From Owenia fusiformis (taxonomy: Eukaryota; Annelida; Polychaeta; Sabellida; Oweniidae), in assembly GCA_903813345.2 (NCBI GenBank), contig CAIIXF020000005.1, forward strand, positions 17,487,375 to 17,551,374: a stretch of DNA of 64,000 nt. The letters are read 5' to 3'. Below the pieces are notes generated by a model that was given only the letters and a program-made list of their open reading frames with translations, had not been told where the DNA came from and made no database searches. How positions within the stretch are numbered: position 1 is the first letter of the stretch; every line of letters starts with the position of its first letter. Positions 1 through 64,000 of the stretch are shown piece after piece. The translations under genes were made by a program, and so were the position numbers.

Positions 1-157
1 TAAATTTAAATGAGTTGGTCTTAAAATAGTAGGTTGATCCGGTAGCCGACAGCCGAAAGTTGCATTTGCGAATACAAGTTAAGGTTTTTATAACTAATAT
101 GGGTCATGTCTACGGCTACCTTTTTTAAATAGAAATAGGAATTAAACAGTCGCTTAC

Positions 158-2754
158 CTTGGCCATGATCCTGTCAAGCTCCGTCTCACCCTTTAACCTT
201 TTAGCTAGTTTTGTGACTGGAATATTAAGCTGTTGAATCTCATAATTATTGGTTCTATCAGTGGCTTTATCAATCCGAATCAGTTCTTCAACCATCTGAT
301 TTGACATCCTTTCTTTGTGATTCAACTCTTCATCTTTTAGTTTCTGTTCTTCTTGTATTGTCAGTGGCTTTGGTGGCTTAGTTCCAAGTGTCGGGTGAAC
401 AGTCTTTAGTTGTTTAAGGAGGGAACACGAGCCCGATTTTATGATGTAAATCCATGGTGTATCACGTGTATCTTTACAAATAATTGTTTTGCGTTTGAAA
501 AACACAAACATTGACTTTTGGGGATATTTCGGGAGAATGTCAAGAGGCCATCCATTTAGGCATGGTATGGTTTTGAAAAAGGGGTCATCTGTTGCAGCTT
601 TAAGGCCCCCGCTCATGAATATATTTATAAAGTCTTTAGCTGCTATTGCCATAAGTTCAATTTGCTGCTTTGATATAACAGTTGATTCTCTTTTTGTAGA
701 GTTCACAATAGCTGCTTCGCCAAAGCTGTCACCTCTATTAAGGAAATGCAATGTTTTAGCTTGATCTTTTTTCTTATCCATTGCACTTACCATTGCTGAC
801 CCTGACAGTACAAAGTAGAACCCCATAGCTGTATGGCCCTCTCTGACAATCACCCGTTTGGCAGAGTATGACTCGTACCATGCACATTCTGCTATTTTAC
901 TTTGTATTGCCTTCGGGTATTCAACTATAGATTTATAATTTTGAAGGGCAATTTGGATATATCTTATTTCATCTTCCGTTCTTGTGTATGATGGCTTCTT
1001 CAACAATCTTACTAACTCCGATGGGGCTCTTGATTCTTTGTCGGCCTTGAAGTCAGTCACATCAAACAAAAGACTTTTCTTAGCTTCAATTTCATCCGCC
1101 ATCATGCTAACTGCATCAACATAACGGAGAACATCTCTTTTCATCCGCTCGTGAAATTCAGTGCAAAGTCGGAGGAACTTCAACAAGAAGCGGGCAATCC
1201 TTTTGAATTTCAATCCAAGTTGGATCTGAAAGAGAAACACATCGACTATATATTTTTGAAAAGATAATAGAGTGAGTGCATCAATTTGCAATCAGTATTA
1301 TAATCATGTTAAAATATTGTTTAATAGTATGCCTTTTTCGTTTACCCCTAATATCATGTTCTATATATTTATTAGATTTATTGCAAATCAAGATTGTACA
1401 GTGAATAACAATATAGCACAAACCGTACCCTTCGTTTTCGCCTGGCCATTTCATGTTTTGTTTGAACAATTCCAACAAGCCCATCGCTTACACTTGCTTT
1501 TCTATCAATCCGTTTCTTGTTCATCGTCCCAAGAACATTGGCTAATCTAACTGAACTCCTTCGCCTTAATAGGTTTCCTTCCTGGTTGTTCGCATCTTGA
1601 GATTCTTTTGAACCCCTCCGTCGTGACATCATCGAGGTGATTGTATTGGCTGCTGTAACATGGCTAAACACTTCTTTGACACTCTTCCTTCGACCTCCTG
1701 TGGGATCTTTCCCTATAATACTCGACCGTCGTCCGATTGAATATCTGTGATCCTCACTACCTTGACTGCTCACAAGGCTAGAGCCACTTGTTCGCCTAAC
1801 GAGGCTATCTTTTCTACTTAGTCTACCTGTGAACGTTGACTCGGTAGATGAGGTACCAATTTCTTTTGAGACAGATTGCTGCCTACTCAATCGACCTTGT
1901 AATGTTGACTCGAATGACTGATTCATCATTGTATGTTGCTGGCTTATATTTGGCAATTTGGCACGTTTGTTCAATGATTCAAGATCGTCAGCACTGTTGA
2001 TTGTCTCTAAGGTAAGAACTTGAGCTTTTGTTTTGTTAACGGGGTCGAGTTTGCTTCGACCACCTTTCAACTGTGTTCTCATGATCATACGACTGTTTAA
2101 ACTTTGTTTTCGAAGTCCGGTAAAGTCCTCAATACCTCTGTCAATAATCTCTAATTCATCATTTGTAAGTTCCTTTTCAACAGCTGGGGCCTTTTTTGGT
2201 TTAATATCATATCCCATTTTATTGAGAGTAGTACGTATACTTGCTTTTCTATTTAAAAAAGGCAGTTCTGGTCGAAACACTGAATCCTCGCCGATTGACG
2301 TAATATCTGAATCAGATACGCTCCTCATACTAATACGTCTACTTCCAGCCAAGCTGGGCCTCCTATTGAACTTGGTGTTCATGGTTGAGTTGAATGATTT
2401 TGGTGCAGTAGGGGCATTAAGTGAAAAGTCTTCATGGAGAGTTTCGAGCTGGGATTCATCTGTATCAGTATCACCTTGGAGACAATCATTTCCAGACTGG
2501 TACTCCAAATTATTTGATTTTTTAACCTTTTTCAACATATTTGATCGTACTTTTAGACTCCCTCGTAACCTATCCAACATTCCTTCCGATTTCGATTTTG
2601 ATTTCCGTTTCCTTTTCTTCTTGTTGCTTGGATTGTCCGAGACATATTCCCCCACGTCGTTCTGAGAATTTCCTGTCTTAACTGAATGACCTATGTTCCA
2701 ATTGTTAGTCTCCTTTGAGCTTTTAATAGCACTTTGGTCAATTGCCTTCGCCAT
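158..2754 (-). CDS. CNBD2: CNBD2-like cyclic nucleotide-binding protein, copy A, 5' part only
   Basis: Two coding exons are visible: 1429-2754 (442 codons from the ATG at 2752-2754) and 158-1225 (356 codons). The intron has donor GTACGG and acceptor CTTTCAG, phase 0. Exon 2 ends at donor GTAAGC and the gene runs off the left edge, so the C-terminus is missing. Residues 1-442 are basic, Ser/Arg-rich and probably disordered, with a Lys/Arg patch near 45-56. Exon 2 carries a cyclic-nucleotide-binding fold at about residues 548-645, with the phosphate-binding-cassette signature FGE (610-612) and Arg621 in RESTV. A second conserved stretch follows (IYIIKSGSC). Order and spacing resemble vertebrate CNBD2, a sperm-associated cAMP-binding protein; I infer a similar ciliary or sperm role. 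The N-terminal tail is packed with PKA-type RRxS sites. The neighbour on the same strand is SLC28 copy A. The family call is confident; the exact orthology is less so. Confidence 0.82.
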
Positions 2755-5700
2755 GTTGATGGTTTGTTGATCTTACCCTTTCTTCGACACAGAGGGTTGT
2801 TGGATAAGATCTGATATTCGTTTGCAGTAAGAGGATTTGTTTCTGATCGTTTAAAGGCTTCGGTAATATTTCTATTGTTAAACATTGTAAAGTGACTAAT
2901 CATATTTAACAACTTTGAAAAGTACAATATTTTCTATAGTCGGTAATTCGTATTTATTAATCTTGGCTTATAGATTAATGGTTTATCAGATTAGTGCAAT
3001 TTGTATAGACTGGACTTATTCCAAGTTCGTACAAATTGTCGTTCAGTCAGCCATTGTTCCCTGTAACAGTGTCCCTTTGTTCGTAATTCATGGTTCGTTG
3101 ATACATAAGTTTCGTGTCGTTACCACTTGACTCCAAATAAATGTAATAAGGCAAATAAAATTCCTATATATCAACTTTGTAAAATCATATTCGTCCTTGG
3201 AGGATCTGGAAACGTCTGGAAAATACAAATATATTATATTTATTTATAAGATACTAAATAATTCAGTTTTCACGCGGTATTGTTTTTGATGCAACAGATT
3301 GCCCATTGTCAGTAATCCATTCAGATTCTTTTTATTATTTCCATTTGATGAGCATTTCCATAAATATCACATTTTTAAGATAATAGACATTTCAGTCATC
3401 ACTAGTTTTTATGAAACAAGAACAACATTCTTGATATCTAATTTTAGAACATTAAGAGAATCCCAAATTATGTCGAATGCATTTTGGAAACGATATTCAA
3501 AAAACCAAAATGCCACAAATAATATACATCCATCAAAAAGCAACTTGATATTACAGTCACGTATTCTATAAACAACAAAACCAACAAACAATATATATCC
3601 AACATACGCATCAAATAAGCAATTTATATCCAGCATTCTAATATGATACGTGACGTCACAATAACTAGAACAATTTATTTACCGGTCTATATTGGAGTAT
3701 GTATGACCGCTAAACTTCATAAATGCAAATAGTTGTGTTTCTTGTCTGTTTATCATATAAGAATCATAACGAAGACCTCGATTTTATGATATATGTCAAA
3801 TATATAACCTCAAATTTTATTTACTCTATCGCTCCGCGATTTCGGTCTTTTAACAATGAACAGAATAAAAGTTTCGGTCATATATTACGCCATAAATCAT
3901 AAAATCTCGGTCTTTATTCCTTAAATATATTTAACGAACAAACAAAATATATGCAAGACACATCAAGTTTCCAACAAACAATATATACATTAAACATATA
4001 TATTTAACAAACGACATAACAGCATAATCAACAAAAGATGTATATCTTACAAACAATATATCTAACAAACATATATATCCAAAAATAATAATACTTTTTA
4101 TTCAAAGAGTAAAAGAAACAACATAAAAGCATTTATCCAAACAAACAAGTTTAGAATTGCACCACAAAACATTATATGCCACAAGACGTTATAATATTAT
4201 AGTTCAACCACCCAAAATACTCGTATATATATCAAATTGGAATCTGTACTGACGAGTACAAAATTAAGCATATCTTAGTACTCCTGATTTTTCGACATAC
4301 GGTTGTACAAAGTGTCCTTGAAAATTAGTTATCAAACCCGTTAATAGTTCTTATAATCTAATTTCCTTACCTTTACTTATTTATGAGACATGTACACTTG
4401 CTGATTTCATGTATGACCGTCGGGAGGCTTAGTAACTAAAATAAAAGTAAAGTCTAATCGCTATAAATGAAATCAACATTGTCAATTATCTAAAGATACT
4501 AACAATAGAATATTGTCAACAATCTACTTGTAGGACATGTTTTATTATCATTTTATTTGTACACCCGGGATTAATTCTATAGACGAATGTGGTTTGTCTT
4601 TTTGTATTTATATAAGTGATTGATTGGAATCGTGAAATAACTTTTTCCCATATTTACAAAAGAGCGCCGTCTAAAATGCAGAGTCAAGTGATTTGATGAT
4701 AAATCGTAAAAAAGCCTATTTGATTGTTAAACATTATAAAACATGTAAAGTTAAAGCTACTATTCTGTTGATAGTTTCGAAACAATAAAAGTTCTTACTT
4801 TGAATACACAGTTTTCGAATGATTTTTATTGTAACAATTTATCGAATCCTTTAATCTCAGAGCGACAATAGTAGGAAGATTATATTTTATTTATTAGAAC
4901 AATATACTTACCATATAGATATTTCCTATTATGCAGCCATTGTACAACAATATGTAGCCCTACCCTGTGGATTTGGTAAGCGGTATTGAATAATTAATAA
5001 CTAAAAGTATTAATTTTGCTACACAACTGAGAACGAACGTTTTCTATTTCTATTTCTGATTTCTATTGATGGATAAATCCTCTTGAATCTTACAAAATCT
5101 TCATGTCTAACACCCTTAACCATTAGTTTCTTTTCTGTAAGTGCTTGAGAGACTGTTGTCGAAATAGCTAACGACGGACAATACGTATGAGAGTCCTGAG
5201 ACCTAAGTCATGTACTGTAAGTAACTCGTCCAGTCAACAGGGAAAACAAATTAAACAATTACAATGAATTGTTCTTTAAATGACATAGGAGCTATACCGG
5301 AAAAGTTGACAATATAACATTTAATATGTGATTATTTATCCATGGAATGTAATAAATACCAATTTCCGAGAGAGTAAATAGTTCCTACAATGTACCATTG
5401 GATGAAATTACAATATACTATTGATGATTTATTTGTAATCCGTGTCCAGATTGCAAATACTAATTTCATATTACGTATAGTTTACGGGGGGTAACAACTC
5501 CAAACACCAAACTAATTGTAACGTCTAGATTTATAACTTATTATGTCATGGGTAAACAAACATTTTATAGATCCACAAGTTCAATGAGTGTATATCAAAT
5601 GGTATCTTCATGGACTTTGTATGTACGATTATTATTATGAATGTATATAAATAAAAAATGTGTTTCTTGTGAATAATTTAAATTAATACACAATTCTTTT

Positions 5701-6099
5701 ATAATGATGGATTGTATACTGAAACAAAAAGTCAATATCAATTAACGTCTGTATCAGATCAAAGCCGTAGATCAACTGTGTTAATTCCTTTAGAAGCTAT
5801 CGCGTTGGAGATTTAGGTCTCTCTCCAGGTGAATGTCGCACACACCAAGCAGTTTATTTTACCAGGGGACAAGGGGAACAGTATGTAACAGTGACTACTG
5901 TGACCAATGTTTTGGCTAAACTCATACCAATTTTGACAAATAATTTACTTATATTCAATAACCCAATGTAAGATGTCAGAAAAGCAATGCAGGCCTTACT
6001 GTATCATCTTATCACGTTCCAATATCGCATACAATCAAGGAATCCTATTAATCACCATCACCAAGTATATTTTTTGTAACTGAATACTAAGTTCTAATA
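2755..6099. other. Intergenic region between CNBD2-like and SLC28 genes, copy A
   Basis: AT-rich sequence with no convincing coding exon. Just upstream of the CNBD2-like ATG, minus-strand 2776-2927 is an open frame ending in a good donor (GTAAGA). It is identical in copy B and may be 5'UTR or an alternative first exon. The rest aligns to copy B with small indels, except that B has a MITE inserted at the site corresponding to about 3497. Confidence 0.6.
5853..5858 (-). terminator. Candidate polyadenylation signal of SLC28 copy A
   Basis: AATAAA on the minus strand about 240 bases past the SLC28 stop codon. It is kept at the equivalent place in copy B. No cleavage site can be verified from sequence alone. 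Confidence 0.35.
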
Positions 6100-9000
6100 T
6101 CAGGCTGATATTGTTGTTGATTGGAGTATAGCTGTTCCATTGGCTGACCTTAATATGTCTATTGTCTCACCGTCTACGTATAAGAGACCTGAAAACAAAC
6201 ATTCCATTGTTGTAGTCTCAGTAAAATTGTGTTCAGTGGCATTATTAATGGATATTTATTACCTCTTGGGATGTGAGACTATAAAATGTATCTATGTACT
6301 GAAAAATCGATATAAAATATTTTGCAGAAATTGAAATATACAGTATGAAAAGACACCCCTCATGGCCTTCGATAAAAAAGATATTGCCGTAAATGGTGAG
6401 AAAATCGTACCAATTTTGTGATTTTTTTTGACTGTTTGCAAATGTTTCTGTTCTCTTTCCACTAGGTCATCTAGTTTTTTCTGATTTTGAACAAAGCAAA
6501 TACCTGCAATACAAGCTGTCATGAAACACGCAATATTTCCACTAATCATTGCGCGTAACATTTTTGAAGCCATTTCTGAGCGTCGCAGGGGAGCCATGGC
6601 ACCCAGCGCACCCAGATTGATCCCTATGGCAGCAACACTTCCAAACCCACACAATGCGTACGTCGCTATAACAACAGAGCGGGTCTGAAAGAAAAATTGG
6701 AGGATTAGAAAGTACATTGGTAGCATAAGAGAAAAACATTTTATTAAATAGATCAAGGTAAACACGTTGCATGACGAAATCTTCTAACGTTAGCACTTTG
6801 AATACTCTGGCATTATTTATTAATCAACAAATTAGGCGTTTAAGACCACAAGACTTTGACTTACATATATAACCTTGAGACCATGATTAAATTGTTTCAT
6901 CCCATAGTTAGGATAATTAGTTTCCGTTTGTAATTTAGTGCAAAAACATAAAAAAAATTAAACATGGAAAGGGTAATGTATGAATTTATTTACCGAAATT
7001 TCACCAGCGTCAACCAGGGGTTGAAGTCTACTATATGCTACGAATTCATTCAGAAAGATCTTTGTTCCTATAAGACTCCCCACCTTGCCTGCATCCTCCC
7101 ATTGTATGCCCATCATGAACGCAACTGGCATGAACACATAAGAACATATCCACTGCAAGTACATGTAATGTTTGTATTTACCAATGAACACATAAGAACA
7201 TATCCACTGCAAGTACATGTAATGTTTGTATTTACCAATGAACACATAAGAACATATCCACTGCAAGTACATGTAATGTTTGTATTTACCAATGAACACA
7301 TAAGAACATATCCACTGCAAGTACATGTAATGTTTGTATTTACCAATGAACACATAAGAACATATCCACTGCAAGTACATGTACTGTTTGTATTTACCAA
7401 TGAACACATAAGAACATATCCACTGCAAGTACATGTAATGTTTGTATTTACCAATGAACACATAAGAACATATCCACTGCAAGTACATGTAATGTTTGTA
7501 TTTACCAATGAACACATAAGAACATATCCACTGCAAGTACATGTACTGTTTGTATTTACCAATGAACACATAAGAACATATCCACTGCAAGTACATGTAA
7601 TGTTTGTATTTACCAATGAACACATAAGAACATATCCACTGCAAGTACATGTAATGTTTGTATTTACCAATGAACACATAAGAACATATCCACTGCAAGT
7701 ACATGTAATGTTTGTATTTACCAATGAACACATAAGAACATATCCACTGCAAGTACATGTACTGTTTGTATTTACCAATGAACACATAAGAACATATCCA
7801 CTGCAAGTACATGTACTGTTTGTATTTACCTATCAACACATATGAACATATTCATTGCAAGTACAAGTAATGTTTGTGAACACATAAGAACATGTCCACT
7901 GCAAGTACATGTAATGTTTGTATTTACCAATGAACACATAAGAACATATCCACTGCAAGTACATGTACTGTTTGTAGTTACCTATGAACACATAAGAACA
8001 TATCCACTGCAAGTACATGTAATGTTTGTATTTACCAATGAACACATAAGAACATATCCACTGCAAGTACATGTAATGTTTGTATTTACCAATGAACACA
8101 TAAGAACATATCCACTGCAAGTACATGTACTCTTGAATGTAATAACCTACCCTGCGCGCAGAGCTTAGTTATAAACCACCGAAGACGAATAGAAGCTCTC
8201 TTTTAAGAAGTGAAGTCGAACGAATACACGGGGTATGAATAACCACAAATCGACCTTAAGTATCTTAACTTCAGATTATAGATTTGATTTTTTATCAATA
8301 GTTCTGTAACGGTTTGTTTGTTGCTTGTTTGTTCGTTTGATTTAGTAATTGATTGTTTGTTTTTAGATTTTAAAAATAAATACAATATGTATTGAATAAC
8401 TTCAGTACCTCAAAGCTGACTTCCGGGTAACCAACTATCGAACCAAGGTAAGACAATGTTGCATTTAAGAATGCTAGTAATGATATGAAGGCTATGAGAT
8501 TCACCACAACGCCTGCAACAAGTTTAATGGCAGCTACTGCTCCATTACTCGCGGCTTCGAGAATATTCCTCTCGCTCCTGAAATGAAATAAGAGTACTAT
8601 AATAAATACTTGTGCAATAATTGTCAAAATAGATATTCTAATTGTCATTTATGCTTCATAGTTAACTGGACTCCATGTCTTAATATTTTAAATTATCTAT
8701 TTCACGAGATCAGATCGATAAACAGAGACCACTTAATTGAACTCAGGTTTGTTTGTCTTCTTAAAATGCTTCCTGAAGTTTCTGGTCATCTTCTTTGCTT
8801 ACCCTTTCTCTAGCTTTACATCATCTTGGGTAACAAGACAAGATTCCTCCGTCTCTGGAAAGTTAAGTTTGGCAATTGCAAGAGCTGCTGGGGCACTCAT
8901 AATCGCTGCCGATAGTACATGTTCTGCTGGGGCCTAAAATACATAAACACAATTTATGGAACGTGGAGCTAGTCAATAGCATATTCGTCCATTGCAAACA

Positions 9001-11743
9001 CAAAACTTCTTCCAATTCCTTAGATAGATATAACTGCCATTTTTGAACTTGCACATAGTTGAATTATTGAATTCTATCCAAAACATAGTTATTGAAAACT
9101 TTGTGAATATACACACCATTTTCAAATTCGATTGGAGAGTTGTCAGTTCGTTTGCTTAAGTTATGAATATTCAAGTAAAACCAGGTTTGCTTTTAAACAC
9201 AAAATAGCGTATTCGTATACCTTGAAATTGATGAAAGCTGCGACAACTGTTCCTGCAATGGTGGCGAATCCTCCTGTCAATACAGCGTGCAATTCAGACT
9301 CCGTTAATTTCATCAAGAATGGTCTCAGGATTACACTGGATTCAACCTGGATACAAAAACAAAGATAAAAAATAAAATAAAGTGAACATCGACGATAAAA
9401 TAAGTCACCCCTAGCATTATACACGGAACGACAGAGAAAATGAAAAGCACCAACGCTACTAGAACGAATTTGCAATGCACGAAATACAATATACGTAAGT
9501 GTTGTTCCATCTATACTGACCGTCCTTAATTACATGCTCCAGATATCATAACAATATACATATAAAAAATTATGATAAAATATTAATATAAATATATAAA
9601 AAATATAATACCAGAGTGATGAATTTGCACAGAAGTATGCATACCTGGCCTAAAAATATGTTTGCAGCAGCACTCAGGGATTCCACTCCTGTGGTTCCCA
9701 TGGTGACCTGCATCAACCATGCAATCTTAGAGATGATGATCTGCATCACACCAATGTAGTATAAGATGGAGATGACGGAACTGAAGTACACGATAACAGG
9801 GAGAATCTGAAAAGGTAAAACAAATCTAGACAATGGCTAATTAAGCGATGTGGATAATATACGTACCTATAAAGGGAGGCACTTCTGAATTAATGAATCC
9901 ATGAAACATTACAAGTCACACCAGCAATAATATACGATCTCATCCAGATGATAGCCAATTTAGCGATAAGGACGATATGTATGATAGTATGATATGTACC
10001 GAGGGGCACTACGGGGTCATTGAATTTCTGAAACATTCTTAATGATTCCGATTGTAAAAATATAATGCATCTACATAGTATCACATTAAAATCAACTATA
10101 AAAATAGCATAACAACGGTATAACAATCCTAAATTATGGCTGACTGGACTAGGACTTCATCCTAGGCTGACGACAATAACATTGAAATGTACAAATCGCC
10201 CAAATGTAAATAAATCATTATTGATGGTTTCTAATTTCACAAGTTTTTCACATACCATGTAAAGACAGAACGTTACAATGATTTCCAAAGAAAAAAACGT
10301 TGGTTTCATTTCTATAAACGTGTTCAATGTATTACAAAGGGATCACCCAAGGGATGTGATTGTAGGTATTAATTTCTCTTGTGCTGTCTTTCCATTTCCC
10401 GGCCAGAACTTTGTGTTTTATATATTTATACCTTGAATGCCACCGCATGGAGAAGATATTGAGGATCTCCGAAAACAAATTTGGAACCCTCATCTGTATA
10501 TGCTAGGAATGTTTCCACTTGACTTCCGATAAACTGGAAGGCTGTATATCCAACGGACCAACGAAGCACAAGTAGACCAAAGATGAATTGAAGAGCTAGC
10601 CCCCAAATCACTGGTCTCCAGTTTACCTGTAAAATGCAAACAATGTATGTATCAAGTATCATTTTATAGATTGTTTAACAACATAAATTAGGATAAATTC
10701 TGAAGAGGATGTTATGTCTATAACTAAGTACCACTGGTTAAATACAGTTCGAACAAAAGTTTAAGCACATGCATTTTACATAAACACAGAATAAACAATT
10801 GCTGAAACATTCAATAAAAACTGTACTTTTATGAGAAAGTAAGACTACAATGTCAATAGTAGGCTATGTATATAAAAACCTACTTTATGGGGACTTTTTG
10901 ATGTTATGAATAATAACATGACCCACAGAACGAGTCCCCCGGCAGAAATGAGTTTGTCTGGTTTCTCTAGCGAGTTTAACACCAGGAACACAATGAGACC
11001 AACAATTAGGCAAACGTACACGAGCCTGGAATAAGAAGAAATCATGAATATGTGAGTACTTGAAAAGTTGACTCTTATGGTAGTAGGGTACGGGAATCTG
11101 TCAAGTTATTATGCTGTCTGTTTCATTTGTTCGTATTATGTCGATCATGCCACAAGTTATGATGATTTCCAAGTGCTATTCCTTGTGAATGAGTATCATA
11201 ATATGGACCCATGATCTATAATTCTAAATCTTCTATTCAAAATTAGTCTTACCATTTCAAGCATGGCCATGCCTTGTCTATGTATATTCCTAATGGTACA
11301 CAGACCACCTCGTTTATCCTCTTTCCATGCCGATCTCTGATATAGCCATACACAAGACAAACAAGGACAAACACAGTGATTACAATCAAAGCAATGGCAC
11401 CAGAGGGACTGAGGTAGATGGCATAGCCAAGATACGCGCTGTACAACAGAATGAGTATCACAAGAACAATTCTTGAAATAAGCTTTACATTATCAGTCAT
11501 TAATCCTGTGATTGAGGTGTGTATTGTTGCGATTCCTCTTGTGCAACAGTTCCCGTCGTTATCACCTTCGTTTGTGTCTTTCGTGTCGGTTAAGTCTGAG
11601 TCAATTGCAATTGATTCCAAATCTTGTTTATGTGCTTTATTGGTGTCTTCGCTAGCATACTTAGATGCATAGTACACGTTATTTAGTTCAATTTGGTTTC
11701 CAGTGTCGTCCGCTTGGAAAGCTTTGTTATGTTTACCATCCAT
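6100..11743 (-). CDS. SLC28: Concentrative nucleoside transporter (SLC28/CNT family), copy A, complete
   Basis: Sodium-coupled nucleoside symporter of the plasma membrane. Ten coding exons on the minus strand: 11253-11743, 10884-11025, 10432-10626, 9645-9806, 9221-9346, 8803-8933, 8409-8577, 6994-7152, 6504-6684 and 6100-6188. All junctions are GT-AG and all phases close, giving 614 aa (human CNTs are about 650-690). The start is the first ATG (11743) after an in-frame stop, in good Kozak context. The N-terminus is cytosolic (1-90); membrane helices begin at about 92-111 and 116-134. The CNT signature [12 protein letters not shown] is at 501-512, with Glu508. Na+-site residues Asn325 and Thr359-Ile360 are kept. 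GQTE of other CNTs is GQVE here (329-332), and the Asn and Ser of the ALCGFAN region are Ser541 and Ala544, so substrate preference may differ. The tail has a possible N-glycosylation site at Asn602. Intron 7 contains the 54-bp minisatellite abutting exon 8. Confidence 0.93.
7134..8145 (-). repeat. 54-bp minisatellite overlapping the exon-8 splice acceptor, copy A
   Basis: About 19 head-to-tail units of 54 bp, the first 13 nearly perfect, then one degenerate shorter unit and five more. Read on the minus strand, each unit has a donor-like GTAAAT, then the acceptor ACTTGCAG, then the first bases of SLC28 exon 8 (TGGATATGTTCTTATGTG). The array starts inside exon 8 and extends into intron 7. The unit length is a multiple of three and the unit has no stop in several frames, which explains the long open frames on both strands. 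Variants alternate between ATGTAATG and ATGTACTG on the plus strand. Confidence 0.95.
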
Positions 11744-11888
11744 TTTATCTGTTGTCCTCTGTCCAGTCACCGTCCAGGTTGTTTAACTGTTGTTGTAGTA
11801 CGAAATAAAAAATTCTTAATGTTTGCTGTTCGTATTGAATGATCGCTGCTACTTTAAGATTGTCATGTGTTTCGAATTGAATTGACCC

Positions 11889-11900
11889 CCCTATATAATT
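11889..11900 (-). promoter_or_regulatory. Candidate TATA box of SLC28 copy A
   Basis: On the minus strand AATTATATAGG lies about 150 bases upstream of the ATG, which would place a transcription start near 11862. The matching region of copy B is just outside the window. No initiator could be confirmed. Confidence 0.35.
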
Positions 11901-13446
11901 ATATTGACTCTCTCTTATCGCATTATTCTTGGCCACTCACTATTCAAGATCAAAACCAGCAAATTGTTGACTCCGAATACTTTATAAAGCTCTGCTAAAG
12001 TCAACATTGACAGGTAGTGCTAATACATGTTTTTCAATTTAACATGCATGCTCATAAAAACCCAAAGTGATATCTGACATCTAGGTTTGAATTCGATGCC
12101 TTTGTCAAATGAATAATTCTAGAATAATTATTCGGTTATATTCTTTGAAGTCTCGGCACTAATTAGTATGTATGTCGTTTGACATTGGGTCGCCAATATC
12201 TATGCATATATGCATAATGCCGCATAGTGCCCCTTTTAGAACTGCAGAATAGTTTTATTTAGGCTATTAACGTTTATGTTTGTTTGTATTTGTTATATAA
12301 CTGTTGATCGTTATGCTCTCTGATCGTAAAGGGTATGTTATTCCAAAACAATAAAAATAATTTCTGAGATTGCAGTTCTTGTTTTGCATCATAGATGAGA
12401 AATGAAGAGTTTAGAAAGATCTCAAGTGTGTGTGAGTGAAGTAAGCTTTCCCTTGACTAGACCTGTTTCGGTGTTCGTCTGTTCTTGCTATATAGCCTAT
12501 TTGCAGTGAATGTTAACTGAATGGGGTTTGCTTTTGTTTTGTGATTGTGTAATGTTGCTTTCTGCTTTTTAACTTTTTCAGGACGGACAACTAATCTAAA
12601 ATTATTTTTGATTTTGAAATATAGATGGCTACATGAGTCACGAAGGAAAATGCTATATCGGGTTAACCCAACTAATTGTTATAACATGCGTATTCCCATA
12701 CAAACAATCTGTCTTCAAGAGAAAACTAAGATTTGTGGACATGTTTTGCTATCATTGCATCATACCCCAGTATGTTCTCTGTCAGTCAAAAAAGTTTGAA
12801 TCAAAACTCCCCACGAAAATCAAAAGATCTCACCTGTTGAAGACGCCATCTATAGAAAATGTCAAAAAATGTCATTCTGATTTTGACAGATGGAGGCAGG
12901 TCAAAAAGGTCAAATTTTTTAAAGAAAATGCACCTTAATCACATCAAATCATGTCTCAGAGTTGGTCCACACATACACTTTTTCATTCATGTACTTACCA
13001 AAATCCAACCACTGGTGATGCTAATGTAATTACAATAATTGGACTATATTTTTGTTTTTATAATGCCATCTATTCGTCTTCCCACTCGGCGGAAGGATCT
13101 AATGGTTGTGTGTCTCCATCGTAGACTACTTCACACAACTTTTAAAGTAGTTCCTTTTGATTTTGAAAGATGTCTCATCTGATCATTCAAATCAATTTCC
13201 ATATTTTAGCGTCTTTTAAGTTGTCCTTACTAGCTATAGTTGGAAAGATGGATCTGCTTTAAATGATTGTTGACTTTGAATAATTATAGAATATTACAAT
13301 GATAAATCCAGTACCGTTCATTTACATATCTACGAATATGAAGAAATGTAATATTATAATTCGTTTAATATTTTGAATGTGTCAACCCATGATATAATGT
13401 AATTAGCTTATGTTGCATGGTGTCACAAAACTACGGAACAATATGG

Positions 13447-13738
13447 TAGTAGCCGGGACAGAACAAGTCATTCCTCTCTTTTTCCTGATAATTTTTCCAC
13501 CTTCAATGCTCAATATTTTTTTATGAAAATTTCACAGGATAGCCTCCAAAGCATTCCTAACATACAAAGTATTTTGTTACACTCGTTATCAATTTTCATT
13601 TCAGTTACAGCTTTTTGAATTGAAAATGATGCTGAACTTCTGTTAAAGAACCATTTTCTTTTTTTTCATGAAAAATTATTGAGAATTGAAAGTTATCGGG
13701 AAAATAGATAGGGATGACATGCTCTGTCCCGGCTACTA
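13447..13738. repeat. Fold-back (MITE-like) element
   Basis: Terminal inverted repeats start TAGTAGCCGGGACAGA on the left and end TCTGTCCCGGCTACTA on the right. Weaker complementarity continues inward for about 90 bases per arm. The 292-bp unit has no coding capacity, as expected of a non-autonomous DNA element. Confidence 0.7.
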
Positions 13739-16362
13739 AGCACTAAGCATGCATATCCTATCGATGAAAAATTGAAACGCTAATCCATCTTTTATATGAT
13801 ACTTCAAACATTAGGCTTAATATTTATGCTGAGCATTGACAACTAAAAATGGAACTCGGCACGCCATAAAAGAACATTGCAGTTGCAACAAGTTCAAAAC
13901 GAAAACGTTTATAGGACATGTATACTTATATTAGTACCAATAATTTAATATCATCATCTATATAACTGTTTGTTCCATTAGTTAATAGCAGAATCAGATC
14001 TATAGGCGTGACGAAATTACAAGCAACATGAACAAATGACCTACCTATTTATTCCTTACAATCTCAAAACTTATATCCCAAAAGATTCATCACGATATGT
14101 TGTAAATTGTCAAATTGATGAAGTTATTATAGATTCAAAGTGCAAAAATGGGTGAAAATGTTTAAATTCTCACAAATAATAAGAATGGTAACCAATAAAT
14201 ATTACATTATTGTAGAACTCTTTAGTTTTCCTGAAATAAAGTGTGCACATAGGGGATTTTTAGAAAATAGATATGACAAGGAATGTCATGAGCCAATATT
14301 CTAAATTAAAACAATTTTTTATTGGCCTGCTTGCTATATCTGATTTTCTCTAATTATACGGAAGATTTTAATAAATTAAAATGAACCTGGGAAGAAGTTG
14401 CCTAAATGGTTCATACCCTGATCACGAGCACCTCAATGTTTTAAATTAATCATTAATTGTATCAAACTGACTTGCTTATGAAGATACTTCATCTGTAAAA
14501 AATGCCCAAACGGTGTCTAATACATAATATATGATAATTTATAACATCATGAACGTTACACTGGCGACATGATGAAAGTAGATTTGGACAAGACGCGTGG
14601 TGTCCAACAATACACCGAAGAAACAAACAACCAAGAGCATAGAATTACTGATGACATTATTGTAATTTATGTATGTTTTATCGTCATTTATTAATTACAT
14701 TAACAATTAGTAGGCTCTGGTCGACGTCGCAGTGAATGTTTATTGAAGGTGGAATACCTCTTCGAGGGGAGGAACGATCGTTGTATTGTCAATGCTCCTT
14801 GGGTCGGAAGAAACATTTGTACTCTTAACTCTAGTCTTTAATTAAAGCTACCGCTCTTTAACTAAACCACAAAACAGCCATAAATTATAGATTCTCAAAC
14901 GGCTACAAATAAAAGTTAAATATATTGTGGTATTTAATCAAAACTATTTTACATGTTAAGTACCCTGATTAGTCCTCCTATGTGAAGTAAAGATTTATAC
15001 CTTCCCAAACATGTTTTGTGTCTTTTTCAACGTTTACCACCGCAATTCTATCATTGTATATAATTATTAAACAGTTGTCTAATTATTCCGCAAGGTGGTC
15101 TTTCTCTGTGAGTTACTCTGGCAATTTTGTTGTTTCAATGGGCCATGCTTGGTTTCTAATGAGCTACAGGGCAGTTGGTCCCTGTTGGAGAACAATCAAT
15201 CATCAACAACAGTGTTACTGACACCCCTATGTAGTGCTATAAGGATTTAGTTACCTCCAATACAGTAGTGTTTTCTGTGTGAACACAATCAGTTGAGCTG
15301 CAAATTTATTTTAGATTCGAGTTTAAAAAATTGGTGTGATAGTACCTCAAGCTGAATGAATATATCACTGTCTCATGTTAAAGCACATATGAAAATAATG
15401 TGTTGGCACAAGGAATTGATATTCTTGACAGGACTAATCCTAGTTATTTCATAATTATCGTCTATGAGTCTATTATCTATGCTCTTGAGTAAGAGTCGTG
15501 AATTGTACCGGTGGGAGCATGTGTCCCGGGAGAAACATAAGAAAATCTTATTGGAAAGAAAGAACAAATAACGGGAATAATATAGGGTTGTTATTTCTTC
15601 TTTCATTACTTTACAGTTGCGCTATATAAATCAAAGAAACGCTAAAGGTGTTGAGAACAAACATAACAGTGATTTCACAAAGCTAGCTCTGTCTCTTATG
15701 TCGCAATATGTCACTGAAAACTACCTCGAATGCTCGCATTTCCCATCATTTACTAATGACCATACCGGTTTCTAATTATCTCTTCGACTTTGCAAATGGC
15801 CCTTAGAAATCATTCAACATGTCAGAATCTCCGCGAAGCACGACCCAATGGCTAACGAGCCAATGAAATGATAGCGCCTGCGTGCATAATTAATACCCGA
15901 AACCGACCAAAACATCCCCGGGTATCATGTACTATGGCTGTGTTACCACGTACGGTTAAGCATCAATAAATATCTTTGAGGAACGCCGCTAATTAATTTT
16001 GCCATATCTTATGATTCTTCTGATTGGTCAACTAGTTGTGGGCCATTTTGGTAATTGAATTAGGGACCAATTACCATCAGTAAGGGACGATTAGTAAGTA
16101 CAACAGCGCAAAACGAGGACCATATTAACGTCGGCGAGTGTTCCGCTGGCCATTTATCTTGCAACAAGGGAAGTCTAACACTTGATACGTCATTCGAAAA
16201 CGCTACTTACGCCAACTTAAGACTAAGAGGAGCACACGACTATAACGTGAATTTTGAGTGTTTCTTAAAAGAGATTCATCTAAGACATTTTGGTCTCCGT
16301 TTATGACATCGTTTATGAAGACTGAAAAGAGTCACAGTTGTTTATCATTTCATAATATATCT

Positions 16363-16427
16363 TATATAAGTAACCTCAGAGTAGTCGGTGACTTTAAAGT
16401 ACAAGGCATATACATTAAAAGTAATCG
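16363..16427 (+). promoter_or_regulatory. Candidate Lbx core promoter and 5'UTR exon
   Basis: TATATAAG at 16363-16370 is followed about 30 bases later by a plausible start region. A strong donor GTAAGT begins at 16428, and an acceptor (TTATTTTTCAG) ends at 16760, 19 bases before the Lbx ATG. Together they suggest a short untranslated first exon of about 16393-16427. A transcript would be needed to prove it. Confidence 0.45.
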
Positions 16428-16779
16428 GTAAGTAATACTTTGGGATAATATTTAGAAATTAAAGAAAATTATATAATGCAGCTAACATTACGGAAAATAA
16501 TTTTCGTTTTTTCATGTATACAAATCAAATCAAGAATCACATTATCATGAAATTATAACAATTAAATAGTCATTAACTTATTTGAACTTTTAATCATGAA
16601 TTTTGCACATGAAAGGATGATTGGGATCAAGTGCAATTGCTAGGCAACTGTATAGGGATGTACAGGGACGAACATCGTCACGAAATATACAAATGACAAC
16701 CAAATAATAAACAAAATTCAAAATATTTATGATCAATTGAAATATTAAATTATTTTTCAGGTTTAAATGATGAGATAAA

Positions 16780-19700
16780 ATGTCCAGTAGAGCAGATAGT
16801 TCATCAGATTCGGATGATAGCTTACACGAGCGCTACTCCCCCGTTAAGGTAATGGCTTTGTCTCAGTTACCTCCCCCAAGGAACCCATCAACCAGCAAAC
16901 CAGTCACTAGTTTTCTTATCAGAGACATCCTTCATAAAGATGCTGCAAAGAGCGCCCAGAAACGTAAAGAATCGAGTGTTTCCTCACACACGCACACACA
17001 CGGACCTTTAAGCCCTTTAAATAGGTTTCATAGTAGTACTTTACATCAACCACCTCATATAAGGGGACCCCCATCACACGGACACTTTTCACCCCATATA
17101 GGCCTACAGATTGTTCGCCCATGGGATGCAGCATCTTCTAGGAAACGATCTAGTTCAATGGCTGCTCTTGATGATGTTGATTCAGAATCAGACAATAGCG
17201 ATATAGAAATAGACATAGTTGGAGACGAAGAAGAAAAACCCAGTCCAAAAGTAAAGACCAAATCAAAAGTTTCCCCTTTAGATGCCCTGTTTGAAATGAC
17301 AAGTAAAACGTTTGATGGAAATGGTACCAATGCATTAGCAGGTAATTATATTATAAAACATATCACTACGTATGCTATATTCGGATTATAATTTCTATTA
17401 AAACCACCACATGACATTTGTGGCATTAGTTGTTGACTCCAAAATATATTTTAATTACCTGTAAATTAAAAGCAGGTTATAAATGTAAAATTAAGGTGTA
17501 TATCTAAATTCTCTCTTCAAAGGCACCGAAGTATACATCAAACTAACAATTTTTAAAAATTGTTTATAAGACATAATCTTCAAATCTAATCCTAACTCTA
17601 ATCTTTAAACTCTCGGGATTTCCTATACACATGTTTAGACGGAAACCATGGAAGTCTAAAATGAAATAAAGGGAAAACACAAATATGTATTTTATTTTGT
17701 AATGACTCTCTGATCTCATTACAATATACAAAACTAATTATACAAAACTTATTATAAAACTTATGATAAACTAAAACAAGGCTTAACTAGCTAGAAAATG
17801 TAAATTGTAAAATATTATATAGAATGACAAAATCGTAAAAATATCAATCCAATTATGTATTAGTAACTAGTTTATTATCGTCAACTGGAAAAGATCCCCA
17901 TTCTGGACAACTTCTAATTTGAAAACAACGACAATTATTTGTGCATCTAAAAATAACAATAATACAATTCACAATTGTGTATATTCTGTGATTCGGTCGT
18001 ACTTTACCATTTCATTTCCTCAACAATTGGGAATTTGATAACAGATCGCTTTCTAAGACATATGTCGTGAGTTTTCTTCTTCATTAAATAAATGTTTTTC
18101 CACTACCTTCTTAATCACTATAATTGGTACAATTAGCTTCAAACAATCAAGTATTAACCACTGGGTATTCTTTATCTAATTATATCTACATCACGACAAT
18201 TGATTTGACGTTAAAGTGGAAAAGTATAGACAGTTAATAGAAGCCCCTTACGGCAATTTTATATTAACTCGAGTGAATTTTGACATTGATACGCTATAAT
18301 TTACTGGTATTCCACTTTTAATGGAGTTTATTAAATTTGGATGAAATGATATATCTATGTTGTATTGTTTTTCTTAGAGAGCACAAATGTCTTGGTAATA
18401 GAATATTATAAATTATATAATGTGGAGCTTTGATGTCTTGTACCCTCAATTTAAACTTATCAAAAATTAATTGTTGGCTTTCTTGAAAATCAACCTACTC
18501 TAACCTTCTTGGGTTATTTACATTACTGTTAATTTCTCTGTTTCAAAAAAGTTTATTTATCTGAATTGGATAACAATCAAAAACGATGAAGATCATTACA
18601 CGCACAAATATCATTACTACTTTTGTTTTTTCTTTTCATTTTTTCTATTATTTCTATATTGTAGTAATTATGCGACGAAAACATGGTTATTACCAAACAA
18701 CGGATGACGCTTATATTAAAAGTAAACACAGTAACAAAACTCAACCAACAAATCCTGATACGCATTATAGAACTATCATAAAGTTTGAATATGTGGTGGT
18801 TCTTGCGCTTGTTGAAAAGTTTTAAATAATGTAGAAAAAATTGGCTGCATTTGAGTTCATCTGGAACATTCTGACCCGTTTTGGGCGGTGATGAGTGGTG
18901 TATTATCCAGAGGCAAATTCTTCCAAGACCATTCTAAGTAAAACAATCATGTTTAAACATAGGTGAAATCCCAATGGTCCGCATTAGTGTAACTATATGA
19001 CTAATTACTCTTAATATATTTCAAATCTCCATGGCAACCGATAGCCTATGAGATGACACGGTACTAAATTGCTAGATAACTCCTGGATCACGGTTAATGA
19101 TACCTTTTATGCCCATTTAACTAGTCACTCAAGTTAATTGATGTTTGGGAAACGACAAATGTATAATAAAAACATGTGTCCCATTAAGACAGAAATGATA
19201 TGTTGATATGTAGAATGATATTGTGTTGAATGATTATTTAACGCAAACACGTAAACAGTCTGGGAACAATGTACAGTCCGTGGTGGTCGTTTGGCTCCAA
19301 TATCAAACATTCCATGGGGATAGAAAATTTGCAACACTCTCAACATAATACCGATGTATTGATATACAAATTTATGATATTCTGATTACATATTTCAATT
19401 AATATCCAATCAACTTTGGACAATAAGTTACAATCTTGTTTAAAATTGTGAGGGTGCCATTTCAGTGAGTCGGAATATATCCTCCCAGGTCCCGAGAGAA
19501 TTGTTACAATTTGACCATTAAGTATGTTGTCTTTTACTTACAACTTTTGTAACCACTCGGCTACCATTACAGAAACAATATTTTCCTTGGAAGATCACTT
19601 ACTTGTAACAAGTCACCTAGTACATAAATACCACAAGTTTCTGCTAACTAGATGGAAAGCTGACATGCCACTCTTTGAGCTCATCTTTTCTATACATATG

Positions 19701-22700
19701 CAGATTCTTAAATTCCTAAGTTCTGGCATTGGTGAATTACTGACAGGTTTGGCTAAGCCAGCCGAGAACACTAATCTCTTCGAAAAAATTGTTAAATTAT
19801 TAATTTCATAAATTCAATGAATATATATTTTGTGGTGTATCGAGAATTATGAATATATTCATTAAATCACATTGCACATATAACTTATTCAAACTGATAT
19901 CATACCATGTATATTTTCATTCATTGTAAGTACTAACTACTATTTTTAACAATGATATAATGAATCGTGGTACATCATGAAAATAAGCACCATACACGAA
20001 ATAGTCTTGCATTGTATATAAAAAACAATATTTATCAAAACTAGTTAACAAGATGTGAAATATGGCCTCAACTGTCTAATGTAGAATGAAGGAAACATTA
20101 TATTGTAAGTAAGTAAACATAGAGAATATAGTTAGATTTTTTCTTGCCCGTGTTTGATGTGTAATAGCAAGAGATACAGATACAGGTTTAGTTCACGTGT
20201 TGTCTGCTTGTCTTGGTGCCTAATTTGCAATTCTGGCAACAATGTTTAAAATCTATATAAACTGTGGACCACTTCCAAAATGCATTTGTCAAGCTTAACA
20301 AAGGTATACCCACAAACCATGGTATAAACAGACTTTCGTGTGATTAATTTCGTGTTTACCGAAATGTCATGTTTTTCATGAAAAAGATGATAAGTTATGA
20401 TTCTGATACTGATTCAGATCAAATTAACTCTGTTTTCATCCTTCTATGTATGTTTTTCAACCAGGAATCATTAGCATTGAAACTCCTTTGAGGATGGATT
20501 TCTGCTTCACTATGTATCTTTAAGTATTCGTTATTTATGTATCGAAATTAATTAAACTCTTTAGTCATGGCAAAATATGATCCAGAATATTTAGTGGCGT
20601 ATATAAAGAAGTAATTTGATCATAGGGATGTGCTTGATATATACTTCCCGATGTCTTTTAACTTAGATAGCGGTTAAACATGAAAGGAAAGATAGACCCG
20701 ACTGAAAATTATTTTAAGAGGGCTGTTAGTGATTTACAAGCTGATGAAAATACATTTCCAGTACCATTTTACTGCCCATTTTTCTCCCCATATCGGACGA
20801 TAATGGCATCTAAAGCATATTTCACCATGACGCCATGTGCCAATGTGGAGGTCTTTATCAAAGATCACATCTAATTGGGTATAATAACACTTGGCAAAGT
20901 GAGAAAATATGAAACAGAATGACTCAAATTAGTTTCGTAAATTCATTTTAATTATTTATTGAGTAAAGTTTAATCGTTCGTATTTGTTCTGTCGATCGAT
21001 CTTTAATCACTAATCATTGTACTGATCTGATATGTTTTCAATAGTATCTAGCTCTGACTGATGCCCTTTATTATGGAATCTTTTGGGGATTTTTGAGTAT
21101 AATTTTATGGCTTGTCCTAATTCATTGAATTTATCCGTTTGTTGGGTTTTCATTGTGACTATCTCCTTCAAACATTACCCATTGCGCATTATTATGATTT
21201 GATTTGAAATTTAGATACTTAAATAAGTACGGTAGCAGGATCTCCAAGGGTATTTTCTTTGGAAGGACACCTCATATATTTCCAAGTTAGTTCATAAAGT
21301 TTCTTGGTAAGAGGAGCCGATCATTAGCGGAGTGTTTAATGTTTTTGCTTGTGATTAAAGTTTACTATCATAGTAAATGTTGCTTATCACTCGCCACCAA
21401 AACCCAGTGTAAATTAAATGTTGGGGTTTTCCACTAAGTGTACGTAATTACTACTTTTAACCAGTGATAACCCCTGTATCACTTGTAAAATTTTATCAGT
21501 TTATTCTGCCTGGTTTGTAAATTGTTGCCCCACATCCAGACGAGTTGTCATGGCAACAAGACTATCACTTGTTTATTTAAATTGGAAGAGGTGTAAAGTC
21601 AAATATTTATAAACTTTGAAATCACAAGGATATGCTTTACAAAACTTCACGTTGTTGTTAAAATAAAAATATAGATAATATAGATAATAGAAAAGAAGCA
21701 AAATTACCAATTCTTAAATTAATTAGACAATTACATCATAGAAAATTAATTAACCTAAAATCTCAAGTTTGGTTATTATATAAGTATTACGAATAACTAT
21801 TACACAATTGTTTAACAAATGGTGTTTGATGTGAACGGGACAATGTTAGTGTGGATGGGTTTCTTTACTTTCAAATAGCCCGAAATCCCCAGGGGGACAA
21901 CCTTGTTAAAGATGCTTAATGTTTCTATAGAATACAACATCAAGGCCGGGGGACTATGGAGGGCATAACCTATAGTAGTTAATACAACTTATACCATATT
22001 TAATGGTATTTTACCATTGTAGGCCGACACAACTAAACTATTATTATAGCAATACAGGTGCACTGCCCAAGGAAAATTTTGTAACTTATTCCTCCTACTT
22101 TTGAAATGTTTTTCTGTAAGAAGACTTGTTGAACGACCTAGGATTGTGTTCTACCGACCAAACTTCACATCACACTTGGCTTATGAAAACAATATAAACG
22201 ATCCCTTTAACCTACTAAACATATCAATTAGATACATTTTTGGTCACTTTAGAAACCGAACAAAATGATATTTTAGTTCAATATCATGATACCAAGTCCT
22301 TGATTGTGTTAGAATAACAGTATATAGTAGTGATTGTAGTATATATCTAGATGAATATAAAATTCAATTCAATGCGTGAAAACAAAGAATACAAAACAAT
22401 ACAGAATATTGATATATTCTGTATTATATTTTTCATTCATTGAATCATATCTTAAAAACTCAAGAGTAACATTGCAAAGTGTCAATTAAACAATCTAACG
22501 TTAACTCAGAAAAATCGTCTTTGTGTTTCCAACATGTATCAAGATAAACAACACAGTTACAACTTCAGGTGGTCCTAGAATTCAATCCGATGTTTCCGCA
22601 AATTATGAAGGATTCTTCGACAATTAAGAAACATCTACTTTTTCATGGTAATTATTTACAAATTACAGATCTTGGCATAGAGAGAGAAACTGTCGTTTAC

Positions 22701-25700
22701 ATCGATTTAATTGAGAACGATCCCCTAATTTGTTCCACATTATGTCAAGGTGTAGTATTAGGTCAAAACCTCATGGAAATGTCACACTAAAAGTGACTTG
22801 CGTCAGTGATTAATTTTACTTCTCTTGGTCTTCACTGTTTAGGCCTGACACATACGCTCTAGAGGTGCATACCATCTCGTTTCACCCTGTGTGAAAATCA
22901 AAACGCTGTACAGGGATCTCGGTATGCCTAAAATGAATACCCATGTGTCGTTAAGTTAAACATTTGATGTAGAAATAGCACTGATTTTATTAATTATAAA
23001 CCAGTTTGAGGTGTCATAGTAGTGTTCATTTTTATTTTTACTGGGAAAGCAAATTATAAGTTATAAGTTTAAGATGTTTTATCAAGTCTATAACATAGTA
23101 TAATGTATACTTTAAACTATATAAATATGTTATAATAATAGTAATTATATATTAACAATCTTAGGATATATTAGGTTTAAGCAACGTTTGAAGAAATTAT
23201 ATCAAGAAGTAAGCATTTTTCTAAATCCAATGTTAATTAATTCAATTTGTCTTGTTAATTATTTGTTATGCAAGGTACCATCAACAATTGATTGTGATTT
23301 TATAGAATTTTAATTTTTTCAATAAATTGTAGTTATTATCTATATGCATAAATAATTGAAATAATGCGAAAAGGAAATATTGGTAATTTGGTACCGCATT
23401 CACGATAAGCTGCTAAAGATGAGAATACGTGGCACTCGAATTCGCAGACAACTGATATCTGGAATAATTATGATGAGTTTCTTTCCACTTTGTTACCTGC
23501 AACGATCGTTAGGAAAACTATCTCAGACCACACAGAACCAAATCAAAGAAAGTTATTAATATTATAATGTATATTTCAAATAGAAACCATGACCGTGATA
23601 TATGGGAAATTCTCTCTGAAGAACGTATTGTTGATGGTACCTAGTATAATCAATTGGAATCAATTTCTGCAGAATATATTCAATTCGGCTATGATTGCTT
23701 TAATGAAATTCTCGTTAGAAGCATTAATGCAATTCCTTCTCTGGTGCCGTGGTTATGATCATGAGGCAGTCATCTAACCATAACGGCTCGTCGCTACATC
23801 AAAGGCGCCGACGGTCGTATACATCAACCCAAACAAGGGTTCCTACACGACCATGCACTCGACACTATAAAATTTCCTATCATGAGTTTTTTAAAAAGAA
23901 AGTTAAAGGAGAAAATTTTACCATCAGTCACAATTTATGGGACTAGATCAGCCATTGGGCGTGTCGCGTGCCCCGGTACAATCCTATAAAAGCTAATAAA
24001 TATATAGTAATAACTCCCAAACTTGCCGTTAGATTAAAGATGACGTTTTATTGATTCCGATTAAAAATCCAGCTGCAAATAAATAAATTCTAGAAATCGA
24101 AAACTTTGTAGGGTAAACGTATTTTTACTTTATTCTAAAGTATTTTTATTTTAGTCAAGGGAATATAATTACATATTGACAATAAGCATGTCTGATTTTA
24201 ATCTTGTGATTTGCGGTTTAACATCATCAGATCAGTGACAAGTCTAGCAATGAGTTTCTGACTTGAATGTAATGATGGCTTGGCCACATTCTAATACCTG
24301 TTTGATGTCAGCAGTTAGTATTCGCTTATGTGAAGTTAACTGTGTTATAGGACGCTGTCACATAGCTTATCATCCGCTCATTAGTGTCTACATCCCATCT
24401 CGACTTGTCACATATAGTCACATTTGACTCAAATCAAAGTGGCAAGTATTAAAAAAGTTGAGCTGAATTTGACAACGCTGATCACCGAGACTTCAAGTTT
24501 CGTTTGAAGTTAGAACTTGAGGTTTCCTTCAGTGACTTTCGTTGTATTTCGGCTAAATAGTGTATGTTTAGTAGGCTGACGGAAGACATTGTTGCTACCC
24601 TTATCCATCAAATTTCCTGACATTCGCATGGGTGGGCCGGCTCTCTTTTTAGACTTTTTTATTTCTACAAAGTAATGTATATCAGAAATATAAAGAAAAT
24701 AATCTCCGTGAAAATCAGTCGCATCTGTCAAAGGGAATTATAACAGGAGCCCTAACATGACAGGGATATATCAAACAAAACTAAATTCGAGCTGCTTGTG
24801 GGAAAAAAGTTACTTTAGTACTGCTCTAGTCTTTCCATTTTGCTTCACGGCAGAAGTAAGTGACGATTGATAGTAATTTGAATATAATTAATTAAAATGC
24901 ATCGATCCATTTAATTTTTATTCGTACAGTATATGATGGGGACACAGAAAACAAAGTTATAAAGATAAAAAACACCAATAGATTGAATCCTAAAATATGT
25001 TTTAAAATAGTGAATCAATTCAATCTTTCAATTATTTGCTGTAGTATATAGTGATCATTGTGGCCAAACTAACAAAAGTTATTTGTATCTTGTGATTAGG
25101 GTCAGTGTTGCCTTTTGTGTCGGCAGAAGCTAAATTGAATTCACTGTTAATTAATGAGGAATAACATACTTAGGGGATTGACACAGCTGTCTTGTAATGG
25201 TGTATCCATCTTTCAACGCTCGTTTAATTAAATGTTGGACACTGTCATCGTTGGCATCCTGACAGCTTATGCAACTACTGCCCCAGTCAACGCTGCTTTA
25301 TCATGTCCAATCCCACTATTAATCTTTCAGGCATACCACCATGAATGAACAAATAAATTTTCTCCTATTAACAACTGAAATATGAATCAATTAATAATTA
25401 TCATTATTAACAATGGAACATTAAGTTTGCTAATTGTCAAAATTGTTGAAAGAAGCTTTAGAGACCGCATCAGCATTTGCATTCGAATATCGGAAATTAA
25501 AATGTTGAATTTCAATTCGGGTGAAAAGTCATTTTTAGGATTGACACAAAGTCGACTGTTTTCCCATAGAGACAGATACTCTATCAAAATGATTAGGATT
25601 AATAACAAATTAAATTGACATCAAGCAAACGTATGTGTTTAAATTGCCTAATTAGTGGACCCATTTGGTATTGAGTGTCTCTCTGTTTCTAGATTTATTG

Positions 25701-28090
25701 CAGACATATGTCATACTATACCAAACATTTTTACTCACACTGGGGGACATTATCACCCACAAATTAGTCTGAACACTTACCACGATAACTAGATTACACG
25801 AGAGTGTGATAAGGAATATTCACACAAAAGATGCATTATATATTCCACGTAGGAACTTAATCTATATTGATTTTCTGGATTGTTGAAATTGCTTTCAAAT
25901 CTTGCTGTTTTGTCACATTTTTCAGCCTTTTCATTTCGCGATTGAGCAATGGGTAAATATTTAAGACGCTTCGTTGTTCTGTTTTTATAACTTGTACTGT
26001 TGTCATCAAAGGGTTACATTGATCTAAATCATATTAATATACGAACCACGACTTTCTGTAAATAACTATCTTTTACAGGGGTTTGTTTTGTGATTCCATG
26101 AAAGAACAGAATAAATAGGAGTAGGCCAAGAAAAGGATTTTTGTCAGAAATGAATCCTTAAAAATGCCATTAATCTACCCACTTAGTAATTATATTTAAA
26201 GCTATACACACGAAACAATCAATAGAGGCACGTTCTAAAAAGGGTGTGAATAATTGCAGATAGATTAAAAACATATTTTGTAAATATTTGTATTTTAACA
26301 TCGTGAATGAATTTTAAACTGTAGCAAAATTATGGGTTTGCGCTTAACCCCCTAAAGTGAAAGTGACATTAAAATATAATATCAGTGAAACATCGAATGC
26401 TTGCAAACACATGTTCAAAAGCTTTTAGGAAATTAATCATCATAATGAGATGGTGAGTTTGTGAAATATAATTTTTCATATTTTTCATCAAGTTGCAGTT
26501 ATTAAGTTCAACATTAGTTTAACTTCGTTGAGAATAGACACTTAAAGGGTATATGTTTCACCAGGGGAAAATACAAACGCGCTCTTGTTCCAAAATTAGA
26601 TTAATCCACCGTCATTAATGTTTGCCAGATTGTACAATTAAGAAAAATGATGATATTTAAGATGCATATACTCAATATGTAATGCTACTAATGGAGAATA
26701 TGTCACGGCTCGAACCTGTAGAATGATAATACCCTATGTGTTTGCACTATACACGGGTTCCCATCTATTTAAAGACGATACCACTGTTATTACTGTCTAT
26801 TTACCGTTTGTCAGAGAAACCAAAAGTTAGTTTAAAACGATTAATCAAACGGCCAAGTCTTTGTAAAAGAATCTGATTTATATTCGCGGAGATATATAAA
26901 AGATCAAAAGCAAGGGCACCGACTTTCAATTATCGTAGCCCTAAAATCAATCAGTCAAAAGTGAACCTCGTTTGATTGATGAATCCACTATTAATGAGAC
27001 ATAATCGTCACTATGGTTAAACTAAAGAATCCACTGTTATAAATTCTACTTAACAATACCAAAACTCCTCCAAATTGTTTAATTCATTATCATTTTATGT
27101 TTCTCATTATAACTCTCCGATGTTAAATTTACATAAATAGCCCAACCGCAGTTCTGTACTGGAAAAGTGCTTCCATGCTTCGTAGATAATGGTTTCAATT
27201 ACTTTGCCATTAATTTAGAACCTAATGATCATTGTTAACTTTTGAAATATGGGGGGTGTATTTGAATATATTTTAGGTAGTGTACTCTGCAGTCTTCCTT
27301 GACATCGGTGATCAATTTAATTTAATTCGATGTTATCTCTCATATCGATTTAGCATATGATATCAAGAATATGATATCTATAACGGTTAAAAAATAGCGT
27401 AACTTTGTTAAATGATATACGCATGAGAATTAAGATTTATTGTGGTGTTTATTAGAGATCCAAATAAATATTTTTAAATGAGGATAATGTTGTCCTTCAT
27501 TTTATTTATGCTTTCTCATGTATCCTTTTCCTGTTTATTGCTTTTTTCAGTATTTAGTCACTTGATAAAAAGTGTATATTATTGCGAATGTCGGATCTAC
27601 CCGGCTGATCAATAAATTCTTGAGAAAAGGGCTATTTATAAAGTTTTGTGCACATTTCTTTAAAAATTTTACATCTTAATATTTCCTTTGTATTTTACGA
27701 TTTCTATTTTACAAACCCTTCTTATCTCTACTTTCAGAAGGAAACAAGAAAGAGCTCAGTGGAATGTTTAACAAATCACATCCACCTAAAAAACGGAGGA
27801 AAGCCAGAACAGCTTTCACAAACCAACAAATATATGAACTTGAAAAACGATTCCTTTATCAAAAATACCTGACACCGGCAGACAGAGACGAGATTGCGTC
27901 AACCTTAGGACTCTCGAACGCCCAGGTTATCACGTGGTTTCAAAACAGACGCGCGAAATTAAAACGAGACCTGGAAGAGTTGAAAAATGATGTAACTAAT
28001 GCAACAACAGTTGAAAGTCCGGGTGCGCAAAAGGAATTACTAGAAAGTATGGAGCATTTACAAGCAGTTAAGACAGGAATGAAAAAATAG
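16780..28090 (+). CDS. Lbx: Ladybird-type homeobox transcription factor Lbx
   Basis: Nuclear DNA-binding regulator; in other animals Lbx acts in muscle precursor and dorsal neural patterning. Coding exons are 16780-17341 and 27738-28090, joined in phase 1 across a 10.4-kb intron (donor GTAATT, acceptor CTTTCAG), giving 304 aa (human LBX1 is 281). In order: an acidic Ser-rich N-terminus; an eh1-like Groucho-binding motif FLIRDIL at 45-51; a His/Ser/Pro-rich stretch; an acidic run at about 135-155; the Lbx-specific motif SPLDALFEMTSKTFDG at 165-180; then the homeodomain at about 207-266 with Gln50 in WFQNRRAK. The helix-1 segment YELEKRFLYQKYL is diagnostic for ladybird. The intron position upstream of the homeodomain matches vertebrate LBX. 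The ATG is in fair context. Tlx, the usual NK-cluster neighbour, is not seen within the window. Confidence 0.95.
17342..27737 (+). other. Large Lbx intron
   Basis: 10.4 kb of AT-rich sequence between the two Lbx coding exons. I found no coding exon with recognisable similarity and no long inverted repeats like those downstream of Lbx, except a short palindrome near 22404-22432. The scarcity of transposon-like elements compared with 28-52 kb fits an intron holding developmental enhancers; this is inferred from density only. Confidence 0.5.
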
Positions 28091-28180
28091 TTTACTTGAG
28101 TATTTACTTGAGTAAATTATCAGACTATCAGTTGTGCTTCCAAAAAATTATTGTAGATAATGTCATATTTGAGAATGAGA

Positions 28181-28600
28181 AGGTTAAGCTACACGTTTAT
28201 AAGTGACCTAGCTTGTACGTGAACGTGAAGTATTATGACTTGGGATTACTGTCCCATTTTCCATTGGTTTTATCAGGAACCTGATTGCAACTATTTTCTT
28301 ATATACTCAATCGGGTAAGAAATTACTACGAATGAGGAAACTAATCCTTAATGGGCCATAATTTTACACGCTCACTGACAAGTTTCCTATCAAACGCATG
28401 GGCGTAGCCATGCATGAGGCAGGGGAGACAACTGACATGCCAAAATTTTACAGATAAATATCAACTCAGAGTTTTTTCAGTTCAAACTAGAAAACGATGT
28501 CTTTTGACAGTATTTCCCTTTCATTCAAAATTTCATTACCAATTTACTTACTTGCCTCCCATTTTTAGCTTCACCCATAAAAACGTGTAGCTTGAACTCC
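28181..28600. repeat. Possible fold-back element sharing a motif with the 36-kb repeats
   Basis: AGGTTAAGCTACACGTTT at the left is mirrored by AAACGTGTAGCTTGAACTCC at the right end. The same AGGTTAAGCTACACGTTT core recurs in all three units of the 36.0-36.8 kb array, so this is a dispersed family. Confidence 0.5.
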
Positions 28601-28770
28601 CTAATTTTTGGTGGTATTTACGCCAAAATAGTGTTTGTATGATTAAGACACATTGTTAAAGGCATTAAATGCAATTTATAGCACCTGAGGAATGACTCGC
28701 TAGTTTATGTCAAAATGTGCTTCTTTGCCAATTACTGGCGTTTGCGTCCTGCCAATATAATCACACATTT

Positions 28771-28929
28771 TCTACACTCCCCATCGTAAGTTCAGCAACT
28801 GAAAGTTTTCATTGGATAGCATATTAAAGACTGTCAATGATAAGTGATTCAAAATGAGCTTCCGGTTTCCAAACTTATGGAGGGCAGTGTATTTAAAGAT
28901 GTATATAACTTATGGAGGGGAGTGTATAT
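28771..28929. repeat. Short element related to the 40-kb inverted-repeat element
   Basis: It starts ACACTCCCCATCGTAAG and ends with two nearby copies of CTTATGGAGGGNAGTGTAT. The same terminus occurs at both ends of the larger element at 40051-40850, so these are deleted or solo members of one family. Confidence 0.5.
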
Positions 28930-30935
28930 CACTATCCATATTTTGAAAGCCATGTGCGCATTCTTGCGCAAAGTCTAAAGAAAAATGGCGATGCAGTTTC
29001 AAAATGATTATGTAAGTGAATGCTGCAACTGACTAAGTTCTTCCAAACTCATTTTATTAAATCATAAATGTAAGCTGTAATTAATTGTAAAATATGCATA
29101 TTAATTTATTGTACATATAAATCAACATTAATTGTAAATAAAATCTATGGATTACAAATTAATTGAAAACAATGACTTTTATTTGATTTTAATTGAATCA
29201 CTGAGAAAGGGGTGAACGTAAACTCTAAAACAAGGTCAGTAACCTGTCTTCCACTGCGTGACATCAAATGAGATCTGAATGAGAAAGCACAACATATAAA
29301 AATCTTATTAACATATATAAAAATGAGATATCTTTCATGAACCATTTTATTTATTGTTTAGATTTCTAACGACATTTTCAAATAATATTTGAGATTTGAA
29401 AATAAAGACAAACGTACCAGAAATCAAATGTTATATTCATAATGAAAGGCACAAAGGGCAACATATCCAAACAAATATTCAATCATTACAGCAGTTTATA
29501 GCAGTAAACTACACAAATAAATAACCACAGGGCTTTCAAATGAGTATTCAACTTGGTGCCATGGTTTCAATAAGCACCAATTAGTAATACTTTGGTACCA
29601 TTTAGGTTACGAAGCTAACCATGGCCAAGGAGCACATGATAACAAAGAGCAGAATATTAACTTAACATTCAAATATATACCCAAACCATGCACCAAAAAA
29701 CCATCAGTTGATAAAATAAACACCCACAACAAATTCTTGTTCATGTGTGCGCAACGACCATAATTCCCAAAACAAGTAAGCCAATTCATAAGTACCATCT
29801 GTATATTAATTAATACTGATACGTCAACAGTGCAAGCCACAAAAGTCAAAGCAACACACCAATCTACGATGTCGATTAATCTCTGCATGCAGACTGAAAA
29901 TTATCTAAAAAGTTTCTTTCATAGTTCCATTTCTTATACGAATACTTAGTTTTTTGATTTGGTCTATGTAGGGAAAGGTTCGTAATTTAGATGAATTGTA
30001 TAGGTACGTATTGTTTCGTATTTTAAATGTTGCCATTTGTGATTTTTCATTAAAAGCGCTTAGATTGGGCAAGGTATAGACGATAATTCCTTTGACCCAT
30101 TTCCAGGTTCAGATTTGACCACCAGTGTAAAGTGTAAAGACCACCTTGGGCCCATAGCTCTCACACAAAACAATTCAGAGCCCTAAAAATCACACTTGGG
30201 TAGGTATACCACAGTGAAGTATCAACGGACACGATATATTGACATCGTGTAATACTATCACTTGATTACTTAATCATCATAACACAATGACACCATATGG
30301 AAAATATCCTCTTGAACTTTGCAATTGTCAGATATTTGTTATAATTAATCCTGGCTTGAGGATCGTTCCCACCCTTCTCCGTAACAGGCTCACCTTCAGA
30401 ATTGCTCGTGATTCAATTATAACTTCGCCACCAGCTCCCTTTCATCAACGAACAGCTAACAGTGGCAAAACATCAATTTAAGGTAAGTGATGAGATATCA
30501 GTGAACTAACTAATTAGTATAAGTAGAATATACCTTCACAAATGTTCTTTTTCTCATTTAGGAGTAAACTCTATTAGAGGACTATTTGTTAACATCGAGT
30601 CAAGGTGCAGACAGAACAATTTTGTTTATTGGCGCAGCGACTCTTAAGAACAACTGTTTTGCCAAGCGAGATAATTAAAGGAGTTTTAAGTAACAAAAGA
30701 TGATATGTTTTGGAGAAGGATCTTCACTCGTGTTGTTAATCAGCGTCCGTACTTTTGACATATGCTGTAAGTGATCCGGCAATTAAACTTAACGGCTGGT
30801 ACTTAGTTCGCGTTCATCTACACCGCACAACTACCGGGCATTTGTCAAAACGCTAATCCCTTCTATTTTTGTAATCGAGGACACTTTCGGGGTGGGTGGG
30901 AGATCTTAGTCTTGTTCCAAGACTATGGATGCCCA

Positions 30936-30947
30936 CCCCCCCCCCCC
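30936..30947. repeat. Poly-C tract
   Basis: An uninterrupted run of C on the plus strand. Similar C-runs occur at 36206 and 50861. Confidence 0.85.
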
Positions 30948-32533
30948 TTCCCTATTTACCTCACAAACATAACACGTGTGGCTCACAAGGGCTAGACTAG
31001 GCGATCTCAGTATACTTATTTCTAATTTTGACATATCGTTTCTTTTGTATATTATTACTCAGTTTTATGACTGACATTATATTGGGTCAAAAAGGATTAA
31101 CAAATTCGATATTGTATCATCCATGATGTAAAGTTAACTTTTTCAATTAATATTTTGTTCAGTAGTAAATGTTGCATATATGATACAATTACATAATCAA
31201 ATCATATTCCAAACTTAATCATACTTATAAGTAATTCTAGGTTTTAATTGCGTAAAACAATATGATTTGATTACCCAAAACAAAGGAGAAATATATTGCA
31301 TTTGATAATGTCAATTTGATTAAAAGCCTAATGATCGATGCTTTTGTTTAGGCGATTACGAAGATTCGGAAAATGATAATACATCACCAATTTAGTTGTT
31401 TGGTAAATAACTATGCTTAGATGTTTGTAACACCCCTATAGATGTTTCTTTTAACAACAACTTAGAAAAACAGAAAAATATGTTAAAGTCATTCTAACGA
31501 AGGCGAAGCTATTTTGTAAATTAACCCAAAAATAAGGTGATAATATATCTCCCATATTTCAACATTCTTATGACAGACGAAAAAGATTGCAAATTAAGGC
31601 TCGTTAACGTATCGAGTTTAAAGGTGTCCAATTAAGAACAAGGGTGTTATTTTGCAAAACTTTTGGTATGCTGATAGAACTGAAGGTTTGGGTAATTAAC
31701 AGATTTGCTTAACTGAGTGTTTCTCGCTACGTTGACGCCAAAGGTTATAAATTAGTGCGCGCAAATATCAATAAGTCTTAACTTATTTGCAAGCTCAAAC
31801 GTCAAAACATACTCTGCCATAGAGCAGATGCGCATTTTCTAGATGATTACATTAGTAATTACTAACAAGCGTTGGTCTGAATGTAACCTCCATCAAATGG
31901 CAAATATGCATCTGAGTTCGATGAGGGAAACTTGCGTATGCAACGGATGAATTGACACCGGGCAACTGTCAAATCCGGGTGTGAAACAGATTTCACAAGA
32001 TTTGTATTTAGACCGTAAATTATTTAGCAACTTTCGGGGAAAGAGTATTGCGATCTTGGAATTTTTTGTCCCCATTTTGCGCTGTTTAGAAATAGATTTT
32101 TAATTGTTATTTAAGGTTCTCCCAATGTAAATGCTTATGGTATAAATGTGACTATCCGGATGATATGATTTCCCATGGGACTATTTTAATTATTATGCAT
32201 GAAGCGGAATGATATTTTAACGATTAATTGTGCACTTATGAGGGGGACTATTATTGCCGGAGCACAACTAATTGATATATCACTCCATCTTGTGTCATCA
32301 TGCATATCAATAGAGGTGCAATTTACGACATCAATTTACGACATTGAGATTGGGAAAACATATAGTTAAGCTCAATTAGTATGTCAGCCTGATGTCGGCT
32401 TATTCGAGCAAACATCCTTCATATCAACTGATTTGCAGCTATCTGTGCTCCGAAAATGATCTAATAAACATGCAGAAATATCTGATTGTATCTTTTATCT
32501 TACACTATACACGTAATTTCTGTATCCGTACCT

Positions 32534-32587
32534 GTGAGTGAGTAAGTGGGTGAGTGAGTGAGTGAGTGAGTGAGTGAGTGAGTGAGT
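32534..32587. repeat. GTGA tetranucleotide microsatellite
   Basis: About 13 GTGA units, with two early imperfect units (GTAA and GTGG) and then a pure run. Confidence 0.95.
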
Positions 32588-33123
32588 ACCATATCTGGTA
32601 CCTCGAAACTATCACTCGTGGTTAAAATACAAAGAATTGTTTTGTTTAATTTTTTACTTATCTTTTGACCTCCCATTTACAAATATTAGAAAATGAGGTA
32701 ATACTTGCTTCATCAATGGGCTTTGTGTTTTATGCAGTGTTTTCGTGAGGTTTGTAATAAAACCATTCGGAAGTGTCATCGTCACATACAGTACTTTGTA
32801 AAAATGTATTTTTGTTTTATCATGAAACAAAAACTCCTTCTCGATTTTCAGCAACTTTCTGAGTATAGTAATGAGTGGGTTAGGAATGTTTAATGACTCA
32901 TTATACAGGCCGAGGGACCATATCTTTTAAATATATGATACTTGAAATCAGATTTAGCAGAACGCCAAATACGCCTAATCCGTTGGCCAAAAACTCTTCC
33001 ATGGAGTTTTTCAACATTTTGAGCACTTTTCAAGTGCTATATCGTGTGTGTGTGTGAATCTGGGCCATCAAGATTTTTACAGTATTGGATTTGACGAGTG
33101 GAGTGTTCGGGAAGTGATAATGC

Positions 33124-33737
33124 ACAGGGTGTCAAATAAGTCCCGTCCCCCTGCTACAGCTAAAACCTTAACAGACGGTACCTAGTGTGATATACCATTC
33201 GAAAGATCATCCAAAGTTATGTTAACTCACCAATTCTCAAGTATTTTGGATGAAATTTACTTATATTTTTATGATGTCTTTTATAGTTAACGTGCCCTCC
33301 TTTGAGTAGCTTTTTGCGTCAAAATGACAAGGATATAACCTCAGAAATACGTCAAAAAGTTAATCTTTTTCGCATTCCACTTGTAACAAAAAGGTTTTCA
33401 CCACTTTCCTTGCACCTCTATTTTCTACACATCTAACCCTATCCAAAAATTGGTTATATTCCTCGCCATAAACATATAAAGTCATCTTTTGGTCCCTTGA
33501 CCTTTCTTATACCCGATTCTTGAAATCCTGCAAAATACGCCAGATTCCCATGTTTCTAGGCATATGGTCACCTCAATTGATACAATTTTGTAAACATTTG
33601 TGAGATTGATTGACATGTGTCAGATATATGCCAATCAATCTAACTTTGGAAGACCTTTCCAATGATATATCACACTTGGTACCAAATATCTTGGTTTTGG
33701 CTGTAAAGGGAGGGACGGGACTTATTTGACACCCTGT
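33124..33737. repeat. Fold-back element, about 610 bp
   Basis: The termini are ACAGGGTGTCAAATAAGTCC and its inverse GGACTTATTTGACACCCTGT. Imperfect complementarity continues for roughly 130 bases per arm, including ACCNAGTGTGATATA. No transposase frame is present. Confidence 0.8.
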
Positions 33738-33856
33738 AGAATTTTTACCACCTTGCCGGGCCAGTTCTATGGGTTTTTGTGCTAGTTTAGAAGGCATTCA
33801 TTTTACTATATCGACCTAAGCAATATGTGACGTCATAGTGGTGGTAAAGAATGCAT

Positions 33857-34218
33857 TTAAGGATGTTCCCTGGACGAAGTTGAAAACGATGAACACCAAC
33901 CCCTAATTTTTCTTTTCAAAATGTGAAGTACATAGCATAACTAAGTGTTTCTGTGAGTTTAAGAAAAAGTTAAATATTCAAAAGTGTGTTTTGGGGTGAA
34001 AACCTGATTTTTAACATGGGTTTCAATGAGAAAGTGCCACGCCCACTTTTGTCAAATATTGACACTTTAGAGGCCTCTTGCTCAGAAAAAAGCACACTAA
34101 CATATGGTTTTTAAAGTTTTAATATTCTTTGTTGCCCGTGAGAATCCCAGAAAACCATTTTTGAGAAAAAGTTAAATACTATTGAATATTTTCCTATCTG
34201 ACCAGGGAACATCCTTAA
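33857..34218. repeat. TTAA-flanked MITE
   Basis: The left end is TTAAGGATGTTCCCTGG and the right end CCAGGGAACATCCTTAA. The 17-base inverted ends begin and end with TTAA, the target of piggyBac-type transposases. About 360 bp, non-coding. Confidence 0.7.
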
Positions 34219-36039
34219 CGACCGGTCGAGAATGCAAATACGACCGACAATTTTCCCCCGGGAAATTAGATATCGTTCAGTGCGTAAGATTTTCTTGCTG
34301 CTTCAGTCCTGGTCATTAACGGTGGTAATAATATTAATAACGTCATTTCTGCGGGCTTCGGCCCTCGGTCCAATATTTCACTCTACTGCCCTTCGAAACG
34401 ACGTTATTGTACTATTCAAACATAGCTAGGTACTGTAAGGTGTGTCCAATTCCAGCCAATCAGAACACGTTATTTCATATAACTGCATTGCATTTTATCA
34501 TAGGGAATAACAAGTTAGTTGCTTATGCAGGTCAAATGGGAAGTGTTAAATGGTTGTCAAGGTGACAAGTTGACTCTTGCAAAAAATTTCTTTGGATCTA
34601 TATTTGAACACGAGTCAAAATCTTTTCAGTGATATTGTATAAAGCATTATGAATATGAATGTGTGAAAAGAATTTAAGTCCAAGACACAATGAATTGTGG
34701 CTGATTCATTTGTAATCATCAGATTTACAAAGGGTTCAAAAATTGATTAGCTAAAATTATAAGAATTATTATCATCATTTCATTTCAAAATAAAAATCAG
34801 AGTATAATTTACAATATGATATATTGTTGATATGACCATTCAAACCATTTTAGTGACTTATTCTTTGCTAATGTAGTTTTCCTGGAAAAGTAAAATGAGC
34901 ACATTAACACATTGGATTTCAGGATTGATTTCTCATACCTTGATTCTAGGCAAGGAATACTAAACCATGGTGATTTTATAAATTCCAAGCAGCGTGGTCA
35001 TGTGATAAGAAGGCATTATCTAGATCATATCAGGGTGTTCAATAAGAACATTTCTGGAAACGTATCTGTTTCTTCTATACTGTACTTTACTTTATTTAAA
35101 TGTGCAGTAAAAACTATTACGTTGATTTTGATAAAGATGTCACGCTGCACTGCAAATTCGGGTTTATCATAGTGTCGATTCGTCTGCTTCTATCACTTGC
35201 AAATGCATTATGGTTATGTAACTAAACGATTTCATTCAACAAAGTCTGACAATTCTAACCATCTTCCATTTTGTTTAAGTAATTTACTTAGCAAGTTTTC
35301 AATTAAAAGTCAACGCATTACTTTTTTGACAGGACTAATTTTTCTCTGCAACAGAATTGCCAATTACCTCCAGCATTTATGATCGTTCTATATAATTATA
35401 GCTTCACTTGCCTCTGCCGTTGAAACTAATACATCTTTATAATCAAATAATCCAACACACCTGGGAAAACTTAAAACTACTTAAAGCTATTATAATCTGA
35501 AATATTCATGATGCGTCTTAACTATTTTCACAAATTATCCATTTCTCTGACAATTTAGAAACGAGAACTCATCTGTTAGCCAAAATTGCCCCTTTTACTG
35601 TATATCCTAATTAGCTATAATAGAATTTGATGTCTACACCGTATATTGTAATGGATAGCAGTGAGATAAAATGGGTTTAAATTTAATTTTGTTGAGGAAG
35701 TTGCTAGTTTTGAGATTCTGATTAATTACATATCTAGGCAGTCTCACTGCTTAGAGGCATTTGGGATTATTTTAGCAACCAGGCGGTAATTATTCTTCTA
35801 TTGTAGATTGGCTTTATGGCTTTTTAGGAACATTAACATGTAAATCAACTAAACGAGTAATTTATCTTCAATAATGGAATTGTTTACATGATTCACATGA
35901 TTAACTTAGCCTGGTGGTAAGTCAAATAAAGTATGATTTGATGGAGTTGCGAAACTAAGGTCGTCTATTTTGAGATCAAAAATATACAACTGAGTGCTTT
36001 ATGTATTGACTTGAGATATACCTTACCAAATATGATTCT

Positions 36040-36788
36040 ATTGACCGATTTAAAGTGTTAAAGCCCCTGTGATAATTTTTATTGCATTCAATAGCAGCGC
36101 ATCAAGTCTATGGTTCCCTCATTTGGGGAGGTTAAGCTACACGTTTTTAAAAGCACTTGTCAATGAACGAGTAATATTCAATATGATGACCTCTAAGGAT
36201 TACTGCCCCCCCCCCCTTCAATTGTAAACGTGTATGAACCATAGAATTGCCAAATGATTGCCAGGGATTGCCAGAGATTACTGATTATTGACCGATTTAA
36301 AGTGTTAAAGCCCCTGTGATAATTTTTATTGCATTCAATAGCAGCGCATCAAGTCTATGGTTCCCTCATTTGGGGAGGTTAAGCTACACGTTTTTAAAAA
36401 GCACTTGTCAATGAACGAGTAATATTCAATATGATGACCTCTAAGGATTACTGCCCCCCCCCCCCTTCAATTGTAAACGTGTATGAACCATAGAATTGCC
36501 AAATGATTGCCAGGGATTGCCAGAGATTACTGATTATTGACCGATTTAAAGTGTTAAAGGCCCTGAGAACATTTTTATTGCATTCAATAGTAGTGCATCA
36601 AGTCTATGGTTCCCTCATTTGGGGAGGTTAAGCTACACGTTTTTAAAAGCACTTGTCAATAAACGAGTAATATTCAATATGATGACCTCTAAGGATTACT
36701 GCCCCTCCAACCTTCAATTGTAAACGTGTATGAAATATAGAATTGCCAAATGATTGCCAGGGATTGCCAGGGATTGCCAGGGATTACT
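36040..36788. repeat. Three tandem copies of a 247-249 bp unit
   Basis: Units begin ATTGACCGATTTAAAG at 36040, 36287 and 36536. Units 1 and 2 are almost identical and include a poly-C tract; unit 3 is more diverged and has lost the pure C-run. Each unit ends in short GATTGCCAGG repeats. The low divergence of units 1 and 2 suggests a recent duplication. Confidence 0.92.
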
Positions 36789-37079
36789 GCATTCCTGCCT
36801 CATCTCAATTGTTTTTCGAAGGGACCGGAATACACGTATTTTCCTTCTAATTATAGATTTCACTCAACTGGATATGTAAATACTACAAAACGAACAAAGA
36901 AAACTACAAATATTCACGTGCAAAATCTCTTAAAATTAAACGTGTGGCTCTATATTATCCATTGCTCCGCCGTTCTTTAGAATGTTACCCTTTGCATTCG
37001 TTTGATTTAGCCTCTTAAAAGATAGCTTCGTCATGAAACGAATTCGTCTAAACTAAACTCTGCGCTCGGGAAGTACAAT

Positions 37080-37690
37080 AATGAACACTATTTGAAACAT
37101 ATGGGTACTACGTTACACTTAATGAATACTATGTTACATAATAATGAACACCATATTAAACTAATGAACACTACATGATACTAATGGACACTACGTTACA
37201 CTAAATGAATACTACGTCACATAATCATGAACCCTCTATTGAACTATTGAAGATATAAATGCTCTCATTTTGTGATTTTGTCATAATCCCACTTATTTTT
37301 TCAGAACGTGTAGATTATAATGTTAAAATATTATAAGTACATCTTGAATTACTTTTGAGATAAGGTTGCCATGGTAACCTGTATTTAGATATAGCTATAA
37401 TATATATGCATTATATATATATATATAAATAATCTAGCTACAAGTTCTGAAAAAATGAGAAGGATATTCGAAAAAATTCATAAAATCAGAGCATTTTTAT
37501 TAGGATATATGGATCGCCCCTTGTATATGACACTGGTAGGTGCAACGTTATACTTTTGCATACTACGTTACATGATAATGAACACTATATTAAACTAATG
37601 AACACTTTATGACACCAATGGGTACTACGTTACACTAAAAGAATACTACGTTACATAATAATGAACACGTAGGCGAATGAACGCTACACC
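37080..37690. repeat. ACTACGTTACA-type degenerate tandem repeat split by a fold-back element
   Basis: Two blocks (about 37080-37250 and 37555-37690) carry similar runs of AATGAACACTA and ACTACGTTACA. Between them, 37257-37496 is a fold-back with arms beginning AAATGCTCT and ending AGAGCATTT and an AT-repeat centre. The fold-back probably inserted into, or was duplicated together with, the simple repeat. Confidence 0.65.
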
Positions 37691-40050
37691 AAAGTTCACT
37701 TCAATACACTTATGAAGACTTGAAAAGAAAAATGATAATTCCATGTGTATTACGGAAGAATCTGATCATGAACTATCTCGTTGAGTCCGGTTCTGACTTT
37801 AACTCAGAATAATAATCATTTGATTTTCAAGATTTTTTTAAAATTTAAATCTTTGATCAGATTCAATTCTTTTCTTAAAAAATAAAATAAGAATGTCTGA
37901 AAATGATTTCTTTCAATATTAAACACTCTCTATCCCCCTTGAAAGAGTTTTATCTAAAAAATGATCCAGCAGTTTTATAATGCCCATTATTTTCTTTCCA
38001 GTTCTTGGTTGCAGACATTTGTCGCAAAAAGTTCCTTGAAATTAATAGATACTAATAATAGTGGTGATAGTTTAATTATAAGTTTATTCTTTAAACGACC
38101 AGTTTGTTTAGCACGATCGACCATGAGCAGCTAAAAGGTATGCATTTTGCCTAATTATATCAACAGTGTAATGATCAACAGCTAAAAAACATTACCAAGT
38201 TTTAAAGATAATCATATAGAATCTATATTCATTAGGCCTATTTAAACAGCTAATGACATGAAATTAATAAAAGATAAAATACTAATTTGTTAAAAAACTA
38301 TTATTTGGTGATAATGCTATTAATCTTGCCTGAAAACATATTTTAGACAATGGTTTGTGATTTTATGAGTTTGGAAATTAAAGGCCTTGTTATTAAAGAA
38401 CAAGATTCCATGCGATAACACGAGCAGGTGTATGCTGAAAACCGACTATTATTTCGGGAATCAAACCTTGAAAAAGGGATGGTGGAGATCGGTATCCCAT
38501 ACTGTTTTAAATAACATCACTTACCCCGGTTTTAGCTTTATAATCTTGTCGTTTCATTGACAAAGATATACAAATAGGGAAGTGTAACGCATAGCTACAC
38601 TACACACAAAAAGTTTGGAAACACCAATTTTATATTGGACCATGTGATATTAAAGCCTGATTAGAAAAATCATCAAAGTCATAGTAGTCTAGCATTTTTA
38701 ATCGATTTTTAATCCTTTAAATATAACACTTACATGCTATCAAATAGGGAGCCAATGTTGCAAGGCAATGGAAGGATAATTGAAAAAATAAGTTTTGGAA
38801 TTTGAGAGGGGAGACTTGAAAATTGAAAATTTTGACTTTTTGATTTTTGCAACACTGTCTAGGCCTAGTAGATGAACGCAAATCTACTGATTTAATAAAC
38901 ATGTATAAAACAGAGTCATTCTAGGATCGTAAGATTGATTTGAAAAATATTCAAATACCCCAACTGTCTTTTAATTTTTTGTATAACCTCTGCTTCTCCA
39001 GATTTAGAATTTAGAAGTCAGAAGTCAGAAAAAGACCAGAATGGATAGAGAAGAATTAAGAAAACGTTTCTAAAATTATATTTAATATTTGGTCAGATCT
39101 TTGTAGAATATAAAATTACCATGCAAGATTTTTTAAAAGATAAGTTCAGAGATGTAAACACGCTTTATTTATCTTCATTCTTGATCTGAAATGTTCATAT
39201 TCATTTTCAAAATTGATCAATCGTATCTGATTTATTTCATGTAAGATTAATTAACAATTATTATCTTATGAAAAGGTTTAAAGTATCTAAGAATGTCGCT
39301 GATCGTTGTGGGAGAATGTTCACTTTCATTATTGCCATAAGTATGATGAATTCCATTTTATGTTAAACTCTCAACATGTATGCAGATAATCATGTTTTTA
39401 TTTTTGAGTTACGATGCACCTCCCCCATCAACACTTCCTCTTCGATCTTCTCTTAGACAAAACTTAATCTTGATATGTTTGATAATTCCTTGACCTTACC
39501 TTGTTCTTAATATTCGTAATATTATGCTTTAACATGTACGGGTATAAACATCAGAAATGATGTCACCTGTTAAACCTTTTATATGTACTGTATTTTATTA
39601 TATTATTAAGGAATAAATTGAATTGAATTGAATACTAGTATTTCTTAAATCAAACATGAAAGTAAAGCGGTATTTTGAGCTTGAGAGACACGAGCGACAT
39701 CTTTATAACACACTATTGGTGTTTTGACTTTCTGAGATTCAAGAAGTAAGCTGCAGGATGTACGTTTCTCGTACTGATGTATTTACTGACAATTCTTTAC
39801 ATTTTAATTCTCGATATTTGTTTCATTAACACTGGATTAATAGTGTGTCCATAATTACATTTTAGCATAACGTTTAATTGTTCAAAAATTCAGAAAATTA
39901 TTCAGAAAAAGTTTGTCTCATAATTATCATACTAATTGATTATTGAAAAGGAAATAACTTACCATTCTAGTCTTAACACTTATGGATGTTGAAAATGTAT
40001 ACATATAAAAATATAAACATTAAAACTAAAAAGGTTTGTCCAAGCTACAT

Positions 40051-40850
40051 ACACTCTCCTCCATAAGTTTGGCAACCTTTTTCCCCCATTGAACTACGTG
40101 TTAAAGCCTCTTTACCTTTGAATTTTTATTTACTTAACCTGCGATGAAAATACTTATACTATTGATGGAAACGTAATTTGACTTTAATTGCAATACCTCC
40201 AAATTTTTTCAATTTTTTTCCTCAATTACAATAGGTCGAAAATTGATGATAAATTTGATGAATTTTTGAAAATCGACATTCCATGTTAACCAATGGGAAA
40301 TGGTAGGTTTGCCGCAAGTCATATGACAGAATATCCATCCATCCGAGTCCTTGCAAAAAATACGAGTTAGGCAGGCAATTGAATTTGCTAACTTTATTTA
40401 ACAAAAAATTGATATGTTTCTTCAGGTTCAACAAAGTTATAGGGCTTTAAAGTCAAAATTGTTTTTCAAAAAACCACACCCATTGAAATAACACAGGAGG
40501 CGAAAAATTATTTTCAAAAATGACTTTGAAGCGCTGTAACTTTTTTGATGAATCTTTTACTGAAAAGATATCCTGATTTCTGATTTGCCCGGAACCCTCC
40601 ATTTCCCATTGGATTACATGGGAATGACGATTTTCAAAAATTCATCAAATCTATCATCAATTGTCGACCCATTGTAACTGAGGAAAAAAATTGAGAAAAT
40701 TTGGAGGTATTGGAAATAAAGTCAAGTTACGTTTCCATCAATTCATAAGTTATTTCATCGCCGTTTAAGTAAATAAAATTCAAACGTAAAGAGGTTTTAA
40801 CACGTAGTTCAATGGGGGAAAAAGGTTGCCAAACTTATGGAGGGGAGTGT
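40051..40850. mobile_element. 800-bp element with long (~250 bp) terminal inverted repeats
   Basis: The left terminus ACACTCTCCTCCATAAGTTT is mirrored by AAACTTATGGAGGGGAGTGT at the right. The arms stay alignable for about 250 bases with scattered substitutions. The centre has no transposase frame. It is a non-autonomous long-TIR DNA element; related ends occur near 28771-28929. Confidence 0.85.
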
Positions 40851-41191
40851 AGCTGTCACTTTGTTCAATTTTATCACCAATATCAGGCATATCAACATCA
40901 TAAATTAATTTATTTTGCAATTTATCTGAAATGCTTTAAAAACTAATATCATGTAATGGTGAACCATTTTCTAGAGGTTGATCTTTATATATTGGTCCCT
41001 GGTTCAGTTATAATGCCGGGTGTCAATTGTACGATAAAAGTCGTTCGAGACCCCTGTCTCTTTTGTGGCGTGTCATGACAAGTAATGGTACTCTTCAATC
41101 AGGAGGAGTGAAAATATTTTGGAAAGCAAAACCGCAGAGGCGCATCATTTCACGGTTTTTAACCATTCAAGGGCCTGCGTAGGCACTAGAT

Positions 41192-44100
41192 ATGACTTCA
41201 ATGTTTGGAATAGATAAACATGAAGTAGTGCGTATGAAAGTAAAGGTAAGAAGAGAGAACTTTGGTCTGAAAAATTGAGTTCCATTTAGACTATGATTTT
41301 TGGTGTTTTGTTTTCATTGACGTCAGACGTTTTCATTTTCAATTTTCATAAATCATTATCACATTGTATTAGCCTCGTGGATTGTGTCATTTATTAATGT
41401 CAGAAGGAAAGAATGGAAAATTATCTCAGGTTTTGTCTGATTTTGTCAAATGTACTGTTCACAAGATATCTGAGAAACGACTGAGACTAGATCTAACTGA
41501 TGGTCTTAGAGTCCATTTCACTGCTTCAGTTCGTCAGTAGAACGGCAAAAATAAGAAATTGGGAGACTATTGTGCAATAATATATGGAAAAGTATATTCA
41601 TAATGTACATGAATGACATTTGTATATTTCAGATTTTTTAGTTTTTTGTGCAATAAGCCTGTGCCGTCTTGTAATTTGAAGAATTTCAGCCATGTTAATC
41701 TTAATGAAATAACATGGCAGAAAAACATCCAAATATAAGAGGCCACACACTTTATAAGCCAAACTAGAAGCAATCCAAGATATACAAATGTCATTCGTGT
41801 ACATTATGAATATACTTTTCCATATATTATTGCACAATGGTCTCCCAATTTCTTATTTTTGCCGTTCTACTGACGAACTGAAGCAGTGAAATGGACTTTA
41901 GGAAACGATGATAATATGATTTGTTTCAGTTCACAGAGTTCGAATATTAATAATATTAAATGTATCTGTTCATATAGGGGTTTGATCAATCTACATCAAA
42001 TTATAAAGAGTCAGGTTACTTTTCGAGATATCATCGTCTATTTATTGTAATTCGCATTTGCTACCATATGCTCAGTTCTGAGATGACGAGCACATGTGTA
42101 GTAAACATGCCCATGTCGGAAGTATTTTTGATCTATATCACTGATTTTGTAAACAAAATTAGAGTTGAACTCCTCCTCTTTATTTTGATACCAAATAACG
42201 GCATATTATCTATAGGTACCCTAGAAGCCAGCGTTATTTGGAACAAAATGACTATATAGGGGCAACAACTTTTGGTGGATGGATATGGAAACTCACATAA
42301 AGAACAAGTTCATTTTGTAATTCTTGATCTTACCTTGCTAAGTTCTTGTACCTTGAATCTATAGCCTTCTATTTCTGGTACTCACTGAGTCAAATCGCGA
42401 TGCACTAGCCAACTGGATGCAAAAACTCATGTGGTGTCTAGTACTACGAGTCAATCTGCAAGTTGGCCAGTAATTATCCCAGCACTTGTACCTGATCTAT
42501 ATATTCCTCAAAACAATGGGTTTTCAAGGAGGATTGTCAAGGTATTTCATGTATTTGACAATTTTGACCCAGAATCACCTGAAAAGTGCATGATGTGTTC
42601 ATTGGTCATGATGTCATGTTTTATGCTTCCATTGTTGCAGAAGTGTGATGGCCTGGTCCAGCCAGAGTACAAAAAGCTATGTGTCGACCCTCAGATTACA
42701 TCATTTGAAGTGCTGCTGCATCTCCTTGCAACTGCATTCAAAATTAAAGGGTATGTATAAACTTAAAGGTATAATGTAGAGGAAATAGAAGAGACAGAGA
42801 CATAAGTTGAAAGTAAGTTTCAAACCAAAAAATTGCCACATTAAATTACGTAATAGTTTTTCTCTCATCATTCCATTTTATGTCATTTTGTTAAGTCCAA
42901 GAGTTCTGTTTCATGGTAATCATTAGATTTTATGTCACCACCAGAAGTGATGACATATTTTATTTTATAATCTCAAACTTTTTTGTGGATGGTGTTTGGT
43001 GTCTGTTACAGTTTGGCGGTTGGCATTTGTAACAAATGACAGGTGGTGACATTTTGCTTGTTTATACCCTGTTACTTTTATCTATAAATAATATAATGAA
43101 AAGATTGCAATTGACATTTACAGTCTGTGTCCATTCTAATGCCTTGTGGGTTGTATCATTGTCATATACATTATGGAATAAACTTATATAATAAATTATA
43201 TCACGGAATAATTATTTGTTCAATGCATCCTCTTTGTTTACAGAGTTTGCGTATAATTACGCTCTTCATAGGTGAACAAGCACTATGATTACCTTGCAAA
43301 AATGAACATTACTAATATTTTCAAAAAGTTTATATGTGGGTGTTAAGACTAGAGGTGCAAAATGAGGGTGTTTGGAGGTATGAAAATTTTCGATGAGGGG
43401 TTTTGAAGGTCCAAAAATGTCTTATGAGGGGTGTTAGAAGGGATGCATGGAGAATTCAATCATTAATCTTACCTTGAGGATGTTATGATATTATTCCTAG
43501 GGTACGTACATACAAGTACATACTTAGAATACTTATTATAGTAGAGATAATTAGTACTTATTGATACTATCCAGAAACAAGAGAAACTCATGTAGCTTGG
43601 GGTTTAGTATACTCCAACTATATTAATCCCAGCTTACTGTGAACCCGTGCGAAAAATGTCTGATGATCATGCTTTGAAACACTATTTAGATTAAAATCAG
43701 AACAGATTAGTGGTAACAGAGGTGTAATAAACACAGAAAAACAGACATATCTGCCAGATTTTAGAGAGAAAATACAAAAATAGGCATAGGGGAAAATTTG
43801 GGGGAAAAGTACTAATTTAGTTTTCACTTTTACATCAAATTCTTGTGTTGGAAATTGTCTCCAGAGTAAATCTTGAAAATTTCTATAAGAATGGTTGTTC
43901 CATTGCAAATATAAAGCAAAAAACGACTGCATCATTGAACCTCTCTGGGTTACTATATTGTGTCATTAACAAGAAATTACAGCCTCAACTTATGTTACCA
44001 GTCTTTGGCATCAGACTCATTTTTCATAAAACCATAACCCCATTTGTTAAAGTTTTTTTAATAACTAAATATACTACAAATTATATACAAAGTTGTTGAT

Positions 44101-47100
44101 TTTCTTTCTCAGAGATATTTTTTTTTTTAAATATCTCTGAGAAAGAAAATCAACAACTTTGTACATTACTACCAGAGAGATGAACATTCATAGAATACAA
44201 ATTATATAATATGAAAACCACATTTGTATACTTATATAGTTCTGTATGAAGTGGTTCTCGTAATTCTTTTGTTTTATGTCACCACGAAAAGTGCTAACGT
44301 ATGGCCAATTTTTTCATGACAGCGGCTGGCATCCAGTATTCAGAGTTTGGCATTTGTAACAAATGATAGGTGGTGATATTTTGCATGTTAATGCCTTTGT
44401 AAGAGTTAATTGTAATAAACCATGGAGAAAATTGCCTAAAGTGGTATTCTGATATATATAGTAGGACCAGCATGAATAGACAATCAAGTTATGAACACTC
44501 TATATTATAAATTCCAAGAACACCAGACATTTCTGTAAGAATACAAAGAGAACATTGTATTTTTCATCATATAGCATTGGCATGTCTGGAGAGAATATAA
44601 GGCACTGGAGAATAGCTTAACATCTATCAAATATTAATTTTCATCACCACAAGTATATGAGGTCTCATAAGTCCATTCATGAAGTTGTTTACAATAACTG
44701 AGCCCATGGATATAATATCTGAACCCATTGATATAATATCTCAACCCATTGATATAATATCTCAACCCATTGATATAATATCTCAACCCATTGATATAAT
44801 ATCTCAACCCATCGATATAATATCATGTTGCCCATTTAAAATGGAAAATAAAATGGAAAAGGAAGAAATAACAAAAAATAAATCAAGCATGACATTAATT
44901 TTAAACATTCTAATCTTAGAAAAAATGGAAATATTTAATAGTAAGGGCAGTATTTTGTCCTCAGAATTGTCAAAATGAATATATTAAATATGTGTCACAG
45001 TGTCCTTCAACTTTTGATTTTCAACAATCTCTTGAATTATTTTCTCATCTATGCCATAAAAATTTATTGTTTTATGACAGTTATAATTTTCCTTTCTCTG
45101 TCATCATGTACAGTAAAACCTGTCCCTGTCTAATCCAAACACCACTGGGACCGGTCAGAAGTGTTCATATTATCAAGTGTTCACATTTCAAGGTTTTTAA
45201 CATAGAAGTCTATGTCCACTGAAAAATTAGAGTGGTTAGATAATCAATGGTGCACAAAAACTTCATTTCATTTGTTATTCATTACTGATATACCATGCAC
45301 ATGCCAAGATAAGAGGCATATTGGCATGTATGCATGGGCGTAGCGCCTGGTACGCTAGGTACGCACAGGCTTACCAGATGGTTGCAGATTTGCTCCAAAT
45401 ACAACCAAATTTCAAAATTTTCCTGGGGGAGACATGCTATGTTGTTTAAAAGGGATGCATATTTAGCAAATTCTCCAATGAATCTGCTTTGTATGTTAAT
45501 CACATGCAAAACCTATTGACTTATAAGACCAAGCTGGCTGCATTAATTCAATAATTAATTTAATCGATTGCTTCTTATTACTCCATTGTATTGTACTGGT
45601 GAAAATGTATTTTATAGATTAACTTGCCAGTCATGATCATCGATGAATTAAGTCATGGTTTGATGCAATTTGCCCAAAGTATAATTATCCCATCGAACGA
45701 AGTTCGGAGGGATATAGAGAACGCCTCCGTCCGTCCGTCCGTACGTACGTCTGTACGTCCGTCCGTCTGTCCGTCCATCTGTCCGTCCGGGCAATAACTC
45801 AAATACCGTTGGCCCGATTTTGTTCGTATTTTGTACACATATACCCTATGGGGGTAGAAGTTCTGCTCGAAAGCCGATTTTCAAAATGGCCGCTCATTTA
45901 AAAATGGCGGCCATTTTAGTGCCGATTTTACAGTAATTTAGGTGCAATATGTAAAACTGTAATAGCAATATGTTTTAAATGTAAAAAATTATATAGGACA
46001 TTGATAAAGCTAGAAATAGAGATATTAAAGAAGCACATGGCAGCCATCTTGAAAAATGGCGGCCTTTACTCGTTATTTTACGATATTTGCAGTAACTCAA
46101 AAAGTAGTGAAGCGATTTTGTTCATATTTGGTTTGTGAATACTATAAGCATGGCACACTGTCTAATGACACTATTGGTAGGATGCGGCCATTTTGAAAAA
46201 TGGCCGCCATTTTAATGTATTTTACTATAACTCGAAAAGTAGTGGAGCGATTTTGTTCATATTTGGTATGTGAATACTATAAAGAAAAAGCATATTACTT
46301 CTTCTGATGACAACTTGGCTAGTGAGCTACCATTTTGAAAATGGTGGCCTTTCTTATATGTGTTATTTTATGATATTTGCTGTATATTTCGTTTGTTAAA
46401 ATGCCAGCCATTTCTGTTCGATGGGATTCGCTACGCTTTGGCGTTGCCGTTGTTCTGGTTTTAGTATCATAGCCCATCTTGATCCATCAAGGTATTACAT
46501 ATTATGACTGAAGGAATACACTGGTTTAACAGTATGATCAGAGCCCAGTTCATTAGGTTCTGAATAAGAGAAATTAATATACATTGTTTAGATGAAATAT
46601 ATAAAATGGCCTACTCTTCTTTATTTTGCATTTCTATTCATGACTGTGACGCTGTTTAACTCTTGTTTTATCACAATTTTATTAGGTAATCATTGCTGCT
46701 TCTTCAAGCAAGGCTCAAAGTCTGTAGTGTAATATACCATTCTTTAAGTCTCCATTAAACCTCAGCAAATTATAGGATTGAGTTATATACAGTAATAAAT
46801 GTGTTCTGTAATCAGACCCGTGACTTATAATTATAGAAGGTGGTAATAAAGTAGGAATTTACTAGTTGATTATGTCTTTGGAAATATTGCAAATTATTAT
46901 CTACTTATTTTTATGATAAATTGTTACCACCAGTAGTTTTTTGGACAGTGTATGGTGGTTGCTGTTTGGTGAATGCTGTTCAGCCATCTGTAACAAATAG
47001 CAGGCAGTGAAATTTTGCGTGTAAATGCCTTTGTTTAATTTTATTTTCAAAAACATTTTTGCCTCTTTGTCAATTTCCAAATTCTCCCCTTTTTCCTGTC

Positions 47101-49567
47101 AAAGCATCACAGATTTGTTAAATTGGTCAGACCAATTTTGAAGAACGCAAAGAGTATTCAAGTTCACACATTGACCCAACCATCTGTTGCACTTAGACTT
47201 GATAGCAAATTGTCAGACAATATCAACACCATAACTTCTCTATCCTTTAAATCAATATTTTCATTGATAACGTACAGTACATGGTTTCATTTAATGTATA
47301 CATATTTCAATGAAGTGTCTAATTTTCACATATTCCTATATGCCTATTAGTATTTTATACCTGGATTCTTCCACTACTTTTGGATTTATTTGAAACCACT
47401 TCAATAGAAACAGCTTTTTGCCCCTTTCTAATAATATTAATCTGTTACTGAGAATTTCAGAAGTCAGTTATTTAATCTTTGAATGGCATTTCTATTATGC
47501 ATATGTACACAGCCTGTTAGGCCATTACATATTAATTATGTGTTTTGGGATTTTAGGGGAAATTAAGTCCACTTGATCAGGCTTTTGTTTAATTGAAAAT
47601 TACAAATACATAAGCTAAGGGAATAAGCAGGTACAATATCTAGTAATAGAAAGGGGAGACCAGGTAAATGTTGGTGGTCTCCTTCTGGAGACAATGGGAG
47701 ATACATAGTTACTATGGCTATTTAACTTTGGTATTCTATGACCTCATCTAATTCAAATTTCATGTCAAAATGAAAGAAAATCATAAAATATTGAATAGGT
47801 CTTACAAGGGAGGTTTTGAGGTGCTAGGCTTATAACACTAAACATGCTTGTAATTTTGAACGGCCTCATAGATTGTCATTGTTTTCATTTATCTTTGTCT
47901 TAAGTTTGTCTGATTGTTCCTCACTGATCATGTTCTCACCAAGTGTATTGAGGGCAATATTCACATTATATCGCCTCTATCTATTGAATCAATATTTTAC
48001 TGATTATGTGGCATCACATGACTTCATCTAATAACAATAATAAACATTGTTTTTCATCACGGGTTGGGATCGGGAGATTTGTCTACTATGGTGGAGCATG
48101 CTATTTTTCAGAAAAACTTCACAATATATTTTCACCCTATGCAGAGCCTGTGGGAAATATTGGGTGCGGAGCAAATGAGCGGAGGGTGCGGAGCTAACGG
48201 TCATTTTTTTGAATTTAAAATTGGGATATTTCTTATATTTTTTTATAAAAATTCGGAAATGTTTTTCAGATATGAGCCCCCTCTAAATATTGGGTGCGGA
48301 GGAGCTCCATAAACGTACCTCCGCACCCAATATTTAGAGGGGGCTCATTTTTATAAAATCACACAGATACTGCCTGGCTTCCAAGATGCAAAAATAATTT
48401 GCATGGGTAGTGTATCTTGAACACCATTTTTTATGAATGCTGGGGACGCAGTATTAAAAGGATAGTCTCAAAATATATAGGTCTGGGAAATGTTTAAGGC
48501 ATACTGCGTCGCTATAAAATGAATTGCACTACTATTTTCACAATTTTATTGATATTTGGTGTCAATACACATATCTTGGTATATTTGAAGTCCCAAAACG
48601 GCTTAGTTTCAGAAATATCCCAATTTAAATTCAAAAGTGACCGTTAGCTCTGCACCCTCCATTCATTTGCGCCGCACCCAATATTTCCACAGGCTCTGTC
48701 TGCATAGGGTGATATTTTTAACTAATACGTTTCATTATGAAAATTACCTACCTCATACAATGGGTATATCATTTGCGGTTAACCTTCACTTCTGTTTGAA
48801 GTCTAATAACACTAGGAGTAAAGCTATTAACACAGTCAGAGTATCATACTCGAAAATTGGCAATTTCTTTTTTAACTTTTTAATGGCACGATATAGTGAT
48901 ATGATAATATTTACATATATTTTCATTATAACTCTGGAAATATTAATGATATATAGATGTATTTGGTCTTTTTATCGCACCCTTCGGGGGCTATATTGTG
49001 TTCATTAATTTTTTTGTAAAAAATAATGCCCTTGTCCGCTATGGAGGAGCAGTTTCACATGTGAAATACAAATAAGATTTCTAATATATCTTTTACAATT
49101 ACACTTAAGAGGAGAAAATTTGTCATATCTCTCCCCACCATAGTGGACAAATCTTCAATCCCAACCCTTGTTCATACTATGTTCGTACTATTTAAAACAT
49201 CCTGGTACCTGGTTATTTTGGTATTTTCAGTTAAAACATCACAAGTGATTAGCTTGGTGAAGATGACTCATAGATAAAAAAGATTTGTACATTTTATTCA
49301 AAAATTTCCCAAGAGATTTTTATCCAAAATGAATAAATACGACTCTGCACACATTCACTTCACATCCCCAATGTCTATTAGTATTAACATTATATCTCCA
49401 TATTCTATGTATTTTCAGGGATTTCACGGTATCCTATCTGTCTAGAGATGAGTACAACAGGGAGTGTTATCTTTCTCTGCTATCGGATTGGGATTTGGAC
49501 GCTGCCTTCATGAGTGCCTCGGACCCTCTGCTCCGACTTAAAGTTGACTTGAAGCCATTTGAAGAAG
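41192..49567 (+). CDS. TBC1D25: TBC1D25 (OATL1-like Rab GAP), N-terminal exons only
   Basis: Three coding exons: 41192-41245 (18 codons, ending EVVRMKVK, donor GTAAGA), 42641-42750 (acceptor TTGCAG, donor GTATGT) and 49419-49567 (acceptor TTTTCAG, donor GTGAGC). Phases are 0, 2 and 1, and the frame is continuous for 104 codons. The peptide matches the start of vertebrate TBC1D25 along its length: KC at the exon-2 start, VDPQITSFEVLLHLL, then YLSLLSDWDLDAAF and LRLKVDLKPFEE. In vertebrates the protein is a GTPase-activating protein for Rab33B and binds ATG8-family proteins in autophagosome maturation. The ATG follows an in-frame stop at 41180-41182. The catalytic TBC domain is absent: no further exon appears before the gap at 52106, and copy B of another locus follows it. 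Confidence 0.9.
41509..41899. repeat. Fold-back element with ~120-bp arms in TBC1D25 intron 1
   Basis: The left arm starts GAGTCCATTTCACTGCTTC and the right arm ends GAAGCAGTGAAATGGACTTT. Both arms include the mirrored AGTATATTCATAATGTACA segment and are nearly perfect to 41627 and from 41780. The ~150-base centre is non-coding. Confidence 0.88.
42932..43052. repeat. Short MITE, member 1 of 3
   Basis: The ends ATGTCACCACC and GGTGGTGACAT are inverse complements. It contains TTTGTAACAAATGACAGG. Related copies lie at 44276-44379 and 46921-47012 in the same intron. Confidence 0.75.
44086..44163. repeat. Perfect 35-bp inverted repeat with an 8-T loop
   Basis: The left arm 44086-44120 and right arm 44129-44163 are exact inverse complements separated by eight T. 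The arm contains TTGATTTTCTTTCTCAGAGA. Transcribed from either strand, it would form a long uninterrupted hairpin. Confidence 0.95.
44276..44379. repeat. Short MITE, member 2 of 3
   Basis: Begins ATGTCACCACG and ends GGTGGTGATAT, with the shared core TTTGTAACAAATGATAGG. Shorter and more diverged than the copy at 42932. Confidence 0.65.
44704..44826. repeat. 21-bp tandem repeat, about six units
   Basis: The unit ATAATATCTCAACCCATTGA(T) is repeated about six times with few changes. On the plus strand it reads as a seven-residue repeat QPIDIIS in an open frame, but it lies in an intron and shows no sign of being translated. Confidence 0.9.
45687..46427. mobile_element. 740-bp element with 12-bp inverted ends and ATGGCGGCCATTTT-type inner repeats
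   Basis: The ends are ATCCCATCGAAC and GTTCGATGGGAT. Near the left end is a (GTCC)n-like run at about 45728-45789. Inside are two or three diverged copies of a segment with GAGCGATTTTGTTCATATTT and AAAATGGCGGCCATTT. No transposase frame, so it is probably a non-autonomous dispersed repeat. Confidence 0.7.
46921..47012. repeat. Short MITE, member 3 of 3
   Basis: Diverged copy of the 42932 family: TTACCACCAGTAG at the left and CTGTAACAAATAGCAGG near the right. The terminal GGTGGTGAC is degraded to GGCAGTGAA. Confidence 0.5.
48061..49167. mobile_element. Outer fold-back element interrupted by a second MITE
   Basis: The left end GGGTTGGGATCGGGAGATTT and right end AAATCTTCAATCCCAACCC are inverse complements with two mismatches. 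Complementarity extends through TGTCTACTATGGTGGAGCA. A second element (48133-48711) sits just inside the left arm, showing insertion of one into the other. Confidence 0.7.
48133..48711. mobile_element. Inner MITE with ~100-bp inverted ends, CACCCTATG family
   Basis: The left arm starts CACCCTATGCAGAGCCTGTG and the right arm ends CTGTCTGCATAGGGTG; arms of about 100 bases. It is flanked by ATATTTT on both sides, a likely target duplication. A second hairpin sits inside it: 48272-48302 pairs with 48318-48348 (31 bp). The first bases of the ends match those of the copy-B insertion at 54985-55537. Confidence 0.85.
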
Positions 49568-49641
49568 GTGAGCTTATGCATGTGATGAAATATGTTCCTT
49601 CAAAAGTGAGTGGGGAAGACCAAAGAGAGGGCTGAAGGCTG

Positions 49642-49824
49642 TAAAGTAGAACCTGTTAAATGGAACACTTCAATAATACAATACCTCCATAAGTGACCCC
49701 TCCACAATGACCCATGACCTATTGACCTAATGTCAAATGAACCTCTGTAAGTGGAACACCTCCCAAGTGGAACACTTTGCAGATATACCAAAGGTGTTCC
49801 ACTTACACAGGTCTTACTGTACAC
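49642..49824. mobile_element. Pogo/Tigger-type MITE remnant
   Basis: The left end AGTAGAACCTGTTAAATGGAAC is mirrored (split here by mismatches) by GTTCCACTTACACAGGTC, then TTACTGTA at the right. The CAGTAAAACCTGT-like terminus also occurs at 51616 and about 45111, which suggests a dispersed family. No transposase frame. Confidence 0.55.
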
Positions 49825-50924
49825 TAATAATATTCCTTATACTTTGCTTCGTTTGTAAAACTCATGTGTATGCCCATAAAACTGACCAGATGCGAAAATT
49901 TATCAAATCTGCAAGCTTTTTTTCTGAGAACATTTGCGAATAATTCAATAGTAAAAAAATGTACTATTCTTTGTATTCTCTTGATAATGTAATAAGTATG
50001 ATAATCATGAAATAGCAGCAATGAAAATGGATGAATAGGAGGCCACGTGGATAATTATTATACTCTTTGAATCACATCAGCCAGGACATTTTGACATGAT
50101 AGACAATAAAGACCTATACATTGCGGGGAACGATTATTCAAAATTATCAGCTCCCGTTATGTCAAAATAACCTTGTATTGATCTCCCTAGGATTGTTCTC
50201 AGCAGTGGTCAGGTCAGAATATCTCAATATAATCAGTAGAATGTTACTTTTCTTCATTTTGTCATTGTGGCCAAATAATCTGTGATTATCACTCTATTTT
50301 TGTTACATCAGCTTTGGTGCCTGACTTTACATAATGACACCTTTCGCAATTGACAACAACATGTGTGCTAACAATTCCATAAGAGTTTGTCTAAGAACCT
50401 GACTAATTAAGGGAAAACAACTAAGAAGGCAGTTTGACTATTTTTATTGCTGTCTCCTCTCCCAATGGCCATTGTTAGAATTCAGATAAAAGATAGGAAG
50501 TGATGATCATGACAAATGTGACATTCATGATTACTGTCCCTCTGTTGTTCACAATAAGCGTGCAGGCCCAAAGTCTTTCAAATCGTGCAGTTTTTGAGCA
50601 TCTTTGAGTGATTTAGGGCCAGAATTTTTAAAGAACTCCCTGGAATTTTTATTTATAATTATACCCTCTCACTGGCGGATTAGGGCCCAGAAAAAAAAAT
50701 TGGACCAAAAAAAAATTTGGGCCAAAAAAGGCCTGAAGGCCCCAAAAAGTGGGCCTTTTTGGTAATAACTGGGCTTTTAAGGCCTTGTTCTTAATCAAGG
50801 CCAAATTTGAAGAAAATGGGCCTCAAAATTTCAATTTTTTTCTCTGACCTGAAATTTGGGCCCCCCCCCCCCTTGTTCGTTCCCAGATCCGCCCCTGCTC
50901 TCCCCTTAGCAAAAACTGGCTACA

Positions 50925-51180
50925 GGGCATGCGCATCCTCCGATCACAGGGCTTCAAAATCCAGAATATCTTCTTTCTTTTACAACCTGCTATAAGCAGT
51001 TAGCATTTCCCCGATTAAGAACTCGCAATCTGATTGGCTGTCGCAACACTGCGACAGAAATCATAATTAGATCACGTGATTCAGTTTTAATCGGGCGCTT
51101 CCAAATTGGTTATAGCAGGGGGAAGAAGGAGGTACGGATTATTGGATACTGCTTAGGAGGATGGGCATGCGTAGTTATAA
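50925..51180. repeat. Imperfect fold-back, about 255 bp
   Basis: GGGCATGCGCATCCTCC on the left is mirrored by GGAGGATGGGCATGCG on the right. Inner arms also match (CTGCTATAA with TTATAGCAG, CCCGATTAA with TTAATCGGG). Confidence 0.55.
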
Positions 51181-51614
51181 ATATTCATCAGTTCGACTGA
51201 TTTGTCAGATGAGTGATAAAACCTCAAGAAAGGCATTGAACCGTGGCATGATTCTCTCCAAAAAGAAACACCTTTTTCATAGCTATTAGCTATGACAAAA
51301 TGGCCCATGAAAGACAAAAAGTACGATCTCAATTCGAAATGTGATTCTTACAATTCCCATTCCCAAGTATGCGCCATCTCCAATTATTCAAGTGATTCCC
51401 TCATGTTGAGATATAAACTAGCCAATCATAGAGAAGTGATTTATGTAATCATCATTACACCATTCAATTCATTTCAATCCTAGTTGGGTTGATGGTTTAC
51501 TTGAGAATCGTTATATAATATGGTTTTCTCGTCTCTCTATTGATTTATTAGCCTACAGTTTATAATTTTGAAGTCTGCAACACATTTTGCCCTTTAGACT
51601 TTTCGTTAAATCAT

Positions 51615-51800
51615 ATACAGTAAAACCTGTATATCAGAACAATTCTCTAATCCAAAATCTCTCATCTGCGAACACTATTTCTCAGTCCGAATTGCTTCTC
51701 TCATTGACTCCTATATAATAAACTTGAATAAGAAACACTATTATCCAAACAAACTTGTCCCACTCCAGGGCGTTTGGATTTAGACATGTTCTACTGTATT
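51615..51800. mobile_element. Pogo/Tigger-type MITE remnant
   Basis: Starts TACAGTAAAACCTGTATATC and ends GACATGTTCTACTGTA, with inverted ends and TA at both borders. About 185 bp, non-coding. Confidence 0.55.
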
Positions 51801-52105
51801 GTTTGCAAGGCAGCTAGTTATTTCTCTACATTTCTGAAATGATATAATGACACTTTCCCCTTAGAGCTAGGTAATATATAAGGCTATACTAGCACAATTC
51901 TTGCTACTCCATATCAAGAAGACGTTTTCCCAGGACGTTTTCGTGTATGATGCTAACACTGCTGATTTAATTTTTGAAAGATGATATTGCTGTAATAGGT
52001 TTCAGTGACATTTAACATTTTTCTGAACTAGATGTTCCTCGAGAAAAGTACATTTTCTGACATCAGGAAAATCTGAGAATTAATAAACCCAATGAAGAAA
52101 TTATT

Positions 52106-52604
52106 NNNNNNNNNNNNNNNNNNNNNNNNNNNNNNNNNNNNNNNNNNNNNNNNNNNNNNNNNNNNNNNNNNNNNNNNNNNNNNNNNNNNNNNNNNNNNNN
52201 NNNNNNNNNNNNNNNNNNNNNNNNNNNNNNNNNNNNNNNNNNNNNNNNNNNNNNNNNNNNNNNNNNNNNNNNNNNNNNNNNNNNNNNNNNNNNNNNNNNN
52301 NNNNNNNNNNNNNNNNNNNNNNNNNNNNNNNNNNNNNNNNNNNNNNNNNNNNNNNNNNNNNNNNNNNNNNNNNNNNNNNNNNNNNNNNNNNNNNNNNNNN
52401 NNNNNNNNNNNNNNNNNNNNNNNNNNNNNNNNNNNNNNNNNNNNNNNNNNNNNNNNNNNNNNNNNNNNNNNNNNNNNNNNNNNNNNNNNNNNNNNNNNNN
52501 NNNNNNNNNNNNNNNNNNNNNNNNNNNNNNNNNNNNNNNNNNNNNNNNNNNNNNNNNNNNNNNNNNNNNNNNNNNNNNNNNNNNNNNNNNNNNNNNNNNN
52601 NNNN
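52106..52604. other. Assembly gap (499 N)
   Basis: Unknown sequence. The left flank is unique here; the right flank begins inside CNBD2-like exon 2 of copy B, at the base equivalent to about 1122 in copy A. About 960 further bases of exon 2 plus later exons would be needed to match copy A, more than the gap length, so the gap marks a real break in homology or a wrong join. Confidence 0.97.
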
Positions 52605-54237
52605 TAACGGAGAACATCTCTTTTCATCCGCTCGTGAAATTCTGTGCAAAGTCGGAGGAACTTCAACAAGAAGCGGGCAATCCTTTTGAATTTCAATCCA
52701 AGTTGGATCTGAAAGAGAAACACATCGACTATATATTTTTGAAAAGATAATAGAGTGAGTGCATCAATTTGCAATCAGTCTTATAATCATGTTAAAATAT
52801 TGTATAATAGTATGCCTTTTTCGTTTACCCCTAATATCATGTTCTATATATTTATTAGATTTATTGCAAATCAAGATTGTACAGTGAATAACAATATAGC
52901 ACAAACCGTACCCTTCGTTTTCGCCTGGCCATTTCATGTTTTGTTTGAACAATTCCAACAAGCCCATCGCTTACACTTGCTTTTCTATCAATCCGTTTCT
53001 TGTTCATCGACCCAAGAACATTGGCTAATCTAACTGAACTCCTTCGCCTTAATAGGTTTCCTTCCTGGTTGTTCGCATCTTGAGATTCTTTTGAACCCCT
53101 CCGTCGTGACATCATCGAGGTGATTGTATTGGCTGCTGTAACATGGCTAAACACTTCTTTGACACTCTTCCTTCGACCTCCTGTGGGATCTTTCCCTATA
53201 ATACTCGACCGTCGTCCGATTGAATATCTGTGATCCTCACTACCTTGACTGCTCACAAGGCTAGAGACACTTGTTCGCCTAACGAGGCTATCTTTTCTAC
53301 TTAGTCTACCTGTGAACGTTGACTCGGTAGATGAAGTACCAATTTCTTTTGGGACAGATTGCTGCCGACTCAATCGACCTTGTAATGTTGACTCGAATGA
53401 CTGATTGATCATTGTATGTTGCTGGCTTATATTTGGCAATTTGGCACGTTTGTTCAATGATTCAAGATCGTCAGCACTGTTGATTGTCTCTAAGGTAAGA
53501 ACTTGAGATTTTGTTTTGTTAACGGGGTCAAGTTTGCTTCGACCACCTTTCAACTGTGTTCTCATGATCATCCGACTGTTTAAACTTTGTTTTCGAAGTC
53601 CGGTAAAGTCCTCAATACCTCTGTCAATAATCTCTAATTCATCATTTGTAAGTTCCTTTTCAACAGTTGGGGCCTTTTTTGGTTTAATATCATATCCCAT
53701 TTTATTGAGAGTAGTACGTATACTTGCTTTTCTATTTAAAAAAGGCAGTTCTGGTCGAAACACTGAATCCTCGCCGATTGACGTAATATCTGAATCAGAT
53801 ACGCTCCTCATACTAATGCGTCTACTTCCAGCCAAGCTGGGCCTCCTATTGAACTTGGTGTTCATGGTTGAGTTGAATGATTTTGGTGCAGTAGGGGCAT
53901 TAAGTGAAAAGTCTTCATGGAGAGTTTCGAGCTGGGATTCTTCTGTATCAGTATCACCTTGGAGACAATCATTTCCAGACTGGTACTCCAAATTATTTGA
54001 TTTTTTAACCTTTTTCAACATATTTGATCGTACTTTTAGACTCCCTCGTAACCTATCCAACATTCCTTCCGATTTCGATTTTGATTTCCGTTTCCTTTTC
54101 TTCTTGTTGCTTGGATTGTCCGAGACATATTCCCCCACGTCGTTCTGAGAATTTCCTGTCTTAACTGAATGACCTATGTTCCAATTGTTAGTCTCCTTTG
54201 AGCTTTTAATAGCACTTTGGTCAATTGCCTTCGCCAT
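52605..54237 (-). CDS. CNBD2: CNBD2-like cyclic nucleotide-binding protein, copy B, truncated by the gap
   Basis: Exon 1 is 52912-54237 (442 codons, same start and donor as copy A). Exon 2 is present only as 52605-52708, then the sequence enters the N gap, so the nucleotide-binding domain is not visible. Over the 442 residues I count seven substitutions relative to copy A (for example A191T, G324V and T410S by position) and no frameshift. The PKA-type RRxS sites are all kept. Whether this is a second gene or the other allele cannot be settled here. Confidence 0.8.
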
Positions 54238-54984
54238 GTTGATGGTTTGTTGATCTTACCCTTTCTTCGACACAGAGGGTTGTTGGATAAGATCTGATAT
54301 TCGTTTGCAGTAAGAGGATTTGTTTCTGATCGTTTAAAGGCTTCGGTAATATTTCTATTGTTAAACATTGTAAAGTGACTAATCATATTTAACAACTTTG
54401 AAAAGTACAATATTTTCTATAGTCGGTAATTCGTATTTATTAATCTTGGCTTATAGATTAATGGTTTATCAGATTAGTGCAATTTGTATAGACTGGACTT
54501 ATTCCAAGTTCATACAAATTGTCGTTCAGTCAGCCATTGTTCCCTGTAACAGTGTCCCTTTGTTCGTAATTCATGGTTCGTTGATACATAAGTTTCGTGT
54601 CGTTACCACTTGACTCCAAATAAATGTAATAAGGCAAATAAAATTCCTATATCAACTTTGTAAAATCATATTCGTCCTTGGAGGATCTGGAAACGTCTGG
54701 AAAATACAAATATATTATATTTATTTATAAGATACTAAATAATTCAGTTTTCACAGATTGCCCACTGTCAATAATCCATTCAGATTCTTTTTATTATTTC
54801 CATGTGATGAGCATTTCTATAAATATCACATTTTTAAGATAATAGACATTTCAGTCATTACTAGTTTTTATGAAACAAGAACAACATTCTTGATATCTAA
54901 TTTTAGAACATTAAGAGAATCCCAAATTATGTCGAATGCATTTTGGAAACGATGAAAATGACACACAAGGAAACAGCATATATT

Positions 54985-55537
54985 CACCCTATGCTTAGTG
55001 AGCGGACCTAATATCAAGGGTGATGGTAAAGACGATGCATGGCGCCCAAACCTGGCCTGTAACTAGGTGCACTGATGCTTTCTTCGCAAATTACATCGCC
55101 ATCGCTCGTCATCGAAATTCTGATCGCCGAATAGTAAACATTCATTTTGTATTGGATGTACATAACTAGAGACCGCCTTATTTCGCATATATGAAAAAAT
55201 AAAACATATCTAGGTACATATATCTTTATATGTGACATCGATCAGGAATTATTGACATATTGACAATATTATGTTGTAATTTCTTGCGGTAAATTCAAAT
55301 TGTATCTTTAAACGACTGTTTCATCTTAACTATTCGTTTTATTGGATGTAAAACAAACAGTATGCATAGTTTAACATCTTTCACTTCTAAAACAGCATAA
55401 AATATCACAATATCATCACCTAATGCTGCAATAATACGACTTAAAAGATTATGGTACTAATATTCTTTGGTTTTTGGGCGCCATGCCTCGTCTTACCATC
55501 ACCCTTGAAATTAGGTCCGCTCACTAAGCATAGGGTG
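54985..55537. mobile_element. MITE present in copy B and absent from copy A
   Basis: The left arm 54985-55050 starts CACCCTATGCTTAGTGAGCG and the right arm 55473-55537 is its inverse, with few mismatches over about 65 bases. ATATT flanks both ends, and the empty site in copy A (about 3497) has a single ATATT. The CACCCTATGC terminus is shared with the element at 48133-48711. No coding capacity. Confidence 0.9.
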
Positions 55538-57992
55538 ATATTCAAAAAACCAAAATGCCACAAATAATATACATCCATCAAACAGCAACTTGATGTTACA
55601 GTCACGTATTCTATAAACAACAAAACCAACAAACAATATATATCCAACATATAGCGCGTATATCAAATAAGCAATTTATATCCAGCATTCTAATATGATA
55701 CGTGACGTCACAATAACTAGAACAATTTATTTACCGGTCTATATTGGAGTATGTATGACCGCTAAACTTCATAAATGCAAATAGTTGTGTTTCTTGTCTG
55801 TTTATCATATAAGAATCATAACGAAGACCTCGATTTTATGATTTATGTCAAATATATAACCTCAAATTTTATTTACTCTATCGCTCCGCGATTTCGGTCT
55901 TTTAACAATGAACAGAATAAAACTTTCGGTCATATATTACGCCATGAATCATAAAATCTCGGTCTTTATTCCTTAAATATATTTATCAAACAAACAAAAT
56001 ATATGCAAGACACAGCAAGTATCCAACAAACAATATATACATTAAACAAACTATATATTTAACAAACGACATAACGGCATAATCAACAAAAGATGTATAT
56101 CTTACAAACATATATATCCAAAGATAATAATACTTTTTATTCAAAAAGGAAAAGAAACAACATGAAAGCATTTATCCAAACAAACAAGTTTAGAATTGTA
56201 CCACAAAACATTATATGTCACAAGACGTTATACTTATATTGTAAAAAATATTATAGTACAACCACCCAAAATACTCGTATATATTAAATTGGAATCTGTA
56301 CTGACGAGTACAAAATTAAGCATATCTTAGTACTCCTGATTTTTCGACATACGGTTGTACAAAGTGTCTTTGAAAATTAGTTATCAAACCCGTTAATAGT
56401 TCTTCTTATAATCTAATTTTCTTACCTTTACTTATTTATGAGACATGTACACTTGCTGATTTCATATATGACCGTCGAGAGGCTTAGTAACTAAAATAAA
56501 AGTAAAGTCTAATCGCTATAAATGAAATCAAAATTGTCAATTATCTAAAGATACTAACAATAGAATATTGTCAACAATCTACTTGTAGGACATCATGTTT
56601 TATTATCATTTTATTTGTACACCCGGGATTAATTCTATAGACGAATGTGGTTTGTCTTTTTGTATTTATATAAGTGATTGATTGGAATCGTGAAATAACT
56701 TTTCCCATATTTACAAAAGAGCGCCGTCTAAAATGCAGAGTCAAGTGATTTGATGATAAATCGTAAAAAAGCCTATTTGATTGTTAAACATTATAAAACA
56801 TGTAAAGTTAAAGCTACTATTCTGTTGATAGTTTCGAAACAATAAAAGTTCTTACTTTGAATACACAGTTTTCAAATGATTTTTATTGTAACAATTTATC
56901 GAATCCTTTAATCTCAGAGCGACAATGGTAAGGAAGATTATATTTTATTTATTAGAACAATATACTTACCATTTAGATATTTCCTATTACGCAGCCATTG
57001 TACAACAACAATATGTAGCCCTACCCTGTGGATTTGGTAAGCGATATTGAATAATTAATAACTAAAAGTATTAATTTTGCTACACAACTGAGAACGAACG
57101 TTTTCTTTTTCTATTTCTGATTTCTATTGATGGATAAATCCTCTTGAATCTTACAAAATCTTTATGTCTAACACCCTTAACCATCAGTTTCTTTTCTGTA
57201 AGTGCTTGAGAGACTGTTGTCGAAATAGCTAACGACGGAAACTCCTTATGAGAGTCCTGAGATCTAAGTCATGTAAGTAACTCGTCCAGTCAACAGGGAA
57301 AACAAATTAAACAATTACAATGAATTGTTCTTTAAATGACATTGGAGCCATACCGGAAAAGTTGACAATATAACATTTAATATGTGATTATTTATCCACG
57401 GAATGTAATAAATACCAATTTCCGAGAGAGTAAATAGTTCCTACAATGTACCATTGGATGAAATTACAATATACTATTGATGATTTATTTGTAATCCGTG
57501 TCCAGATTGCAAATACTAATTTCATATTACGTATAGTTTACGGGGGGTAACAACTCCAAACACCAAACTAATTGTAACGTCTAGATTTATAACTTATTAT
57601 GTCATGGGTAAACAAACATTTTATAGATACACAAGTTCAATGAGTGTATATCAAATGGTATCATCATGGACTTTGTATGTACGATTATTATTATGAATGT
57701 ATATAAATAAAAAATGTGTTTCTTGTGAATAATTCAAATTAATACATAATTCGTTTATGATGATGAATTGTATATTGAAACAAAAAGTCAACATCAATTA
57801 ACGTCTGTATCAGATCAGGATATTAAAATAATGTCGCTGATAACTTTCCTTGATGGAGGATCGTGAATTCGCCCTCCGCATATCAATGCCGTAGATCACC
57901 TGCTGCACCTGTGTTAATTCCTTTAGAAGCTACAGTATCACGTTGGAGATTTAATTAGGTCTCTATTTCCAGGTGACACATACACCTAGCAG

Positions 57993-57998
57993 TTTATT
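57993..57998 (-). terminator. Candidate polyadenylation signal of SLC28 copy B
   Basis: AATAAA on the minus strand about 240 bases beyond the stop codon, at the place equivalent to the copy-A signal. Confidence 0.35.
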
Positions 57999-58239
57999 CT
58001 ACCAGGGGATAAGGGAAACAGTAAGTAACAGTGGCTACTACTTATGCGAATTTTGACCAATAATTTACTTATATTCAATAACAAGGTAGGCCTACACTGT
58101 ATCATCTTATCACGTTCCAATATAGCACTACTACAATCATGGGCTTTCAATACCCAGTTGAAAGCCCATGCTACAATCAAGGAATCCTTAATCACCATCA
58201 CCAAGTATATTTTTTGTAACTGAATACTAAGTTTTAATG

Positions 58240-61200
58240 TCAGGCTGATATTGTTGTTGATTGGAGTATAGCTGTTCCATTGGCTGACCTTAATATGTCT
58301 ATTGTCTCACCGTCTACGTATAAGAGACCTGAAAACAAACATTCCATTGTTGTAATCTCAGTAAAATTGTGTTCAGTGTATTATGCATACATTATTAATG
58401 GATATTTATTACCTCTTGGGATGTGAGACTATAAAATGTATCTATGTACTGAAAAATTGATATAAAATATTTTGCATAAATTGAAGTATGCAGTATGAAG
58501 ACACACTTCATGGCCTTCGATAAAAAAGATATTGCCGGAAATGGTGAGAAAATCGTACCAATTTTGTGACTGTTACTTGACTGTTTGCAAATGTTTCTGT
58601 TCTCTTTCCACGAAATCATATAGTGATTTTTTTTATTTTGAACAAAGTACCTGCAATACATGCTGTCATGAAACACGCAATATTTCCACTTATCATTGCG
58701 CGTAACATTTTTGAAGCCATTTCTGAGCGTCGCAGGGGAGCCATGGCACCCAGCGCACCCAGATTGATCCCTATGGCAGCAACACTTCCGAACCCACACA
58801 ATGCGTACGTCGCTATAACAACAGAGCGGGTCTGAAAGAAAAATTGGAGGATTAGGAAGTACATTGGTAGCATAAGAGAAAAACATTTTATTAAATAGAT
58901 CAAAGTAAACACGTTGCATGACGGAATCTTCTAATGTTAGCACTTTGAATACTCTGGCATTATCTATTAATCAACAAATTAGGCGTTTAAGACCACATGA
59001 CTTTGACTTACATATATAACCTTGAGACCATGATTAAATTGTTTCATCCCATAGTTAGGGTAATTAGTTTCCGTTTGTAATTTAGTGCAAAAACATTAAA
59101 AAAATTTAAACATGGAAAGGGTAATGTATGAATTTATTTACCGAAATTTCACCAGCGTCAACCAGGGGTTGAAGTCTACTATATGCTACGAATTCATTCA
59201 GAAAGATCTTTGTTCCTATAAGACTCCCCACCTTGCCTGCATCCTCCCATTGTATGCCCATCATGAACGCAACTGGCATGAACACATAAGAACATATCCA
59301 CTGCAAGTACATGTAATGTTTGTATTTACCAATGAACACATAAGAACATATCCACTGCAAGTACATGTAATGTTTGTATTTACCAATGAACACATAAGAA
59401 CATATCCACTGCAAGTACATGTAATGTTTGTATTTACCAATGAACACATAAGGACATATCCACTGCAAGTACATGTAATGTTTGTATTTACCAATGAACA
59501 CATAAGAACATATACACTGCAAGTACATGTAATGTTTGTATTTACCAATGAACACATAAGAACATATCCACTGCAAGTACATGTACTGTTTGTAGTTACC
59601 TATGAACACATAAGAACATATCCACTGCAAGTACATGTAATGTTTGTATTTACCAATGAACACATAAGAACATATCCACTGCAAGTACATGTACTGTTTG
59701 TAGTTACCTATGAACACATAAGAACATATCCACTGCAAGTACATGTAATGTTTGTATTTACCAATGAACACATTAAGAACATATCCACTGCAAGTACATG
59801 TACTGTTTGTAGTTACCTATGAACACATAAGAACATATCCACTGCAAGTACATGTAATGTTTGTATTTACCAATGAACACATTAAGAACATATCCACTGC
59901 AAGTACATGTAATGTTTGTATTTACCAATGAACACATAAGAACATATCCACTGCAAGTACATGTAATGTTTGTATTTACCAATGAACACATAAGAACATA
60001 TCCACTGCAAGTACATGTACTGTTTGTAGTTACCTATGAACACATAAGAACATATCCACTGCAAGTACATGTAATGTTTGTATTTACCAATGAACACATT
60101 AAGAACATATCCACTGCAAGTACATGTACTGTTTGTAGTTACCTATGAACACATAAGAACATATTCATTGCAAGTACAAGTACTCTTGAATGTAATAACC
60201 TACCCTGCGCGCAGAGCTTAGTTATAAACCACCGAAGACGAATAGAAGGGTTAGAAGCTCTCTTTTAAGAAGTGAAGTCGAACGAATACACGGGGTAGGA
60301 ATAACCACAAATCGACCTTAAGTATCTTTAACTTCAGATTATAGATTTGATTTTTTATCAATAGATCTGTAACGGTTTGTTTGTTGCTTGTTTGTTCGTT
60401 TGATTTAGTAATTGATTAATTTTCTGTTTGTTTGTTTTTAGATTTTAAAACTAAATACAATATGTATTGAATGACGTCAATACCTCAAAGCTGACTTCCG
60501 GGTAACCAACTATCGAACCAAGGTAAGACAATGTTGCATTCAAGAATGCTAGTAGTGATATAAAGGCTATCAGATTCACCACAACGCCTGCAACAAGTTT
60601 AATGGCAGCTACTGCTCCATTACTCGCGGCTTCGAGAATATTCCTCTCGCTCCTGAAATGAAATTAGAATACTATAATAAATACGTGTGCAATAATTGTC
60701 AAAATAGATATTCTGATTGTCATTTATTGTTCATAGTTAACTGGACTCCATGTCTTAATATTTTGAATTATCTATTTCACGAAATCAGATCGATAAACAG
60801 AGACCACTTAATTGAACTCAGGTTTGTTTGTCTTCTTAAAATGCTTCCTGAAGTTTCTGGTCATCTTCTTTGCTTACCCTTTCTCTAGCTTTACATCATC
60901 TTGGGTAACAAGACAAGATTCCTCCGTCTCTGGAAAGTTAAGTTTGGCAATTGCAAGAGCTGCTGGGGCACTCATAATCGCTGCCGATAGTACGTGTTCT
61001 GCTGGGGCCTAAAATACATAAACACAATTTATGGAACGTGGAGCTAGTCAATAGCATATTCGTCCATTGCAAACACAAAACCTCTTCCAATTCCTGAGAT
61101 AGATATAACTGCCATCTTTGAACTTGCACATAGTTGAATTATTGAATTCTATCCGAAACTATGAATTCTATCCAAAACATAGTTATTGAAAACTTTGTGA

Positions 61201-63858
61201 ATACACACACCATTTTCAAATTCGATAGGAGAGTTGTAAGTTCGTTTGATTAAGTTATGAATATTCAAGTAAAACCAGGTTTGCTTTTAAACACAAAATA
61301 GTGTATTTGTATACCTTGAAATTGATGAAAGCTGCGACAACTGTTCCTGCAATGGTGGCGAATCCTCCAGTCAATACAGCGTGCAATTCCGACTCCGTCA
61401 ATTTCATCAAGAATGGTCTCAGGATTACACTGGATTCAACCTGGATACAAAAACAAAGACAAAAAAATAAAGAGAACATCGACAATACAATAAGTCGAGC
61501 CTAGCATTATACACGGAACGACAGAGAAAATGAAAAGCACCAACGCTACTAGAACGAATTTGCAATGCACGAAATACAATATACGTAAGTGTTGTGCCAT
61601 CTATACTGACTGTCCTTAATTACATGACTCCATATATCACAACAATATACACATAAAAAATGATGATAAAATATTAATATAAATATATAAAAATATAATA
61701 CCAGAGTGATGAATTTACACAGAAGTGTGCATATAGTTATACCTGGCCTAAAAATATGTTTGCAGCAGCACTCAGGGATTCCACCCCTGTGGTTCCCATG
61801 GTGACCTGCATCAACCATGCAATCTTAGAGATGATGATCTGCATCACACCAATGTAGTACAAGATGGAGATGACGGAACTGAAGTACACTATAACAGGGA
61901 GAATCTGAAAAGGTAAATTAAATCTAGACAAATAGCTAATTAAGCGATGGGGATAATATACGTATCCATACAAGGAGGCACTTCTGAATTAATGAATCCC
62001 TGAAACATTACAAGCCACACCAGCAATAATCACAGTGATAATATACGATCTATTCCACATGATAGCCAATTTAGTGATAAGGACAATGTATGATAGTACC
62101 GAGGGGCACTACGGGGCCATTGGATTTCTGAAACATTCTTAATAATTCCAATTGGAAAAATATTATGCATCTACATAGTATCACATTAAAATCAACTTTA
62201 AAAATAGTATAACAACACAGGACTGAACAACAGTATACCAATCCTGAATTGTGGCTGACTAGGACTTCATTCATCCTAGGCTGACGACAATAACATTGAA
62301 ATGTACAAATCGCCCAAATATATTATAAACCATTATTGATAGTTCCTAGTTTCACAAGTTTTTCACATACCATGTAAAGACAGAACGTTACAATGATTTC
62401 CAAAGAAAAAACGTTGGCTTCATTTCTATAAACGTGTTCAATGTATTACAAAGGTGTATTACAAGAGTTGTGATTGTAGGTTTTAATTTCTCGATCTTGT
62501 GCTGTCTTTTCATTTTCCAGAACTTTGTGTTCTATATATTTATACCTTGAATGCCACGGCATGGAGAAGATATTGAGGATCTCCGAAAACAAATTTGGAA
62601 CCCTCATCTGTATATGCTAGGAATGTTTCCACTTGACTTCCGATAAACTGGAAGGCTGTATATCCAACGGACCAACGAAGCACTAGAAGACCAAAGATGA
62701 ATTGAAGAGCTAGCCCCCAAATCACTGGTCTCCAGTTTACCTGTAAAATGCAAACAATGTATGTATCAAGTATCATTTTATAGATTGTTTAACAACATAA
62801 ATTAGGATAAATTCTGAAGAGGATGTTATGTCTATAACTAAGTACCACTGGTTAAATACAGTTTGAACAAAAGTTTAAGCACATGCATTTTACATAAACA
62901 CAGAATAAACAATTGCTGAAGCATTCAATAAAAACTGTACTTTTATGAGAAAGTAAGACTACAATGTCAATAGTAGGCGATGTATATAAAAACCTACTTT
63001 ATGGGGACTTTTTGATGTTATAAATAATAACATGACCCACAGAACGAGTCCCCCGGCAGAAATGAGTTTGTCTGGTTTATCTAGCGAGTTTAACACCAGG
63101 AACACAATAAGACCAACTATTAAGCATACATACACGAGCCTGAAATAAGAAGAAATGAATATGTGAACACTTGAAAAGTTGGCATACTCTTATAATTGTC
63201 AAATTATGATGCTGTCCGTTTCGTTTGTTCGTATTACGTTAAGTTCATGTCACAAGTCATGATTATTTCCAAGTGCTATTCCTTGTGAATAATGTGGACC
63301 CATACATGTACATACACATCCATACATGATCTATAATTCTAAATCTTCTAATTGAAATGAGTCTTACCATTTTAAACATGGCCATGCCTTGTCTATGTAT
63401 ATTCCCAATGGTACACAGACTGCCTCGTTTATCCTATCACCATGCCTATCTCTGATATAGCCATACACAAGACAAACAAGGACAAACACAGTGATTACAA
63501 TCAAAGCAATGGCTCCAGAGGGACTGAGGTAGATGGCATAGCCAAGATATGCGCTGTACAACAGAAGAAGTATCACAAGAACAATTCTTGAAATAAGCTT
63601 TACATTATCAGTCATTAATCCTGTGATTGAGGTGTGTATTGTTGCGATTCCTCTTGTGCAACAGTTTCCGTCATTATCACCTTCGTTTGTGTCTTTCTTG
63701 TCGGTTAAGCCTGAGTCAATTGCAATTGATTCCAAATCTTGTTTATGTGCTTTATTGGTGTCATCGCTAGCATACTTAGATGCATAGTACACGTTATTTA
63801 GTTCAATTTGGTTTCCAGTGTCGTCCGCTTGGAAAGCTTTGTTATGTTTACCATCCAT
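58240..63858 (-). CDS. SLC28: Concentrative nucleoside transporter (SLC28/CNT family), copy B, complete
   Basis: The same ten-exon structure as copy A, with identical exon lengths and phases: 63368-63858, 62998-63139, 62546-62740, 61743-61904, 61315-61440, 60878-61008, 60484-60652, 59142-59300, 58651-58831 and 58240-58328. The open frame is intact for 614 codons and every junction is GT-AG, so there is no sign of pseudogene decay. In exon 1 I count six residue differences from copy A; exons 5, 8 and 9 look unchanged at the protein level. The unusual GQVE and GFGSVAA residues are also present here, so they are not a sequencing error in one copy. The intron downstream of exon 9 is more diverged than its neighbours (a small deletion next to the donor). 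The promoter lies beyond the right edge. Confidence 0.93.
59281..60190 (-). repeat. 54/55-bp minisatellite overlapping the exon-8 splice acceptor, copy B
   Basis: Seventeen units. Most are 54 bp, but the units starting at 59767, 59876 and 60093 are 55 bp (CACATTAAG instead of CACATAAG), which breaks the open frame. Unit types alternate: five units end TAGTTACCTATG and the others TATTTACCAATG. In copy A the first type appears only once. The terminal unit is degenerate, as in A. The position relative to exon 8 is the same as in copy A. Confidence 0.95.
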
Positions 63859-64000
63859 TTTATCTGTTGTCCTCTGTCCAGTCACCGTCTAGGTTGTTTA
63901 ACTGTTGTTGTAGTACGAAATAAAAAAATTCTTAATGTTTGCTGTTCGTATTGAATGATCGCTGCTACTTAAACATTGTCATGTGTTTCGAATTGAATTG

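Follow-up and report, generated by a model that had tools for sequence, protein, structure and literature searches.

A 54-bp minisatellite carrying the exon 8 acceptor of an SLC28 gene in Owenia fusiformis, and other arrays at splice junctions

The closest described counterparts of the repeat analysed here are the "mirages" of amphioxus, minisatellites with units of 10-160 bp, each comprising the end of an intron, a splice signal and part of an exon, and situated at acceptors or donors (PMC3087553; PMC3902484; these and the later papers are cited for the parts excerpted). The same excerpts give haplotypes with 6 and 3 units for one mirage (BflGb6), describe others in troponin C and PGBD5 (units of 60 and 108 bp), and conclude from RT-PCR that regular splicing is undisturbed (PMC3087553; PMC3902484); one of them reports somatic length instability for the Adh3 mirage, and states that repeat copies with AG/GT could yield alternative, possibly aberrant, transcripts (PMC3087553). 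Judged by titles and the openings of abstracts, no report of mirages under that name outside amphioxus was recognised among the papers that full-text searches listed. The Adh3 mirage is said to have been described originally by Canestro in 2002. At NAGNAG sites, several tandem acceptors, 3 nt apart, compete for one donor.

In humans, variable tandem repeats at exon-intron boundaries have been catalogued, with 27 intron modifications, and the excerpted catalogue presents them as internal tandem repeats that are likewise variable minisatellites over a splice junction and able to alter splicing (PMC2812944). These human cases are, according to the excerpt, recent paralogs with transcript support that can form novel introns and average 4 units, whereas the array described below is larger and known from DNA alone. 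The human survey reportedly cites Zhuo et al. 2007. Introns can also arise when an AG/GT proto-splice site is duplicated in tandem, as outlined in a further excerpt (PMC2891723; see also PMC4974935), and some units of our array (type B, below) share with that process an AG directly followed by GT; the duplicated stretch here, however, already holds a real acceptor.

The window, by which we mean the whole stretch of 64,000 nucleotides analysed, contains an array of tandem units at an acceptor of an SLC28 gene, each unit spanning the intron-exon boundary together with its splice signal. As in mirages, each unit joins the end of the intron to part of the exon. The two copies, which are probably haplotypes, differ in unit number, with 18 and 16 units with intact acceptors compared with the 6 and 3 units of BflGb6. 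Since this anatomy is that of the published mirages and junction arrays occur elsewhere in the genome, we assign the SLC28 array to the same kind. Several acceptors face one donor, as at NAGNAG sites, but here they number 18 and are spaced 54 nt apart.

The host gene and its two arrays

Pfam profiles and a structure search identified the host gene as an SLC28/CNT nucleoside transporter on the minus strand. In the profile search, PF07662 matched exon 8 (E 3.1e-20) and exon 9 (6502-6684, E 1.1e-18), and a Gate domain matched exon 4 (E 1.3e-9); in the structure search, solved nucleoside transporters, including SLC28A3, aligned to exon 8 from its second codon with no gap, the query stopping short of the junction. 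Our own spliced alignment yielded nine exons and eight GT-AG introns in each of two gene copies, to which further exons may have to be added. Exon 4 starts at 9806 in this model, and both copies are open, with 0 stops over 1758 nt of modelled exons. The features around the two arrays, with the copies named as the alleles that they probably are, are as follows.

8409..8577, minus strand: SLC28 exon 7, the upstream exon (spliced alignment), with the weak donor GAG/GTACTG, 4th percentile
8148..8236, plus strand: dispersed MITE-like repeat with ends TACCC...GGGTA, about 20 bp past the distal edge of the array
7130..8129, minus strand: array of allele 1, 54-bp units x 18.7 (TRF and unit table)
7980..7983, minus strand: type-B unit, AG directly followed by GT (TTCATAG/GTAACT), acceptor at the 47th percentile
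7855..7898, minus strand: diverged 44-nt unit ending TTGCAA, its acceptor lost; it puts every more distal acceptor out of frame
7828-7831, minus strand: second, weaker type-B site
7153..7158, minus strand: exon-proximal acceptor TTGCAG, presumably the one used (unit table and spliced alignment)
6994..7152, minus strand: true exon 8 of the SLC28 gene (53 codons), bordering the array proximally (spliced alignment and PF07662), with donor TCG/GTAAAT
60484..60652, minus strand: exon 7 of allele 2 (spliced alignment)
59278..60182, minus strand: array of allele 2, 16 segments, 16/17 acceptors intact (TRF and unit table)
59842-59896 and 60059-60113, minus strand: two 55-nt units of allele 2
59733..59787, minus strand: the 55-nt unit of allele 2 nearest to exon 8, with an in-frame TAA
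59142..59300, minus strand: exon 8 of allele 2 (spliced alignment)

Tandem Repeats Finder (TRF) reported 18.7 copies of the 54-bp unit, with 95% matches, in the first array and 16.7 copies of the same unit in the second. When cut at the acceptor, the first array falls into 18 segments ahead of exon 8, 17 being 54 nt long and one 44 nt, and the second into 16, of which 13 measure 54 nt and three 55 nt; each unit takes in the last part of intron 7 together with ~23 bases from the start of exon 8. TTGCAG stands at 18 of the 19 boundaries in the first array, the remaining one reading TTGCAA, and the single acceptor of the second array that no longer ends in AG also reads TTGCAA. Every unit other than the 44-nt one carries a donor-like GT. 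The distal edge of the second array is diverged, and it is there that the acceptor was lost; in the first array the diverged pair (units 5 and 6) is internal, with four regular units further out. A genome search with three units, in which the best candidates were scored and very common words skipped, returned 17 matches among the best-scoring candidates, all of them inside these two arrays.

The original prediction had described 54-bp units that repeat the exon 8 acceptor and first codons of an SLC28 gene, and the TRF result, the boundaries with TTGCAG, the PF07662 match and the solved transporters bear out both the unit and the gene. Its expectation that unit number varies is matched by 18 against 16 units in copies that we take to be alleles. 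It had also called an array of more than ten acceptors something that it did not recognise; on this point it is superseded by the published amphioxus mirages and human exon-intron boundary repeats.

The two gene copies differ at 35 of ~411 synonymous sites (pS 0.085) and at 7 of ~1347 nonsynonymous sites (pN 0.0052), and exon 8 is identical between them over 159 nt. The coding exons of both copies are thus under strong constraint, and the protein has been kept despite the array. As this constraint acted in both lineages, presumably while they carried the array, we infer that correct splicing must occur. The array-bearing intron (intron 7, phase 0) is present at the same position in all 17 of the paralog loci fetched, and the exon starts at the same codon in every one, whereas TRF found an array with a period of at least 15 at the ends of the equivalent intron in 0 of the 17, suggesting that the acceptor is probably old and that the array was added later.

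The MITE-like repeat beyond the array gave 40/40 matches among the best 40 of 1278 genome candidates, and similar stretches are present in two SLC28 paralogs (L014 and L018, below), where the coordinates of the introns place them in intron 5. Rfam yielded no match at the gathering threshold in the window, and three peptide repeat units found no credible match in Pfam, the best (E 0.038) failing the cut-off. A forkhead-like motif (RYAAAYA) that occurs as a pair in each unit reached P 0.04 by shuffling, which is too weak to build on.

Two gene copies within a 51-kb repeat

Both SLC28 copies lie within a larger repeat.

1122..52105, no strand assigned: first copy of the 51-kb block, the second copy starting at 52605 and ending outside the window, at position 104249
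52106..52604, no strand assigned: 499-N gap between the halves of the repeat

Homology between the copies extends up to the very bases that flank the gap on either side. Over 27 consecutive one-kb bins (22-49 kb) the mismatch is 0.00%, one bin holding 504 gap bases that fall at a 249-bp tandem repeat of 3 copies (36039-36775); a homeobox exon (27680-28090, PF00046) of what is presumably an Lbx-like gene is 100% identical in both copies. The first 21 kb of the block show 0.6 to 5% mismatch, apart from two bins (18% and 8.6%), and most kilobases of 3500-14000 differ from 55500-66200 by ~2-5%. One-base indels between the copies increase toward the gap.

An identical stretch, a diverged one and a gap would together be explained by the ends of two contigs that were left unmerged and that represent the same haplotype at first and different ones further on. 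A gap that separates duplicates within a scaffold, as found here, is a listed mark of false duplication, and the heterotype form resembles our case, in which presumably allelic copies lie to either side of a gap in the same scaffold, according to the excerpted account (PMC9516828). We regard the 51-kb repeat as probably a false duplication, which doubles an SLC28 and a homeobox gene in the assembly, and, judging from the sequences, the two arrays as probably alleles of 18 and 16 units. If so, the window illustrates how such a duplication may be mistaken for a pair of genes. That the SLC28 copies are instead a true tandem gene duplication seems unlikely, even though they share contig and orientation, both are intact over the modelled exons and 8.5% would be a high divergence between alleles at synonymous sites, which is the main point against the allelic reading. 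Even divergence would be expected of a genuine tandem duplication, and what we observe is homology that stops exactly at both sides of the gap, 27 bins without mismatch beside 0.6-18% at 1.1-22 kb, indels that become more frequent gapward, and the gap itself as the published mark. Repeats are often mis-sized in assemblies, yet an array that is itself an assembly artefact is hardly credible, as it appears on both sides of the gap, presumably in separate contigs, with differing unit numbers and variant units.

Splice sites, reading frame and rival readings

Splice sites were scored with position weights that we derived from 100 introns of the 17 paralogs, all at conserved positions and placed by protein alignment, not by RNA. 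The commonest unit acceptor scored 5.63 bits, at the 18th percentile of the 100 inferred acceptors (22nd in an earlier set of 86 introns), and the unit variant with G scored 4.76 bits, at the 12th. Across allele 1 the acceptors score alike (5.04 to 5.68 bits with the 86-intron set), and a 23-nt acceptor window revealed no preference for the exon-proximal site over the other units. Seven units are of type B, two in copy 1 and five in copy 2, and the acceptor of their common form is stronger than the real acceptor of exon 8. The donor-like TTG/GTAAAT of the unit lies at the 14th percentile (13th in the earlier set), and an equally good donor arose in 0.40 of shuffled units; the true donor of exon 8 lies at the 31st. 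From a unit donor to the next acceptor there are 29 nt, less than the shortest of the 100 inferred introns (80 nt), while the next acceptor but one is 83 nt away and within the observed range of intron lengths.

When joined to exon 7, 13 of the 18 acceptors in copy 1 and 9 of the 16 in copy 2 are open through exon 8. In copy 1 the 13 acceptors nearest exon 8 are in frame, equivalent to 12 uninterrupted extra units, and the five outermost are out of frame with stops; in copy 2 the three 55-nt units bring an in-frame TAA or a shift. Three of the six unit frames are open. With the exonic part of the unit fixed and the intronic part shuffled, 0.53 of shuffles remained open, so that openness is at chance level and the in-frame property is weak evidence for any function.

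The original prediction had called the 3' splice site working-looking and had counted about 12 uninterrupted in-frame units from exon 8, and the percentile of the commonest acceptor and the run of 13 open acceptors agree with it on both counts. The meaning that it attached to the in-frame unit length found no support, given the chance level of openness, the stops and shifts of allele 2, and the five of eight junction arrays (see below) whose units are not multiples of three. The array at 59278-60182, the donor-like GT of the unit and the out-of-frame outer five acceptors had not featured in it.

We consider it likely that the array is a near-neutral, length-variable mirage minisatellite, spliced from the exon-proximal acceptor and present here in allelic copies. 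It would have grown by repeated tandem duplication of the 54-bp stretch, through either slippage or unequal exchange, and would be nearly neutral, with an in-frame unit length that is accidental. The spliceosome would mostly use the acceptor beside the true exon, as this is the sole copy that yields the plain protein, and the array would leave with the intron; outer acceptors may be used at a low level. Exon-proximal use has points against it, namely the equal scores of the acceptors, the stronger acceptor of type-B units and the weak donor of exon 7. In vitro, an intron-proximal acceptor can win. Mirages have a homogenised centre and diverged edge units; divergence at the edge is clear here in copy 2 alone, a point against the mirage reading.

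Acceptors that look functional, and that are in frame and open in the numbers given above for each allele, could alternatively produce a ladder of isoforms, in which the use of more than one acceptor gives transporters lengthened by 18, 36, 54 ... residues, and these matter. We judge this very unlikely: open frames are no more than chance predicts, both alleles have stops or shifts in their outer part, and elsewhere there are junction arrays whose sites are intact and whose unit lengths would change the frame (73 bp in L018 and 68 bp in L038, below). Further, the exon-start codon common to all 17 paralogs implies that the added residues would be new to the family. A ladder at a low level is possible, with no positive support. 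The donor-like sites lend themselves to a different proposal, that unit donors and acceptors define 25-nt microexons, or AG/GT points like those of recursive splicing, and that their number tunes the share of out-of-frame transcripts that decay; were this decoy or dosage role real, allele length would set expression. Consistent with such a role are the rank of the unit donor, the type-B AG/GT sites of both alleles, the 83-nt introns that would run from a donor to the acceptor next but one, and the frame shift caused by a 25-nt insertion. A donor that good is, however, common among unit shuffles, and the direct step from donor to acceptor is shorter than any of the 100 introns measured, and we hold the proposal to be highly improbable.

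Junction arrays elsewhere in the genome

The sample comprised 17 SLC28 paralog loci and, as a second family, 16 compact SLC6 loci, all from one genome. Arrays over splice junctions were present at five of the SLC28 loci (5/17) and three of the SLC6 loci (3/16), that is, in 8/33 genes besides the window's own and in 9/34 with it, at acceptors and donors alike.

L014 (SLC28): 126 bp, 2.9 copies; intron 3 acceptor and most of exon 4; three intact acceptors
L011 (SLC28): 126 bp, 2.0 copies; intron 3 acceptor and most of exon 4; two intact acceptors
L022 (SLC28): 66 bp, 4.1 copies; intron 3 acceptor; AG kept in 2/4
L016 (SLC28): 28 bp, 38.4 copies, 1590-2665 on the gene strand; intron 5 donor; of 38, GT in the real site alone, the others AT (one TT)
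L018 (SLC28): 73 bp, 4.8 copies, 3915-4267 on the gene strand, to the end of the fetched stretch; donor after exon 9; 5/5 AG/GTAGGC
L034 (SLC6): about 32 bp; acceptor
L038 (SLC6): 68 bp, 4691-5080 on the gene strand; donor; six GT sites, three of them CAG/GTAAGC at the 88th percentile
L042 (SLC6): 55 bp; two donors

For the SLC6 loci and L018, the junction was placed from blast-defined exon blocks and a visible AG or GT, without a spliced model; the exon-block method missed L022, and the intron method missed L018. For L034 and L038, TRF also gives other periods (37, and 132 or 200). L011 and L014, on C6 about 14 kb from each other, have the same unit, and their arrays probably represent one event.

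Among the eight apparently independent arrays, with the window's included, unit length is divisible by three in three (54, 126 and 66 bp) and not in the other five (28, 73, ~32, 68 and 55 bp). Selection for keeping the frame was considered and rejected as unneeded, 3/8 being near the chance value of 1 in 3. The idea that arrays are drawn to junctions was likewise unsupported, in that random rotation of the arrays in the 17 paralogs covered 13.4 junctions on average compared with the 4 observed by the intron method; arrays would rather seem to avoid exons, and to be frequent, and tolerated at junctions. They occupy 8.0% of bases in the sampled SLC28 loci and 5.1% in the SLC6 loci.

In the host assembly, C1-C12 range from 31.9 to 62.2 Mb, together making up 477.5 of 498.3 Mb, with C13 at 0.66 Mb. 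A search for COX1 gave no match. The genome is in this respect unlike that of amphioxus, its 12 large scaffolds contrasting with the 19-20 chromosomes of Branchiostoma, and the new part of our results may be the frequency of junction arrays in a 12-chromosome genome so different, at a rate taken from one genome. A far-reaching version of this conclusion, namely that splice-junction minisatellites are a genome-wide feature here, outside cephalochordates, that they vary between alleles, and that at some of them, including SLC28, equal sites give isoform ladders dependent on allele length, is in our estimate unlikely. Each array is a natural experiment in how the spliceosome chooses when one intron offers many near-identical sites, whose number differs between alleles. 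Should the rate in the sample (9/34 genes) hold across the genome, then splice-site choice, array-derived intron gain and repeat turnover could be studied at many junctions in one animal.

About twenty clusters of SLC28 and many SLC6 matches were seen in the genome, numbers that give the impression of large expansions for an animal. The donor arrays of L018 and L038, whose units of 73 and 68 bp would shift the frame, appear to be good cases in which to follow splice-site choice.
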